In this document: piece after piece, positions 1 through 51,984 of the stretch
Layout: every line of letters starts with the position of its first letter
Position numbering within the stretch: the stretch's first letter is position 1
DNA from: Fibrobacter sp.
GTDB taxonomy: Bacteria; Fibrobacterota; Fibrobacteria; Fibrobacterales; Fibrobacteraceae
Assembly: GCF_017551775.1 (NCBI RefSeq)
Contig: NZ_JAFZKX010000013.1
Coordinates: 1 to 51,984, forward strand
Direction: 5' to 3'
Length of the DNA: 51,984 nt
The notes under the pieces: model-generated
What the model saw: only the letters and a program-made list of their open reading frames with translations
The model's database searches: none
What the model was told of the DNA's origin: nothing
Program-made: the position numbers and the translations under genes

Positions 1-1
1 C

Positions 2-163
2 ACGGCACACGGCCTCAAGTTCACCGAATTCAAGGTCGGCTACCACGAAAAGAAGCTCGAGAACATCTGCTCCAAGTACGCGAACCCCGTGTTCAAGGCT
101 CCGGCAGACCTCGGCGCCGTCATGGACATCTTGAAGAAAGAAATGGCAGAGAGAAGGCGCTAA
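2..163 (+). CDS. thrC: Threonine synthase, C-terminal end (partial)
   Basis: Only the last 53 codons are inside the window and the gene starts upstream of base 1. The frame reads TAHGLKFTEFKVGYHEKKLE and ends at a TAA at 161-163. The TAHGLKF segment, followed by a short helical tail with a conserved-looking PADLGAVMDIL stretch, matches my memory of the C-terminus of the shorter PLP-dependent threonine synthases, which convert O-phosphohomoserine to threonine. The catalytic lysine would lie outside the window, so no active site can be checked. Another PLP fold-type II enzyme is possible. The family call rests on a short tail only. Confidence 0.5.
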   Translation, partial: TAHGLKFTEFKVGYHEKKLENICSKYANPVFKAPADLGAVMDILKKEMAERRR

Positions 164-190
164 TAGCGTCATCCTGACGCCGCTAGCAAT

Positions 191-241
191 TGTCATCCCC
201 GCTGTCATTCTGGAGCGAAGCGATAGAATCACGGGGATCTC
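191..241. repeat. Intergenic repeat-like hairpin
   Basis: An inverted repeat, ATCCCCG at 195-201 and CGGGGAT at 232-238, encloses GTCATTCTGGAGCGAAGCGA. Similar short 'GTCAT...GAGCGAAG' strings are scattered through Fibrobacter intergenic DNA, as I recall. Only this copy is clear here, apart from a related-looking insertion in the gene at 41097-42839. Function unknown. Confidence 0.35.
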
Positions 242-263
242 CTTTTTAGCAGCAATTACAGAA

Positions 264-296
264 AAGAACCCGACATCAAGTCGGGCTCTTTTTTTT
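264..296 (+). terminator. Rho-independent terminator after the threonine synthase gene
   Basis: Stem CCCGAC (269-274) and GTCGGG (280-285), extended by AAGA/TCTT, is followed by a run of eight T. It ends transcription of the upstream plus-strand gene before the A+T-rich block. Confidence 0.8.
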
Positions 297-322
297 AGTT
301 TGTACAGAATAAAAAGTCAAAA

Positions 323-1042
323 TTATTTTATGCCATCATATCTCACACCTTCCATTTTTTTTACAAATGGATATAATTTCCATGAAACGCAGTAATATGC
401 AAACCTCGATGATTTATTATAAACATAAAATTTTTGCGGCTGACAATAAGTGTTATTTTCCACAACAATTGCCACCTCAACCTCCGTGAGATCAGGCAAA
501 TGCAATTCATCAATAAGATCCCAATAAGTATTTTCACGCTTACCCACTTCTTTCGTAAGTCTTTCCCCTTGCGTTTTTGGATCATCAGGAGATCTCCACC
601 GAACCCTCAACTTAGCCGGGTCATTCAAGACTCCTTTTTTTAAAACAATTCTTTTCGCATGGTTTTCTGGAGCCTTAAAATTCACCTTAGACACAAGCGA
701 AAAATTTTCTTCTTTTTCTTCAACTATATTAATAGTAACGTCCGAATTAACAACATTTCTTAAATGCTCTAAATAAAGAAATTCGAAACTGCGCTGTAAC
801 AAATTTCTGCGGTTTGTTACCACCAAACGAATTGTGCACCTCTTCCATTGCTGAAATGAATTCCGAATATCCCCCAGATTAATCGTCAGTGTTTGACCTT
901 TACGCAAGCCAGACGATTTCCAATTATTTACGATATCTGCAGAACCAGAGGATAGCGTAACTATTTTTCCATCAACGAGCAAATTTACGTTATAAGATTC
1001 ATTACCATTATTCGTTAAATAAATTTTTTTTACAATATCCAT
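323..1042 (-). CDS. Hypothetical protein, 239 aa, at the left edge of the A+T-rich island
   Basis: I do not recognise this protein. It is 239 aa, lacks a signal peptide or membrane segment, and is rich in alternating hydrophobic and polar residues typical of beta-sandwich folds: an N-terminal stretch KKIYLTNNGNESYNVNLLVD, then a Thr/Ile-rich half, then a basic segment near residues 130-170. The start at 1042 is the only ATG near the 5' end; an AGAGAG stretch about 8 bases upstream is a weak ribosome site. It is as A+T-rich as the four plus-strand genes that follow and is divergently transcribed from them across about 245 bases, so it may belong to the same transferred unit. Whether it takes part in their function is unknown. 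Confidence 0.65.
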   Translation of the reverse strand: MDIVKKIYLTNNGNESYNVNLLVDGKIVTLSSGSADIVNNWKSSGLRKGQTLTINLGDIRNSFQQWKRCTIRLVVTNRRNLLQRSFEFLYLEHLRNVVNSDVTINIVEEKEENFSLVSKVNFKAPENHAKRIVLKKGVLNDPAKLRVRWRSPDDPKTQGERLTKEVGKRENTYWDLIDELHLPDLTEVEVAIVVENNTYCQPQKFYVYNKSSRFAYYCVSWKLYPFVKKMEGVRYDGIK

Positions 1043-1287
1043 CAGAATACACTCTCTATCATAGTTTATTTGTATCTAACTTAACATAACTTTTTTTTCA
1101 AAAAAACACCAAAAGTAATCATTATTTTACGCAATATATTTGTTTTTCACATCTCTTGTATGCAATATTTTATGCAAATTCATCCAAAAATGTTTAATTT
1201 ACTAAACATTTACTTTATTACTTTTTATTTATTATATTACTTTGTTAGTCGCTATCTTTTACTAAACCTTCCCAATTTACATACTAT
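1043..1287. promoter_or_regulatory. Divergent A+T-rich intergenic region, probable promoters for both arms of the island
   Basis: The 245 bases between the minus-strand gene and the plus-strand cassette are very A+T-rich, with repeated TTTACTTTATTAC-like strings around 1199-1260. Several TATAAT-like hexamers fit on both strands, so I cannot choose a single promoter. No Shine-Dalgarno sequence is visible before the ATG at 1288. Confidence 0.35.
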
Positions 1288-3802
1288 ATGAGCAACGAGC
1301 AGAACAAAGAAAATATCACCGAAGGGACCTCCAACCCTATTTCAACAATAGCAGAAATATTAAAGTTCGCCGGTGAAATAATACTTTCCTCAGAAGAAAA
1401 AAAACGATTCAGAGGATTTTTCTACAAAAATAAGAACTCAATGCCTCCAGGCCTTTAACGATTTTATCGACGCCATCAGTACGTGGAAATCCGACGAAAG
1501 CGACAATTCCGAAACCAATGCGTTAGGAATTATCAGCAGCCTTCCCAGCAATATTGAAAAAAATAATATTTCCAAAAACACATCAAACACAAACAATTCC
1601 GCAACAAGCAAAAAGCGACTGTTATCAATTCCAATCAACAAACAACTTGATTTAGAAATCCTCAAGTTCAGCAACTCCGCTATCGACCTCGAAATCGAAG
1701 ATAAAGATTTCATCGCTTATCTCAGGACAGCCTTTACCGTCGACATCAAAGGAATCACCCTATCGCTCTCCAATTGTGGCGTCGGAATAAGGTTTAAATC
1801 GCTACTAGACCAAAGCAAATCCACAAATATCGAAGCCATCCTCAAATACCCCAATGGAATCGGCATAGGCATAGACGTGAATGCCGTAAAAGGTGCCGGC
1901 ATTATTCAATGGGAAAAAAATCGATTTTCCAGTGCCGTAGAACTAACAATTCTCGAAAAATTCAGCGCAAGCACAATGTTTGTCATCGCCACCAAGCCAT
2001 TCTCGCTCATGGCGGCGCTTAACACCGAATTCAACCCGGGGATCCAAATTGGAATGGGATTTGCCATTACAGGCATTGGAGGCTCCCTAGGCATAAACCG
2101 AGGCTTGGACGTCGACAATTTGACCAACGCCGTTTACGATGGAAGCCTTTCCTCCATCCTTTTTGTAAGGGACATCAAGAAAAACTTCGACAAAGTCCTT
2201 GCAAACGTAGATAAATTCTACCCCATAAGGGACGGGCAGATGTATTTCGGACTGCTCGCCCAAATTACCTGGGGAACAAAAGCCCTTTTCAAGGCGGATG
2301 TCGGTCTATTTATCCAGGCTCCAGAACCGCTAACCATCATCCTTGCCGGCGTTATCCATGTAAAAATCAAAGAATCGTTGGACAAGCTACTTGCAATCAA
2401 TGCAGACTTCATCGGAGCAATCCAGTTTGATAAAGGAATTTCTCTTGACGCATCTTTGTTCGACTCCCAAATCGTCGGCTTAGACTTGTATGGCGACATT
2501 GCGATGCGCATTTACTGGGGTGGCGAAACCAAGGGATTCGTCCTTACCGTCGGAGGATTCCATCCACAATACAAGCCGGATTCAGGATTCAACCTTCCCG
2601 CCTTAAAACGCGTCGGCCTAAAATTGGATTACAAAATCCTCAAGATGTCGCTCGACACCTACTTTGCAATAACATCGAATACAGTGCAATTCGGGGCAGC
2701 CTTCTTTATGTGTATTGGCTGGGAAAAATTTGGCATTACAGGCAACGCCGCTTTCAACGCCTTGTTCCAATTCAATCCCTTCGCCTTTACGGTCGACATG
2801 TCCGCCGGCCTCGCCGTAAAACTTGGCCGTTGTACACTTTGCGGCATCTCGCTCGCATTCGAGCTGTCCGGTCCCGCTCCATGGCATGCCAAGGGCTGTG
2901 CTGAATTTTGGGTCGTCATTAAAATCAAGGTCAATTTCAACCTTACATGGGGTAAAACGAACAAAGGCCAAGCCATTGCCCCCACCAATGTATACGCCTT
3001 GTTCCACGATGAATTCTCCAATAAGGAAAAAGAGAAATCAAACTGGACAGTAATCTCGTCTGACCAGACAGACAACATGGTTACCCACATATCTTTCGAT
3101 AACCTCGGATTAATCATCGCACCAAACGATACCATAGTATTCAACCAAACAGCCGTACCATTCGACCAAGACATGGATTTTTACGGAGAAAGCAAGATAG
3201 ACGATTTTTGCAAGTTGGAACTGGAGAACGTCTATATCGGAGATGCCCCAATTAAAGAATTAAAAAAAGAGAAATCCTCTTTTGCGCCCAGCCTCATAAC
3301 AAAAATGAGTGACAAAGAAAAGCTCTCAAAAAAATCCTACGAAAATATGAATAGCGGATTCCAAGCAGGCGACATATTCCAAAAAGTCTCCGGAAAAATT
3401 GAAGAAAAAGAAATAAAAAAAGAAAAGAATTACATGACAAGTTCTGCCGAATTCGAACGCTGGAAAAATGGAACATCAAAAAACAAAAACATTAATATTC
3501 ATAAAATCGTCAATCGAGCCACTCAACCCATGGCCACATCAAAAAAATTCAGCATAGAAAACCGAATAAAAAACATCAAAACGTCTCAAGCCAAAGATTC
3601 TACGCGCACAGAGAAAGAGGTATTTCCCAGTATTATAAGGGTTATTCAGGAAACAACGAAGAATCTGCCCCAAAAAGATTCTTCAGAAAGTCTTCGTCCC
3701 CCCAAAAAAGGCATAACCTTAAAGGCTTCGTACAACAGGAGTTCCGTCGGCATCGAAAGATACATCAAACAGATGAACGAATTAATCCGCATCAAACCTT
3801 AA
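1288..3802 (+). CDS. DUF6603-like protein, first gene of the giant-protein cassette, with an apparent frameshift
   Basis: Coding spans 1288-3802 in two frames. The first 56 codons (1288-1458) begin MSNEQNKENITEG. The second frame is open from about 1382 to 3802 but has no ATG before a GTG at 1877. Removing one base from the eight-A run at 1397-1404 joins them into about 837 aa. The middle part (window about 1990-2960) contains GFAITGIGGSLGINRGL and a long series of amphipathic beta strands, which I associate with DUF6603, a family of unknown function. The tail contains FAPSLITKMSDKEKLSKKSY and is Lys/Ser-rich and probably disordered. No signal peptide or catalytic motif is seen. It lies 50 bases upstream of the next gene. 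The frameshift may be an inactivating indel, an assembly error, or slippage-dependent expression. Confidence 0.6.
1397..1404 (+). other. Eight-A run at the frame break of the DUF6603-like gene
   Basis: The run AAAAAAAA follows GAAG and lies where the N-terminal frame (from 1288) and the main frame (open from about 1382) overlap. One extra A relative to an A7 run would explain the break. Runs like this are prone to polymerase slippage and to homopolymer sequencing errors. Confidence 0.6.
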
Positions 3803-3852
3803 ACGAATTAAATCTGAGCAACGATAGAATTTTGCCAAAACAAGAGTCCCTT

Positions 3853-6800
3853 ATGAACAACCAAACCTATTTTTCTCCCTGGGTTAGAAAAGGCTTAGGC
3901 CTCCACATTAACGAAAAAGATCTTCTTGGTCTAGATTGCCAAAACTCTCTAATAAAGAATCGTCCAACAGTTACTGTATCGGCAGAAATCTGCGGATACA
4001 AAGACAAAGAGGGAAAAGTAAAAGAAACAAGATACGAAAGCAAGGAAATCAGCATTGCAGGCCCTGGCGATGTATTGAATATCACAACCAAAGCTATTAA
4101 ACACGTATTTCCTGAATCGAGTAACGGGACAATTGTCGTAAATCATCGTCCATACATCGAATTTTGGGAACCCGATTTTGCCTGGCGCTATACCCCAGCT
4201 TGCGCCAATGAAGGCAATCTGCGCCCATGGATCGCACTCGTTGTTTGCGAAGAGGGCAAATACAATATCGAGCAAAACAAAGTCACATTCGTTGTAGACT
4301 CAGAAGAAGAATACAAAAAAATATTCCCAGACCCAAAGGAAATCTACAAATCAGCACACGCACAAGGCGACTCCGATGAAGATGTAACCTTTTGCCGCAT
4401 CCTTTGCCTAGGGGGGGCCTCTTTTAAAGAGGAAAATTCCATTTTTGGAAAAGAATCAAAATATTTCAGAGCTTTTCTTATTCCAGTCTTCGAAGTCGGA
4501 CGCCTCAGAGGGCTAGGTTATAGTGAAGATATTTTGAGTACAACCCCAGCCCAAGCCCCCGCTTGGGAAGAATCTTGGGCAAGACAAAAAGGAAAGAAAG
4601 ATTCCTTAGTTTTTCCCTTTTATTACTCATGGACTCTCCAGCCCAAAGGAAAATCGTTTAATCAACTGGTTCAAGAACTAAAGCCTAATAATGATGTTGA
4701 AGATGGAATCTACATCGATGTTACCGCCCTAGGAGAGGGGCTTTCGTGTAAATCAAGCGATACCCCTCAAAAAAACGGAACCATCTGCATGCCAGCCGCT
4801 TTAGGGCCAACAAGCGACAATCCCGAAGAAGCATTTCCATCACAGGGAACTAATCTTTACAAAAATTTGAAAAATTTACTATCCAGGAACCCAGTCTTTA
4901 GCGAGAACAAAGAAATAATAAACGAAATAAGTTACAACGCAGAAAAAGACAATGAAGATCCTTGGATCGTTCCTCCCGTATACGGAGCTAAACACGTTCT
5001 TGCGACATCTTTAGAAAGTAACGATACCCCCCCGTGGTTAAAGCAAATCAACCTAGATTTGCACCATAGGGCGGCTGCAGGGCTCGGAAAAAAAGTGGTA
5101 CAAAGGCACCAAGAAGAGTTCGTACACCGAGCCTGGGAACAAGTCGAATTTGTAAAGAGCATAAATGCCGACTTAAACCAAAAGATGCTCAGCGTAAATG
5201 TTCAGAAATCCATACAGAAGCATAACTATAAATGGTTAGAATCAGAGGCAGACAAAAAGAAGTTATTAGCAAGGCTGATAATGAACCTTCCGCTCATGCG
5301 AGATGTGGGCTCCGGAAGCGATGAAAATAGCTCCAGCTCCATTTCAAAAATTCTCACCAAAAAAGGAATTCCCCAATCCTTTGCAACTACATCATTTTTA
5401 AGAAGAACTGGAGATATCTTTAAACACAGCAAAGAAGATACAACCGAAACCAGTTCCCTAATGGAAAGAATCGCCGAAAATCAAACGTACACCATTCCAG
5501 TTGCCAAAGACTTGATAAAAGCGCCATCCTTTAGTGATTTAACAAATTTCTTTTCAAAGCTAGTAAGGCTTCTTGACAAAAAGGAAGGCCTTCTCAACAC
5601 TGCTGAAATATTTTCAAAATTTTCATGCGCAAGTTTCAACCGCCAGGATTTTGGGCAATACAATAGCGCATTTTCCATCAGGACAATGATGTCATTTTCC
5701 AACAAAACTTCCTCCAGTTCCGATAGTATGTACGCACTCTGGGATAGGTCTAATTGTGCAGGAGAAGACAACAATGCGGCACACATGTCATTCGATACCG
5801 CTAGATTTAATTCATCGGTAGGATGGATAAAGAAGAAAGGAAAGAGTAGTATAAAGGACTACAGGGAGCCTCGAAATATTTATCTTGGCAAAGGTTCTTC
5901 CCCACAGCCTATAAATAATGGAGACAACTATGATGTCATCGCTTTGGAAACATCCAAATTCAAAAAGACTTTTCCAAAAGCAACCAAATCTATTGTTAGA
6001 ATTCAGGACAAAGATAAGGATATTTGCCTCCTCTTTGTAAACAGGGATGAAATACAAAAGCAAAACAGCCCAATAAAAAAATTCTTTATGCTGTATGATA
6101 AAGAAAAAAAAGAAATAAAAATGCCATCCCGATATCCATCCAAAGATGAGTGGAAAAAAGAAGCCCAGACAAAGCTCTGCAATGGGGAAAACAACTCTGA
6201 GGTTCGAATCTATTTAGAATACTTATACTGTTACTATTTTAATCCATCCTACATTCTCGCCGATGCAGAACTCATTTCAAACACCGAATTTGTTGAAGAC
6301 TTTAATATTCAGGTCATTCACAATTCTCTGGTATCACTTTGGAGTAAAATTCAATCTATCAAGCAGAGTAGTCCTAGCAGCAGTTCAAACAACAATGGCA
6401 ACAACAATGATAACGAGAACGAAACGAATGCAAAAATTGAAATACTTGTCAAAAGTTTGATAAACTCTAAAACCAACGAATATATTAATAAAAAGATTGA
6501 GAAATACTTCAATATATTCTTGAACAATCCAGAATCAATCAAGAAATATAAAGCAAGCCTTTCAACATCCAAATACCCCATTATGGCCTATCCGATTTTC
6601 CCGGAGCCAACCTATTACTACCTAAAAGCAATTTCTGACGAATTTATTTTACCGGGAATTGATGACATTGAAAACAATACAATATCAATGTTCAAAAACA
6701 ATCCAACCTTTATCGAATCATTCCTTTGCGGAATGAATACAGAAATGGGCAGAGAATTGCTATGGAGAGAATACCCGACAGATCAACGAGGCTCCTATTT

Positions 6801-7332
6801 CTGCAAATTTTGGGATACAGACGTAAGCATTGATGACATCAAAGACGATAACTACTTTGATGTAAAATCGCTACATGATTGGAAAAATGATATCGGACAT
6901 AATCATCTTGGCAATAAAGGCGATCTGCTTGTTTTTGCAATAAGGGGAGATTTGATGAAAGCCTACCCCGACACAAAAATAACCCTCAGAAAAGCTTATT
7001 ACGACGCCACTGCACATAACGAATTAAAACTCGTGACAGACGATAACCTTCCCGACAATATACTTGAGCCTACATCACAAGCTTTCATTCGAGACGACAT
7101 CTACATTGTAAGTTTCGATATAAGCCCAGACGATGCCATCGGCACATTCAATACAAACCGCAATATAAATAGCGGATACTTTTTGTCCTTTGAAAAAAAC
7201 ATCGAAAATACCGAGTTCAAAGCAAAAGTTTCTCCATCTAGCAATTTGTCCAATGCAGCCCTATTCGCAACAGAACATTTAGTAACAGCCGAAATCTACA
7301 ACATACACGTCTCAACCTTAATCAGTGAATAG
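3853..7332 (+). CDS. Cassette protein 2, large uncharacterised protein of 1159 aa
   Basis: Function unknown. The N-terminus begins MNNQTYFSPWVRKGL; RPTVTVSAEI, IAGPGDVLNI, PYIEFWEPDFAWRYTP and LRPWIALVVCEEG follow within the first 150 residues. I recall this order (PW-R-GL, GPGDV, PDF-W-YTP, RPW-LVV) from long hypothetical proteins of scattered bacteria that occur beside DUF6603 genes. There is no signal peptide or transmembrane segment and no recognisable enzyme motif. A Ser/Asn-rich low-complexity patch lies near window 6370-6425. I chose the ATG at 3853 over a TTG seven codons earlier because it directly precedes the conserved-looking start. The stop at 7332 is four bases before the next gene's ATG, so translation of the two is probably linked. 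Confidence 0.7.
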   Translation: MNNQTYFSPWVRKGLGLHINEKDLLGLDCQNSLIKNRPTVTVSAEICGYKDKEGKVKETRYESKEISIAGPGDVLNITTKAIKHVFPESSNGTIVVNHRPYIEFWEPDFAWRYTPACANEGNLRPWIALVVCEEGKYNIEQNKVTFVVDSEEEYKKIFPDPKEIYKSAHAQGDSDEDVTFCRILCLGGASFKEENSIFGKESKYFRAFLIPVFEVGRLRGLGYSEDILSTTPAQAPAWEESWARQKGKKDSLVFPFYYSWTLQPKGKSFNQLVQELKPNNDVEDGIYIDVTALGEGLSCKSSDTPQKNGTICMPAALGPTSDNPEEAFPSQGTNLYKNLKNLLSRNPVFSENKEIINEISYNAEKDNEDPWIVPPVYGAKHVLATSLESNDTPPWLKQINLDLHHRAAAGLGKKVVQRHQEEFVHRAWEQVEFVKSINADLNQKMLSVNVQKSIQKHNYKWLESEADKKKLLARLIMNLPLMRDVGSGSDENSSSSISKILTKKGIPQSFATTSFLRRTGDIFKHSKEDTTETSSLMERIAENQTYTIPVAKDLIKAPSFSDLTNFFSKLVRLLDKKEGLLNTAEIFSKFSCASFNRQDFGQYNSAFSIRTMMSFSNKTSSSSDSMYALWDRSNCAGEDNNAAHMSFDTARFNSSVGWIKKKGKSSIKDYREPRNIYLGKGSSPQPINNGDNYDVIALETSKFKKTFPKATKSIVRIQDKDKDICLLFVNRDEIQKQNSPIKKFFMLYDKEKKEIKMPSRYPSKDEWKKEAQTKLCNGENNSEVRIYLEYLYCYYFNPSYILADAELISNTEFVEDFNIQVIHNSLVSLWSKIQSIKQSSPSSSSNNNGNNNDNENETNAKIEILVKSLINSKTNEYINKKIEKYFNIFLNNPESIKKYKASLSTSKYPIMAYPIFPEPTYYYLKAISDEFILPGIDDIENNTISMFKNNPTFIESFLCGMNTEMGRELLWREYPTDQRGSYFCKFWDTDVSIDDIKDDNYFDVKSLHDWKNDIGHNHLGNKGDLLVFAIRGDLMKAYPDTKITLRKAYYDATAHNELKLVTDDNLPDNILEPTSQAFIRDDIYIVSFDISPDDAIGTFNTNRNINSGYFLSFEKNIENTEFKAKVSPSSNLSNAALFATEHLVTAEIYNIHVSTLISE

Positions 7333-7336
7333 CAAA

Positions 7337-10300
7337 ATGAGCGACATACAAGAATTTGACAAAATCCTTTCAAAGATTCCTCAAACATCCCCCCTGTTTC
7401 TCTTTCCCTTGAGACTGGAGACACATTTTAGCCCTAGTAATCCAGGAAAGAAAAAACAGCTTCGCGTCAGGATTATCCCCGACGAAGCGCTTTTGAAATA
7501 TAAAAAAGAGTCCTTGACATCCGATGAAAAAGAAGACGGGACATTCTTCTGGTTCCAGTGGTATATTGCAAGCGGTGATGAAGAACGCGAATATGAAGCA
7601 TGGGAGAATCTTTGTTCTAAGTATCCCGTCCACCGAGCGGCATGGATTTGCAGAACTTTAAGGCCAAAAGATATAGTAAACTATCGAAAAGGTGGTGTCC
7701 AATTTGGCAATCGTCCATATGTCGGGATGGAAGAAATTGAAAAAAAATGCTCAGCTATATACGAGACACTCGAAAAAATCTCATTCAATGAGCTTGACGA
7801 TGTAAAAAAAACAGAAAATACAAAAAGTAACTTCGAAATTCAAATTAATGAAAATCTCGAATCAATCCAAGGTAATATAGGCGACATAACGACATACATA
7901 AAAAAGCGCAAATTTATCGTTGATTATCTTTGTGACACAGTTTATAACATGGCCGTTTATTTAAATCAGCGCCTTGATTATTACGAAATTATCTACCAAA
8001 AACACCCAGATTTAAAATCGACCAATTCTATTCAACTATGGGATGCCGACTACAGTCTTTTAAATGCGGTTAAGGAGGATGTTAAAGACCTTATCAATAA
8101 ATTAATCGATAAGAAAAAATCTCTTTCAGATGTAATCAATCAGTGCCGAAAAGACAATCCCAATTTTTTCCCAAATTGCCAAGTCGACGATAACCCAAAT
8201 TCAAACTTTAATTTTCCAACAGCCGAATTATTTCCCAATCAATTCTTATTTATCGGAGAAACCAAAACAGATAAAAAGATTATCTACAAATTGTCCAAGT
8301 ATAAAGTCAAAAAAGATTGCATAAGCACCTTTTTTGACTTACAAAAAGATACTCTTAATCAAGAAGCAACCGAGCTAGAATTTGACGAAAAAGCCAAATG
8401 GCTTGTCGATTATAAAGCCGCCGAAGACATGGGGATGGCGATAACAATTGACCTTGACGATTCCGTCAAAGGGTTCAATTTTATCTATGTGCTAGGAATA
8501 AAAGAAGAATACTCTAGCGATACTTTTGAAAAGTTATTTAATGGGCACAACTACAATACATCTTCGCTTCAATTTATTCCCGCCCGTACCAAGACAAATA
8601 TTGTCGAAAAGGATTCATGCGCATCAGAATCTCTCAGTGAAGAAGATTTGATGCGTAAACGCTACGAAATCGAAGTCAACGACTATTACATAAACGAAAA
8701 AAGAAATGATGCAAACGTCATTTCAGAATTATTTGCAGGAGAAAACATCTATAACAATTGTTTTGGACACATCGCAAACTTTGACTTAAAGCAGGATCAT
8801 GAAACAGGGCAAGCATACAGTCTCCTTTGGACGGTCTTAAATGAATCAGAAATTATTGCATCGTTTAACAAAGACATCTATTCTTTCCTTAAACACTTTA
8901 TAAAAAACAATCTTCGAGCCTGCGGGAAATTTCCCTCTATAAGAATTGACAATCTCCCGTACGGAATCCTTCCCGTATCGGACTTTCAAAGAATCTGTAA
9001 CGATTTTTACAAGAATCGAAAAATAATCTTCAAGACACGCACATTTGCGGAAGCAGGATTTTTATTAAACGATTTGGTTGCCTTAGCAAACAAATGGAAA
9101 GATTTACGCAACAAGGAACAGATTTCAGCCCCCTTCAAAGGAAACAACGCAGAAAAAGACTACCTTAAGATGGCAGGGCAAACGCCCTATTCCATTTCAT
9201 TTTCTGAAAGAAAACTCATCCATTCGCCTTTATTAGAAGAAAATACACCAGATAAATTAAATTCGACAACAAGTCAGTTTTCACAAAAAATATTTGGACA
9301 AAGCAGTATTTTCAACGAATTAATTAGTCGTAAATTATTTTCTGCCGAACCAATCAAAGAGGCGGTCAATGAATATTTAGACGAATCCGGCAATTCAGAA
9401 ATTTTTGAGAAAAACGAAATAACAAAAAAATTAATAAGAGCCTTAACAACAGGAGAAAACAAATTCACCGACGACATCGAAGTCGCAAAAAAATACGTTG
9501 GTGAATTCCTTGACCTTTTTACATACAGAATAGACGCCTGGTTCAGTGGAATTCTCGACTACATCAGGACAGAAAACCGACTTACCCCATCCTTTTTAGG
9601 AGCCTATGGTTGGGTTTTCGATTTAAATGAAGGAAATTCAAAGTCCGATAGCGACCACTTTATATTGGCGCCGTCATTACAGCATGCCTTATCTGCTGCT
9701 GTTCTAAGAAGCGCTTATACAAAATCAATAAAAGATAAACAAGATAGTCACATTTGTGTCAACCTGTCATCTATGAGAGTACGGCAGGCCTTAAGACTCA
9801 TAGACGGAATAAAGATCGGCATGTCCATGAGCGTTGTTCTTGGATGCGATTTAGAGCGATATCTGCACGACGCCTCAAATCTATACAATATTGAACTAGA
9901 CCGTTGTATCATCCCGTTACGAGAGGAATTTCCTCAAATCAACAATATAGACTCTCAAACAGATGAAGCACATAGCTATATAATGCAAGTCATTAATGGG
10001 GAAGCGCTGCTTGATACTATAATCAATCATAAAAATTGGAAATGGGAACAGACAACCTCCAAATGGTTAGAAACAAACGAAGGTTCTATTAATTGGATAA
10101 GAGGTCTTGATCTTAAAGACGAGAAAGAGAAGAGCGCTTTCTTCAAAATCATAGAACGCTTGATGGATTCTTATGACGCATTGAACGATTTATTGCTTTC
10201 AGAGGGTGTTCATCGTCTGGTTATGGGCGACAAGGAATCATTTGCTGCCATTGGCAATTTTATCGCTACAGGTGAGGGGGGAGTTCCAGAACCAGAACTC

Positions 10301-11788
10301 CTAAAATTCCCTAGTGAAAAAGTCGTTGTTGCGCATAAGGCCGGTCTTATTCTTCCACAATCAAAGAGCGAAATTTCAAGCAAGCCCTTGTGTATGGCAG
10401 ACCCCGCCATAGACGGCTGGATAGATTCTATTTTGGGTGATACAGCCAACATCTATTTCACCATCAATGGAGGAGCATGTACCCTCGCAGATTTAAATAT
10501 TTCTGCAGCAGAATACCTTTACCTTTCGGCAAACCCGCAAGCATTCAACAAATACCTTGAAATATGCTGGCGAATCAAGAACAATAAATTCAATAGCGAG
10601 CCGATTGAATTCACCGAAAGCCCCATTGATCTTGAAGCACAAGATATGGGCACTCGCCTGAGCCTCGAAGAAGACGCCCTCAGAATAGAGACCCTTCGCA
10701 AGATAATCAAGGCCGGACGAAGCCTAAAGCCATCGGATTTGCTGAATCCAGACGAGAACAATATAACAGACGAAGACTATATTGACTCTAATGATTTAGA
10801 AAAACGATTCAATACAATCGCACAAAAAGCCAAAGACCTTCACAAGGAATTGAAAAAATGGTTGGATGAGAATAAGAGCGCAGCTCAACTTGACGAGAAT
10901 GCCATCCGTCGTGCATACGAGCTCCTCTGCAATTGCTATGAACTCGGCATGGTGAACAGCCTCATCGAGTACAAGACGGATATTTTCAATTCCGAAGAAT
11001 CAAAGGCCTTGCTGCATCAATATGTAGAAGACGCAATGAACGATTTAGATATCAATTCGAAATCGAAGAATCGAATTCTCTCTGCAATCGAACAATTCGA
11101 ATCTAAGGATTACGTTTCTGCCATTCAGACGCTCACATTGAAAAACGCAAAAGTATTCCCGCTGTTTAAACTTCCTCCAAACAATTTGGGAATTGATAAC
11201 GACATTGCGGATGACTTTTCAAAAATTCAAAATACAGACAAAGATTCCTTCGAAAAATGGGAAGACGAAATTGCCGAAGTCCGCAGCGGCATGAAGGAAA
11301 TACACAACCTCTCCATGTTCCAGACGGCTCTTGAAAAGGATGTCGGGAAAATCTCTATTTTACAGAATACAAAAAAGACTGATGACGAGAGCAAAAAATG
11401 GTATTGGATGGGAGCTGCGGTCAAAGACGAAAAATACCTAACAGACGCCGATTCCCTAATCCTATACAACACGGGTTCCTATGAATGTGGAAACAATTAC
11501 AATTCCGGATTCATCTTTGATTCCTGGATAGAATACATACCATATAAGAAGCACAACGCAGGCCTAGTTTTCCATTGCGACAAACCGGACAATGAAGCTC
11601 CGCAGGCACTCCTATATGCGATGTATCCGAGCGTAGTTCCATCTAGCCAAGAAACATGGAATTTTGATTCCTTAAAGGAAATCCTAGACACAACCCGATT
11701 CATGATGATGAACCGCGCCGTAGAACCGGATATGATTTACAAAGACATGGAACTATCAAGAATATTCCCCTTGATTAAGCAAAAATAG
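7337..11788 (+). CDS. Cassette protein 3, giant uncharacterised protein of 1483 aa
   Basis: Function unknown. Near the N-terminus PLFLFPLRLETHF is followed by KKQLRVRIIPDEALLKY and, about 60 residues later, RAAWICRTLRP. I remember this pattern (PVRLETRF, LRVRIYPD, ARAAWI) from large hypothetical proteins linked to the other cassette members. The C-terminus holds PQALLYAMYPSVVPSS and TTRFMMMNRAVEPDMIY, also typical of that group as I recall. It is acidic, Lys-rich and mostly helical in the middle, with no export signal. The ATG at 7337 lies four bases after the preceding stop; a GTG at 7325 would overlap that stop. Codon use is A+T-rich like its neighbours. The gene looks intact. Confidence 0.7.
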   Translation: MSDIQEFDKILSKIPQTSPLFLFPLRLETHFSPSNPGKKKQLRVRIIPDEALLKYKKESLTSDEKEDGTFFWFQWYIASGDEEREYEAWENLCSKYPVHRAAWICRTLRPKDIVNYRKGGVQFGNRPYVGMEEIEKKCSAIYETLEKISFNELDDVKKTENTKSNFEIQINENLESIQGNIGDITTYIKKRKFIVDYLCDTVYNMAVYLNQRLDYYEIIYQKHPDLKSTNSIQLWDADYSLLNAVKEDVKDLINKLIDKKKSLSDVINQCRKDNPNFFPNCQVDDNPNSNFNFPTAELFPNQFLFIGETKTDKKIIYKLSKYKVKKDCISTFFDLQKDTLNQEATELEFDEKAKWLVDYKAAEDMGMAITIDLDDSVKGFNFIYVLGIKEEYSSDTFEKLFNGHNYNTSSLQFIPARTKTNIVEKDSCASESLSEEDLMRKRYEIEVNDYYINEKRNDANVISELFAGENIYNNCFGHIANFDLKQDHETGQAYSLLWTVLNESEIIASFNKDIYSFLKHFIKNNLRACGKFPSIRIDNLPYGILPVSDFQRICNDFYKNRKIIFKTRTFAEAGFLLNDLVALANKWKDLRNKEQISAPFKGNNAEKDYLKMAGQTPYSISFSERKLIHSPLLEENTPDKLNSTTSQFSQKIFGQSSIFNELISRKLFSAEPIKEAVNEYLDESGNSEIFEKNEITKKLIRALTTGENKFTDDIEVAKKYVGEFLDLFTYRIDAWFSGILDYIRTENRLTPSFLGAYGWVFDLNEGNSKSDSDHFILAPSLQHALSAAVLRSAYTKSIKDKQDSHICVNLSSMRVRQALRLIDGIKIGMSMSVVLGCDLERYLHDASNLYNIELDRCIIPLREEFPQINNIDSQTDEAHSYIMQVINGEALLDTIINHKNWKWEQTTSKWLETNEGSINWIRGLDLKDEKEKSAFFKIIERLMDSYDALNDLLLSEGVHRLVMGDKESFAAIGNFIATGEGGVPEPELLKFPSEKVVVAHKAGLILPQSKSEISSKPLCMADPAIDGWIDSILGDTANIYFTINGGACTLADLNISAAEYLYLSANPQAFNKYLEICWRIKNNKFNSEPIEFTESPIDLEAQDMGTRLSLEEDALRIETLRKIIKAGRSLKPSDLLNPDENNITDEDYIDSNDLEKRFNTIAQKAKDLHKELKKWLDENKSAAQLDENAIRRAYELLCNCYELGMVNSLIEYKTDIFNSEESKALLHQYVEDAMNDLDINSKSKNRILSAIEQFESKDYVSAIQTLTLKNAKVFPLFKLPPNNLGIDNDIADDFSKIQNTDKDSFEKWEDEIAEVRSGMKEIHNLSMFQTALEKDVGKISILQNTKKTDDESKKWYWMGAAVKDEKYLTDADSLILYNTGSYECGNNYNSGFIFDSWIEYIPYKKHNAGLVFHCDKPDNEAPQALLYAMYPSVVPSSQETWNFDSLKEILDTTRFMMMNRAVEPDMIYKDMELSRIFPLIKQK

Positions 11789-11811
11789 GCAACCAGGAAG
11801 AGGACTCTATT

Positions 11812-13740
11812 ATGGCAATTGACGAAAAGAACAATGGCGCATACGCTTTTATCACGAACACAAGCCATCTTGAAAGTACCATAGAAAAATATATAAAGAA
11901 AACTGGCGATACCGAAATCTGGTCGAGAATCGAGCCCAGGACTAGGAACAACAACTACGACAACGCCCTTTCCTTCGAGGTATTCGACCCTCTTTGGATG
12001 CTTACCCGCCAGTGGCAATACGGACGTTTTCAAGGAAACGATTGCGGCACACCTGTACAAATGAAGATTAAAACAAGCCGCAAAAAAATCACCCAGCTGC
12101 AATATAAAAAAGCAGATGGAGAATGGGCTTCAAAGCCCTACAGTACGGAGCGTCCGACAGAATACGATGTCGAAAAACAAGATTACGACATCACACCGTA
12201 CGTGCGTGTAGAATCCGCGATGCAGTTGACAAAAAAGCTCAAGGCCAGAGGACTTTCCAATTTAGTTCCTCAGTTAAAAAATAAATATCCATTAGAAATT
12301 GCTTTCAAAGGCGACGCCCTTGAAGAACTCAAAACAAAAAACAACAAAACCCTGAAGAAATTTATCGCATTCTATGCAAAGCGTTCTTTCGATGGATATA
12401 AAGTATATTGCGAAATCAAGAGCAACAGCATTTATAAAAACATAGCAGGCACCGAATCGGCAAAGGATGAACTAGAAAAATACGCCCAATGGTTTGGCAA
12501 CAAGTTCCTGCCTAACGAGGCCGACAACAATTACTGGAGCACCGAAAAACTCGGTTACGAAGTCGGCATGAAATTAGACAACACAAAGAATTCCTTGACA
12601 TATTCCACCGAATGTTACGATTCCGGTACATTATCGTGGTATTCTTTCGACGGATCCGGAGAACTTCCCAAGCCTCTGGAGAGTGAGACAAAAGAATGGA
12701 CAACCATTCCTACACCGGCGACATTCCCTGGTGCTCCAGCACAAAGGCTCTGGGAATTCGAGGACAGAAAAGTCCAGATGGGCAACAGCGTCCCCGACGA
12801 AAGGTTCATATCAGCAGCAACAATGATGCAGTACGTCAGTATGTACGGCAACGACTGGATGATTAGCCCGATAGAAGTCGAAACAGGTACCGTCATCAAT
12901 GTCAAACAAATCGAGGTCATAGATACCTTCGGCGAACCAAGAGTCATTGATAAAAGCGCTGAAGACATTGACAACAACAAAATAAACACCCCTCCCATCA
13001 ACCGTTGGAGTTTATTCGGCACAACTAAACCAGACGCTTACAAGAACGATGACTTTTCCATAAACAAGGGACTTGTCTGCCCGCCGACGGTCCTGCGTTG
13101 CGAAGAAAGCGCCCCTATCGAAGAAGTGCAGTTCCTTCGCGACGAGATGGCCAACATGGTATGGGGCGTCGAAAACAAGATAAACGACGGCTGCGGCGGC
13201 ACCATGGACGGCAAGACGCTCTCAGACGCGGTATTCGAAGATGTTGACCGTCATAACGCTCTTGAAAATTCGAACACATCCGAAAAGGCGAAAAACGACG
13301 CGAAGTATTCCCTGCTCATCCAGAACAGGGTTCCGCTGAATTGGATTCCGTTCATCCCCGAGCAGAAATCCGACAAGTGCAACATCTTCATGAGACGCGC
13401 CAAGATGCCCATTTTCTACAAAAACGAAGACCCCACCAAAGATCCCTACTTGCCGACACGCCCGTCCACCCAGCTTCTGGGTGCAAAGGGGGCCGGAGTT
13501 TCGGACAACGAATACAAGCCCTTCCGTATCGACGAAGACCAATTCGGCGGCTATGGCTTCAAGGTCACCAAAACGGCGCAACGCACCCGCTGGTTCAACG
13601 GAGAATCCTTCTGCTGGCTGGGCAACCGCAAGACAATCAGCGAATACCAAGCCAACAGCGGGCTGCTCTTCGACGAACTGATCCGCAAATCCGACGGGAA
13701 GCAGATAGAAAACCAGAATATCGTGGAAGAAGCCCCGTAA
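11812..13740 (+). CDS. Cassette protein 4, uncharacterised protein of 642 aa
   Basis: Function unknown. Residues 35-75 contain WSRIEPRTRNNNYDNAL, then FDPLWMLTRQWQYGRFQGND, a strongly patterned segment I recall as RLEPR...DPLW-L-RQWQ-GEFQGED in proteins that accompany the preceding two families. The C-terminal part includes NWIPFIPEQ and a Gly/Phe-rich stretch (DQFGGYGFKV). There is no signal peptide or membrane helix. A good ribosome site (AGGAAGAGG) lies upstream of the ATG, and the gap to cassette protein 3 is 23 bases. Base composition changes within the gene: the last third (from about 13080) is clearly more GC-rich than the start and resembles the flanking chromosome. A terminator follows at 13773. 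Confidence 0.7.
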   Translation: MAIDEKNNGAYAFITNTSHLESTIEKYIKKTGDTEIWSRIEPRTRNNNYDNALSFEVFDPLWMLTRQWQYGRFQGNDCGTPVQMKIKTSRKKITQLQYKKADGEWASKPYSTERPTEYDVEKQDYDITPYVRVESAMQLTKKLKARGLSNLVPQLKNKYPLEIAFKGDALEELKTKNNKTLKKFIAFYAKRSFDGYKVYCEIKSNSIYKNIAGTESAKDELEKYAQWFGNKFLPNEADNNYWSTEKLGYEVGMKLDNTKNSLTYSTECYDSGTLSWYSFDGSGELPKPLESETKEWTTIPTPATFPGAPAQRLWEFEDRKVQMGNSVPDERFISAATMMQYVSMYGNDWMISPIEVETGTVINVKQIEVIDTFGEPRVIDKSAEDIDNNKINTPPINRWSLFGTTKPDAYKNDDFSINKGLVCPPTVLRCEESAPIEEVQFLRDEMANMVWGVENKINDGCGGTMDGKTLSDAVFEDVDRHNALENSNTSEKAKNDAKYSLLIQNRVPLNWIPFIPEQKSDKCNIFMRRAKMPIFYKNEDPTKDPYLPTRPSTQLLGAKGAGVSDNEYKPFRIDEDQFGGYGFKVTKTAQRTRWFNGESFCWLGNRKTISEYQANSGLLFDELIRKSDGKQIENQNIVEEAP

Positions 13741-13772
13741 CAGCTAACGGCCTCGACATAACACATATAGAA

Positions 13773-13805
13773 AAGGCCCCGCATTCATCTGCGGAGCCTT
13801 TCTCA
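13773..13805 (+). terminator. Terminator closing the giant-protein cassette
   Basis: Stem AAGGC-CCGCA with TGCGG-A-GCCTT, loop TTCATC, followed by TTTCT. The opposite strand also ends in TTTT, so it may serve the convergent secreted-protein gene that stops at 13864. Confidence 0.75.
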
Positions 13806-13863
13806 TATTCTCAAGCCCTATCGTGGCGGCCGGCGGCCGCGCTCCAGGGCTACATTACCAGGA

Positions 13864-16800
13864 CTATTTTTTCTTCTTGCGGCGTACGCCCCACTTGTCC
13901 TTGATTTCTTCTTCGATCTTCTTCTTCTCGTAACGGACGACCATCTTGAACTGCACCGAGTAAACGCCCGTTCCCACGAAGCGGCCGCGGTGATCCTTGA
14001 AGTTCCAGTTCACGAAGATCTTCTTGTCCGAAACAAGGCAGTTTCCACCGAACTTCGGGCTCTTACAGGGCACGATGATGGTCGTATCGTTCACGTACTG
14101 TCCCAAGTGGTCGTAGTAGTTCACGACGAACGTGATGAACACCTTCTCCGGATCGAGCGAATCGAGCACCGTCGGGTCTACCGTACCGTCCGCAGAAATC
14201 TGCGCGCGGTCGAGGAGTTGCGGCACGAAGCGTTCACCCAGCTGCACCAGCTGTCCGAGCGCCCCTTCCTTCTCCATGTCTTCCTTGGTCGTGGAGCCGT
14301 CCATGTAGCGCAGGTTCACGGAGCTCAGGGTACGCAGCACTTCATCCTCGCCATCGAAGGTACCCATGTTGGTCGCCTCGACAAGGTGGTTCAGCAGGCC
14401 TGCGATAACAACCGGGCTCGGCTTTTCGCCGGCGACGTTGCCGAAGTTATCCTGGATGACGCTCTTCGCGCCCTTCACCACCATGAGCGAGTCACCCGGG
14501 AGGATAGTGGAGACGCTGCCATCGATGATGAGCTTCGCGCTCAGGCCGTCGGCAGCCCAGTCGATTCCCTTCGGGGTGATATCGATGGTATCCTTGCCGT
14601 GGATGTAGCGGAAGAAGTCATCGCCCTTCAAATCCTTGTACTTGATGGTTTCAGAGAAGTACACGATAAGCGTATCGGCCTTGTTCCCATAGCTGAGGGT
14701 AACGCCAGCGACCACCGGCGACATCTTGTCGACAAGCGGTGCGGCCTCTTCGCTCACGAACGTCTGTCCCAGCACGTCGTAGTAGCTGAAGATGGTCGCG
14801 TTCGGCAGAGATTCGCTGATGCTCGTCACGCCCTTCGCGATCGGGGTCGTAGAATGCACTTCCCACACAAGGCGCGTGGAATCCTTGCCGTCGAACTTCA
14901 TGTCGGAGGGCTGAGCCTGCAGCTGGATGAGCATGCCGCGTTCGCTGTACCACGGGAACGTCGCATAAATCATGTCCTTTTCCTTGGCACTCAGCGCTTC
15001 GCTGAAGTTGGTAACGATATGATCGAGCACGCCGTCGCCATCCTCGTCCCTGTACTCGACGTCAACAACGGCGGGCAGGCGGTCCATGACGGTCACCGGC
15101 ACTTCGCGGTCGTATTCGTCGGAAGTCACGTAGCGAAGGTTGCTGAACTGTACCTGCGGGTGCAGCGAGACGCTGTCGCGGTCGTTGCCCTTGAGGCCCA
15201 TCTTCTCGCCCACGAGGATAACCATGTTCCTGGTCGGCATGTACACGTTGGTAATCTGGTCCAGATCGAAGCCGTAGCGCTTAGCATCTTGCTTGAGCAT
15301 CACGAGCAGTTCCGGCGTCGAGAGGTCCTTCGGGATGATGTCGATGTTGAACTCGATAAACAGGGAGTCCTTGCCTCTCGTATTGCGGATGGCGAAGGCA
15401 TCCTTGATGACGTGGCTGCCGACCTCGACAATTCCCGTCTCGCGGATGTAGGTCGAGCCGTCATGCACGCTGGTGTAGGTGATGATGGCGATGGCATCCT
15501 CCGGGAACTTCTCCGGGAACGTCAGGTCTTCCACCTTCAGGGATATGCGGTCGCGGGAATCGTTCAATGTGGGTTTGTGCTTCGTCCTGAGCGTATCGCC
15601 GTTCACCACGAGCGCCACGGAGGCCACCTCGAGATCCGCGATCACGGAATCCTTCAGCACGATTTCCACGTAATCCAAGCCATCGAGGCCATCGGAATCC
15701 TTGATGTAGCCAAGTTCCGCATCCGGAATCGGGTCGTAGAAGTTGATGTTATCGATAATGACGGTCGTATTGCTCACGGGGTCATGCACGATGATGGAGC
15801 CGCCCTGGATGACGCTGTCCGCAGTCACCCAGATGGTAATGGAGCCGTCGGCGTTCACCCTGATAGTGTCGTTCGGATTCGGGTTCGTGGGGTCAATCAG
15901 GATAAGGCCCGAGCCCGTCGCGAACGTGAGGCTATCCAGGTTGGTGCCGAAGTATTCGGCAACCTTCGCGGAATCGAGCGTGAGAGCCACCACCTGGCCC
16001 ACCTGGGCGGAATCCAGTCCGGAATTCACGCGCAGGTCAAGCTTGAGCCCGGTCGGGTTGTTCTCTTCCATGTAGTAGTTCTCGCCGATCTTGATGAAGC
16101 CAGTACCGCTACCGGAATCCACCGGCAAGAGCACCGTGGCCGAAGCGACAAGGGAATCGCCCTTCTCGTACTTGTCATCGGACGGGTAGAAGTCGATGCC
16201 ACCACTGCTGGAGAGGTCGTAGTCTTCGAACCCGACATACACTCTCGAGGAACTAGAGCTGTTTTCGATATCTTCGGCACCGGTCTGCCTGCTGGAAGAG
16301 GTACCCGGGTTGCTGCCGGAAGAAGTTCCCGGGTTGCCGCCGGAAGAATTGCCGTTATTGCCGCTGGAATTGCCCGGATTATCGTTGGACGAACCAGGGT
16401 TGTTGCCGCTGGAGTTGCCCGGATTATCGTTAGACGAACCAGGATTGCTGCCGCTGGAGTTGCCCGGATTGTCGTTAGACGAACCGGGGTTGCTGCCGCT
16501 GGAGTTCGGGTTGTCGTTGGACGAACCGGGGTTGCTGCCGCTGGAGTTCGGGTTGTCGTTGGACGAACCAGGGTTGTTGCCGCTGGAGTTGCCCGGATTA
16601 TCGTTAGACGAACCAGGATTGTTGCCGCTGGAGTTGCCCGAAGAAGAGGACTTCACGCTGCTGCTAGACTTCACGCTGGAAGAGGATTCCTGGTAAGTGA
16701 TACGCGAAGAACTGAAACCGACGCTGCTGCTGTACTCTTCTTCGTCAGAACCGGTATTCGCACCCGTACGGACAACACCCGCGCCCGAAAGGGGAGCAAG

Positions 16801-18021
16801 GTCATCGAGGTAGTTGTCAATCCACTGCACATGCACGAGCACGTTGTCGTTAATTCTCTTGTTCGGATTCGCCGCATAGTCCACGAACACAAGGTGGCCC
16901 GTATTGCTAGCCACAAAAAGGTGTCCCATGCCGTCGACGGTACCCTGGTCGAGTCGCCAACCCACATCGGGGGTTCTCGGCTGGGTCAGGTTGGCCGAAG
17001 ATTCAACGAAGAAATAGTCACGCAGGTCAATGAATGCGACCACTTCCGCCTTCATCTTGCCGCCCTGCTTGTAGGGCTTGATCTGCACGATGCGCGCGCC
17101 ACCAAATACGAAGATGGTCTCGGAATACGGGTCGTACGTACCGCCATGCGCACCTTCGAGGGAGTCGATGAGGATGGTCGTACCGAGTTTGGTAATGACG
17201 GAATCGCCGACTTCACCGCCGATAGTATTCTTATTACTGTTGGTCACCTTGGTCCAAGTAGTATCGGTGATGTAGCCGAAGTAGGCACCAGCCCTGCGTT
17301 CATTCTTGGAGCGATCGGAGCACAGTTTTCCCTGGGAATTAGCCTCGCATCCACCGCCAAAATAGTCGGAATACGTGAAGAAGGCGTTGCCGTCCTTGTC
17401 CCAGACAAGCGTAGCGAGTTTATCCTTCTGCAATCTGTCCGTAGACTTCGGAACGAGTTCCACCTTGTAGCCCTTGTCCGCAAAGTTCTTCCTTTCGGGG
17501 TGAGTCTTGTCGATCTTGGTCGAGAACCTGTAGAGGTAGCCGGGGATACCCGCCGCCCAGAGCCATTCCTGGGTCGGGTCCATCATCAAGTGCCAGAAAC
17601 CTTCCGTACTTGTCGCCGGGGTGGCCGTCTTCACGACGCAATGGCCGCCTTCCTTCTTCGCGGTCTTGCTCACCTTGTGGATGTTAACGCCCTGAGCCGC
17701 AACCAGGAGGTCGCCATCCGGGTGGTGCACGATACCGTCGGCACCCGCCATACCGTCGCCGGAGGTACAAAGAGTTTCCTTGCTGAGCAGCTGCAAATAA
17801 CCCGCACCATCATAATAATAGTTCAGGTCCTTCACGCGGTCATCCTGACTATACTTGGTATAGTACAGCGTAGCCTTCGTGGAAGCGTGCGGCACGATAT
17901 CGCCCACCTGCTGAATCCAGATACCGACCGCCGGGTTCTCCGGCGGCGCCATATTGCCCGCAGCCATGGTAAATCCACAGCACAGCGCTACGGTCAGTAA
18001 TGTTTTCGACGTCGTTTTCAT
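13864..18021 (-). CDS. Large secreted multidomain protein with Ser/Asn/Gly/Pro repeat linker (1385 aa)
   Basis: A signal peptide (residues 1-21, ending TMAAG) indicates export. Residues 25-430 look like a beta-propeller with repeated strand and Trp/Gly motifs (EWLWAAGIPGYLYRFS). A serine-run linker and six PGSSNDNP units follow (about 460-560). The rest is a series of beta domains, one containing DEDGDGVLDHIVTNF, a calcium-loop-like repeat. The C-terminus (GVYSVQFKMVV) resembles FlgD-like or sorting-type Ig domains and ends in a Lys-rich tail. The start has a strong GGAGG 8 bases upstream, 20 bases after the stop of the paralogous upstream gene, so the pair is an operon. No catalytic motif is visible; a surface or adhesion role is inferred. 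The family is not named. Confidence 0.75.
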   Translation of the reverse strand: MKTTSKTLLTVALCCGFTMAAGNMAPPENPAVGIWIQQVGDIVPHASTKATLYYTKYSQDDRVKDLNYYYDGAGYLQLLSKETLCTSGDGMAGADGIVHHPDGDLLVAAQGVNIHKVSKTAKKEGGHCVVKTATPATSTEGFWHLMMDPTQEWLWAAGIPGYLYRFSTKIDKTHPERKNFADKGYKVELVPKSTDRLQKDKLATLVWDKDGNAFFTYSDYFGGGCEANSQGKLCSDRSKNERRAGAYFGYITDTTWTKVTNSNKNTIGGEVGDSVITKLGTTILIDSLEGAHGGTYDPYSETIFVFGGARIVQIKPYKQGGKMKAEVVAFIDLRDYFFVESSANLTQPRTPDVGWRLDQGTVDGMGHLFVASNTGHLVFVDYAANPNKRINDNVLVHVQWIDNYLDDLAPLSGAGVVRTGANTGSDEEEYSSSVGFSSSRITYQESSSSVKSSSSVKSSSSGNSSGNNPGSSNDNPGNSSGNNPGSSNDNPNSSGSNPGSSNDNPNSSGSNPGSSNDNPGNSSGSNPGSSNDNPGNSSGNNPGSSNDNPGNSSGNNGNSSGGNPGTSSGSNPGTSSSRQTGAEDIENSSSSSRVYVGFEDYDLSSSGGIDFYPSDDKYEKGDSLVASATVLLPVDSGSGTGFIKIGENYYMEENNPTGLKLDLRVNSGLDSAQVGQVVALTLDSAKVAEYFGTNLDSLTFATGSGLILIDPTNPNPNDTIRVNADGSITIWVTADSVIQGGSIIVHDPVSNTTVIIDNINFYDPIPDAELGYIKDSDGLDGLDYVEIVLKDSVIADLEVASVALVVNGDTLRTKHKPTLNDSRDRISLKVEDLTFPEKFPEDAIAIITYTSVHDGSTYIRETGIVEVGSHVIKDAFAIRNTRGKDSLFIEFNIDIIPKDLSTPELLVMLKQDAKRYGFDLDQITNVYMPTRNMVILVGEKMGLKGNDRDSVSLHPQVQFSNLRYVTSDEYDREVPVTVMDRLPAVVDVEYRDEDGDGVLDHIVTNFSEALSAKEKDMIYATFPWYSERGMLIQLQAQPSDMKFDGKDSTRLVWEVHSTTPIAKGVTSISESLPNATIFSYYDVLGQTFVSEEAAPLVDKMSPVVAGVTLSYGNKADTLIVYFSETIKYKDLKGDDFFRYIHGKDTIDITPKGIDWAADGLSAKLIIDGSVSTILPGDSLMVVKGAKSVIQDNFGNVAGEKPSPVVIAGLLNHLVEATNMGTFDGEDEVLRTLSSVNLRYMDGSTTKEDMEKEGALGQLVQLGERFVPQLLDRAQISADGTVDPTVLDSLDPEKVFITFVVNYYDHLGQYVNDTTIIVPCKSPKFGGNCLVSDKKIFVNWNFKDHRGRFVGTGVYSVQFKMVVRYEKKKIEEEIKDKWGVRRKKKK
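16360..16640 (-). repeat. Tandem 42/45-base coding repeat
   Basis: Six near-identical units encode SSG-N/S-NPGSSNDNP-(G)N on the minus strand. Units of 45 and 42 bases differ by one Gly codon. The array forms the flexible linker between the propeller-like N-terminus and the C-terminal beta domains, and is likely to vary in copy number by slippage. Confidence 0.85.
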
Positions 18022-18041
18022 TGCGCTATCCTCCGGTAAGC

Positions 18042-20759
18042 CTACTTCTTGGAGCTAGAGCGGATCTTGCGGGATCCGGTGATGCCCCAGTTATAGAACC
18101 TTTCCATCTTAAAACTTTCCTTCGCACCATAGACGCGCGCCTTGATATGGGCGACATAGGCACCCACGCCCACGCGGCGTCCGTTGTCCGAGAGCATATT
18201 CCAACGTAAATATAATTGATGCGGGTTCTCGAAGCAGTTGCCGTCGAAGATTTCCCTGTCATCACACTTGATTTTCTGCGATTTTCTCGCCACAAAGTTG
18301 CCGAGGTTCGTATAGACCTCAAGTTCCCATTCCATACCGATTTCGGAGAGGTCCATCTCGGGCTTCTTCTCGTTTTCCTTCAGGATGGTGGCGAAGCTTA
18401 TGTCCATGAGCACGCCGAGCGCCTTGTTGGCCTCTTCGGAGGTGAGCTTGTCGGCCACCTCGAAGGTAATGGCATCCTGCACGGACTCGTCGACATCGCG
18501 CTTGGAGGCAAACGAGTAGGCCTGCATCAGCACGCGCGGGTCGCCCTCCACCATTTCGGCCGGAGCGAGGCCAGATACGCCGTTGCCCTCACTGTCGACG
18601 AACTTCACGCCGTCGAGGTCGAACCTCACGGAATCGGCGGGGTTCATGCGGTCCACGAGCCTCGTGCCGCTTTCCATGCGGATTTCGGCGCCCTTGCCGT
18701 CGGAATCCCAGCGCACGGAAGAGAACGGAATCTTCACCCATTCGCCGTCGACGTAGAAGCGCAGCACATCGGCAAATTCATCGGTGGAGAGGTTCTTGTA
18801 GTCGATAGCCTCGGAGAACTCGATGCGGAACACGTCAGACGCCATCTTCTGGTAGGATTCCGGTTCGAGGAACGTCCCCGAAATCACCGGCGCCATGCGG
18901 TCGTGCATCGCGAGGTTGAGGGTCTTCTCTTCGCTTTCGCCGTTCACCGTCTCGCTGTAGGTCACCGTGACGTAGCCGTATTCGCCGTCCTTAGAGTAGG
19001 ACTGGTCGATGGAAGTGAGCTTTTCCTTGATTCCGTACTTGTCTTCCTTCAGGGCGAATCCGACCACGGTTCCGTCTTCCGAAAGGTTCAGCTTCTCCAC
19101 GTCGGGTTCGAGAACCAGGAGATTGCCGTCGGTGTCGAGCCAGTAATAGCGGATGGTCATCTTGTCGAGTTCTTCGCGCGAGATGGGCGTGTCAAAGGCG
19201 ATGGAGGCGCTGTCCATGCGGCCGTCGCCGTTGCGGTCGAAGAAGGCGTTGCGCTCGTCGTCCACGTAGATGCGGCCGGAATTCTGCACGATTGCCGGGT
19301 TGTTCTTGCCCGTCTCGTTGCCGTCGGCGGCCTTCACGAGCCCGTCAGGACAGGCCTTGTTGGAGCAGCTCACCGCAATCTGGATGGAATCGCCGAAGTC
19401 CACCACACCGGTATCGATGACGAAGAACCAATGATTGCCGTCCTTCTGGATGGCCTCGAGATTCACCGGAGTGCCGTTCACGATGAAACCCTTGCCCTTG
19501 GTCCAAGAGGTGTCAATGTCCTTGTTGAAGAAGAGTTCGAGCGTATCGGTGGAGCCCTCGCCCTTGATGAGGTTCGCCACCTTGATGACAGGACCGATGC
19601 GGTCGGTCAGCGCACCGGTAGCCTCGGCCCGCGCCCCGGTATTCACCGAGGACATCGTCACAGAGAGGTCGCCCTTGCCCGAATCCGTCGGAATGGAGGC
19701 TCTCACGCCGGTAAGTTCCAGGACGCCCGTCTTCGGGTTCCATTTCCAATCACCCTGGTGATCCTTGAACTTGCCGCCATCGGGCCAGTTGTAGGCGAAT
19801 TCTTCCATCTGCACGGAATCCATACGGCCGGAGAAGTACGCCACGATGCTGTCGCCCGCGCCGTCACCGTTAGTATCGTAGATGAATGCGCTGTCGAGAA
19901 TCGGCATGTCGGGGTTCACGAACTGCAGGCTACCCGGGAACTCGCTATTGACGATGAAGTCCGTGCCGCCCTCGGGGGTGGGGTCTTCGAAACCGCTAAG
20001 CGTGAAGGTGGAACCATCGGTCACGGCCTTGGTCGCGCAGACCAGGAATGAGGCACGACCCTCGTGGAATATGAGCTGCTGGCCCTTCTCGCCCTTGGGC
20101 AGCTCGGTACCGCCCTGCGTGTAGAAGCGGAGGTTCTCGCTCGCCCCTTCCGTGTTGATGTAGAAATCCTTCTCGAGCGTGGAATCCGTAAGTCCCGTAC
20201 CCGGGCCCACGGGGATAACCGCCCTCACATAGACCTTGAGCGTATCGCCCACCTCGAGCTGGAGCTTGGAGACGCTGGTCACCACTTCCTGGCAGTCATA
20301 GTCGAGGCAGTATTCGATATCCGGAGCGTAGAAGTTGTACACGCGGGCGTAGGCGATGTCGCCGTCTTCGGCCGCAGTCGTACCCACCACGACGTTGCTA
20401 ATCGGATAGAGGCCCCTGATTTCCGCCACCACAATGCGTTCGTCGCCGGAATTGACCTTGCGCATGTGGGTAACGGCGGAACCATCGGCATCGAGCTTCG
20501 CGGTGATGGAATCGGAGGATGCCTTGGGCATGTAGATGAAGAAATCCGTGTTCGGGAGCGCGTTCGCGGAGACGACGTCCATGTTCTCGGGGACGACAAA
20601 GAGCCCGATTCGTTTACCATCTTCGATGCGGAGATAAGTGCAAAGCGGGTCCGGAGTGCCGGTATACTCAATGCAGTCAGCAGGTTCCTGCGCCAAAAGC
20701 CCCACCGGCATCATCACCGACAGGAAAAACATCACGAGATTTCTCTTCACAGAGCACAT
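18042..20759 (-). CDS. Large secreted protein, paralogue of the 1385-aa protein (905 aa)
   Basis: Signal peptide: MCSVKRNLVMFFLSVMMPVG, with cleavage probably after LLAQ. The mature protein is a chain of beta domains with repeated calcium-loop-like motifs (YDTNGDGAGDSIVAYF; DRNGDGRMDSASIAF), each followed by a strand and a 'DRMAPVI' type domain joint shared with the 1385-aa neighbour (DKMSPVVAG). The C-terminus has LRWNMLSDNGRRVGVGAYV, close to the FlgD-like Ig/sorting pattern, then a basic tail RKIRSSSKK. I chose the ATG at 20759 because GAGGT stands seven bases upstream and the signal peptide begins there; a longer frame adds eight residues with no ribosome site. It is the first gene of a two-gene operon. 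Function not known; cell-surface location inferred. Confidence 0.75.
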   Translation of the reverse strand: MCSVKRNLVMFFLSVMMPVGLLAQEPADCIEYTGTPDPLCTYLRIEDGKRIGLFVVPENMDVVSANALPNTDFFIYMPKASSDSITAKLDADGSAVTHMRKVNSGDERIVVAEIRGLYPISNVVVGTTAAEDGDIAYARVYNFYAPDIEYCLDYDCQEVVTSVSKLQLEVGDTLKVYVRAVIPVGPGTGLTDSTLEKDFYINTEGASENLRFYTQGGTELPKGEKGQQLIFHEGRASFLVCATKAVTDGSTFTLSGFEDPTPEGGTDFIVNSEFPGSLQFVNPDMPILDSAFIYDTNGDGAGDSIVAYFSGRMDSVQMEEFAYNWPDGGKFKDHQGDWKWNPKTGVLELTGVRASIPTDSGKGDLSVTMSSVNTGARAEATGALTDRIGPVIKVANLIKGEGSTDTLELFFNKDIDTSWTKGKGFIVNGTPVNLEAIQKDGNHWFFVIDTGVVDFGDSIQIAVSCSNKACPDGLVKAADGNETGKNNPAIVQNSGRIYVDDERNAFFDRNGDGRMDSASIAFDTPISREELDKMTIRYYWLDTDGNLLVLEPDVEKLNLSEDGTVVGFALKEDKYGIKEKLTSIDQSYSKDGEYGYVTVTYSETVNGESEEKTLNLAMHDRMAPVISGTFLEPESYQKMASDVFRIEFSEAIDYKNLSTDEFADVLRFYVDGEWVKIPFSSVRWDSDGKGAEIRMESGTRLVDRMNPADSVRFDLDGVKFVDSEGNGVSGLAPAEMVEGDPRVLMQAYSFASKRDVDESVQDAITFEVADKLTSEEANKALGVLMDISFATILKENEKKPEMDLSEIGMEWELEVYTNLGNFVARKSQKIKCDDREIFDGNCFENPHQLYLRWNMLSDNGRRVGVGAYVAHIKARVYGAKESFKMERFYNWGITGSRKIRSSSKK

Positions 20760-21055
20760 AGGGGACCTCAATAAAACAAACACTACACCCTAACGGGTGC
20801 ATTTACATTATTAAATGTATCTTTTTTTTTAGAAAAGTGGGAACGACGGCCATCACACCGGGCCCTAGAGCAGGCCGTTCTGTGATGCTCCGCATACATA
20901 CAGGGGGTTACGGGCCATTTTTCACTCAAAAATGTTATTCCAATATGGAATAAACTAGCGAATTTTTCAGTGTTTTTGCAGGGATTCTTCCTGCTTTCGG
21001 AGCCTCTTGCAACCGGGGCTTCCGAGATTTTCTCAAAAAACAATTAGCAACAACA
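20760..21055. other. Intergenic region upstream of the secreted-protein operon
   Basis: About 296 bases between the hemW stop and the 905-aa gene. It holds overlapping inverted repeats (ACGGCC...GGCCGT and CATCAC...GTGATG, about 20848-20888) next to a run of ten T on the plus strand, which could be a structured 5' leader for the operon. The open frame of 86 codons here has no ribosome site and is not called. Confidence 0.3.
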
Positions 21056-22195
21056 TCACCTAACGCAGTTCGAATAAAGGTCGAGCACTACGGTGTCCAT
21101 GAAAAGCCAGCCCTCGCCCACGAGGCGGATTGTGCCCTGCGCCTGTTCAAGATAACCTCTCGAAATCCAGCGTTCGATAGCTTGGGGAGCTATCGCCACG
21201 CCCCTTTCTTTCAGCGCCTCCAACGGAAGGCCATACTTTGTACGTAACGAGAGTTGGATGATTTCGGCAATTTCATCTTCGGGCGAGAGCCTGTCGAGCA
21301 TCAGGGCGCTATCGGGGCAGCCGCCCTTCACGTATTCGCGCCAGGGGGCATACTTTTCGGGGGCGGAAAAACGCACTCCCCCGAAATAGCCGTGCGCACT
21401 CGGCCCGAAGGCGAGGTATTCGCCACGCCGCCAGTAGTTGAGGTTATGCAGGCTCTCTTCGCCGACGCGCGCGAAGTTCGACGTCTCGTAACGAACAAAG
21501 TCCCTGCTTTCGAGCTTTTCGACGCCCCGCAGGTACATATCCGCATAGAGGTCCTCGTCCACAGATTCCTCGCCTTTCGCGATGCGCTTGCCCAGACGGC
21601 GCGTCGGGTCGACTTTAAGCCCGTAGAAGCTCACGTGGCCGAGCGGCCGGTCTGTAAGCCATTCCACATCGGCAAGCATGTCGTCGATTCCCTGCCCAGG
21701 GAGATTGAACATGAGGTCGGCGTTCACCCGCAGGCCCCTTTGCGAGAGGAGCAGGTCGAGGGCTTGCCGGCCTGTCGCGACATCGTGCCTACGGCCAACC
21801 CGCGAAAGCAAGTCGTCACTGAGCGTCTGCAGCCCGAGACTTGCCCGCGTGATGCCCGATTCCAGCGCCACGGAGATGCGTTCGGCGTCGCAGGACTCCG
21901 GATTGAACTCCATCGTAGCCTCTTTCAGCGCCCCCATTCTCACGCCCGCACCGGCGACAATCCCGAAAAGCCTGGCCAGGCGCTCCGGCGAAAGCACGGA
22001 GGGCGTCCCCCCGCCTATATACAGGGTCTCGACACGGGAAAATACGCCCGGATGGCGCTCCGCGAAAACGGTCATTTCCCTCGAAATCAGCTCCAAATAT
22101 TCCAACTGCAACCATTCAGGTGCCGAAAATGCGTGAAAATCGCAATAATCACAGATTTTTGCACAAAAAGGGACATGAATATACAGGCCGAGCAT
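21056..22195 (-). CDS. hemW: HemW-like radical SAM protein (heme chaperone family)
   Basis: 379 aa. The N-terminus LGLYIHVPFCAKICDYCDF carries the radical-SAM cysteines C11-x3-C15-x2-C18, with the aromatic residue and Cys spacing typical of HemN/HemW. IGGGTPS, the FNPES strand, NADLMFNLPGQ and YETSNFA then NYWRRGEYLAFGPSAHGY are the usual HemW landmarks. HemW binds heme and a 4Fe-4S cluster and is thought to deliver heme to proteins; it is not the coproporphyrinogen dehydrogenase itself. The length suits HemW (about 380), shorter than HemN. The ATG at 22195 is preferred over a TTG two codons upstream; neither has a clear ribosome site. Single gene on the minus strand. Confidence 0.85.
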   Translation of the reverse strand: MLGLYIHVPFCAKICDYCDFHAFSAPEWLQLEYLELISREMTVFAERHPGVFSRVETLYIGGGTPSVLSPERLARLFGIVAGAGVRMGALKEATMEFNPESCDAERISVALESGITRASLGLQTLSDDLLSRVGRRHDVATGRQALDLLLSQRGLRVNADLMFNLPGQGIDDMLADVEWLTDRPLGHVSFYGLKVDPTRRLGKRIAKGEESVDEDLYADMYLRGVEKLESRDFVRYETSNFARVGEESLHNLNYWRRGEYLAFGPSAHGYFGGVRFSAPEKYAPWREYVKGGCPDSALMLDRLSPEDEIAEIIQLSLRTKYGLPLEALKERGVAIAPQAIERWISRGYLEQAQGTIRLVGEGWLFMDTVVLDLYSNCVR

Positions 22196-22260
22196 CGTCA
22201 AGTTATTTTTTTTTAAGTTTTTTGGGTTCCGTTTGTAAAAATTTAATTTATATCCGTAAC

Positions 22261-22440
22261 ATGGAAGACAAGAAAAAGAAGAAATTCATTGATCGGGTGA
22301 AAAAAAAGGTTCCCCTGTTCATATTCCTCACTATCGCCACGATAGTGTTCTTCCTCGCATCTACCCTTTTACTGGACGATTCCTACAAGGACATCATCCT
22401 CATCGCCATGATCTGGGCTCTCCCCCTGTTCGTCCATTAG
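22261..22440 (+). CDS. Small single-pass membrane protein, 59 aa
   Basis: The frame starts MEDKKKKKFIDRVKKKVPLF and continues with a hydrophobic segment IFLTIATIVFFLASTLLL, then a second hydrophobic stretch near the C-terminus (IILIAMIWALPLFV). The strongly basic N-terminus would stay in the cytoplasm. The stop is seven bases before the ATG of the membrane-bound nucleotide cyclase, so the two are probably co-transcribed and may interact. There is no clear Shine-Dalgarno sequence. A longer frame beginning at 22120 overlaps hemW and is unlikely. I know no family for it. Confidence 0.55.
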   Translation: MEDKKKKKFIDRVKKKVPLFIFLTIATIVFFLASTLLLDDSYKDIILIAMIWALPLFVH

Positions 22441-22447
22441 CCAGCCA

Positions 22448-23533
22448 ATGAGAATCACACGTCAGACAGAGAGAAAGTTCAACGCAGTCTGCTACTACGT
22501 CTTTTGCTGGATTTTTGCCGCGGAAGGTTTCTCGGCCGTCGACAGTTACGCCCAGTTCGGAACGATTGACGCAGGCGAAGTTCTCTCGATGCTACAGTTC
22601 GCCCTGTTCATGGGACTCTCGCACGGCGTGTACGACATCCTTATCCTCAGAGACGAAATGGACTGCAGGTCCATTTGGAAATCCCTGCTCATGCGCACGC
22701 TGTACTTCATCTCGGCAATCTGCTCGAGCAAAGTTCTCTGCATTCTCCTGTTCCAGAGGGATTCCAGCGAAGGAATCATAAACGAAATCGGCTTCGGGAG
22801 CGTCTTCTCGGAATTTTCCAATCCCGCGGTGCAGATGCAGTTGCTCGTATTCTTCCTGATGGCATACCTCATCACCTTCGTGCGTTCGGTGCACAAGAAG
22901 TTCGGGCCCCGCGTTTTCTGGAACACGCTGCTCGGCAAGTCGCAGGAACCTCTCGAAGAAGATCTCGTGTTCATGATGGTAGACCTGCGCAACTCCACCA
23001 CGCTCGCCGAAGAACTCGGGCACGTGAAGTACAGCAGCTTCTTGAAGGACTACTACAAGCTGCTCTCCAACTGCTGCGAAGAAAACCGCGGCGAAATCTA
23101 CCAGATAGCAGGCGACGGCGCATTCCTCACCTGGCCCATTTCCGCATGCAGGAAAAAGGCACGGCCGGTCAACTGCTTCTTCGACTTCAGCGAATGCCTC
23201 GAAAGGATAAGTTACAAGTTTATTCGCAAGTACGGCAGAGTGCCGAGTTTCAAGGCGGCAGCGCACTGCGGGCGCGTCGTCACGACCGAAGTAGGAAATT
23301 TCGGGAGCGAACTCGCCTATCACGGCGACGTGCTGAACACAACAAGTCGCATCCAGACACTCTGCGGACGCCTCGGACAGGAATTTTTAATATCCGAAGA
23401 CCTCTTTGCGGCACTTCCGAAGCCTCTTCCGCACGGATTTTTATGCAAGAGGGAAGGATTTTTCGAATTAAGGGGAAAAAAAAACGAAATTTTGATTTTT
23501 TCTTTGCAAATACCCTTGACAACCCTAAATTAA
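22448..23533 (+). CDS. Membrane-anchored class III adenylate/guanylate cyclase
   Basis: 361 aa. About four hydrophobic segments occupy residues 12-30, 45-66, 82-103 and 128-146. A class III cyclase domain follows (170-345). VDLRNSTTLAEELG gives the first metal Asp (D179) and GDGAFLTW the second (D223). HGDVLNTTSRIQ supplies the transition-state Asn (N297) and Arg (R301). The catalytic set therefore looks complete and the enzyme should make cAMP or cGMP; the substrate-selecting residues cannot be read with confidence. It follows a small membrane protein by seven bases. The last codons overlap the tRNA-Gly promoter downstream. The signal sensed is unknown. Confidence 0.85.
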   Translation: MRITRQTERKFNAVCYYVFCWIFAAEGFSAVDSYAQFGTIDAGEVLSMLQFALFMGLSHGVYDILILRDEMDCRSIWKSLLMRTLYFISAICSSKVLCILLFQRDSSEGIINEIGFGSVFSEFSNPAVQMQLLVFFLMAYLITFVRSVHKKFGPRVFWNTLLGKSQEPLEEDLVFMMVDLRNSTTLAEELGHVKYSSFLKDYYKLLSNCCEENRGEIYQIAGDGAFLTWPISACRKKARPVNCFFDFSECLERISYKFIRKYGRVPSFKAAAHCGRVVTTEVGNFGSELAYHGDVLNTTSRIQTLCGRLGQEFLISEDLFAALPKPLPHGFLCKREGFFELRGKKNEILIFSLQIPLTTLN

Positions 23534-23544
23534 TATTCTATAAT
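23516..23544 (+). promoter_or_regulatory. Consensus sigma-70 promoter of tRNA-Gly
   Basis: TTGACA at 23516-23521, 17-base spacer, TATAAT at 23539-23544: a perfect consensus on both elements. The -35 lies inside the final codons of the cyclase gene. The mature tRNA begins 12 bases after the -10. Confidence 0.85.
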
Positions 23545-23556
23545 TGTGCTCACCTC

Positions 23557-23629
<73 letters not shown>

Positions 23630-23634
23630 CTAAA

Positions 23635-23668
23635 AAAGAAAACCACCCATCAGGGTGGTTTTCTTTTT
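23635..23668 (+). terminator. Terminator after tRNA-Gly
   Basis: Stem AAAACCACCC with GGGTGGTTTT, loop ATCA, then CTTTTTT. Confidence 0.85.
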
Positions 23669-23734
23669 TATACGCGGAAGGGACCGGGCCCGAGACCCCT
23701 TGGGGGAGAGGGTGCGGCCCAGCACGCTCCAAAC

Positions 23735-23764
23735 AAAAAAGACACCTTTGCGGCGTCTTTTTAA
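23735..23764 (+). terminator. Second terminator-like hairpin downstream of tRNA-Gly
   Basis: AAAAAAGACACC pairs with GGCGTCTTTTT. Between the two terminators (23670-23734) lies a GC-rich stretch of unknown role. I see no gene in it; it might be a short stable RNA or degraded tRNA-flanking DNA. Confidence 0.55.
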
Positions 23765-23811
23765 TTTATTTGCAAAACGAATCGGTCCCTACCCCACTCA
23801 CTCTTTTTTTT

Positions 23812-24255
23812 TTACCCAAACAAATCCTTCACATAGTTATAATAGCCATACCGCTTGATGCAGCAAAGAATCGCATCTTTCCAGAAGATAATTTCCTTCC
23901 CTTCCGGGCAGCAGCTCAACGCATAGGCATAGCAACATTTCCCATTGAAATTTATTTCCGTGAATCCCACATCAAAAGCATCGCCACGCAATTCTTCGGG
24001 AAACTGCAAAATCTTTTTCTCGTTTGCGAGAATCAGGCCCGAGATATCTTCCACCATTCGCGGAGCAAAGCCGACCGGCGTGATGGATTCCTCGACATCT
24101 TCTTTTTCAGGGAACTGGTCCCTTTCGTACGTGCACAGAACACCGTCGTTATAAAGAATAATACCTTTAGGACGAGCGCCCCAACCTCCGTAGTTGACAA
24201 CTGCAAACGTAATAGGCGCATCATCAATATGATTCATTCTTTCAAAGCAAGTCAT
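23812..24255 (-). CDS. Hypothetical protein, 147 aa
   Basis: I do not recognise this protein. It is cytoplasmic in appearance, acidic, and unusually rich in Cys and aromatic residues near the C-terminus (CCYAYALSCC; CCIKRYGYYNYVKDLFG). GGWGARPKGIILYNDGVLCT near the N-terminus suggests alternating beta strands. The ATG at 24255 has AAGGA about nine bases upstream and lies 15 bases after the stop of the Ser-rich lipoprotein gene, so it probably shares its transcript. A second Met six codons later is an alternative start. Base composition is lower in GC than the flanking genes. Small standalone proteins like this can be immunity or regulatory proteins, but nothing here proves it. Confidence 0.6.
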   Translation of the reverse strand: MTCFERMNHIDDAPITFAVVNYGGWGARPKGIILYNDGVLCTYERDQFPEKEDVEESITPVGFAPRMVEDISGLILANEKKILQFPEELRGDAFDVGFTEINFNGKCCYAYALSCCPEGKEIIFWKDAILCCIKRYGYYNYVKDLFG

Positions 24256-24270
24256 GTAACCAGTCCTTGC

Positions 24271-25134
24271 CTACGGCGCAGGCACCATATCGTGACACAA
24301 ACCAATAGCCCCGATACGGCGTACAAAGAAGTCTCCCGTAGTCCCGGCCGCACCCGAGAACTTCAGCCTGACAGTAGCAACGTTTTTCAGAACATCATTT
24401 ATATCGGGACTCACGCCAGCACCGCAGCTGTTCTTGAACATCAACCAATCGAAATCACTGACTTTTTCACTTGCAGAAGCCGGAACGTTCGCCACAAAGC
24501 TGCAGGAATCCATCGTCGGGATCGCTCCATCTTCCAGACCAAGCTCTATCACAAAATCGATAGATGACTTGTAATCAAGGCAGAGGCCACCCCACGGAGA
24601 GATATTCCCCCCTTCCTGTTCCTCGTTCCAGACATTGAAAGCGACCCCCGCATACGGTTTTTCGTAGCCAGCTCCGAACTTGGCTTCCAGTTCAATTCCG
24701 TGATATTTTTCAATGAGCTCCGGGAATGGAGAACCATAAATTAGCGTATCTATATCGGACGGGAACTGAAGTACAGAAGAACCTCCATTAACGCCATCGC
24801 TAATTTGATACCAGAACCCAGAGGTGCGGCTGTCGCCACCCGTTATAACCTGACCTGCGCCGCGGTCGTTCTCGGCATCCCAGAGCATGTTACTGATAAT
24901 GATCTTAGCACTAGAAGACGACGCCGGAGCGGCAGACGAAGATGGCGCGCTGGAAGATGACCCGGGTGCCGCCTCAGATGATAAAGGCGTCTGGCTGGAC
25001 AAGGAAACATCCTCCACCGAGGAAGAACTTTCGTTTCCGGAAGCATCCGGAGAAGTGGACGAAGAATCATCACCACAGGCAGCAAGCATAGAAGCAAAAG
25101 AGATGGCAATACAGCCGGCAAACAGCTTTTTCAT
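24271..25134 (-). CDS. Ser-rich-linker lipoprotein with a carbohydrate-binding-like domain
   Basis: 287 aa. MKKLFAGCIAISFASMLAAC is a lipoprotein signal with lipobox LAAC (Cys20). Residues 25-75 are a Ser/Ala/Pro linker with repeated SSSS runs, typical of Fibrobacter secreted proteins. The C-terminal 200 residues form a probable beta-sandwich (SGFWYQISDGVNGGSS; KPYAGVAFNVW; LCLDYKSSIDFVIELG) that resembles carbohydrate-binding domains found beside SSSS linkers, though I cannot name the family. AAGGAGG seven bases upstream fixes the start at 25134. A lipid-anchored surface protein that binds plant polymers is a reasonable inference. The 147-aa orphan follows 15 bases downstream. Confidence 0.75.
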   Translation of the reverse strand: MKKLFAGCIAISFASMLAACGDDSSSTSPDASGNESSSSVEDVSLSSQTPLSSEAAPGSSSSAPSSSAAPASSSSAKIIISNMLWDAENDRGAGQVITGGDSRTSGFWYQISDGVNGGSSVLQFPSDIDTLIYGSPFPELIEKYHGIELEAKFGAGYEKPYAGVAFNVWNEEQEGGNISPWGGLCLDYKSSIDFVIELGLEDGAIPTMDSCSFVANVPASASEKVSDFDWLMFKNSCGAGVSPDINDVLKNVATVRLKFSGAAGTTGDFFVRRIGAIGLCHDMVPAP

Positions 25135-25255
25135 GGACTCCCTCCTTACAGGACTCTAAACTTTTTTCCTAATATAAGTTAAAAATCCCTACCCATACTA
25201 GGGCAAGGACCTTAATTTTTTATTGCTGCTTTTTTATAAGCAAAATCACGAAATT

Positions 25256-25813
25256 TTACCCAAAATGCAAGTCCGGACGTTCTTCCATTTCTTCAATTTG
25301 AATCTTGTGCAGCACCACACGGCCTTCTACCAAGCTCTTCGGCACGTCGATGATACGCTGGTTGCTGGAACCGCGGAACTTGATCTCGAGCGACTTCTTC
25401 GCCATGATGAACGGTCCGTCGATCAGGATGTCGGCATAGCTCAGGAGTTCCGTGAACCCCGGGCGTCCGGCGGCAAGTTCCATCAAGCGTTCGTAGGTAT
25501 ATCCCGTGAAAATCACGAGATTGAGACCGCGTTCCTTGATGATGCGCGCAAGCGGAATCAGGGCCTCCGCCTGGTCCATCGGGTCGCCTCCGCTGAACGT
25601 GACACCGTCCAAAAGCGGATTGTCATCCAGCATCGAGACGATTTCCTCGATGTCGATATCGCGACCCCCGTTGAAATCGTGGGTCTGGGGATTCTGGCAG
25701 CCGGGGCAGTTGTGGTGGCAGCCCTGTGTAAAGATGGTCATGCGGATTCCGGGACCGTCCACGAAAGATTCGGGCTCGATTCCGGCAATCCGCAAACGCG
25801 GGTATACGTCCAT
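25256..25813 (-). CDS. nrdG: Anaerobic ribonucleoside-triphosphate reductase activating protein
   Basis: 185 aa. SFVDGPGIRMTIFTQGCHHNCPGCQNP contains the radical-SAM cysteines C32-x3-C36-x2-C39 in the NrdG form. The FSGGDPM motif near residue 95 binds S-adenosylmethionine and is characteristic. NrdG uses its 4Fe-4S cluster and SAM to put the glycyl radical on the class III reductase. The ATG at 25813 comes one base after the stop of the 48-codon glycyl-radical gene, which itself follows nrdD, so all three are one operon. The substrate of this activase is likely the separate small polypeptide rather than the large subunit. Length is normal for the family. Confidence 0.92.
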   Translation of the reverse strand: MDVYPRLRIAGIEPESFVDGPGIRMTIFTQGCHHNCPGCQNPQTHDFNGGRDIDIEEIVSMLDDNPLLDGVTFSGGDPMDQAEALIPLARIIKERGLNLVIFTGYTYERLMELAAGRPGFTELLSYADILIDGPFIMAKKSLEIKFRGSSNQRIIDVPKSLVEGRVVLHKIQIEEMEERPDLHFG

Positions 25814-25814
25814 C

Positions 25815-25961
25815 TTACACGCCGTGCTTTACGCGGTCGTTCACTTCGGCGCGCTTCGCATTGTTGAAGCGGTCGACTGTACCCACGAGGTAGCCCGTGA
25901 TGCGACGGATGCGTTCGAAGCACACGCCTTCGCCATAGAGGGATTTTTCTTTATCGGACAT
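25815..25961 (-). CDS. Separate glycyl-radical polypeptide of class III ribonucleotide reductase (48 aa)
   Basis: The 48 residues begin MSDKEKSLYGEGVCFERIRR and continue ITGYLVGTVDRFNNAKRAEV, ending NDRVKHGV. This matches the extreme C-terminus of E. coli NrdD, which from memory reads RRVCGYLGSPDARPFNAGKQ...RRVKHL; the radical-bearing glycine corresponds to Gly23. In this genome that segment is missing from the 777-aa NrdD. The gene has its own AAGGAG eight bases before the ATG, begins 26 bases after the nrdD stop and in a different frame, and ends one base before nrdG. It should therefore be made as an independent subunit that docks into the large subunit and receives the radical from NrdG, much as the spare glycyl-radical protein YfiD does for pyruvate formate-lyase. 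Confidence 0.85.
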   Translation of the reverse strand: MSDKEKSLYGEGVCFERIRRITGYLVGTVDRFNNAKRAEVNDRVKHGV

Positions 25962-25987
25962 TGTTTTGACTCCTTGCTAAAAAATGG

Positions 25988-28321
25988 TTATCTGATGCCG
26001 CGGAAGGCAGGCATTCCCGGGAACTTCTTCCGGAGTTCGTTCAATTTTTCTTCAGAAATGGAATGGCCGTCGCTACGTCCGCAACGCGGGCAGCTGTCGC
26101 CGATGACGCCCACGAACCCGCAAACCGGATCGCGGTCCACCGGATGGTTGATGGAACCGTAACCGATGCCCACTTCCGCCATGTAGCGCACAATCTTCTC
26201 GAACGCGTCGAGGTTCTGCGTCGGGTCGCCATCGAGCTCGATGTAGCTGATGTGGCCCGCATTGGTAAGGGCGTGGTACGGAGCCTCGAGCGCAAGCTTC
26301 TTGAAGGCCGAAATCTTGTAGTACACCGGCACGTGGAACGAGTTGGTGTAGTAATCGCGGTCGGTAACGCCGGGGATGATTCCGTACTTCTTCTTGTCCA
26401 TGCGCACGAAGCGGCCCGAAAGGCCTTCCGCCGGCGTGGCGAGCAAGCTGAAGTTGAGGCCGAGGCGCTTGCTTTCCTTGTCGCAGAAATCGCGCATGTG
26501 GCCGATGATCTTGAGGCCGAGCTGCTGGGAGGATTCGGATTCGCCGTGGTGCTTGCCCGTGAGCATCACCAGGGTTTCGGCGAGGCCGATGAAACCGATG
26601 GAAAGCGTACCGTGCTTGATGACCTCGCCCACGGTGTCTTCCCAGCCGAGCTTGTCGGAATCAATCCACACGCCCTGTCCCATGAGGAACGGGAAGTTCT
26701 TGACCTTGCGGCGACTCTGCACGGCGAAGCGTTCCATGAGCTGGTCGCTCACGAGTTGCAGCATGCGATCGAGTTCCTTGAAGAACAGGTCGATAGAACG
26801 CATCTTGATGGCGATGCGCGGGAGGTTGATGGATGTGAAGCTCAGGTTGCCACGGCCGTAAGAAATCTCGCGGCTCGGGTCGTAGTTGTTGCCGATAACG
26901 CGGGTACGGCAGCCCATGTACGAAATTTCGGTTTCCGGATGGCCTTCCTTGTAGTACTGCAGGTTATACGGCGCGTCCTGGAAGCTGAAGTTCGGGAAAA
27001 GGCGCTTCGCGCTCACGCGGCAGGCGAGCTTGAACAGATCGTAGTTCGGGTCACCCTCGTTGAGGTTCACGCCCTTCTTCACGCGGAAAATCTGAATCGG
27101 GAAGATGGCCGTTTCGCCACCGCCCAGGCCCTCGTCCGTGGTGAGGAGGAGGTTCTTCATCACCATGCGGGCTTCCGGATCGGTGCACATGCCGTAGTTG
27201 ATGCTGGAGAACGGAGTCTGCGCACCGGCGCGGCTGTGCATGGAGTTCAGGTTGTGGACAAACGCTTCCATGGCCTGGAAAGTCGCCTTGTCGGTCTCTT
27301 CGTAGGCCTGCTTCTCGGCGAACTTCTGGGACTTCATCACCATCTCGGTATCGAAGGACTTGGAAAGTTCGCGGGCTTCCGTCTCGACAAACTTCTCGTT
27401 CGGCACAAGCGTCGCCACCATGCCCATTTCCGCCATTTCGGAATGGAGCTTCTTTACGATAGGCAGGATTTCTTCCTCTTCCTTGCCGGTGAAGAGGATG
27501 AGCGCCTTCACCATGTTGGAGAGGTAGGCCTTGCGGTACGTGATGCGCACGCCGTCGGCCATGGCATAGTCGAAGTTCGGCACCGACTGTCCGCCGTGCT
27601 GGTCGTTCTGGTTACTCTGTATGGCAATCGCCGCGAGGGCAGCATAGCTGCGGATATCCTTCGGTTCGCGCAGGTGCCCGTGACCCGTATTGAAGCCGTT
27701 TTTGAACAACTTAATCAGGTCGATCTGGCAGCAGGTCATGGTGAGGGAATAGAAATCCAGATCGTGGATGTGGATATCCCCGTTCGAATGGGCCTGGCTG
27801 TGCTCGGGCTTGAGCATCATCATCGTGTAGAAGTGCTTCGCCGATTCAGACCCGTACTTGAGCATCGTGCCCATCGCGGTATCGCCGTCGATGTTCGCGT
27901 TCTCGCGCTTGAGGTCGGATTCCTTCGCGGAGCTGAACGTGATGTCGCGGAGCGTGTGCATGAGGCGAGTGTTCACCTCGCGGATGCGGGTGCGCTCGGC
28001 ACGGTAAAGGATGTAGCTCTTGGCGGTATCCGCGTAGTTGTTGTCGGTGAGCGCCTTTTCGACCGCATCCTGGATTTCTTCGATATCGGGCTTGGTCTTG
28101 CCTTCGGCCTCGAGACGGCCCACGGCATAGGCGGCTACCTTTAGAGCAGTACTGCTCAAGACGTCTTCGTGGCCAAGGAGGTCAATCTGCTCCTGGGAGG
28201 CCTTGATCTGGTCGTTGAGCTCGCCGGAGGCGCGGAACGCCTTGACAATGGCGTCCGAAATCTTCTCGATGTTGAACGGCATTTCGCGGCCGTCGCGCTT
28301 CTTGACTGTAAAAATCATCAC
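25988..28321 (-). CDS. nrdD: Anaerobic (class III) ribonucleoside-triphosphate reductase large subunit, lacking the glycyl-radical tail
   Basis: 777 aa. An ATP-cone regulatory domain covers residues 1-95 (FTVKKRDGREMPFNIEKISD). The reductase barrel contains TCCQIDL, NQNDQHGGQSVPNFDYAMAD, HSRAGAQTPFSSINYGM and CRTRVIGNN...GNLSFTSINLPR; the Cys in CRTRV is the likely active-site residue. The C-terminal zinc region reads DRDPVCGFVG...SCPRCGRSDG, with three cysteines instead of the four in E. coli NrdD. The protein then ends at GMPAFRGIR without the RxxGYL radical motif, which is encoded by the next gene. The enzyme reduces ribonucleotides to deoxynucleotides anaerobically. ATG at 28321 has GAAGG and AGGTG upstream. 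Regulation by NrdR is likely from boxes at 28394-28442. Confidence 0.92.
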   Translation of the reverse strand: MMIFTVKKRDGREMPFNIEKISDAIVKAFRASGELNDQIKASQEQIDLLGHEDVLSSTALKVAAYAVGRLEAEGKTKPDIEEIQDAVEKALTDNNYADTAKSYILYRAERTRIREVNTRLMHTLRDITFSSAKESDLKRENANIDGDTAMGTMLKYGSESAKHFYTMMMLKPEHSQAHSNGDIHIHDLDFYSLTMTCCQIDLIKLFKNGFNTGHGHLREPKDIRSYAALAAIAIQSNQNDQHGGQSVPNFDYAMADGVRITYRKAYLSNMVKALILFTGKEEEEILPIVKKLHSEMAEMGMVATLVPNEKFVETEARELSKSFDTEMVMKSQKFAEKQAYEETDKATFQAMEAFVHNLNSMHSRAGAQTPFSSINYGMCTDPEARMVMKNLLLTTDEGLGGGETAIFPIQIFRVKKGVNLNEGDPNYDLFKLACRVSAKRLFPNFSFQDAPYNLQYYKEGHPETEISYMGCRTRVIGNNYDPSREISYGRGNLSFTSINLPRIAIKMRSIDLFFKELDRMLQLVSDQLMERFAVQSRRKVKNFPFLMGQGVWIDSDKLGWEDTVGEVIKHGTLSIGFIGLAETLVMLTGKHHGESESSQQLGLKIIGHMRDFCDKESKRLGLNFSLLATPAEGLSGRFVRMDKKKYGIIPGVTDRDYYTNSFHVPVYYKISAFKKLALEAPYHALTNAGHISYIELDGDPTQNLDAFEKIVRYMAEVGIGYGSINHPVDRDPVCGFVGVIGDSCPRCGRSDGHSISEEKLNELRKKFPGMPAFRGIR

Positions 28322-28697
28322 CTATCCTTCAAATCTATTAACTAGGCCCTAGTCAAAAGACGTTTATTCAAAATAAGCTTGTTTTCCATTTTTCCACTAT
28401 ATCTTGTGTTCAACACCAAACCAGTAGCACAAGATATGGGTATAAGATAATAAAAGATTTGAAGATTTGAGACCTTTTTTCGAAAAAAACCGTATTTTTT
28501 TTGTAACATCCGAAAAACTTATCAACATCTTCCAAAAATGTAACGTCAAACTGCCACCGCAGGTCGGGTCTGCAACTTTCCAAGTCCCTATCGCACATAC
28601 ATTTAGACATTCGGGCACTTTTTGGAATCTATTCACACCCCAAAAAGCATATTTTTTTACGCGGAGGGGTTGACAAATACCCTGTCAATCATTCTTC
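28322..28697. other. 376-base intergenic region between nrdD and pcrA
   Basis: Besides the NrdR boxes, the region is A+T-rich with no convincing gene; a 79-codon minus-strand frame at 28397-28636 has no ribosome site and overlaps the boxes. A perfect inverted repeat TTGACA-N7-TGTCAA sits at 28670-28688, just after the pcrA stop, and may act as a weak transcript end or operator. Confidence 0.4.
28394..28442. promoter_or_regulatory. Two NrdR-type operator boxes upstream of nrdD
   Basis: Box 1, CCACTATATCTTGTGT (28394-28409), matches the NrdR consensus ACACwATATaTwGTGT at nearly all positions. Box 2, GCACAAGATATGGGTA (28427-28442), is a weaker match. Their centres are 33 bases apart, about three helical turns, as usual for paired NrdR boxes. 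They lie 73-121 bases upstream of the nrdD start. Confidence 0.7.
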
Positions 28698-30998
28698 CTA
28701 CACCCGGTTCAAGGGAAAATCAAACTGGATAGAACGGGGCGTAGCGAACTTTTCGAAGGAAATCTCGTAGCAGAAATTCTTTTCGTCTACCGTCCGCACG
28801 ACTCCCACGCCAAAAAACTTGTGCATCACGCTGTCGCCCGCGGCAAAATCAGCCGAAGGCGCCTTTTTTACGGGCCCTAGGCTTTCGTCGCTCAAAAAAT
28901 CGCGCTCGAAATCCACGTTCTCAATGTAGGCTTTCGCCGCCTCAAGGAAATCCTCCGAAATGCCGCGCGCCACATCCAGCCCGTCCATGTCCATTTCGAG
29001 CAGGAACCTGGACGGATAGCGTGTTCCGCTTTCCCCCGCCACGCCGTCTTCGGCATCGCTCAGGCAAAGCACGTTCTCGGCGCGGGTAAAGGCCACATAG
29101 GCCAGGCGCCGCTCTTCTTCGAGCTGAATCTTGTTCTGCACGCGCTTGACCGGGAAAAAGCCTTCGTTCAAGCCGCACACGAACACGTACGGGAACTCCA
29201 GGCCCTTCGCGTTGTGGATCGTCATGAGCTGCACGCGGTCTTTTTCTTCGGAGTCTTCGTCGGCGTTCGTGAACAGCACGATGTTCTGCAGGTATTCATC
29301 CAGCGAGGCGTCTTCTTCGTAGTAGTTCTCGAATTCCAGAATGCCCTGCTTGAGTTCCGCCAGGTTGTCCAGGCGGTCTTCGTCGCCATCGAGGCGCAGC
29401 ATTTCTTCGTACTTGGTTTCGCGCAGGATTTTCGCAAGAACTTCGGAGACGCTCATGTCCTTGTAGCGGGAGCGGTACTTCTCGATCAGTTTCACGTATT
29501 CCACCACATTGCTACGCGACAAGAAGCCCTTGCAGTCGAAATCGATTTTTTGCTTTTCGTTTCCGACCGATGAAAGTTCCGCCTGCGACGAGACATCGGC
29601 AGCAACGTTGTTCAAAAGGCCCGCCTCCGAAACAATTTCAAGCAGAGCCTCGTAAAGGCCTACACCACGCGCATCGGCAAAATCCTGCAAGGCCGCAATC
29701 TTGCGCGGGCCGAACTGGCGCTTGGGCGTATTCACCGTACGCATGAACGACAAGTCGTCGGCGTACACCAGCATTCGCAAATAGCAAATGACATCCTTGA
29801 TTTCTTTGCGCTGGTAAAAGCCCACCCCGCTGTAAACCTTATACGGGATATTCTCCGCCATCAAGGCTTCTTCCACGGAACGGGACTGCGAATGCATGCG
29901 GTAGAGCACCGCGATGTCTTTGTAATGGACTCCGTCCGCATTCTGCACGGCGTTCTGGATTTGCTCCACAATCCAGCGGGCTTCTTCGCGAGTGTTCTTG
30001 GCGTGGTAAAAGACGGGCGTCTTGCCGTCGGCACGCTTTGGCTTCAAGACCTTTTCGATTCGGAACTTGTTGTTCTTGATGACCGCGTCCGGAACCTTCA
30101 GAATGTTCGGCGTCGAGCGGTAATTGTTCTGCAGCAAAATCGTCTTCGTATTTTCGTGAGTCTTGTCGAATTCCAGAATGCGGTTGACATCGGCGCCGCG
30201 CCAGCCATAAATGGTCTGGTCTGGGTCGCCCACCACAAAAAGATTCTTGTGGTAGCTAGCGAGCAAGTCCGCCAGCCGGTACTGCTGTCCGTCGATATCC
30301 TGGTATTCGTCCACCATGATGTACATCATGCGCTTGCGCCACTTGTCGAGCTGTTCCGGGAAGTTCTCGAGAATGTACAGCGTCGAAAGAATCAGGTCGT
30401 CAAAGTCCAGCGCGTAATTCTTTTTCTGCTCGTAGAGGTAGCGGTAATAAACCTTCATCCACTTGTCGTCGGCGGCATCCGAAAGCGCGAGCAAATGATC
30501 CTTAGAAGCCATGCCCTCCGAAGGCAGTTCCGCAAAAAGCGAGACGTAATTGATGTCGGCAGCCTTGCGGCCCCCGATATAGTCGATGACGCTGCTGATT
30601 TTCAAATCCTTTAGCGAGTAGCCCAAATCGGCGTAGGCCTTGTGCAAAAGGGACTTCTGGTCGTCTTCGTCCAGAATCATGAATTCCTTCGGGTAGTTCA
30701 GCACGTGGATTTCTTCGCGCAGGAACCGCACGCAAAAGCCGTGGAACGTGGAAATATAGCCGCTGTCGTCGCCGCCCAGCACCGTGCGGATGCGCTTCTT
30801 CATTTCGTTCGCGGCCTTGTTGGTGAACGTGACGCAAAGGATGTTCGACGGCGAAATGCCCATCTCCTTCACGAGGTACAGGTAACGCTGGGTCAGCGTC
30901 CGGGTCTTGCCCGAACCGGCCCCCGCCACCACGCGCACATAACCCTCGGTGGTTTCCACCGCTTCCCGTTGTTCCTGATCCATATTTTCTTGAGCCAT
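28698..30998 (-). CDS. pcrA: UvrD/PcrA-type superfamily 1A DNA helicase
   Basis: 766 aa. Walker A AGAGSGKT lies at residues 25-32; FTNKAANEMKKRI (motif Ia), DEYQDIDGQQY (motif II), VVGDPDQTIYGWRGAD (motif III), NYRSTPNIL (motif IV), HNAKGLEFPYVFVCGL (motif V) and AYVAFTRAENVL (motif VI) are all present in order. The C-terminal VMHKFFGVGVV segment is the PcrA-type tail. It is a 3'-5' helicase used in excision and mismatch repair and in clearing replication-blocking proteins. The ATG at 30998 is chosen because GAGG lies five bases upstream; a GTG two codons earlier overlaps that site. A promoter and a GAAC-N4-GTTC palindrome precede it, suggesting DNA-damage control. Confidence 0.92.
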   Translation of the reverse strand: MAQENMDQEQREAVETTEGYVRVVAGAGSGKTRTLTQRYLYLVKEMGISPSNILCVTFTNKAANEMKKRIRTVLGGDDSGYISTFHGFCVRFLREEIHVLNYPKEFMILDEDDQKSLLHKAYADLGYSLKDLKISSVIDYIGGRKAADINYVSLFAELPSEGMASKDHLLALSDAADDKWMKVYYRYLYEQKKNYALDFDDLILSTLYILENFPEQLDKWRKRMMYIMVDEYQDIDGQQYRLADLLASYHKNLFVVGDPDQTIYGWRGADVNRILEFDKTHENTKTILLQNNYRSTPNILKVPDAVIKNNKFRIEKVLKPKRADGKTPVFYHAKNTREEARWIVEQIQNAVQNADGVHYKDIAVLYRMHSQSRSVEEALMAENIPYKVYSGVGFYQRKEIKDVICYLRMLVYADDLSFMRTVNTPKRQFGPRKIAALQDFADARGVGLYEALLEIVSEAGLLNNVAADVSSQAELSSVGNEKQKIDFDCKGFLSRSNVVEYVKLIEKYRSRYKDMSVSEVLAKILRETKYEEMLRLDGDEDRLDNLAELKQGILEFENYYEEDASLDEYLQNIVLFTNADEDSEEKDRVQLMTIHNAKGLEFPYVFVCGLNEGFFPVKRVQNKIQLEEERRLAYVAFTRAENVLCLSDAEDGVAGESGTRYPSRFLLEMDMDGLDVARGISEDFLEAAKAYIENVDFERDFLSDESLGPVKKAPSADFAAGDSVMHKFFGVGVVRTVDEKNFCYEISFEKFATPRSIQFDFPLNRV

Positions 30999-31017
30999 GC
31001 GCACCTCGCAAAATAGT

Positions 31018-31029
31018 GAACATTTGTTC
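31018..31029. promoter_or_regulatory. GAAC-N4-GTTC palindrome (LexA-like box) over the pcrA start site
   Basis: GAACATTTGTTC lies 20 bases upstream of the pcrA ATG and about 10 bases downstream of the -10 element, so a bound protein would block transcription. The sequence fits the Gram-positive LexA/DinR box. Confidence 0.6.
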
Positions 31030-31038
31030 TACTACACA

Positions 31039-31067
31039 AAAATACAGTATTTTGTAGGCTCTGTCAA
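31039..31067 (-). promoter_or_regulatory. Sigma-70 promoter of pcrA
   Basis: On the minus strand, TTGACA (31067-31062), a 17-base spacer, then TATTTT (31044-31039). The predicted start near 31032 immediately precedes the GAAC palindrome. Confidence 0.7.
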
Positions 31068-31084
31068 GTCAAATCGTATTTTTT

Positions 31085-31624
31085 TCAGGAATTCGCGTTA
31101 AAGGACTTCCTTTTAAGATGCAAAATATACGCCATTATAGCCAAAATCATTGCGAACGGTCCCATGATTATCAATCCGGAATCGATAATACCGCCGCCAA
31201 ACAAGCTCATAATGAAGGTTATAAAACCTCCTATAATGAAAAACGGAAGAAATGGAGTAAATAAAATCCAGAATGCTTTTTTGCTACTAGAGGCGTAGAA
31301 AAGATAATTGTAGCAGTTGATGCTACAAAGCGATGAAACAATTATTGCTACAGACAAAAAAACTAGGAATACCAGGAGATCGTCTCCGGTAGAATGGGTT
31401 GGTTTACTAAACAGAAACGGGAAAAGCAACAGAAAGGGAATAGATACGGATACGATTGAGGCTATCTTGAAACCTTTGGCTGCTTTTTGAAGTTTGATAA
31501 ACAAATCTGTGTTTTGTTGTTGTTCAAAAGCATGTCTTTCTTTTTTAGTTATTAGCTTTGCAAATACAACTGTAATTATGGGCAAGATAATAACGATAGG
31601 CAAGGCAAATATTACAAGTTCCAT
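31085..31624 (-). CDS. Hypothetical integral membrane protein, 179 aa
   Basis: About five hydrophobic segments: residues 3-23, 52-74, 84-104, 118-142 and 147-168. The basic loop ITKKERHAFEQQQNTDLF after the first helix and the terminal KRKSFNANS suggest cytoplasmic ends. There is no enzyme or transporter motif. AAGGTGGTG before the ATG at 31624 is a good ribosome site. The gene is clearly more A+T-rich than pcrA and the SIMPL gene on either side, so it may be a recent arrival. I know no family name for it. Confidence 0.65.
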   Translation of the reverse strand: MELVIFALPIVIILPIITVVFAKLITKKERHAFEQQQNTDLFIKLQKAAKGFKIASIVSVSIPFLLLFPFLFSKPTHSTGDDLLVFLVFLSVAIIVSSLCSINCYNYLFYASSSKKAFWILFTPFLPFFIIGGFITFIMSLFGGGIIDSGLIIMGPFAMILAIMAYILHLKRKSFNANS

Positions 31625-31671
31625 GGGACACCACCTTTTAAAAACCTAGCCGAATTCGGGAGATCGTTTAT

Positions 31672-33075
31672 TTATTCGATTTCGGCAGTGACCGCGAGAT
31701 ATGCAGAAACTGACACGGAATCGGCGATATTCATCCCGGGTTTCGGGAAATCAGCATCAGGCAGCACCATGGGAGCGGACTTTCCCCTAGCCTTGCGCAA
31801 CAAGGCTCCATTGAGAGAGCCAAGACCGGTTCTCCCGAACTCGTTTTCGGGCTTGTTGCTCACGGAAACGACCTTGCCGAGAGACCCGCCAAAGCCTTCG
31901 GCTATCGCCTTGGCGCGGGACATGGCCTTTTTGCCGGCGATATTGGTCACCTGGACCCTGAGGGAATCTTCATTTTTCAGAACAGGGCGGGCAGCAAGCA
32001 CGCGGGAGTTCTCCATACCCACCATACCGTCCAGGAAGGCTTCCGCGGCCGCCTTGGCCGTAAAGTTGACCGTAATCTTCTGGGCCGCCCTGAAGGCATC
32101 CTTGCGGGATTCATTGCTGTCGAATTCATAATCCGGCCTCTTGAACAGATGCATGGACTCCTCGTCTATCTCGGATTCGGCGACGCCCAGGTCTTTCGCC
32201 AGTTGCACCACATCATTGCGGCGTTCACTCACCCGCTTATAAATCATTTCCTTGTCAGCACCGTTCATCGACATACCCACGACTACGACAAACTTGTCGG
32301 CCAGGAAATTCTTGTCCTCGCTTTGCGAAACACGGACATAAGATTTTCCGCCATTTTCCACCCCCACCAGCGAAAGGTTCGCCGCAATCGAGGCCAAGAC
32401 CTCAACAGAATCCGAAGAACTCAATTCTTCAACCATCGAAGAGCCTTCCACCGACAAGACCTTCCCGGCTTCGGCACCGACGCTCCGGGCATGCACATCG
32501 GCCAGTTTGGACGCCTTCTTGCAGGCCTCCTTGATGACGGAAACTTCTAAGGCTTCCGCGTTTTTCAACCGCGACGAGGTGGACACGTTATCGACAAAAG
32601 CAAGACCCGCCAAGTCCAACTCCAGCGAATCGGCATCCTGTTTGCTATGGAATATGACCTTCACACTCTGCGAGGCTACATAGCCCAAGAAAATCTTCTT
32701 GTGGTTCGTATATTTCCAGTCGTCTTTCACCACCATACTGCTGAATTCATATGCCCGCGAATCAACGGAATGCTTTTTCAGCAAAGTGAGAATTTTGTCA
32801 CGGCTTTCATTCAGGTGCTTGTAGGCGGCATCCTTCTTCTTGTGTTTCAAGACCAAGGAAAAAGACGTGACATATTCATCCGCCAAGAAATTCTTGGTCT
32901 CTTTGCTGGAGACAGCCACACCACCAAACGGCTGAGCCTCCTGCTCTGGGACCGGTTCCAAGGACGAAACATTTTTTTGCGCAGACACATCGGAAGGGCG
33001 CCCAATGCTCAAGGAAAGTACCAGGCATACAAATGCGAGGACGATAATGACGACGTATGATACTTTGTTCTGCAT
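31672..33075 (-). CDS. SIMPL-domain (DUF541) protein, membrane-anchored
   Basis: 467 aa. The N-terminal hydrophobic segment (QNKVSYVVIIVLAFVCLVLS) is an uncleaved anchor or signal. The rest shows two tandem copies of the SIMPL/DUF541 fold, each starting with a 'NFLADEYVTSFSLVL' or 'NFLADKFVVVVGMSM' strand, then a long helix (YKHLNESRDKILTLLKKHSV; YKRVSERRNDVVQLAKDLGV), and each ending with a basic 'KACKKASKLA' or 'GKKAMSRAKAIA' helix. SIMPL proteins are periplasmic and of poorly known function; single-domain relatives are about 240 aa, so this is a duplicated form. I chose the ATG at 33075, which has AAGGAG seven bases upstream, over a start 24 codons earlier. Confidence 0.8.
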   Translation of the reverse strand: MQNKVSYVVIIVLAFVCLVLSLSIGRPSDVSAQKNVSSLEPVPEQEAQPFGGVAVSSKETKNFLADEYVTSFSLVLKHKKKDAAYKHLNESRDKILTLLKKHSVDSRAYEFSSMVVKDDWKYTNHKKIFLGYVASQSVKVIFHSKQDADSLELDLAGLAFVDNVSTSSRLKNAEALEVSVIKEACKKASKLADVHARSVGAEAGKVLSVEGSSMVEELSSSDSVEVLASIAANLSLVGVENGGKSYVRVSQSEDKNFLADKFVVVVGMSMNGADKEMIYKRVSERRNDVVQLAKDLGVAESEIDEESMHLFKRPDYEFDSNESRKDAFRAAQKITVNFTAKAAAEAFLDGMVGMENSRVLAARPVLKNEDSLRVQVTNIAGKKAMSRAKAIAEGFGGSLGKVVSVSNKPENEFGRTGLGSLNGALLRKARGKSAPMVLPDADFPKPGMNIADSVSVSAYLAVTAEIE

Positions 33076-33111
33076 AAGGCACTCCTTGTTGGAACCACTT
33101 CTTAAATTACA

Positions 33112-33147
33112 CAAAAAGATATTGCCGAAGGCAACTGCCCACGGCAA
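33112..33147 (-). terminator. Terminator after the sodium symporter operon
   Basis: On the minus strand TTGCCG...CGGCAA (33122-33147) is followed by ATATCTTTTTG. It lies between the symporter stop and the SIMPL gene. Confidence 0.6.
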
Positions 33148-33191
33148 AAAGATTTTTACCGGATTTTATAGTCTAATCTAGAATATGGTTC

Positions 33192-34661
33192 CTACTTCTT
33201 CGGAGCGAGCAACACCGCGTATTTGAGCACAACGGCGACAAGCACGGTAGTCGTCATGCTGATAAACGGCATCCAGGGCCAGCTGAAGACATTTTCAAGC
33301 ACCGCGGGCACGCCAAACGCGGGAATTCCCTGCACGAGCACGAGGCTTGCCATGCCGCAAACGACGGCAACGACCACCTGCCAACTCTTGAGTCCTTTGA
33401 CAAAGAACGCGAGCAGGAACATGCCGAGGAGCGGGCCGGTGAAAAGCCCGGTAAAGAAGAGCGCATTCTTGAGAAGGCTCCCCTGCTGCGTCGCGGCAAA
33501 CAGAGCGAAGAAGACACCGAGCACGCCCCAGACCACCGTCCAGATCTTTGCACGCTTGAGTCCGCCCATCCCCTTCGATTCTTCCCATCCCAGGAAATCG
33601 CGTTCAGACGTGTTGCTGAGCGAATTGATGGCTCCCGAAAGGCTGCTCATGGCGGCCGCACAGATGGCGGCGACAATCAAGCCGGTCACGCCCACCGGAA
33701 GGCCGTTCACGATAAAATACGGGAACACGTCGTTCTGACCGATTCCTTCGGGGAGCGGGGCGACGTTCGCCATCTTGTAGTAAACGTAGAGCGCGGCACC
33801 CACCCAGTAGAAGAGAATCGAGACGAAGCAGCCGAGAACCATCGAGAGGACGCTGGAGCGGTTCGCCGCCTTCACGTCCTTGCAGCTCAAATAACGTTGC
33901 ACAAACTGCTGGTCGCACCCGCGTATCGCGATCTCGAGGATGGCATATGCGAATCCAGCCGAAATAAGCGTGCGCGCATTGGAAACATCCATCGTAGCGT
34001 CCCACCACTTGGTCTTGCCCGCCTCGCTCGCAAGCGCGGCCATCTCGCCGAAACCGCCCACGGCGTTCGAGATGAGCACGAGCACCAGGATGCCGCCACC
34101 GAAGAACACGCAAAACTGCATCACGTCGGTCCAAATGACGGCCTTGATACCGCCGAACCACGTGTAAAAAATTGCGACAGCGGCGGACACGACGATGGCG
34201 ACCTTCAAATCGACATGCAGTATCTGCGCAAGCACGAGCGACGGCGCATAGAGCAAGATGCCCGTACGCAAAAGGAGGTGCAGGCTGTAGAAGACCGCGG
34301 CAAGCCTGCGCACCGTCTTGGAGCCGAAGCGTACCTCGAAAAGTTCATATGCGCTGTTGATGCCCGAGCTGCGGAACTTCGGGATAAACACGAAACCCAC
34401 GACGATGATACTCAGGAGGGCGCCAATCTGGAACATGAGGAAAGTCATGTTGTCGCCATACACGTCGGCAGGCGCCCCGAGGAACGTCGTCGCACTCACG
34501 GACGTGGCGATAAGGCTGATGCCCACGGCAACCCACGGGATGGTGCCGCCGCCGAACATGTATTCCTTGAGGTTCTTGTTGCCCCGGGAAACCCAGAGGC
34601 CAATGAGGAGGGAAAGCAGCAGGTACGCCGCGAGGACAATCCAATCTATAACGGTAAACAT
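33192..34661 (-). CDS. Sodium:solute symporter family (SSS) transporter
   Basis: 489 aa with about 13 transmembrane helices. Family landmarks include the N-terminal DWIVLAAYLLLSLLIGLWVS helix, GGGTIPWVAVGISLIATSVSATTFLGAP (helix 2 region that builds the sodium site), TWFGGIKAVIWTDVMQ and the SSLSGAINSLSNTSERDF segment. The SSS family (SLC5-like) couples sodium entry to uptake of sugars, amino acids, vitamins or anions; the substrate cannot be told from sequence. It begins six bases after the GGDEF protein stop and is the last gene of the lptF-lptG-GGDEF operon; a terminator follows. Confidence 0.85.
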   Translation of the reverse strand: MFTVIDWIVLAAYLLLSLLIGLWVSRGNKNLKEYMFGGGTIPWVAVGISLIATSVSATTFLGAPADVYGDNMTFLMFQIGALLSIIVVGFVFIPKFRSSGINSAYELFEVRFGSKTVRRLAAVFYSLHLLLRTGILLYAPSLVLAQILHVDLKVAIVVSAAVAIFYTWFGGIKAVIWTDVMQFCVFFGGGILVLVLISNAVGGFGEMAALASEAGKTKWWDATMDVSNARTLISAGFAYAILEIAIRGCDQQFVQRYLSCKDVKAANRSSVLSMVLGCFVSILFYWVGAALYVYYKMANVAPLPEGIGQNDVFPYFIVNGLPVGVTGLIVAAICAAAMSSLSGAINSLSNTSERDFLGWEESKGMGGLKRAKIWTVVWGVLGVFFALFAATQQGSLLKNALFFTGLFTGPLLGMFLLAFFVKGLKSWQVVVAVVCGMASLVLVQGIPAFGVPAVLENVFSWPWMPFISMTTTVLVAVVLKYAVLLAPKK

Positions 34662-34667
34662 TCTGTG

Positions 34668-36551
34668 CTAGGCCTTCATCGAAGACGAAAGCACCGGAAT
34701 GCCATCGTCCACGGGTGCGGGTTCCATCGGCAGTTCCGTGTACTGGATGACCTGGTTGCGGCCACCCTCCTTCGCCTTGTAGAGTGCCTGGTCGGCATAG
34801 TTCACGGCCTTCTTCATGTCGTGGAATTCGGGCGTCACGAGGAAGGCGCCGATGCTCACTGTCACGCGGAGCGGTTCCTGCTGGTGCACGTCGAACTCGA
34901 GCTTCATCACGGCATGGCGGATGCGTTCCGCAGTCTCGATCATGCCGTCCGCCGTCGTGTCGACAAGACCCACGACGAATTCCTCGCCGCCGTAACGGGC
35001 GACCACGTCAATTTCCTTGCGGATTTCGCCGCTGATGGCAGAGGCGATTCCCTTGATGACCACATCGCCAATCGGGTGACCGTAGGTGTCGTTCACGCTC
35101 TTGAAATGGTCGATGTCCATCATGAGCACGCCGATATTGTATCTCTGGCGGTCGGCGCGAATCTTTTCGGTACGCAGATTCTCGTGGAGCGTACGGTGGT
35201 TGATAAGGCCGGTAAGCCCGTCGCGCGTCGCGAGGTCCTTATCTTGTTCGGCCTGGCAGGCGCGCGCATACGCGAAGCCCGCAACCCCCGCAAACGCCTT
35301 GAGCAAGTTCATCTCGTGTTCGGAGTAGCGGTCGTTCCTGCGGCTCTCGAGGCAAATGGCAAGTTCCGCCTGTTCCGCATTCGTCTCCGTAGGCACGGGC
35401 ATCACGAACAGCTGGCGGAATTCCATGTTCTTCTTTTCTTGGTTGTCGATGCGCGGGATGTAGGCGTTGAAGGCGGACTGGTTGAAAGTGCGTTCCACGG
35501 GCCTGTTGTGGTACAGCGCGAGGATGGCAAGGCCCTTGTCGGAAAGCGTAAACTTCTTGTTCACGAACTGGTCGGCGTCGATACCGTCGCAGCACACGAC
35601 ATGCCCCACGCGCTCCTGGTGCAGGTTGTTGTCGTTCTGGCGGTCGAGGGCGAGAATCATCATGCGGTCAAAAGGAATGTTGCCCTTCACGTATTCGAAA
35701 ATCTGGCGGAACACGTCCTTCACCGTCATGTTCTTGAAGAACTGGTGCTGGTAATGGTAGAGCACGCTGAACTGCTGCTGCTCTATGTAGTTCTTTGCCG
35801 AGACGAAGCTCTTGAAGTAGAGCGTGTAAAGGGTGCTCGCGATATAGGTGAGCGCCTGAGCCGTCTGCTGGTTGAACGCGTTCGGGTAGAGCGAATCCAT
35901 CACCAGGGCGCCCACGCGGTTCTTGCCGCGGTCGAGCATCGGGACCGCGACCACGGACTTGACCATCGGATTGTCGATATAGTAGAGAAGCTGCTTGCCG
36001 CCCGAAAGGTCGCCTTCGAGCAGGCGGCTCACGTCCATGCGGAAAAGCTGGCTTATGAGCCCCGTGTTCTCGGTAATCTTCACGTCGGAGGCGATGCGCA
36101 CGTCGGGATTGGTGCAGGCGTAGGCGCGCATGCCCCATTCCTTCATGGAATTGAGGGGCGAAAACAGCACGAGCGAGTGCACGTTCGGGACAACGCGCTT
36201 GAGGCCTTCGAGCATGTCGCTGAAAGCCTTCTTCACGTCGGCATCAGCGCGGGCCCACACCTGGTTTACGCGCAGCGTAGAACCGGGCTCGTTGTATTCC
36301 GATGCGGAATCGTCAAAAGAGTTCTTGAGTTCGGGCGTGACGGCCGGAGAAATCCCGGTAGCCTTCACCGCGGAGCCGACAACCGGCAACGAGGCCGTCT
36401 TGCCGCCGGGAACGCGCGGCAGGTTCATGTACCCGAGTGCCGCGGCGACACCTGCAAACGGGATGAGGAACAGGAACATGCCTCCCTGGAAGGCAACTCC
36501 CAGGAGCAAGCCTGCAACAGCGAACATTATCATCGATATCTGCATCTGCAT
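34668..36551 (-). CDS. Membrane-associated GGDEF diguanylate cyclase
   Basis: 627 aa. Two N-terminal hydrophobic segments (residues 1-45) anchor it. The middle (about 100-420) looks like two GAF-type sensor domains. The GGDEF domain starts at RDGLTGLINHRTL, with MDIDHFKSVNDTYGHPIGD and the active-site GGEEF at 521-525. The allosteric inhibition site, normally RxxD a few residues before, reads KEID, so product inhibition may be weakened. It should make cyclic di-GMP from two GTP. The stop is six bases before the symporter and the start nine bases after lptG, so it is expressed with lipopolysaccharide export genes, an unusual pairing. Confidence 0.88.
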   Translation of the reverse strand: MQMQISMIMFAVAGLLLGVAFQGGMFLFLIPFAGVAAALGYMNLPRVPGGKTASLPVVGSAVKATGISPAVTPELKNSFDDSASEYNEPGSTLRVNQVWARADADVKKAFSDMLEGLKRVVPNVHSLVLFSPLNSMKEWGMRAYACTNPDVRIASDVKITENTGLISQLFRMDVSRLLEGDLSGGKQLLYYIDNPMVKSVVAVPMLDRGKNRVGALVMDSLYPNAFNQQTAQALTYIASTLYTLYFKSFVSAKNYIEQQQFSVLYHYQHQFFKNMTVKDVFRQIFEYVKGNIPFDRMMILALDRQNDNNLHQERVGHVVCCDGIDADQFVNKKFTLSDKGLAILALYHNRPVERTFNQSAFNAYIPRIDNQEKKNMEFRQLFVMPVPTETNAEQAELAICLESRRNDRYSEHEMNLLKAFAGVAGFAYARACQAEQDKDLATRDGLTGLINHRTLHENLRTEKIRADRQRYNIGVLMMDIDHFKSVNDTYGHPIGDVVIKGIASAISGEIRKEIDVVARYGGEEFVVGLVDTTADGMIETAERIRHAVMKLEFDVHQQEPLRVTVSIGAFLVTPEFHDMKKAVNYADQALYKAKEGGRNQVIQYTELPMEPAPVDDGIPVLSSSMKA

Positions 36552-36560
36552 CCTCTACAC

Positions 36561-37703
36561 TTAAAGCCGGAAAGAGCGGTAGAGCATGGCACACGCGACG
36601 CCACCAAAGACGATATGGCTTATCCAGGCAGCCAAGAATGGAGAAAGCGCGCCGTTCTCACCCATCTTCAATCCGATTCTTTCCAGAATATAATAACTAA
36701 AAACGAGCAAGAGGCCAATGCCGAATTTCTGGGAAAGGCCCCCAGAACGGCTATAACGGTGACAGAGGGCCGCCCCGATGAGCAGCACGATTAGGTTCAT
36801 CCAGTGGGCGGAAAGCTTGAAATGGAGGGCAGTCTCCATCGCGCGGGTGTCTTCGCCGGAGCGCTTGAGCACTTCGATGCGCTCCCGGACCATCTTGGAA
36901 TCCATCTCGTCGGGCACCTGACGCTCGTTGATGAGGTCAGCCGGACGGGTCGTGACCTTCCCGACCATCTTTTCGCGCGTAATCGGTATGACCGTCACCG
37001 TGCCGTCCTTGTTGAATATGCGCTTCATCCCGCGTTCGAACATCCAGTAGGAATTTTCCTCGTAGCTCTTCATCACGCTGTCGCGGGAGGTGCTGTCGAT
37101 CGAGGTGGTATCCGGTTCCACCCACCTGACGGTCTTGGCGTCGTAGCGTTCCACGAGCCTTCCCTGTTCGCGCAGCAGAAGCACCACGTCGCGGCCCATC
37201 TTCGCCTTGCCCGAATAGAACTTGAAGAACCAACTCGCCTTCTCGCTGTCGATAAACGTGAAGTCGCTCTTTTCCTTGATGCGCGGGTTCTTCTTTTTCT
37301 GCGCGTTGGTCTCCATGATTTCGAGACGCTTGTGGTTGGCATCCGGAAGCCACAGTTCGCTCATCTCGTACGACCCGAAGGACACGAGTATGCCCAAAAA
37401 GAATATGGGGAACAAAGTCTTGAGCGGGCTCTGGCCCGAACTCTGCATGGCGCTCATCTCGAGATGCCTGGACATGTTGCCCACCGAGGCGAGCACCGCG
37501 ATGAACATGGATACCGGCGTGATGAGGTAGAGCATGTACGGGATGTAGCTCACATAGTAGTCAACAGCGTCCTTCGTTTCGCGGGCAAGCCATATCTTGA
37601 TGTTGCCAACGAAGTCGATGACCGCGAACATGAAGATGGCACCGATAGTCACGATGAGGAACATCTTCACAAAATTCCATATCAGGTAACGCGAGAACTT
37701 CAT
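36561..37703 (-). CDS. lptG: LptG-like lipopolysaccharide export permease (YjgQ family)
   Basis: 380 aa. Three N-terminal transmembrane helices (FSRYLIWNFVKMFLIVTIGA; YYVSYIPYMLYLITPVSMFI; TLFPIFFLGILVSFGSYEMS) precede a periplasmic beta-jellyroll of about 190 residues, then three C-terminal helices. LASVGNMSRHLEMSAMQSSGQSP is the coupling-helix region that contacts the LptB ATPase in this family. With LptF it forms the inner-membrane part of the Lpt bridge. The ATG at 37703 overlaps the LptF stop as ATGA. A longer frame from 37847 overlaps lptF and is rejected. Assignment of F versus G follows gene order and domain form. Confidence 0.87.
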   Translation of the reverse strand: MKFSRYLIWNFVKMFLIVTIGAIFMFAVIDFVGNIKIWLARETKDAVDYYVSYIPYMLYLITPVSMFIAVLASVGNMSRHLEMSAMQSSGQSPLKTLFPIFFLGILVSFGSYEMSELWLPDANHKRLEIMETNAQKKKNPRIKEKSDFTFIDSEKASWFFKFYSGKAKMGRDVVLLLREQGRLVERYDAKTVRWVEPDTTSIDSTSRDSVMKSYEENSYWMFERGMKRIFNKDGTVTVIPITREKMVGKVTTRPADLINERQVPDEMDSKMVRERIEVLKRSGEDTRAMETALHFKLSAHWMNLIVLLIGAALCHRYSRSGGLSQKFGIGLLLVFSYYILERIGLKMGENGALSPFLAAWISHIVFGGVACAMLYRSFRL

Positions 37704-39100
37704 GCGTGACCCCTGCCGATGGAACGGAACTTGCGGCCTATGGCGCGCATGGCCCTGAAGAACTTGGAATCTCCCGTAAAGCGGTCGCGCACCATCGCGA
37801 TGGTGATGAACACGCCAAACGCGCCGATGATGATATTCGAAGCCCACATGGCGAGTTCAGGAGAAATGATGAGACGGTCGGCCAGGTTTTCGCCGCCGAT
37901 AAGGCAAATCCAGTAAATCACGAAGAACGCAAGACTGTAGATGATACCCGTACCGATACCGCCCTTGCGGGCCATAATCCCGAGCGGGGCGCCGATGAGC
38001 ACGAATATGAAACATGCGAACGACGTGCTGAACTTCTTGTGAATTTCTACGAGATACTGGGCGGCACGCTTCTGTTCGGCCTCCATCCTACCCCACAGCC
38101 TCTCCGTATTGCGGAGCGCCGAAATTTCTTGCATGCGGATGCGCTGGAGCGACCGCCGCCCCTGGACAGAATCGAGAGGAGCTCCCCCGGCGGCATCCTT
38201 GGGAACGATACTGTCCCCGATGACCAAGTTCTTTGTGGAAATAAGGGAAGCAAGGCGCTTGTCGCGGGCAAAGGCATATGCAGTATCGTACTTCGCGCGA
38301 GCCTCGTTCACCACGTCCATCATCATCTCGACAGGCATCTCGCGGTCACTTCTGTAACTTCTGGTCCTGCGTTCCAGGCGGTCGTCCACGTTCTGCATGG
38401 CGAGGTCCTGCGAGAAGAACCTGATACGGAAATAGCTTTCCGGCTTGTCGGGGTCGACGATATGCGTCTCGCCGCTGCGCATGCGGAACATGAGGGTAGC
38501 CCCGTTGTCCACGTAATCGAGAGTCGCGCTGTCCGCATACACGACCCTGGGCGCGCCCTTCTTCTCGAGTTCATACACCTGGATGCCGTAGAGCACGCCC
38601 GATACCGGGTCGATGCGGTTCACCCAGAGCTGTACGTCGGGAAACTGCGTGATGAGGCGGCCCGCATCGATAAACACGTGCGGCTTCTTGCGGGAGACGG
38701 CGTTCATCAGTTCGACGGAGCGGTGGTTCGCCTCGGGCAGGATCCAGTTGTTGAAAAGGATCATCAGGACCGTGACCAAAAGTGCGACAAGCATCACCGG
38801 ACGCATGAGCGACAAAGGTGAAACACCCGCCGCCTTCACCGCCGTGATTTCGTGGTCACCCGAAAGGCGCCCGAACGCCATGAGGCATGCGACAAGCACC
38901 GCCATCGGGATGGACAGCGAAAGCATCCATGCGAGGTTCAGCACGAATATCTCGAGAACCGTCGACGCGGGCAGCCCCTTCGAAAGCACGTTGTCCAGTA
39001 TTTTCACCAAGAAATCGACGACGAACAAAAACGTTATGCCAAAAAGCGCCGCCAAAAACGGGCCAATAAGTTCTTTCAACACATAACGGACTAAAATCAT
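37700..39100 (-). CDS. lptF: LptF-like lipopolysaccharide export permease (YjgP family), long form
   Basis: 466 aa, longer than the usual 360-370. The N-terminus MILVRYVLKELIGPFLAALF with the helix FGITFLFVVDFLVKIL, then AFGRLSGDHEITAVKAAGVSP (the LptB-coupling region), are clear YjgP/LptF hallmarks. The extra length sits in the periplasmic part (about residues 130-370), which includes a long Arg/Asp-rich helical insert (RRTRSYRSDREMPVEMM). Three C-terminal helices follow. ACAGG precedes the ATG. It is the first gene of the operon and divergent from bamD with only 64 bases between them. Confidence 0.85.
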   Translation of the reverse strand: MILVRYVLKELIGPFLAALFGITFLFVVDFLVKILDNVLSKGLPASTVLEIFVLNLAWMLSLSIPMAVLVACLMAFGRLSGDHEITAVKAAGVSPLSLMRPVMLVALLVTVLMILFNNWILPEANHRSVELMNAVSRKKPHVFIDAGRLITQFPDVQLWVNRIDPVSGVLYGIQVYELEKKGAPRVVYADSATLDYVDNGATLMFRMRSGETHIVDPDKPESYFRIRFFSQDLAMQNVDDRLERRTRSYRSDREMPVEMMMDVVNEARAKYDTAYAFARDKRLASLISTKNLVIGDSIVPKDAAGGAPLDSVQGRRSLQRIRMQEISALRNTERLWGRMEAEQKRAAQYLVEIHKKFSTSFACFIFVLIGAPLGIMARKGGIGTGIIYSLAFFVIYWICLIGGENLADRLIISPELAMWASNIIIGAFGVFITIAMVRDRFTGDSKFFRAMRAIGRKFRSIGRGHA

Positions 39101-39164
39101 TTTTCCTGTCGGTCTTTTTTTTCTACTTTAACGATGAAAAATTAGAATTAACCGAAGAAAAAAA

Positions 39165-40019
39165 ATGAAACTTTCTCTAAAGACAGCCCTGTTCACAAGC
39201 CTTTTCCTTTCTGTCGCCATGCTGGGCGCTTGCTCCTCCAGTTCTTCCACGAGAGTCACCCACACCCAGTTCTGCAAAGACAAACTGGAAAAGGCGGAAG
39301 AACTCTTCAAGAAAGAAAAGTACGGACGCGTCATCGACAAGCTCGAAGAAATCATGAGCTACTGCGCCGGTACCGGCTACCTGGAACAGACATCCTTCCT
39401 GCTTGCCGAAAGCCACTTCAATCTGGAACAGTGGATCGAGGCCCGCGGAGAATACGGAAGCTTCGTGATGAACTTCCCCGGTTCGCCGTATGCGGAAACC
39501 GCAGAATTCAGGAAGGCTATCGCCTCGTTCAACATGGAGTTCCGCGTGAGCCGCGACGACGCGAACACGACCGTCGCCATGAAGGATTTCGAACGCTACC
39601 TTTCGAACCATCCGGATTCGCCGCTCCGCGATTCCATCAACTACTACTACGGACTTTTGATTGAACGTCTCGCCGAAAAGGAATTCCAGACGGCAAGACT
39701 CTACCTGCGCATGGACAAGCCGCAGGCGGCCGTCATCTACTTCAAGGAATTCCTCGAGACCTACAAGCAGTCCAAGCGCCGCAAAGAAGCGCTGTTCCTC
39801 ACCTCGCAGGCCTATACCGAACTTGACCAGTTCGAAAGCGCTCGCGAATACCTGAACATCGCCAGGCAGGAACTCAAGGCAGACGACAAGGACGGGCAGA
39901 AGATGCTCGAAAAGACCGAAGAGAAAATCGCCAAGGCCGAAAAGAGCTTCGAGAAGCGCATAAAGAAGGATGCCGAGAAAAAGCGCGTCCAGAAAGAAGA
40001 ACGCGAAATGCTGAACTAG
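39165..40019 (+). CDS. bamD: BamD-like outer membrane assembly lipoprotein
   Basis: 284 aa. The signal MKLSLKTALFTSLFLSVAML ends at the lipobox LGAC (Cys23). The body is a chain of tetratricopeptide-like helical pairs: CKDKLEKAEELFKKEKYGRV, YLEQTSFLLAESHFNLEQW, ETAEFRKAIASFNMEF, QAAVIYFKEFLETYKQS, EALFLTSQAYTELDQF. This arrangement and length match BamD/YfiO, the essential partner of BamA in inserting beta-barrel proteins. A Lys/Glu-rich coiled tail (about 240-284) is longer than in E. coli. Start supported by position only. It is followed seven bases later by a probable outer-membrane protein. Confidence 0.8.
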   Translation: MKLSLKTALFTSLFLSVAMLGACSSSSSTRVTHTQFCKDKLEKAEELFKKEKYGRVIDKLEEIMSYCAGTGYLEQTSFLLAESHFNLEQWIEARGEYGSFVMNFPGSPYAETAEFRKAIASFNMEFRVSRDDANTTVAMKDFERYLSNHPDSPLRDSINYYYGLLIERLAEKEFQTARLYLRMDKPQAAVIYFKEFLETYKQSKRRKEALFLTSQAYTELDQFESAREYLNIARQELKADDKDGQKMLEKTEEKIAKAEKSFEKRIKKDAEKKRVQKEEREMLN

Positions 40020-40026
40020 GTTTTCC

Positions 40027-41100
40027 ATGGGTCATGCGGGTTTCAAGCCGGTTCTTGCTCTTGTCGCACTGTTCCTCGCAACGGGCGCTTTCGCCGATGA
40101 CGAGCAGAGGATAGAACACGACAGGGCAAAGCTTTCCATTTTCGGGCAGGCATCCATATCCTTCCTGAATTTCGAAGAACGCAGCTATTTCCAGGACGCC
40201 ATCGACACCATCTACGCCGATTTCCGTTCGCAGGCCGTCAACGCCGAGGAATCGCTCTACGTCGCCAAGCAGAACTTCCAGAAAGTCAACTTCTGTTTCC
40301 CCATCATGGGCGGCATTCAATACCAGCTCATGGACGACCACTTTTTGAGTGCGGGCATCGGATTCATCTACGACAACGAATCCGTGGTGCTCACCGACCG
40401 CAAAAACAAGGCGCACAACTACAGTTACACCATTCAGGGCGTCCCGATGTTCCTCGAATACAGGCTCGCGATTCCCAAGAACCTGATCACCCTTTCGAAC
40501 GGGGGCCTCTTCAGCATCGCAGTCCGCTGGTATTGGACACTCCCCGGCACCGAAATCTACACCACGTGGGGCAAGCTCGAAGCCGAGAACAAGCCCTGGG
40601 GAGCGGGATTCGGGGTAAGCCTCGGTTACCTGATTGCAAGCTGGAACGGCATCAACATCTACGGCGACATCGGATACAGTTCCATCTCCGTGGAATCGAA
40701 GGAAAGTTTCGCCGACATCGTTCCCGACGGACCGACCGAGAAGGCGAAGTGGAATATCGGCGGCTTGCAGCTGCAGGTGCGCGCTAGCTTCGGAATCATA
40801 AACAAGAAAATGACCCTGGGCGACACGACCGCGACGCAGTCCAAGACGCTCCAGCCGAAGGACGTCAAGGACACGACCGCCAAATCCGGACCCACGGATG
40901 CAACCCAGGGCGGCACCGCGGCCGAAAGCAAGACTGACGGAAGCGAACCTCCCGCAACAAAAACGAACGCGGAAGGAAATCCGCCCGCAGAACAAACTGG
41001 CGCAGACGGAGCGAAGGCAACCGAGCCGAAGGCTTCTGAACCGGCGGCCAAGCCGAACGCAAGCGAAGAAAAAACGGCAGAGAAAAAGGCGGGGCAATGA
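40027..41100 (+). CDS. Probable outer-membrane beta-barrel protein with an Ala/Lys/Glu-rich tail
   Basis: 357 aa. A signal peptide (residues 1-23, LALVALFLATGAFA) is followed by about 230 residues of alternating amphipathic strands with aromatic ends (KLSIFGQASISFLNF; IMGGIQYQLMDDHFLSAGIG; GVPMFLEYRLAIP; GAGFGVSLGYLIASWNGINI), the pattern of a small porin-like barrel. Residues about 265-357 form a low-complexity Ala/Thr/Pro/Lys/Glu tail that may extend into the periplasm toward peptidoglycan. No family name is known to me. It follows bamD by seven bases and its stop overlaps the start of the PHP hydrolase gene (ATGA), so it lies within one operon. Confidence 0.7.
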   Translation: MGHAGFKPVLALVALFLATGAFADDEQRIEHDRAKLSIFGQASISFLNFEERSYFQDAIDTIYADFRSQAVNAEESLYVAKQNFQKVNFCFPIMGGIQYQLMDDHFLSAGIGFIYDNESVVLTDRKNKAHNYSYTIQGVPMFLEYRLAIPKNLITLSNGGLFSIAVRWYWTLPGTEIYTTWGKLEAENKPWGAGFGVSLGYLIASWNGINIYGDIGYSSISVESKESFADIVPDGPTEKAKWNIGGLQLQVRASFGIINKKMTLGDTTATQSKTLQPKDVKDTTAKSGPTDATQGGTAAESKTDGSEPPATKTNAEGNPPAEQTGADGAKATEPKASEPAAKPNASEEKTAEKKAGQ

Positions 41101-42839
41101 GTTTCTGGCCAGGGGAAAAACTGCGGTACGCCGAGACGCATTTCAAGTTCAGGCTCCCCTGGTCGCTTTTGTACAGGCCCTGGCCCGAAATCATTTTCGA
41201 CATGCCCTTCCAGGCGGTTCCCGGAACGGAACCCGCATTGTGGATCGTGGTGCGTGACGCGGACAGGTTCCCGACGCTCATCGAGAAAGTGGAAGTCGAA
41301 ATCAAGGGCAAATCGCCGGATGCCGAAACCTTACCTGCAAAGACTATCGACCTGCAAATCCGCGCCACGGAACAAGTCGTTTTTTACCCCGTAAAGCTCG
41401 GGACGCTCACCGCCGGCAAATACGAAATCCGCTGCAAGGCGACCGCACGCCGCATCGATCCCGCAACGGGGAATATTACAGACAAAGTAAAGATATTTGA
41501 TCGCTGGAACCTTCCCGGCTTAAAGCCAGCACCGCTCAAACTGCACGTGCTTGCGGAAATGCCCCCGAAGGCGCCGGGGTATGCGGCAGGCGAGATGCAC
41601 TGCCATACCCAGTATTCACGCGACCATGTGGAATTCGGGGCCACGCCTGCCGTATTGCAACAGGCGGCCGCATCGGTCGGTCTCGACTTCGCCTGTTGCA
41701 CCGACCACGCCTACGACTTCGCGTTCACCGACGAGGACTACACCAAGGAGGCGCGGTCCCCGGCGCCGAGGTTCCAGGCCCTGCGCGACGAGATTGCGGC
41801 CCTCCCGCAAGGAGAAGGCAATCCGCTCCTGCTCGCAGGCGAAGAAGTATCCGCCGGAAATTCCAAGGGCGAGAACGTGCACGTCACCGTGTTCGCCCCA
41901 GAAAGCTACCTCCCCGGACTCGGGGACTGCGGGCGGTACTGGCTCGAGAACAAGCCCACGCGGAGCATCGCCCAGATTCTGCAAGACACCACCGCACACT
42001 GCTTTGCGGCACATCCCTTCCAGCAAATGGGAATCGTCGAAAAGTTCGTGTTCCGGCGCGGGTACTGGACCGCCAAGGACCTGCACTGCGACAAACCGCA
42101 TTCCATCCGCGGGCTGCAGTTCTGGAACGGCGTGCGCGACGAAGGCTTCAAACTCGGGCGCGAATTCTGGATACAGGAACTCGGCAAGGGGAACTACCTT
42201 TTGCCTATCGGCGGCAACGACGCGCATGGCGACCTGAACGACACGACCGCGGTCTCGACCCCGCTCTTCTCACTCAAGCATTCGCGCGACCACGTGTTCG
42301 GGAAAGTGCGCACCGTGGTGTGCCTCCCACGTCATGCCGAAGGCGAGCGCAGCGAGACAAGTGTTTCCACAAGACATCAATTAGACTCTCTTGCCCCTAC
42401 GGGGCTGCGGAGTGACATGGTGGCCTCGGAACCGCGAAATGGCGTGGTTGCCTCCGGACTCCAGGGTGACAAGAGCACTGCCATCACGCAAGAAATGCTG
42501 AACGAAGCGTTCGCGGGCGACAACTGCTACATCACCGACGGCCCCGCGCTGTGGTGGGAACACGCCGAAGTCCACGGCGTAAAGAGCGTCGTATTCCATG
42601 CCCGCAACACCAAGGATTTTGGAGAAGGCTTCCGCTACATCCGCATCTTCGGCCGGCGCTACCAGAGCAACGGCAAGCTCACGAAAGAAGAGGAAGTCTG
42701 CAAGGAAAGCCTGGTCGCCGCACCCGCGTCGGCAGACATCGCCGTCTACACGGACAATTTCGCCTACCTGCGCGCCGAATGCGAATCGGCCACGGGCCAT
42801 TTCGCCCTGACATCCGCCGCAACTTTTGAAAGGGGGTAA
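41097..42839 (+). CDS. PHP-type (CehA/McbA-like) metallohydrolase with an in-frame repeat-like insertion
   Basis: 580 aa. An N-terminal beta domain of about 155 residues (FDMPFQAVPGTEPALWIVVR) is followed by a PHP fold: GEMHCHTQYSRDH (His168, His170), DFACCTDHAYDF, LAGEEVSAGNSKGENVHVTV and GGNDAHGDLND supply a trinuclear metal site. PHP enzymes hydrolyse phosphoesters or other bonds; the substrate is unknown. Residues about 410-457 (HAEGERSETSV...ASGLQGDKS) do not look like family sequence and their DNA resembles an intergenic repeat inserted in frame. No signal peptide is seen. The ATG overlaps the previous stop. The next gene is a rhomboid protease. Confidence 0.75.
   Translation: MSFWPGEKLRYAETHFKFRLPWSLLYRPWPEIIFDMPFQAVPGTEPALWIVVRDADRFPTLIEKVEVEIKGKSPDAETLPAKTIDLQIRATEQVVFYPVKLGTLTAGKYEIRCKATARRIDPATGNITDKVKIFDRWNLPGLKPAPLKLHVLAEMPPKAPGYAAGEMHCHTQYSRDHVEFGATPAVLQQAAASVGLDFACCTDHAYDFAFTDEDYTKEARSPAPRFQALRDEIAALPQGEGNPLLLAGEEVSAGNSKGENVHVTVFAPESYLPGLGDCGRYWLENKPTRSIAQILQDTTAHCFAAHPFQQMGIVEKFVFRRGYWTAKDLHCDKPHSIRGLQFWNGVRDEGFKLGREFWIQELGKGNYLLPIGGNDAHGDLNDTTAVSTPLFSLKHSRDHVFGKVRTVVCLPRHAEGERSETSVSTRHQLDSLAPTGLRSDMVASEPRNGVVASGLQGDKSTAITQEMLNEAFAGDNCYITDGPALWWEHAEVHGVKSVVFHARNTKDFGEGFRYIRIFGRRYQSNGKLTKEEEVCKESLVAAPASADIAVYTDNFAYLRAECESATGHFALTSAATFERG
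42327..42470 (+). repeat. Repeat-like element inserted in frame in the PHP gene
   Basis: About 144 bases, starting ACGTCATGCCGAAGGCGAGC and ending CTCCAGGGTGACAAG, with GTGACA and GTCAT ends in opposite orientation. It resembles Fibrobacter intergenic 'GTCAT' type repeats as I recall them. It keeps the reading frame and adds about 48 residues to the host protein. Confidence 0.5.
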
Positions 42840-42840
42840 C

Positions 42841-43821
42841 ATGCCGCGCCTCATGTCCCCCATGATTCGGAGAAGACCCATGCCGCCCCTATGCGACGAC
42901 GAGCAGCGCCCGCCCGAGCCACCCGTACCCGACCAGGAACCGCCCGCCTTCGAAGAACCCGAAGAATCGACGCTCATCGCCATCGGCACTTACAGACAAA
43001 TTCGCGACTACAGCCTGGTGCTCCTATCACAAGGAATCGTCCACCAGTTCCAGCGTTCCGAGGAAGGACCTTTCGAAATTTTCGTCTCGCCCGAATTCGA
43101 GACGCGCGCCAGCGAACAGATTGAGCTCTACCGCAGGGAAAACCCGCCCAAGGAAGAAAACCCACCGCTCCCCTTGAGCCTGAGCCTCCAACCCGTATGG
43201 GTTCTACTGGTACCCGTGGTCTGCACCGTCCTCGACTTCGGGAACTTCGTCGACCGCATGCATTTCGCCGGACTCTCAGATGCCTCCAAGGTTCTGCACG
43301 GCCAGTGGTGGCGCACCATCACCGCGCTCACGTTGCACGGCGACGCCCGCCACATCGCGTCGAACCTGCTCAGCGGCTACATCGTGCTGAACCTCATGTC
43401 GTACAGGCTCCCGCTTGCACGCATGGCGCCCTTCCTCGCCGTAGCAAGCGCCATCGCGAACTTCTTCGTCGCGCTTACCGTCCAGAGCGACTACCGCGCC
43501 CTCGGATTCTCGACCTTCGTGTTCGCCGCCATCGGGGCCCTCGCCGTCATCGAATTCCGGCTCATGCCTCGGGAAACCCACGGGATGCTCCGTCGCTTCG
43601 CACCCCTGTGCGGCGCGGCCTCGCTCGCCGTATTCCTCGGGCTCGGCGAAAACGCCGACATCCTCGGCCACGCCTACGGCTTCATCGCGGGCGCAGTCTG
43701 CGGGCTTATCCCACAAAAAAAGACGCTCCGCTGGGGAACGCCTACCACGCTTGCCGACCTCGTGTGGGTCGCCATCTATTTCGCCATATTCATCGTAGGC
43801 TGGCACGCCGCGCTTTCCTAA
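42841..43821 (+). CDS. Rhomboid family intramembrane serine protease with a cytoplasmic N-terminal domain
   Basis: 326 aa. Residues 1-45 are Pro/Glu-rich. Residues 45-100 (LIAIGTYRQIRDYSLVLLSQ; GPFEIFVSPEFETRASEQIE) resemble a small DUF2007-like signalling domain. Six transmembrane segments follow from residue 119. HIASNLLSG (His171, Asn175) is the conserved helix-2 motif; catalytic Ser224 lies in LGFSTFVFAAIG and His277 in ILGHAYGFIAG, so the Ser/His dyad is present. Rhomboids cleave transmembrane helices; the substrate is unknown. The ATG at 42841 has AAAGGGGG upstream, and a TTG five codons earlier is rejected. The start is one base after the PHP gene stop, closing the operon. Confidence 0.82.
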   Translation: MPRLMSPMIRRRPMPPLCDDEQRPPEPPVPDQEPPAFEEPEESTLIAIGTYRQIRDYSLVLLSQGIVHQFQRSEEGPFEIFVSPEFETRASEQIELYRRENPPKEENPPLPLSLSLQPVWVLLVPVVCTVLDFGNFVDRMHFAGLSDASKVLHGQWWRTITALTLHGDARHIASNLLSGYIVLNLMSYRLPLARMAPFLAVASAIANFFVALTVQSDYRALGFSTFVFAAIGALAVIEFRLMPRETHGMLRRFAPLCGAASLAVFLGLGENADILGHAYGFIAGAVCGLIPQKKTLRWGTPTTLADLVWVAIYFAIFIVGWHAALS

Positions 43822-43873
43822 CCGGTGCAGGGCCTGAGACACGGTCCATGCGCAACACCTCTCCCGCATACGA

Positions 43874-43903
43874 CAAAACCCCCGGCTTGTACCGGGGGTC
43901 GTG
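43874..43903 (-). terminator. Terminator between the convergent rhomboid and YfgM-like genes
   Basis: ACCCCCGG (43878-43885) pairs with CCGGGGGT (43892-43899). The minus strand continues with TTTTGTCG, so it best serves the YfgM-like gene; it may work both ways. Confidence 0.7.
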
Positions 43904-43923
43904 CTTTAAATTCTCAATTTGCG

Positions 43924-44610
43924 TTAGAAGCTAGCGAGGAACTTCTTGGCCCTGTCGGCGTACGGCTGGGTATCGCCGTAGACTTCGACGAGACGTTCAG
44001 CGACGCTCTTCGCCTTGTTCTTGGAGCCGAGTTCGTTGTGCAGCAGCACGAGCTTCCACATGGCATCCGGGACAATCGGGGTTTCATCTTGCGGTTCTTC
44101 CTTCTGGAAGCGGTCTTCCTTGTCGCCCGTACGCTTGCCGAATTCCTTCACGAAGTCTTCGAGAAGCTTGGCAGCAGCGGAATAGTCGCCCTTTTGCATC
44201 TTGGCAGAAGCAAGGCCATGGATGGCGGCAGAACGGACCAGCGCCACGGAACCGGCGTTGTCGATGGACTTCTGGAACAGCGCGATAGCGCCATCGTAGT
44301 CAGCCTTTTCGAACTTGATGTTACCAGCGAACAGGGCGGCCTTCGCGAGGGCAAGACCATTCAGCTTACCGGAATTGATCTTCGCCTCGAATTCGTTGAG
44401 GGCGTTGTCCTTGTCGTTGACATAGAGATAAGTAAGACCCGTACCGAGGAGTTCAGCCTGTTCTACGGCAGCAGCCTTGCGGCTATCCTTGAACTGGACG
44501 ACGCCGGCGACAACAACAAGAATAACGGCGAGGGCCACGAGGACCTTGGAACCGTGTTGGACAAAAAACTCCTTGATTTCGGAATTGCTCTGATTAGATT
44601 CGTTAGCCAT
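43924..44610 (-). CDS. YfgM-like membrane-anchored tetratricopeptide protein
   Basis: 228 aa. A short cytoplasmic N-terminus (MANESNQSNSEIKEFFVQHG) precedes one transmembrane helix (VLVALAVILVVVAGVVQF). Four helical repeats follow in the periplasm: AELLGTGLTYLYVNDKDNAL, LAKAALFAGNIKFEKADYDG, VRSAAIHGLASAKMQKGDYS, AMWKLVLLHNELGSKNKAKS. This resembles E. coli YfgM, an accessory of SecYEG and periplasmic chaperones, and also single-repeat 'tol-pal' helpers. The ATG at 44610 lies upstream of the helix; a longer frame starting at 44850 runs through the tRNA-Thr gene and is rejected. Location within about 4 kb of bamD fits envelope biogenesis. Confidence 0.75.
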   Translation of the reverse strand: MANESNQSNSEIKEFFVQHGSKVLVALAVILVVVAGVVQFKDSRKAAAVEQAELLGTGLTYLYVNDKDNALNEFEAKINSGKLNGLALAKAALFAGNIKFEKADYDGAIALFQKSIDNAGSVALVRSAAIHGLASAKMQKGDYSAAAKLLEDFVKEFGKRTGDKEDRFQKEEPQDETPIVPDAMWKLVLLHNELGSKNKAKSVAERLVEVYGDTQPYADRAKKFLASF

Positions 44611-44688
44611 TTTAGACTTCCATGTTAAAATTTCGTGAACCAAACATAGAAAAAACGAAGGACTTTGCCAACCGAACGCTCTTTTATC

Positions 44689-44717
44689 TTGACAAAAACG
44701 ACCTGTATTGCTATTTT
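44689..44717 (+). promoter_or_regulatory. Sigma-70 promoter of tRNA-Thr
   Basis: TTGACA (44689-44694), 17-base spacer, TATTTT (44712-44717). The tRNA begins 12 bases after the -10, the same spacing as at tRNA-Gly in this window. Confidence 0.75.
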
Positions 44718-44729
44718 TGACCCCGCTAT

Positions 44730-44802
44730 GCCACTCTAGCTCAGCTGGTAGAGCAGCTGATTCGTAATCAGCAGGTCGGCAGTTCAAATCTGCTGGGTGG
44801 CT
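44730..44802 (+). tRNA. tRNA-Thr (anticodon CGT)
   Basis: Acceptor stem GCCACTC pairs with GGGTGGC (44795-44801), discriminator T. D-arm AGCTCAGCTGGTAGAGC. Anticodon stem GCTGA/TCAGC encloses TTCGTAA with CGT at 44763-44765. T-loop TTCAAAT. CCA is not encoded. It reads ACG codons. Confidence 0.95.
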
Positions 44803-44804
44803 CG

Positions 44805-44841
44805 AAGCCCCGGTTCCACAAGGAATCGGGGTTTTTCTTTT
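44805..44841 (+). terminator. Terminator after tRNA-Thr
   Basis: AAGCCCCGGTTCC pairs with GGAATCGGGGTTTTT, loop ACAA, followed by TTTTTCTTTTTT. Confidence 0.85.
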
Positions 44842-44924
44842 TTGGTCCATCCGTCGGCGGCCTTAAACAGCCCGTCAGATTCCCCCTATCCAAGGGCACT
44901 CATTTTTACTATATTTGGCGCCCT

Positions 44925-46703
44925 ATGAATCCGAACGGCGCAATCATTGTACAGAGCAACCTCGAAATCATGGTCGAGGTTGATTCCCCCTCCTACGAAG
45001 CAGCTCGCGACGCAATCGCCCCCTTCACCGAACTGGTAAAGAGCCCCGAGCACCTGCATACATACAAGATATCGCACCTGAGCCTCTGGAACGCGGCAGC
45101 AACCGGCCTGCGCGCTCCCGAAGTGCTGGAACGCCTGGAAAGCCAGAGCCGTTACCCCATCCCGCAGACGGTCATCACCGAAATCGAGGACTACATGGCC
45201 CGCTACGGCCTGCTGCGCCTCAAGAAGGATGGCGACCTCCTGATCATGGAATCCGACGACAAGTACATGTTCACGGAAATCTGCAAGCTCAAGGATGTCG
45301 AGCCGTTCGTTTTGGAACTTAAGGACGACCTGCACGCCATCATGGACCCGGAACGCCGCGGTCACCTGAAGATGGTACTCACGAACGCCGGATTCCCCGT
45401 CGAAGACCTCGCGGGCTACACCGTGGGCGACCCGCTGCCCATCCACCTGCGCGAGACGACGCTCTCCGGCAAGAAGTTCGCACTCCGCGACTACCAGAGA
45501 GAAGCGGCACAGGTATTCTACGCGAGCGGTTCCGAAAAGGGCGGCTCGGGCGTCATCGTGCTCCCCTGCGGCTCGGGTAAGACCGTCATCGGACTTGCGA
45601 CCATGTCCCTCGTCCAGACCAAGACGCTCATCCTTACGCCGAACATTTCGGCATCCCGCCAGTGGATTCGCGAAATCTGCGACAAGACCGACCTCACCAT
45701 CGACCAGGTGAAGGAATACTCCGGCGAAGTCAAGGAAATCGGCCCGGTGACCGTCGCGACCTACCAGATCCTCACGCAGAGGAAGCGCGTGAAGAACGCC
45801 GAAAACGAGAAGCCCGAGACATCGCTCGACGAATTTACCGACGAAGAAGTCAAGAAGGAACTCGCGAACTTCCCGCTGTTCAGCCAGGAGAAGTGGGGCC
45901 TCATGATTTACGACGAAGTGCACCTGCTTCCCGCCCCCGTTTTCCGCCTGAGTACCGAAATGCAGGCCACCCGCCGCTTGGGCCTTACGGCAACGCTCGT
46001 GCGCGAAGACCACAAGGAAACTGAAGTATTCAGCCTTATCGGCCCCAAGAAGTACGACATCCCGTGGCGCATCCTCGAAGCCCAGGGCTGGATCGCGACT
46101 GCGGACTGTAACGAGATTCGCATCCCGATGGAAGCGGAACTCAAGATGAAGTACGCCCTCGCGCCTATCCGCGAGAAGATCACGCTCGCGAGCACGAACC
46201 CCGAAAAGACAGACATCGTGGAACGCCTGCTCAAGTACTACGACAAGCCCGACGACCGCGTGCTCATCATCGGCCAGTACATCGACCAGCTCGAAGCGCT
46301 CTCGAAGGAACTCGACATCCCGCTCATCACGGGCAAGACCCCGAACAAGGAACGCGAAAAGCTTTACGGCGCCTTCCGCAACGGAAGCCTCAAGAACCTC
46401 ATGGTTTCGAAGGTCGGCAACTTCGCCATCGACCTTCCCGACGCGAACGTGCTCATCCAGATTTCCGGAACCTTCGGAAGCCGCCAGGAAGAAGCCCAGC
46501 GTCTCGGCCGCGTATTGCGCCCCAAGAGCGACGGCGGTGCCGCGCACTTCTACAGCATCGTGACGCAGGATTCCAAGGAACAGGAATTCGCCATGAACCG
46601 TCAGCTGTTCCTCACCGAACAGGGATACGCCTACAAGATCATCAAGCGCGGGGACTGGGATATTCTCGCCCGCACTCCTGAAGAACTCGCTGCCCGCCAA
46701 TAA
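44925..46703 (+). CDS. XPB/Rad25-type DNA helicase (bacterial XPB)
   Basis: 592 aa. An N-terminal domain of about 180 residues (NLEIMVEVDSPSYEAARDAI) is followed by LRDYQREAAQVFY, Walker A LPCGSGKTVIGLA (about 214-220), LTPNISASRQWIRE, DEVH at 330-333, GLTATLVREDHKE and a C-terminal helicase lobe ending in RLGRVLRPK. The RED triplet (360-362) is diagnostic of XPB, which opens DNA by ATP hydrolysis in the 3'-5' direction. Bacterial XPB occurs in actinobacteria and some other phyla and is tied to DNA repair. No nuclease partner (Bax1-like) lies beside it. The start at ATG 44925 follows a short leader after tRNA-Thr and is downstream of that tRNA's terminator. Confidence 0.88.
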   Translation: MNPNGAIIVQSNLEIMVEVDSPSYEAARDAIAPFTELVKSPEHLHTYKISHLSLWNAAATGLRAPEVLERLESQSRYPIPQTVITEIEDYMARYGLLRLKKDGDLLIMESDDKYMFTEICKLKDVEPFVLELKDDLHAIMDPERRGHLKMVLTNAGFPVEDLAGYTVGDPLPIHLRETTLSGKKFALRDYQREAAQVFYASGSEKGGSGVIVLPCGSGKTVIGLATMSLVQTKTLILTPNISASRQWIREICDKTDLTIDQVKEYSGEVKEIGPVTVATYQILTQRKRVKNAENEKPETSLDEFTDEEVKKELANFPLFSQEKWGLMIYDEVHLLPAPVFRLSTEMQATRRLGLTATLVREDHKETEVFSLIGPKKYDIPWRILEAQGWIATADCNEIRIPMEAELKMKYALAPIREKITLASTNPEKTDIVERLLKYYDKPDDRVLIIGQYIDQLEALSKELDIPLITGKTPNKEREKLYGAFRNGSLKNLMVSKVGNFAIDLPDANVLIQISGTFGSRQEEAQRLGRVLRPKSDGGAAHFYSIVTQDSKEQEFAMNRQLFLTEQGYAYKIIKRGDWDILARTPEELAARQ

Positions 46704-46810
46704 GCGTCGCATAGCTTCGTACTCGGACTCTCGCTGTACTACTTGTACAGCTTCGGTCCTGCGGCCTCGCTCTGCTCGCTTATAATTTTTTCGTCGCATA
46801 GCGTCGTTGC
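46704..46810. repeat. Intergenic repeat-like stretch after the XPB gene
   Basis: CGTCGCATAGC occurs twice (46706 and 46793 regions), flanking a hairpin CTGTAC-TACTT-GTACAG and GC-rich 'CTCGCTCTGCTCGCTT' strings. This looks like a short non-coding repeat element; no reading frame is supported. Confidence 0.4.
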
Positions 46811-46828
46811 AAAAATTCAATCAAATAA

Positions 46829-46861
46829 AAAAAGTCCCGACTTTTGATCGGGACCTTTTCA
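46829..46861 (+). terminator. Terminator of the XPB gene
   Basis: AAGTCCCGA pairs with TCGGGACCTT (46832-46857), followed by TTTTCATTTTTT. Confidence 0.75.
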
Positions 46862-46904
46862 TTTTTTAAAGTTCGTTATTCTCTATATCGATCGCGTTAT
46901 TTAA

Positions 46905-46943
46905 CAGAAATCCCGAAAGCTTCTGCTTTCGGGACTTTCTTTT
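46905..46943. terminator. Second, probably bidirectional terminator
   Basis: TCCCGAAAGC (46911-46920) pairs perfectly with GCTTTCGGGA (46925-46934), with T-rich sequence on both sides. It separates the XPB gene from the convergent peptide gene. Confidence 0.75.
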
Positions 46944-46967
46944 CCGATTATAGGAGTACGGATTTCT

Positions 46968-47117
46968 TTAGGCCTTCGTATTCACGGACTTGTCGATATT
47001 GAAACCGAGTTCATCGCAGTATTCAGCATCGCAAGCGTCGCTGGCATCAAGCAAACTAGCCTGGTGCTTGAGTTCAACGACTTCCATCTTCGGAGCCTGA
47101 TATTCTTTCTTCATCAT
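46968..47117 (-). CDS. Small peptide gene (49 aa), possible leader/core precursor
   Basis: The frame encodes MMKKEYQAPKMEVVELKHQA, then SLLDASDACDAEYCDELGF, then NIDKSVNTKA. The N-terminal pattern K-K-Y-x-x-P-x-M-x-V-V-E-L recurs, as I recall, in very short proteins of Bacteroidota and Fibrobacter that look like leader peptides; the Cys/Asp-rich C-terminal half would be the variable core. GGGGGA about nine bases before the ATG is a modest ribosome site. It starts 18 bases after the stop of the secreted-protein gene and ends before a terminator, so the two form an operon. No modifying enzyme or exporter is adjacent. A plain small protein remains possible. Confidence 0.6.
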   Translation of the reverse strand: MMKKEYQAPKMEVVELKHQASLLDASDACDAEYCDELGFNIDKSVNTKA

Positions 47118-47135
47118 TTTATTTTCCCCCAATAA

Positions 47136-48089
47136 TTACTTCTGGATGGTCTTCTTGCCGACAAACATGCCCTTGTTTTCGGGCTTTCCGTTGAGCTTAC
47201 GGCCCTTCAGGTCGAACCAATTATTGACCTTCGTGATTTCGCCCGTAGCCATGTTCCAGCGAGCAATGCCGGTCGTGCCGTTGTCGCTATCAATAAGAAA
47301 CACATCGATGCTCTTGGGCAGTTCGACGGCGTCTTCATTAGCAGACTTGCCGAGCTTGCGGGAACTTTTCTTGCTGTCAGCATCGCCGGCACCGATATAC
47401 TTCAGGTAAGCGCGCAGGGGCGGAACATAGGCGCCGGAACCGACCTTGACGAACTGGCCCGAAGTAACCTTGCCCTTGTCCTTGGCGGCATAGCCATAGA
47501 CCTTGCCCAGGTCCGCGTCACCGGCTTCCCAGCGGGTAAAGTTATACACGCCTTCAAAGGACCAATCATTGGTATTGGTCTTCTGGTTGTAAAGCCAATA
47601 ACTCATAACAGCATGCTGAGATCCAGACAGCCTTCCTTTAGCCTTGAATTCGAGCGTATAGATATCTTGGCACTTCTTGTTTTCGGTGTCATTCATCATC
47701 AACACGGGGCGATTGGCGCTGACTTCCGAAATAACATGAGCCTCAGCATACCACTTGCCATTGTCATCCGTGGTGAAATTGAAAATATCATACAGCTTCA
47801 AGCAATCATTCTTCTCCAGCGTAAATGCAACCGGAAGAACGACCGTCGAATGGGAAGCCACAGGAGTATTGCGGTTTACGTAGATATCGTAACCGGAGAT
47901 ATCGCCGGCGCATTCTACTGTTGCGTCAGAGATGTAGACCTTGGAGGTATCATCATCACTGTAGGAACTCAAATCCAGAAATTTCGAGTCCTTAACAAGA
48001 CGTCCGCCCGGGAAATCACACACTTGTGCGCTGGCAAAAGAAACCAGGCTAGAGATAAGAATCATTTTGAGTGCAGTAACAGCTCTCAC
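47136..48089 (-). CDS. Secreted protein of unknown function with a sorting-tail-like C-terminus (317 aa)
   Basis: A signal peptide (ALKMILISSLVSFASA) leads to a mature protein starting QVCDFPGGRLV. The body is beta-rich with paired Cys and no enzyme motif I can name. The C-terminus NNWFDLKGRKLNGKPENKGM followed by FVGKKTIQK resembles the 'D-GR-L-GKP...GIY' end seen in type IX secretion substrates of Bacteroidota. I place the start at GTG 48089 because GGAGG lies seven bases upstream and the signal peptide begins there; an ATG 12 codons earlier lies before that ribosome site. The 49-aa peptide gene follows at once. Confidence 0.65.
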   Translation of the reverse strand: MRAVTALKMILISSLVSFASAQVCDFPGGRLVKDSKFLDLSSYSDDDTSKVYISDATVECAGDISGYDIYVNRNTPVASHSTVVLPVAFTLEKNDCLKLYDIFNFTTDDNGKWYAEAHVISEVSANRPVLMMNDTENKKCQDIYTLEFKAKGRLSGSQHAVMSYWLYNQKTNTNDWSFEGVYNFTRWEAGDADLGKVYGYAAKDKGKVTSGQFVKVGSGAYVPPLRAYLKYIGAGDADSKKSSRKLGKSANEDAVELPKSIDVFLIDSDNGTTGIARWNMATGEITKVNNWFDLKGRKLNGKPENKGMFVGKKTIQK

Positions 48090-48159
48090 AGTTCCTCCTT
48101 TTTTAGAGCGCTCGGAATTTAGCAAAAGAGAACCCCTGCGACAACATTTTTTTTTATTA

Positions 48160-48196
48160 CAAAAAATTAAAGTCTCCCCGTTCAGGAGAGACTTTA
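48160..48196 (-). terminator. Terminator of the flavodoxin-lipoprotein operon
   Basis: AAAGTCTC pairs with GAGACTTT (48169-48195). On the minus strand AATTTTTTG follows the stem. Confidence 0.75.
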
Positions 48197-48235
48197 TTCG
48201 TTATTGTTTCTTTTATATTATTTTAAAATGACGAT

Positions 48236-49135
48236 TTACTTTTCCACAACGATAAGTTCCGGATCACCGCGCCCCGGAAGCGGTTTGAAGATTTTGACAT
48301 TCGTCTGAATCGCCGCTCCACCAAAGGCTTTCATCTCGCAAGTGAACAGGTAATTCATTCCCGCCACAACCTGCGTCGAGACGCTGAGTGGAGTCAGATT
48401 CAAGTAAGCGTAGTCCTTGGTCGCGGCAACGAACACGGCGGAATCTTCCGCGGTAAGCGGGCGCTGTTCAGAATAGCCGCCCATGAGCATCTCGTCGGTC
48501 TTGCCCGCGGCAAGATTCGCAAGGAACGTTTCCACTTCTACCTTCGCGATGGAATCGCCATCTTCCCTTGTCATACGCTTGTTGGAAACACCCATCGCAA
48601 GCGTCACGTTCGCATTGGGTTCAAGCGTCTTGAGTTCGGCAGCAGAAGCCTTGCGGCCGCCGCTACCGTAGGTGCAAAACGGCACCACCACCTTGCCCGA
48701 CAAATCGTTCGAATCGAGGAAAGAATAAATCGGCGGAGCGAAACTCCCGAACATGATCGGATAGCCCAGATACACAGTATCGTACTTGGCGAGGTCCAGT
48801 TTCGCATTCTCGAGCGCGGGCCATTGCTTGCTTTCACGCTGCGCACCTACCATAGCAATAGTGCTGTCGTAAGTGGAAGGATACGGTGTCACCAGCTTGA
48901 GTTCGATTTCGTCGGCATTCACCGCCTGCTTCATGACCCCGGCAAGTTTCTTCGTCGTTCCCGTCTGCGAGAAGTAGACGACAACCGACTTGCTCGCCGC
49001 AGGTTGCGCGGCAGTTTCCGCAGCGGGCTGCGCCTTGGATTGCGCCTTCTCTTCGGCTCGGTCATTGCACGCGACAAACATCGCAGACACGGCAACGGCA
49101 GATATCATTACGGCCAGTTTCGACCTACAAATCAT
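48236..49135 (-). CDS. Flavodoxin-domain lipoprotein with an extra C-terminal domain
   Basis: 299 aa. MICRSKLAVMISAVAVSAMF precedes the lipobox VAC (Cys23), then an Ala/Gln/Lys-rich linker. Residues 48-215 are flavodoxin-like: VVVYFSQTGTTKKLAGVMK is the FMN phosphate loop, LGYPIMFGSFAPPIYSFL and CTYGSGGRK are the other cofactor-contacting loops. The last 80 residues (MGGYSEQRPLTAEDSAVFV; VVAGMNYLFTCEM; IFKPLPGRGDPELI) look like a cystatin-type domain. A lipid-anchored, exported flavodoxin implies electron transfer or quinone-type reduction outside the cytoplasm. It follows the YjdF-like gene by nine bases. Partner unknown. Confidence 0.75.
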   Translation of the reverse strand: MICRSKLAVMISAVAVSAMFVACNDRAEEKAQSKAQPAAETAAQPAASKSVVVYFSQTGTTKKLAGVMKQAVNADEIELKLVTPYPSTYDSTIAMVGAQRESKQWPALENAKLDLAKYDTVYLGYPIMFGSFAPPIYSFLDSNDLSGKVVVPFCTYGSGGRKASAAELKTLEPNANVTLAMGVSNKRMTREDGDSIAKVEVETFLANLAAGKTDEMLMGGYSEQRPLTAEDSAVFVAATKDYAYLNLTPLSVSTQVVAGMNYLFTCEMKAFGGAAIQTNVKIFKPLPGRGDPELIVVEK

Positions 49136-49144
49136 AGCGACCTC

Positions 49145-49762
49145 CTATATAGACTTCTGCTCGCCGCGAGCACGCGGCACCAGCAAGCGGATCAAAGTCA
49201 CGACTGTAGCCCCGATAAGGCACATGAACATGTCCGTCTGCGTATCCCAAATGTAGCCCTGCGTTCCCAGGAAGGCTTCCGTATCTGTCGGGTTGCCCAA
49301 AGAAGCCATCCATTCGATAATTTCGTAAAGCGCGGAAATAGCCTCGGCGACGCACACCGCAATGAACCCCGTCCATCCGTTGGTCTTGAGCGGAGTTTTC
49401 CGGCGCAGAAGTTCAATCATCACGAGCGCGGGCGTAACGCCCTGCATAAAGTGCCCGATCTTGTCGTAATTGTTGCGCGTCCAGCCGAACCAGTCTTCCA
49501 TCCAGAAGCCGAGCGGGACCTTCGCATATGAATAATGCGCCCCCACCAGGAGGACCACCATATGGAGCGCCATCACCACGTAGAGGAAGGTCGGCATCCG
49601 GAATTTGTTGTACGTGAACACGAGGACAAGGAGCCCCGCAATCGCGGGTGAAGCCTCGAGAACCCAGGTAAGATATGTATCGACGACCCCGATGACAGAC
49701 CAGACCGTAGTCAGGAGCACGAGAGCCAGTAGAATTAGATGTGATTTTTGGATATTCTTCAT
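49145..49762 (-). CDS. YjdF-like (DUF2238) integral membrane protein
   Basis: 205 aa with about six transmembrane helices. NNYDKIGHFMQGVTPALVMIELL and WDTQTDMFMCLIGATVVTLI are the two conserved segments of the DUF2238/YjdF family, whose role is not established. KNIQKSHLILLALVLLTTVW is the first helix. It is the first gene of a two-gene operon with the exported flavodoxin, which may hint at a redox or membrane-homeostasis role. It is divergent from the GH10 xylanase gene across 91 bases. Confidence 0.8.
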   Translation of the reverse strand: MKNIQKSHLILLALVLLTTVWSVIGVVDTYLTWVLEASPAIAGLLVLVFTYNKFRMPTFLYVVMALHMVVLLVGAHYSYAKVPLGFWMEDWFGWTRNNYDKIGHFMQGVTPALVMIELLRRKTPLKTNGWTGFIAVCVAEAISALYEIIEWMASLGNPTDTEAFLGTQGYIWDTQTDMFMCLIGATVVTLIRLLVPRARGEQKSI

Positions 49763-49853
49763 ACCTATAAAATAAATAAAAAATGTCTTTTTAGAGTTGC
49801 CGTTTATTATATATATTGAATATCAGGAGTATCGGGTTTAACAGGAGCAATAA

Positions 49854-51248
49854 ATGAAAAACAGTCATTATTTTGCAAATGTCGCGCTTGGTGCCGCACT
49901 CATCGGCACGGGTATCACAGACGCCTTCGCCGCAGAGCCGACCATCAGGGAACTCGCAAAGGAACGAGGCCGCTTCATCGGCACCATTTTAAACAGCGAA
50001 TGGTTCAATGACGCAATTGAACCGGAATTCGAAGAAATTCACAAGACTCAGTTTAACGTGGTCGTCGCCGAGAACGAGATGAAGTTCGACGCCACCGAAC
50101 CGGCCGAAAACGAGTTCAACTTTGTTAAGGGCGACAAGATGGTCAAGTACGCACAGGAAAACAAAATCCGCGTGCGCGGCCACGCCCTCGCCTGGCACAG
50201 CCAGGTCGCCGGATGGGTCAGCAGCAATTATGGCGGGCAAAAAGAAAAGCTGCTCGCGGTGCTCAAGAACCACATCGAGAAGGTGGTCGGACATTACAAG
50301 GGCCAGGTCGCCGAATGGGACGTGGTGAACGAGGCCATCAACGATGACTACAACGCCGGTTGGCGCAGCAATGGTTCCGTATGGTACGAAGGCATCGGTG
50401 CTGAATTTTTGGATTCCGCTTTCGTATGGGCCCACAAGGCCGACCCGGATGCCGAACTCTGCTACAACGACTACTCCCTCGAATGGGGCCTGCGCGAAGG
50501 TTCCAAGGCGAGCTTCGTCGTGGAGCAGGTGAAGCGCTGGAAGGCAAACGGCATTCCCATTACCTGCGTAGGCACGCAAACGCATATCGAAATCGCGCAC
50601 GAGACGACCCCGCAGAACGTACGCGCGCTCGCGAAGGCGCTCGCGGAACTCGACGTGACGCTGAACATCACCGAACTCGACATCGGGTTCCCGAAGGGAG
50701 AAGCGGGCAAACTCACCGCCGCAGATTATGCGAAGCAAGGGCATCTGTACCGCCAGTTCATGGACGTGTTCCTCGAAGAACCGAACATGGGCGAATTCGT
50801 CATCTGGGGCCTGACCGATGCTCACAGCTGGCTCGACGAGCAGCAGGGCAAAACGGAAGCACTCCTCTACGACAAGCAATACAAGCCGAAGCCCGCTTAT
50901 GACAGCGTCATGGCGAGCCTCTTGGCGCACCCGGCAGAAAGCGTAGTCTCCCCGTATGACAGCAAGATATTCATCGACCCGCCGGACTCCACCGAAACGG
51001 ATTCGACAATCGCGATCAAGGCAATCGCAAGCCCGGCCAGCCTTTCCATGCACATTTCCGGCCGCACGCTGTTTATCGCCGGCGCGAATTCCGCGAAGGT
51101 CGAGGTATTCGACATGCAGGGCCGCCCGGTATTCAGCGGAAAGAGCGAAAAGGGCTCTGTCGAACTGAAAGGAATCGCAGAAGGAATCTACATGGTACGA
51201 GTCCGCGACGGATCTTCGAGCCTCGTCAAGCGGATAGCAATAAAATAG
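49854..51248 (+). CDS. Secreted GH10 endo-1,4-beta-xylanase with a sorting-type C-terminal domain
   Basis: 464 aa. A signal peptide (residues 1-27, ending DAFAAEP) precedes a complete GH10 barrel (about 30-355). WDVVNEAIN holds the acid/base Glu160; TELDIGFP holds the nucleophile Glu274. GHALAWHSQVAGWV and YNDYSLE are further GH10 signatures. It cuts internal xylan linkages with retention. A Ser/Thr-rich joint leads to a C-terminal beta domain (about 390-464: SMHISGRTLFIAGANSAKVE; VFDMQGRPVFSG; GIAEGIYMVRVRDGSSSLVK) that looks like a type IX secretion sorting domain. ACAGGAGC eight bases upstream supports the start. Confidence 0.93.
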   Translation: MKNSHYFANVALGAALIGTGITDAFAAEPTIRELAKERGRFIGTILNSEWFNDAIEPEFEEIHKTQFNVVVAENEMKFDATEPAENEFNFVKGDKMVKYAQENKIRVRGHALAWHSQVAGWVSSNYGGQKEKLLAVLKNHIEKVVGHYKGQVAEWDVVNEAINDDYNAGWRSNGSVWYEGIGAEFLDSAFVWAHKADPDAELCYNDYSLEWGLREGSKASFVVEQVKRWKANGIPITCVGTQTHIEIAHETTPQNVRALAKALAELDVTLNITELDIGFPKGEAGKLTAADYAKQGHLYRQFMDVFLEEPNMGEFVIWGLTDAHSWLDEQQGKTEALLYDKQYKPKPAYDSVMASLLAHPAESVVSPYDSKIFIDPPDSTETDSTIAIKAIASPASLSMHISGRTLFIAGANSAKVEVFDMQGRPVFSGKSEKGSVELKGIAEGIYMVRVRDGSSSLVKRIAIK

Positions 51249-51291
51249 CCCGTAACTATTTGCGGGAAAAGAATATTTATGGAAAAAATCG

Positions 51292-51322
51292 GATCGCGAG
51301 TCCATCTCGCGGCTCTTTTTTT
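51292..51322 (+). terminator. Terminator of the xylanase gene
   Basis: CGCGAG pairs with CTCGCG around TCCAT, followed by CTCTTTTTTT. Confidence 0.7.
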
Positions 51323-51326
51323 CACA

Positions 51327-51362
51327 TAAAAAAGGCCCTCCCGATTTTCGGAAGGTACCTTG
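51327..51362 (-). terminator. Terminator of the convergent carbohydrate-binding-like gene
   Basis: On the minus strand AAGGTACCTTCCG pairs imperfectly with CGGGAGGGCCTT, followed by TTTTTTAT. Confidence 0.6.
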
Positions 51363-51383
51363 GAGAGAAACTATTGAACAGTC

Positions 51384-51984
51384 TTACTTGTACATGTAGC
51401 TTACGCCGTTGGGGAACTTGAATTCCTTCATGCCGTTTGTCTGCACCTGGCTCACGGACTTCACTTCGCCACCGTAAATAACGTATTTACCTTGGTAAGT
51501 AGGCTTGAAAGCGGCCTTGTCGCTGCCGTAGTAGGTGTTGGTGTTGTAGGACACTTCAGCGCATCCAGGAACGTCCATCGTGTAATTACCGAATGCGAGG
51601 AGAACGCCACCAGTAATCGTAAATCCGTCATCGGTATCGACGAGTCCGCCGGCAAAGTTGTAGGCGCCGCAGTTGTTGCCGCCCTGCTGGCCGCCCATAC
51701 CGGGCATGCCCCAGCCACCCATGCCGCCCATGCCGCTGTTTTCGTAGCTCTGACCGGTGATTTCAACAATCACCACGCCGCCAGTCATTTTTCCAGTACC
51801 GTTGGCATCTAACCCGTCAACCATGTTGCCCTTTATGCTGATGTAGTGGTAGCCACCGCTAATGACGATATTGCCACTGCTTTCACTGAACATGGCCATG
51901 GAACTGTTGGGGTTCTTGGGACCGCCTGCAGCGTTCCAGCCATCGTTGGTCGCAAACACGGAGGTCACACCGCCTTCAGCGAAA
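51384..51984 (-). CDS. Carbohydrate-binding-like secreted protein, C-terminal part (partial)
   Basis: Only the C-terminal 200 residues are in the window; the frame continues off the right edge, so the GTG at 51968 is not taken as the start. SGNIVISGGYHYISIKGN, MVDGLDANGTGKMTGGVVIV and TDDGFTITGGVLLAFGNYTM are repeating beta-helix turns of the kind seen in the Cthe_2159 family (carbohydrate-binding domain, PF14262, as I recall). A Gly/Met-rich patch (GMGGMGGWGMPGMGGQQGG) sits between turns. The protein ends VSYMYK. It lies next to the xylanase and may also act on plant fibre. The N-terminus and any signal peptide are outside the window. Confidence 0.65.
   Translation of the reverse strand, partial: FAEGGVTSVFATNDGWNAAGGPKNPNSSMAMFSESSGNIVISGGYHYISIKGNMVDGLDANGTGKMTGGVVIVEITGQSYENSGMGGMGGWGMPGMGGQQGGNNCGAYNFAGGLVDTDDGFTITGGVLLAFGNYTMDVPGCAEVSYNTNTYYGSDKAAFKPTYQGKYVIYGGEVKSVSQVQTNGMKEFKFPNGVSYMYK

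What the first reader, a model, noticed from the sequence alone, without database searches (positions are those of the whole stretch)
1288..13740. Four-gene cassette of giant proteins of unknown function (DUF6603-like plus 1159, 1483 and 642 aa)
Four co-directional genes with gaps of 50, 4 and 23 bases, one terminator, no recognisable enzyme, export signal or phage structural gene, and a common A+T-rich composition unlike the flanks. Patterned segments (GFAITGIGG; PWVRKGL...GPGDV...RPWIALVV; FPLRLETHF...LRVRIIPDE; DPLWMLTRQWQYGRFQGND) match, from memory, families that occur side by side in scattered phyla. Such conserved co-occurrence of proteins without an assigned role points to one multi-protein assembly.
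Basis: partly seen in the sequence, partly recalled or inferred. Interest (0 to 1): 0.8.

Follow-up and report, generated by a model that had tools for sequence, protein, structure and literature searches.

The report
Mobile four-gene giant-protein assembly
Four neighbouring genes for very large proteins of unknown function form a fixed unit that has moved between many unrelated bacteria and salt-loving archaea, where it often travels with a protein-cutting enzyme; it looks like one large molecular assembly that nobody has described, although the copy in this genome may be partly broken.

Summary
The cassette is real. P2, P3 and P4 are intact; gene 1 (DUF6603) is not one open frame from 1288. 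It changes frame at 1382-1458 and lacks about 1,190 N-terminal residues found in four congeners. Window ~165-13,864 is a strain-specific insert: two sister genomes have the site empty, a third holds another insert. One pattern scan of 84,980 species found 456 P4 relatives, across many phyla; haloarchaeal plasmids carry it too. P1-P2-P3-P4 are adjacent and in that order with one exception per test; P3-P4 are fused in one genome. Nine DUF6603 genomes carry a second class with a diverged P2. No Pfam, NCBIfam, PHROG, PADLOC or PDB sequence match fits P2-P4, and two fold libraries give none for P3C-P4. DUF6603 is predicted as an amphipathic beta meander, loosely like ApoB-100 or porins. Elsewhere the operon often holds a variable hydrolase; the trypsin-fold and one subtilase share a C-terminal domain found only beside cassettes. 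Phage/tail reading not supported. Best guess: a membrane- or lipid-surface scaffold that docks a swappable hydrolase, probably for biological conflict. The assembly is well supported; the function is inferred.

The parts
1288..3802 (+). P1, DUF6603 protein: two overlapping frames (1288-1458 and 1382-3802), N-truncated and frame-shifted relative to congeners
   Evidence: frames; PF20248 E=1.5e-82; congeners 1954-2184 aa
1751..3421 (+). DUF6603 core: predicted amphipathic antiparallel beta meander
   Evidence: own HMM; model, core pLDDT mostly >85
3853..7332 (+). P2, 1159 aa; its N-terminal region is homologous to P2' of the second class
7337..11788 (+). P3, 1483 aa
11812..13740 (+). P4, 642 aa, with DPLWMLTRQWQYGRFQGND motif
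13771..13801 (+). GC-rich hairpin with short T tail, possible terminator (seen by eye; not listed by the scan)
165..13864 (.). extent of the strain-specific insert (sister genomes have window 1-164 and ~13,865 onward adjacent)
323..1042 (-). 239-aa ORF of unknown function on the opposite strand, inside the same insert

Best explanation
P1-P4 are subunits of one large, horizontally moved assembly. SHOWN by comparative data: the unit, its fixed order, its transfer, and a recurring hydrolase slot in relatives. INFERRED: P1 (a long amphipathic beta sheet) lies on or in a membrane or lipid surface; P2, P3 and P4 build a scaffold in which the end of P3 packs on P4; and, in relatives, a hydrolase encoded in the same operon (trypsin-fold protease, subtilase, a possible clan-CD-type cysteine peptidase, a PLD-like or a PhoD-like protein) is held and released or switched on by that scaffold, in the proteases through a dedicated C-terminal domain. 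Swappable enzyme, constant core, horizontal transfer and patchy presence fit a biological-conflict (defence or killing) device best. The window copy has no linked hydrolase and a shortened, frame-shifted P1, so it is probably a reduced or decaying copy.
For: Unit; P3-P4 fusion, joint model. Transfer: insert with empty sites in two sister genomes, plasmid copies in Streptomyces, Nocardia, Rhizobium, Paraburkholderia, Gemmatirosa and haloarchaea, P4 tree needing at least 10 label changes for Bacteroidota. Beta sheet; strand alternation 3.19 against a shuffled mean of 1.32 and maximum of 2.06, 0 of 2000; ApoB-100 beta-belt VIA Z 15.9 over 270 aa at rmsd 8.7. Hydrolase slot; invariant H134/D182/S278; 12 of 26 cassette genomes against 0 of 21 controls, with every match that covers the C-terminal domain on the cassette contig and the off-cassette matches lacking it; that domain also ends a subtilase in L136.
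Against: No neighbour enrichment for known defence families (16 PADLOC families, one hit each among 102 genes). The hydrolase is absent in the window and in the rumen subgroup, where a DUF6734 protein follows instead. The ApoB/porin similarity has rmsd 8.7 or more and a topology shared by many beta meanders; it shows neither homology nor lipid binding. The clan-CD reading rests on two motifs only; PLD and PhoD assignments were made by eye. No inter-domain error matrix was available for P3C-P4. No expression or activity data.
Confidence: 0.35

Rival explanations
1. Surface or adhesion complex: P1-P4 form a large cell-surface or released structure, with variable terminal domains (lamin-tail, FG-GAP, PKD, collar-like) giving binding specificity.
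For: Lamin-tail domains on haloarchaeal P4, FG-GAP on a Streptomyces P2, PKD in some linked proteases, tail-collar-like ends in the second class; a sister genome has an FG-GAP protein at the same site.
Against: The N-termini of P1-P4 in the window show no obvious signal peptide (read by eye); most P2-P4 carry no such domain; S1 RNA-binding domains are fused to one P1.
Confidence: 0.2
2. Lipid-body or lipoprotein-like particle: P1 wraps a lipid droplet or granule as ApoB does, P2-P4 complete the coat, and linked hydrolases remodel it.
For: Amphipathic beta meander and ApoB beta-belt similarity; PLD-like partner in L137.
Against: Patchy, horizontally moved distribution and variable proteases are unusual for storage; large rmsd; no lipid-metabolism family is among the most frequent in 102 scanned neighbours.
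Confidence: 0.15
3. Phage tail, contractile injection system or similar delivery particle.
For: Scattered occurrence on plasmids and islands; a tail-collar-like end in the second class.
Against: No PHROG, Pfam or PADLOC tail or injection family; one phage record, which carries bacterial genes such as a zinc alcohol dehydrogenase; one partial IMG/VR contig of 2.9 million; no BFVD match at E<=0.001 for P3C-P4.
Confidence: 0.05
4. A compartment or particle whose linked proteases are maturation proteases cutting P1-P4 during assembly.
For: Proteases with a cassette-specific C-terminal domain, often in tandem copies.
Against: At least three hydrolase types, and a PLD-like protein, occupy the slot; many cassettes, including the window's, lack a visible protease.
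Confidence: 0.15
5. In the window the cassette is simply decaying: P1 is a pseudogene and the rest is not yet degraded (compatible with any of the functional readings for the relatives).
For: Frame change and loss of ~1,190 N-terminal residues in P1; the DUF6734 gene found in the nearest relatives is missing.
Against: P2, P3 and P4 keep full open frames of 1159, 1483 and 642 aa; short P1 forms (768-993 aa) exist elsewhere; the frame change could be an assembly error.
Confidence: 0.4

Closest known systems
DUF6603 (Pfam PF20248)
   Same: P1 is a clear member (278 bits, cut-off 27).
   Different: The family has no function assigned in Pfam; neither DUF6603 nor PF20248 occurs in the searched papers.
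Apolipoprotein B-100 beta-belt / large transmembrane beta-barrels (porins, ushers)
   Same: Long antiparallel amphipathic beta meander; best PDB matches of the P1 model.
   Different: rmsd 8.7-16, identity at most 12%; no evidence of homology, of an outer membrane or of lipid binding.
Bacterial gasdermin systems and protease-containing immune systems such as those in PMC12799240
   Same: Variable trypsin-like, caspase-like or subtilase proteases encoded beside a conserved partner that may act on membranes (comparison partly from own knowledge).
   Different: Different core proteins, far larger; no gasdermin, NLR or CRISPR component found; immunity not tested; no PADLOC match for P1, P2 or P4 at E<=1 and only a weak one for P3 (HEAT-ARM_XIII, E 0.0055).
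Second-class DUF6603 cassettes (L110, L111, L113-L119)
   Same: DUF6603 plus a P2 homologue in order, followed by a very large third protein.
   Different: P3' not detectably related to P3; P4 not detected; downstream genes variable (collar-like, weak Hint match, NHL-like).

Membership tests
DUF6603 (PF20248) | Score above the curated cut-off over most of the domain | tested here: met
   278.3 bits against 27, profile 73-501 of 502 from the GTG-1877 frame; the whole-genome search matched profile 13-501
Phage tail / contractile injection system | Sheath, tube, baseplate or tail families among P1-P4 or the flanking genes scanned | tested here: not met
   No such match for P1-P4; none in the families shown for 102 neighbours
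Phage structural protein (by fold) | Fold match of P3C-P4 to predicted viral proteins | tested here: inconclusive
   No BFVD hit at E<=0.001; absence of a match does not exclude the fold
Known anti-phage defence system | PADLOC match to a system component | tested here: not met
   Only a weak HEAT-ARM_XIII match for P3 (E 0.0055); no recurrent family among 102 neighbours
Known anti-phage defence system | Protection of a host against phage | not testable with these tools
   needs a plaque assay
Large lipid transfer proteins (ApoB-like) | Sequence homology to ApoB, vitellogenin or MTP | tested here: not met
   No PDB sequence hit for the P1 profile at E<=1
Large lipid transfer proteins (ApoB-like) | ApoB-type beta-belt fold | tested here: inconclusive
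   VIA Z 15.9 but rmsd 8.7 over 270 aa; porins score about the same
Bacterial gasdermin system | Gasdermin fold in the core protein | not tested
   P1 is a much larger beta meander; no gasdermin was compared directly
Trypsin-fold serine proteases (linked gene in relatives, absent in window) | His-Asp-Ser triad | tested here: met
   H134, D182, S278 (GDSG) invariant in 14 aligned sequences

The most novel reading that the evidence does not exclude
P1-P4 are a prokaryotic machine of a new kind: a giant amphipathic beta sheet that engages a membrane or lipid surface, built into a scaffold with P2-P4, and armed in relatives with interchangeable proteases or lipases docked by a cassette-specific domain, serving immunity or inter-cell killing across bacteria and haloarchaea.
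Probability: 0.25. Interest if true: 0.9.

Novelty: categorically new. Interest (0 to 1): 0.65.

Why it matters
A four-protein unit of about 4,000 residues is kept in fixed order from rumen bacteria to Streptomyces and haloarchaea, yet three of the four families have no entry in the family libraries searched and no name. The comparison defines the whole unit, a second class, and a hydrolase slot with its own docking-type domain. That turns four unknown proteins into a testable system: does the unit assemble, does P1 bind membranes or lipid, and does the assembly hold and control the linked protease?

Tried and rejected
Pfam, NCBIfam, PHROG and PADLOC scans of P2-P4: no usable match (BAR, V-ATPase and HEAT hits are weak, probably helical or coiled-coil similarity). 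PDB profile searches: none of note for P1, P2 or P4; P3 hits to TAL effectors (E down to 2.7e-6) have no stretch passing on its own and are read as repeat artefacts. Foldseek and VIA of P3C-P4 in PDB: nothing at E<=0.001; best VIA Z 6.2 on a helical stretch. First joint P3C/P4 alignment (A6) was misaligned and replaced by rows read through the stop between P3 and P4 (A7, A8). Defence-island idea: no enrichment. Phage origin: rejected as best reading. P3 against P3' and P4 in the second class: not detected. A second P4-neighbour cluster (P-loop protein in 15 loci, either strand) looks like part of a tRNA selenouridine synthase (from memory), so probably a frequent insertion point rather than a partner.

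Full report
Observation. The window has four co-directional genes at 1288-13,740. GC is mostly 35-44% against 50-60% in most of the downstream window. P1 carries DUF6603 (PF20248, E=1.5e-82), but not in one frame: ATG 1288 opens 56 codons (1288-1458), the DUF6603 frame is 1382-3802 and lacks a start codon before 1877. Four congeners have P1 of 1954-2184 aa, and the window frame aligns only to their last 750 or so residues. The window P1 is therefore truncated and frame-shifted; an assembly error at the A8 run in the overlap is possible for the shift but not for the missing part.

Insertion. The flanking gene at 13,864-18,021 matches in 41 of 41 genomes of the genus searched. In sister genomes G029 and G033 window 1-164 and ~13,865 onward are 75-136 bp apart; in G034 (flank protein 92% identical) a different ~3 kb insert with a 909-aa FG-GAP protein lies there. 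The cassette is thus a strain-specific insert at a site that takes other inserts. DUF6603 is found in 8 of 168 genomes of the phylum.

Distribution. P4 relatives: 14 plasmid records including Streptomyces, Nocardia, Rhizobium, Paraburkholderia, Gemmatirosa and four haloarchaea, and 456 of 489 pattern hits in one genome per species for 84,980 species (the 80 best are mostly Bacteroidota, Chloroflexota and Actinomycetota, with Acidobacteriota, Myxococcota, Nitrospirota, cyanobacteria and Pseudomonadota). This is a lower bound, from one peptide pattern. Phages: one unverified record, which carries an alcohol dehydrogenase and an nSTAND1-WD40 gene and is probably bacterial, and one 4-kb IMG/VR contig with a partial P4.

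One unit. Iterated profiles give P1-P2-P3-P4 in one order on one strand. P3 accompanies P4 in 87 of 88 loci with enough upstream DNA and P2 in 73 of 74; the three flagged order exceptions are two tandem double cassettes (L023, L075) and a P3-P4 fusion (L095). P1 is present in 27 of 28 genomes where the locus had been cut. Of 17 DUF6603 genomes, 8 have both P2 and P4 and 9 neither. Those 9 form a second class with P2' related to P2 (hhalign E 1.3e-6, probability 91%) and a large P3' not detectably related to P3. Distances among P2, P3 and P4 correlate at 0.93-0.96, with P1 at 0.71-0.75; shared descent of an operon alone would give this. The P4 tree mixes phyla, with at least 10 changes forced for Bacteroidota.

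Structure. The natural P3C-P4 fusion of L095, with 19 read-through paired rows, gives pLDDT 82.6 and pTM 0.82; it suggests but does not prove a rigid P3-P4 contact. No match in PDB or BFVD at E<=0.001. The window P1 core is a confident antiparallel meander of about 25 strands with strong hydrophobic/polar alternation. The best PDB neighbours are ApoB-100 (Z 15.9, rmsd 8.7, 270 aa) and porins (Z ~14, rmsd ~12). This is a shape class, not a homology claim.

Hydrolase slot. Upstream DNA of P1 from 20 genomes plus the plasmid and downstream sets show a recurrent same-strand neighbour: a trypsin-fold protease with invariant triad and a conserved ~120-aa C-terminal domain in 11 loci, often in tandem (upstream, or downstream in L034, L035 and L038); a subtilase with that same domain in L136 and another subtilase in L014; proteins with H-G and RGC-x-x-G motifs (possible clan-CD peptidases) in L120-L125; PLD-like in L137; PhoD-like (by eye) in L006 and L010. 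A whole-genome search found this protease in 12 of 26 cassette genomes and 0 of 21 controls; every match covering the C-terminal domain lies on the cassette contig, while off-cassette matches in G174, G175, G181, G187 and G190 lack it. The controls are all from one order and many have smaller genomes, so the enrichment figure is indicative; the linkage of the C-terminal domain is the stronger point. The rumen subgroup, including the window's kin, has a DUF6734 protein after P4 instead; the window has neither.

Interpretation. What it does is inferred: constant giant core, amphipathic beta-sheet protein, swappable hydrolase and horizontal spread fit a conflict device acting at a membrane or lipid surface best, but known defence families are not enriched nearby, and surface-structure, lipid-particle and maturation-protease readings remain. 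The searched open-access papers hold no mention of DUF6603 or PF20248; subscription papers and preprints were not searched, so novelty is judged within that limit.

Noticed in passing
window 323-1042 (-): 239-aa ORF of unknown function (no Pfam match above cut-off), part of the same insert as the cassette.
   Followed up: partly
L152:361-3087 (-): In a sister genome the same site holds a different ~3 kb insert with a 909-aa FG-GAP repeat protein, so this is an insertion hotspot between core genes.
   Followed up: partly
window 13864-18021 and 18042-20783 (-): Two adjacent large genes; the first matches in all 41 genomes of the genus searched, and the second shares ~27% identity with its C-terminal part.
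   Followed up: no
L110, L111, L113-L119: Second class of DUF6603 cassettes with diverged P2, unrelated P3' and downstream proteins with tail-collar-like ends (L114), a weak Hint match (L110) or a polyketide synthase next door (L113).
   Followed up: partly
L024, L027, L030, L031, L033-L036, L038, L040, L041, L044, L047, L070 and one more: A P-loop protein, with a rhodanese domain in L044, sits near the end of P4 on either strand in 15 loci, nearly all Bacteroidota; it looks like tRNA selenouridine synthase or its C-terminal half, so this may be an insertion point.
   Followed up: partly
L018, L017, L019, L020, L023, L002/L003: DUF6734 gene (glycosyltransferase-like DTD motif by eye) directly after P4 in the window's closest kin; absent in the window.
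   Followed up: partly
L023:13670-20446: P1 of a second tandem cassette carries S1 RNA-binding domains at its C-terminus; haloarchaeal P4 proteins carry lamin-tail domains.
   Followed up: no
L097: IMG/VR contig with a DnaB helicase gene directly followed by the start of a P4-like frame without P3; the only P4 lead in viral contigs.
   Followed up: partly
L017: Contig filed as Crenarchaeota, but its P4 groups with rumen Bacteroidota and the window; probably misbinned.
   Followed up: no
window 23557-23630 and 44730-44803 (+): tRNA-Gly (GCC) and tRNA-Thr (CGT); not near the cassette.
   Followed up: no
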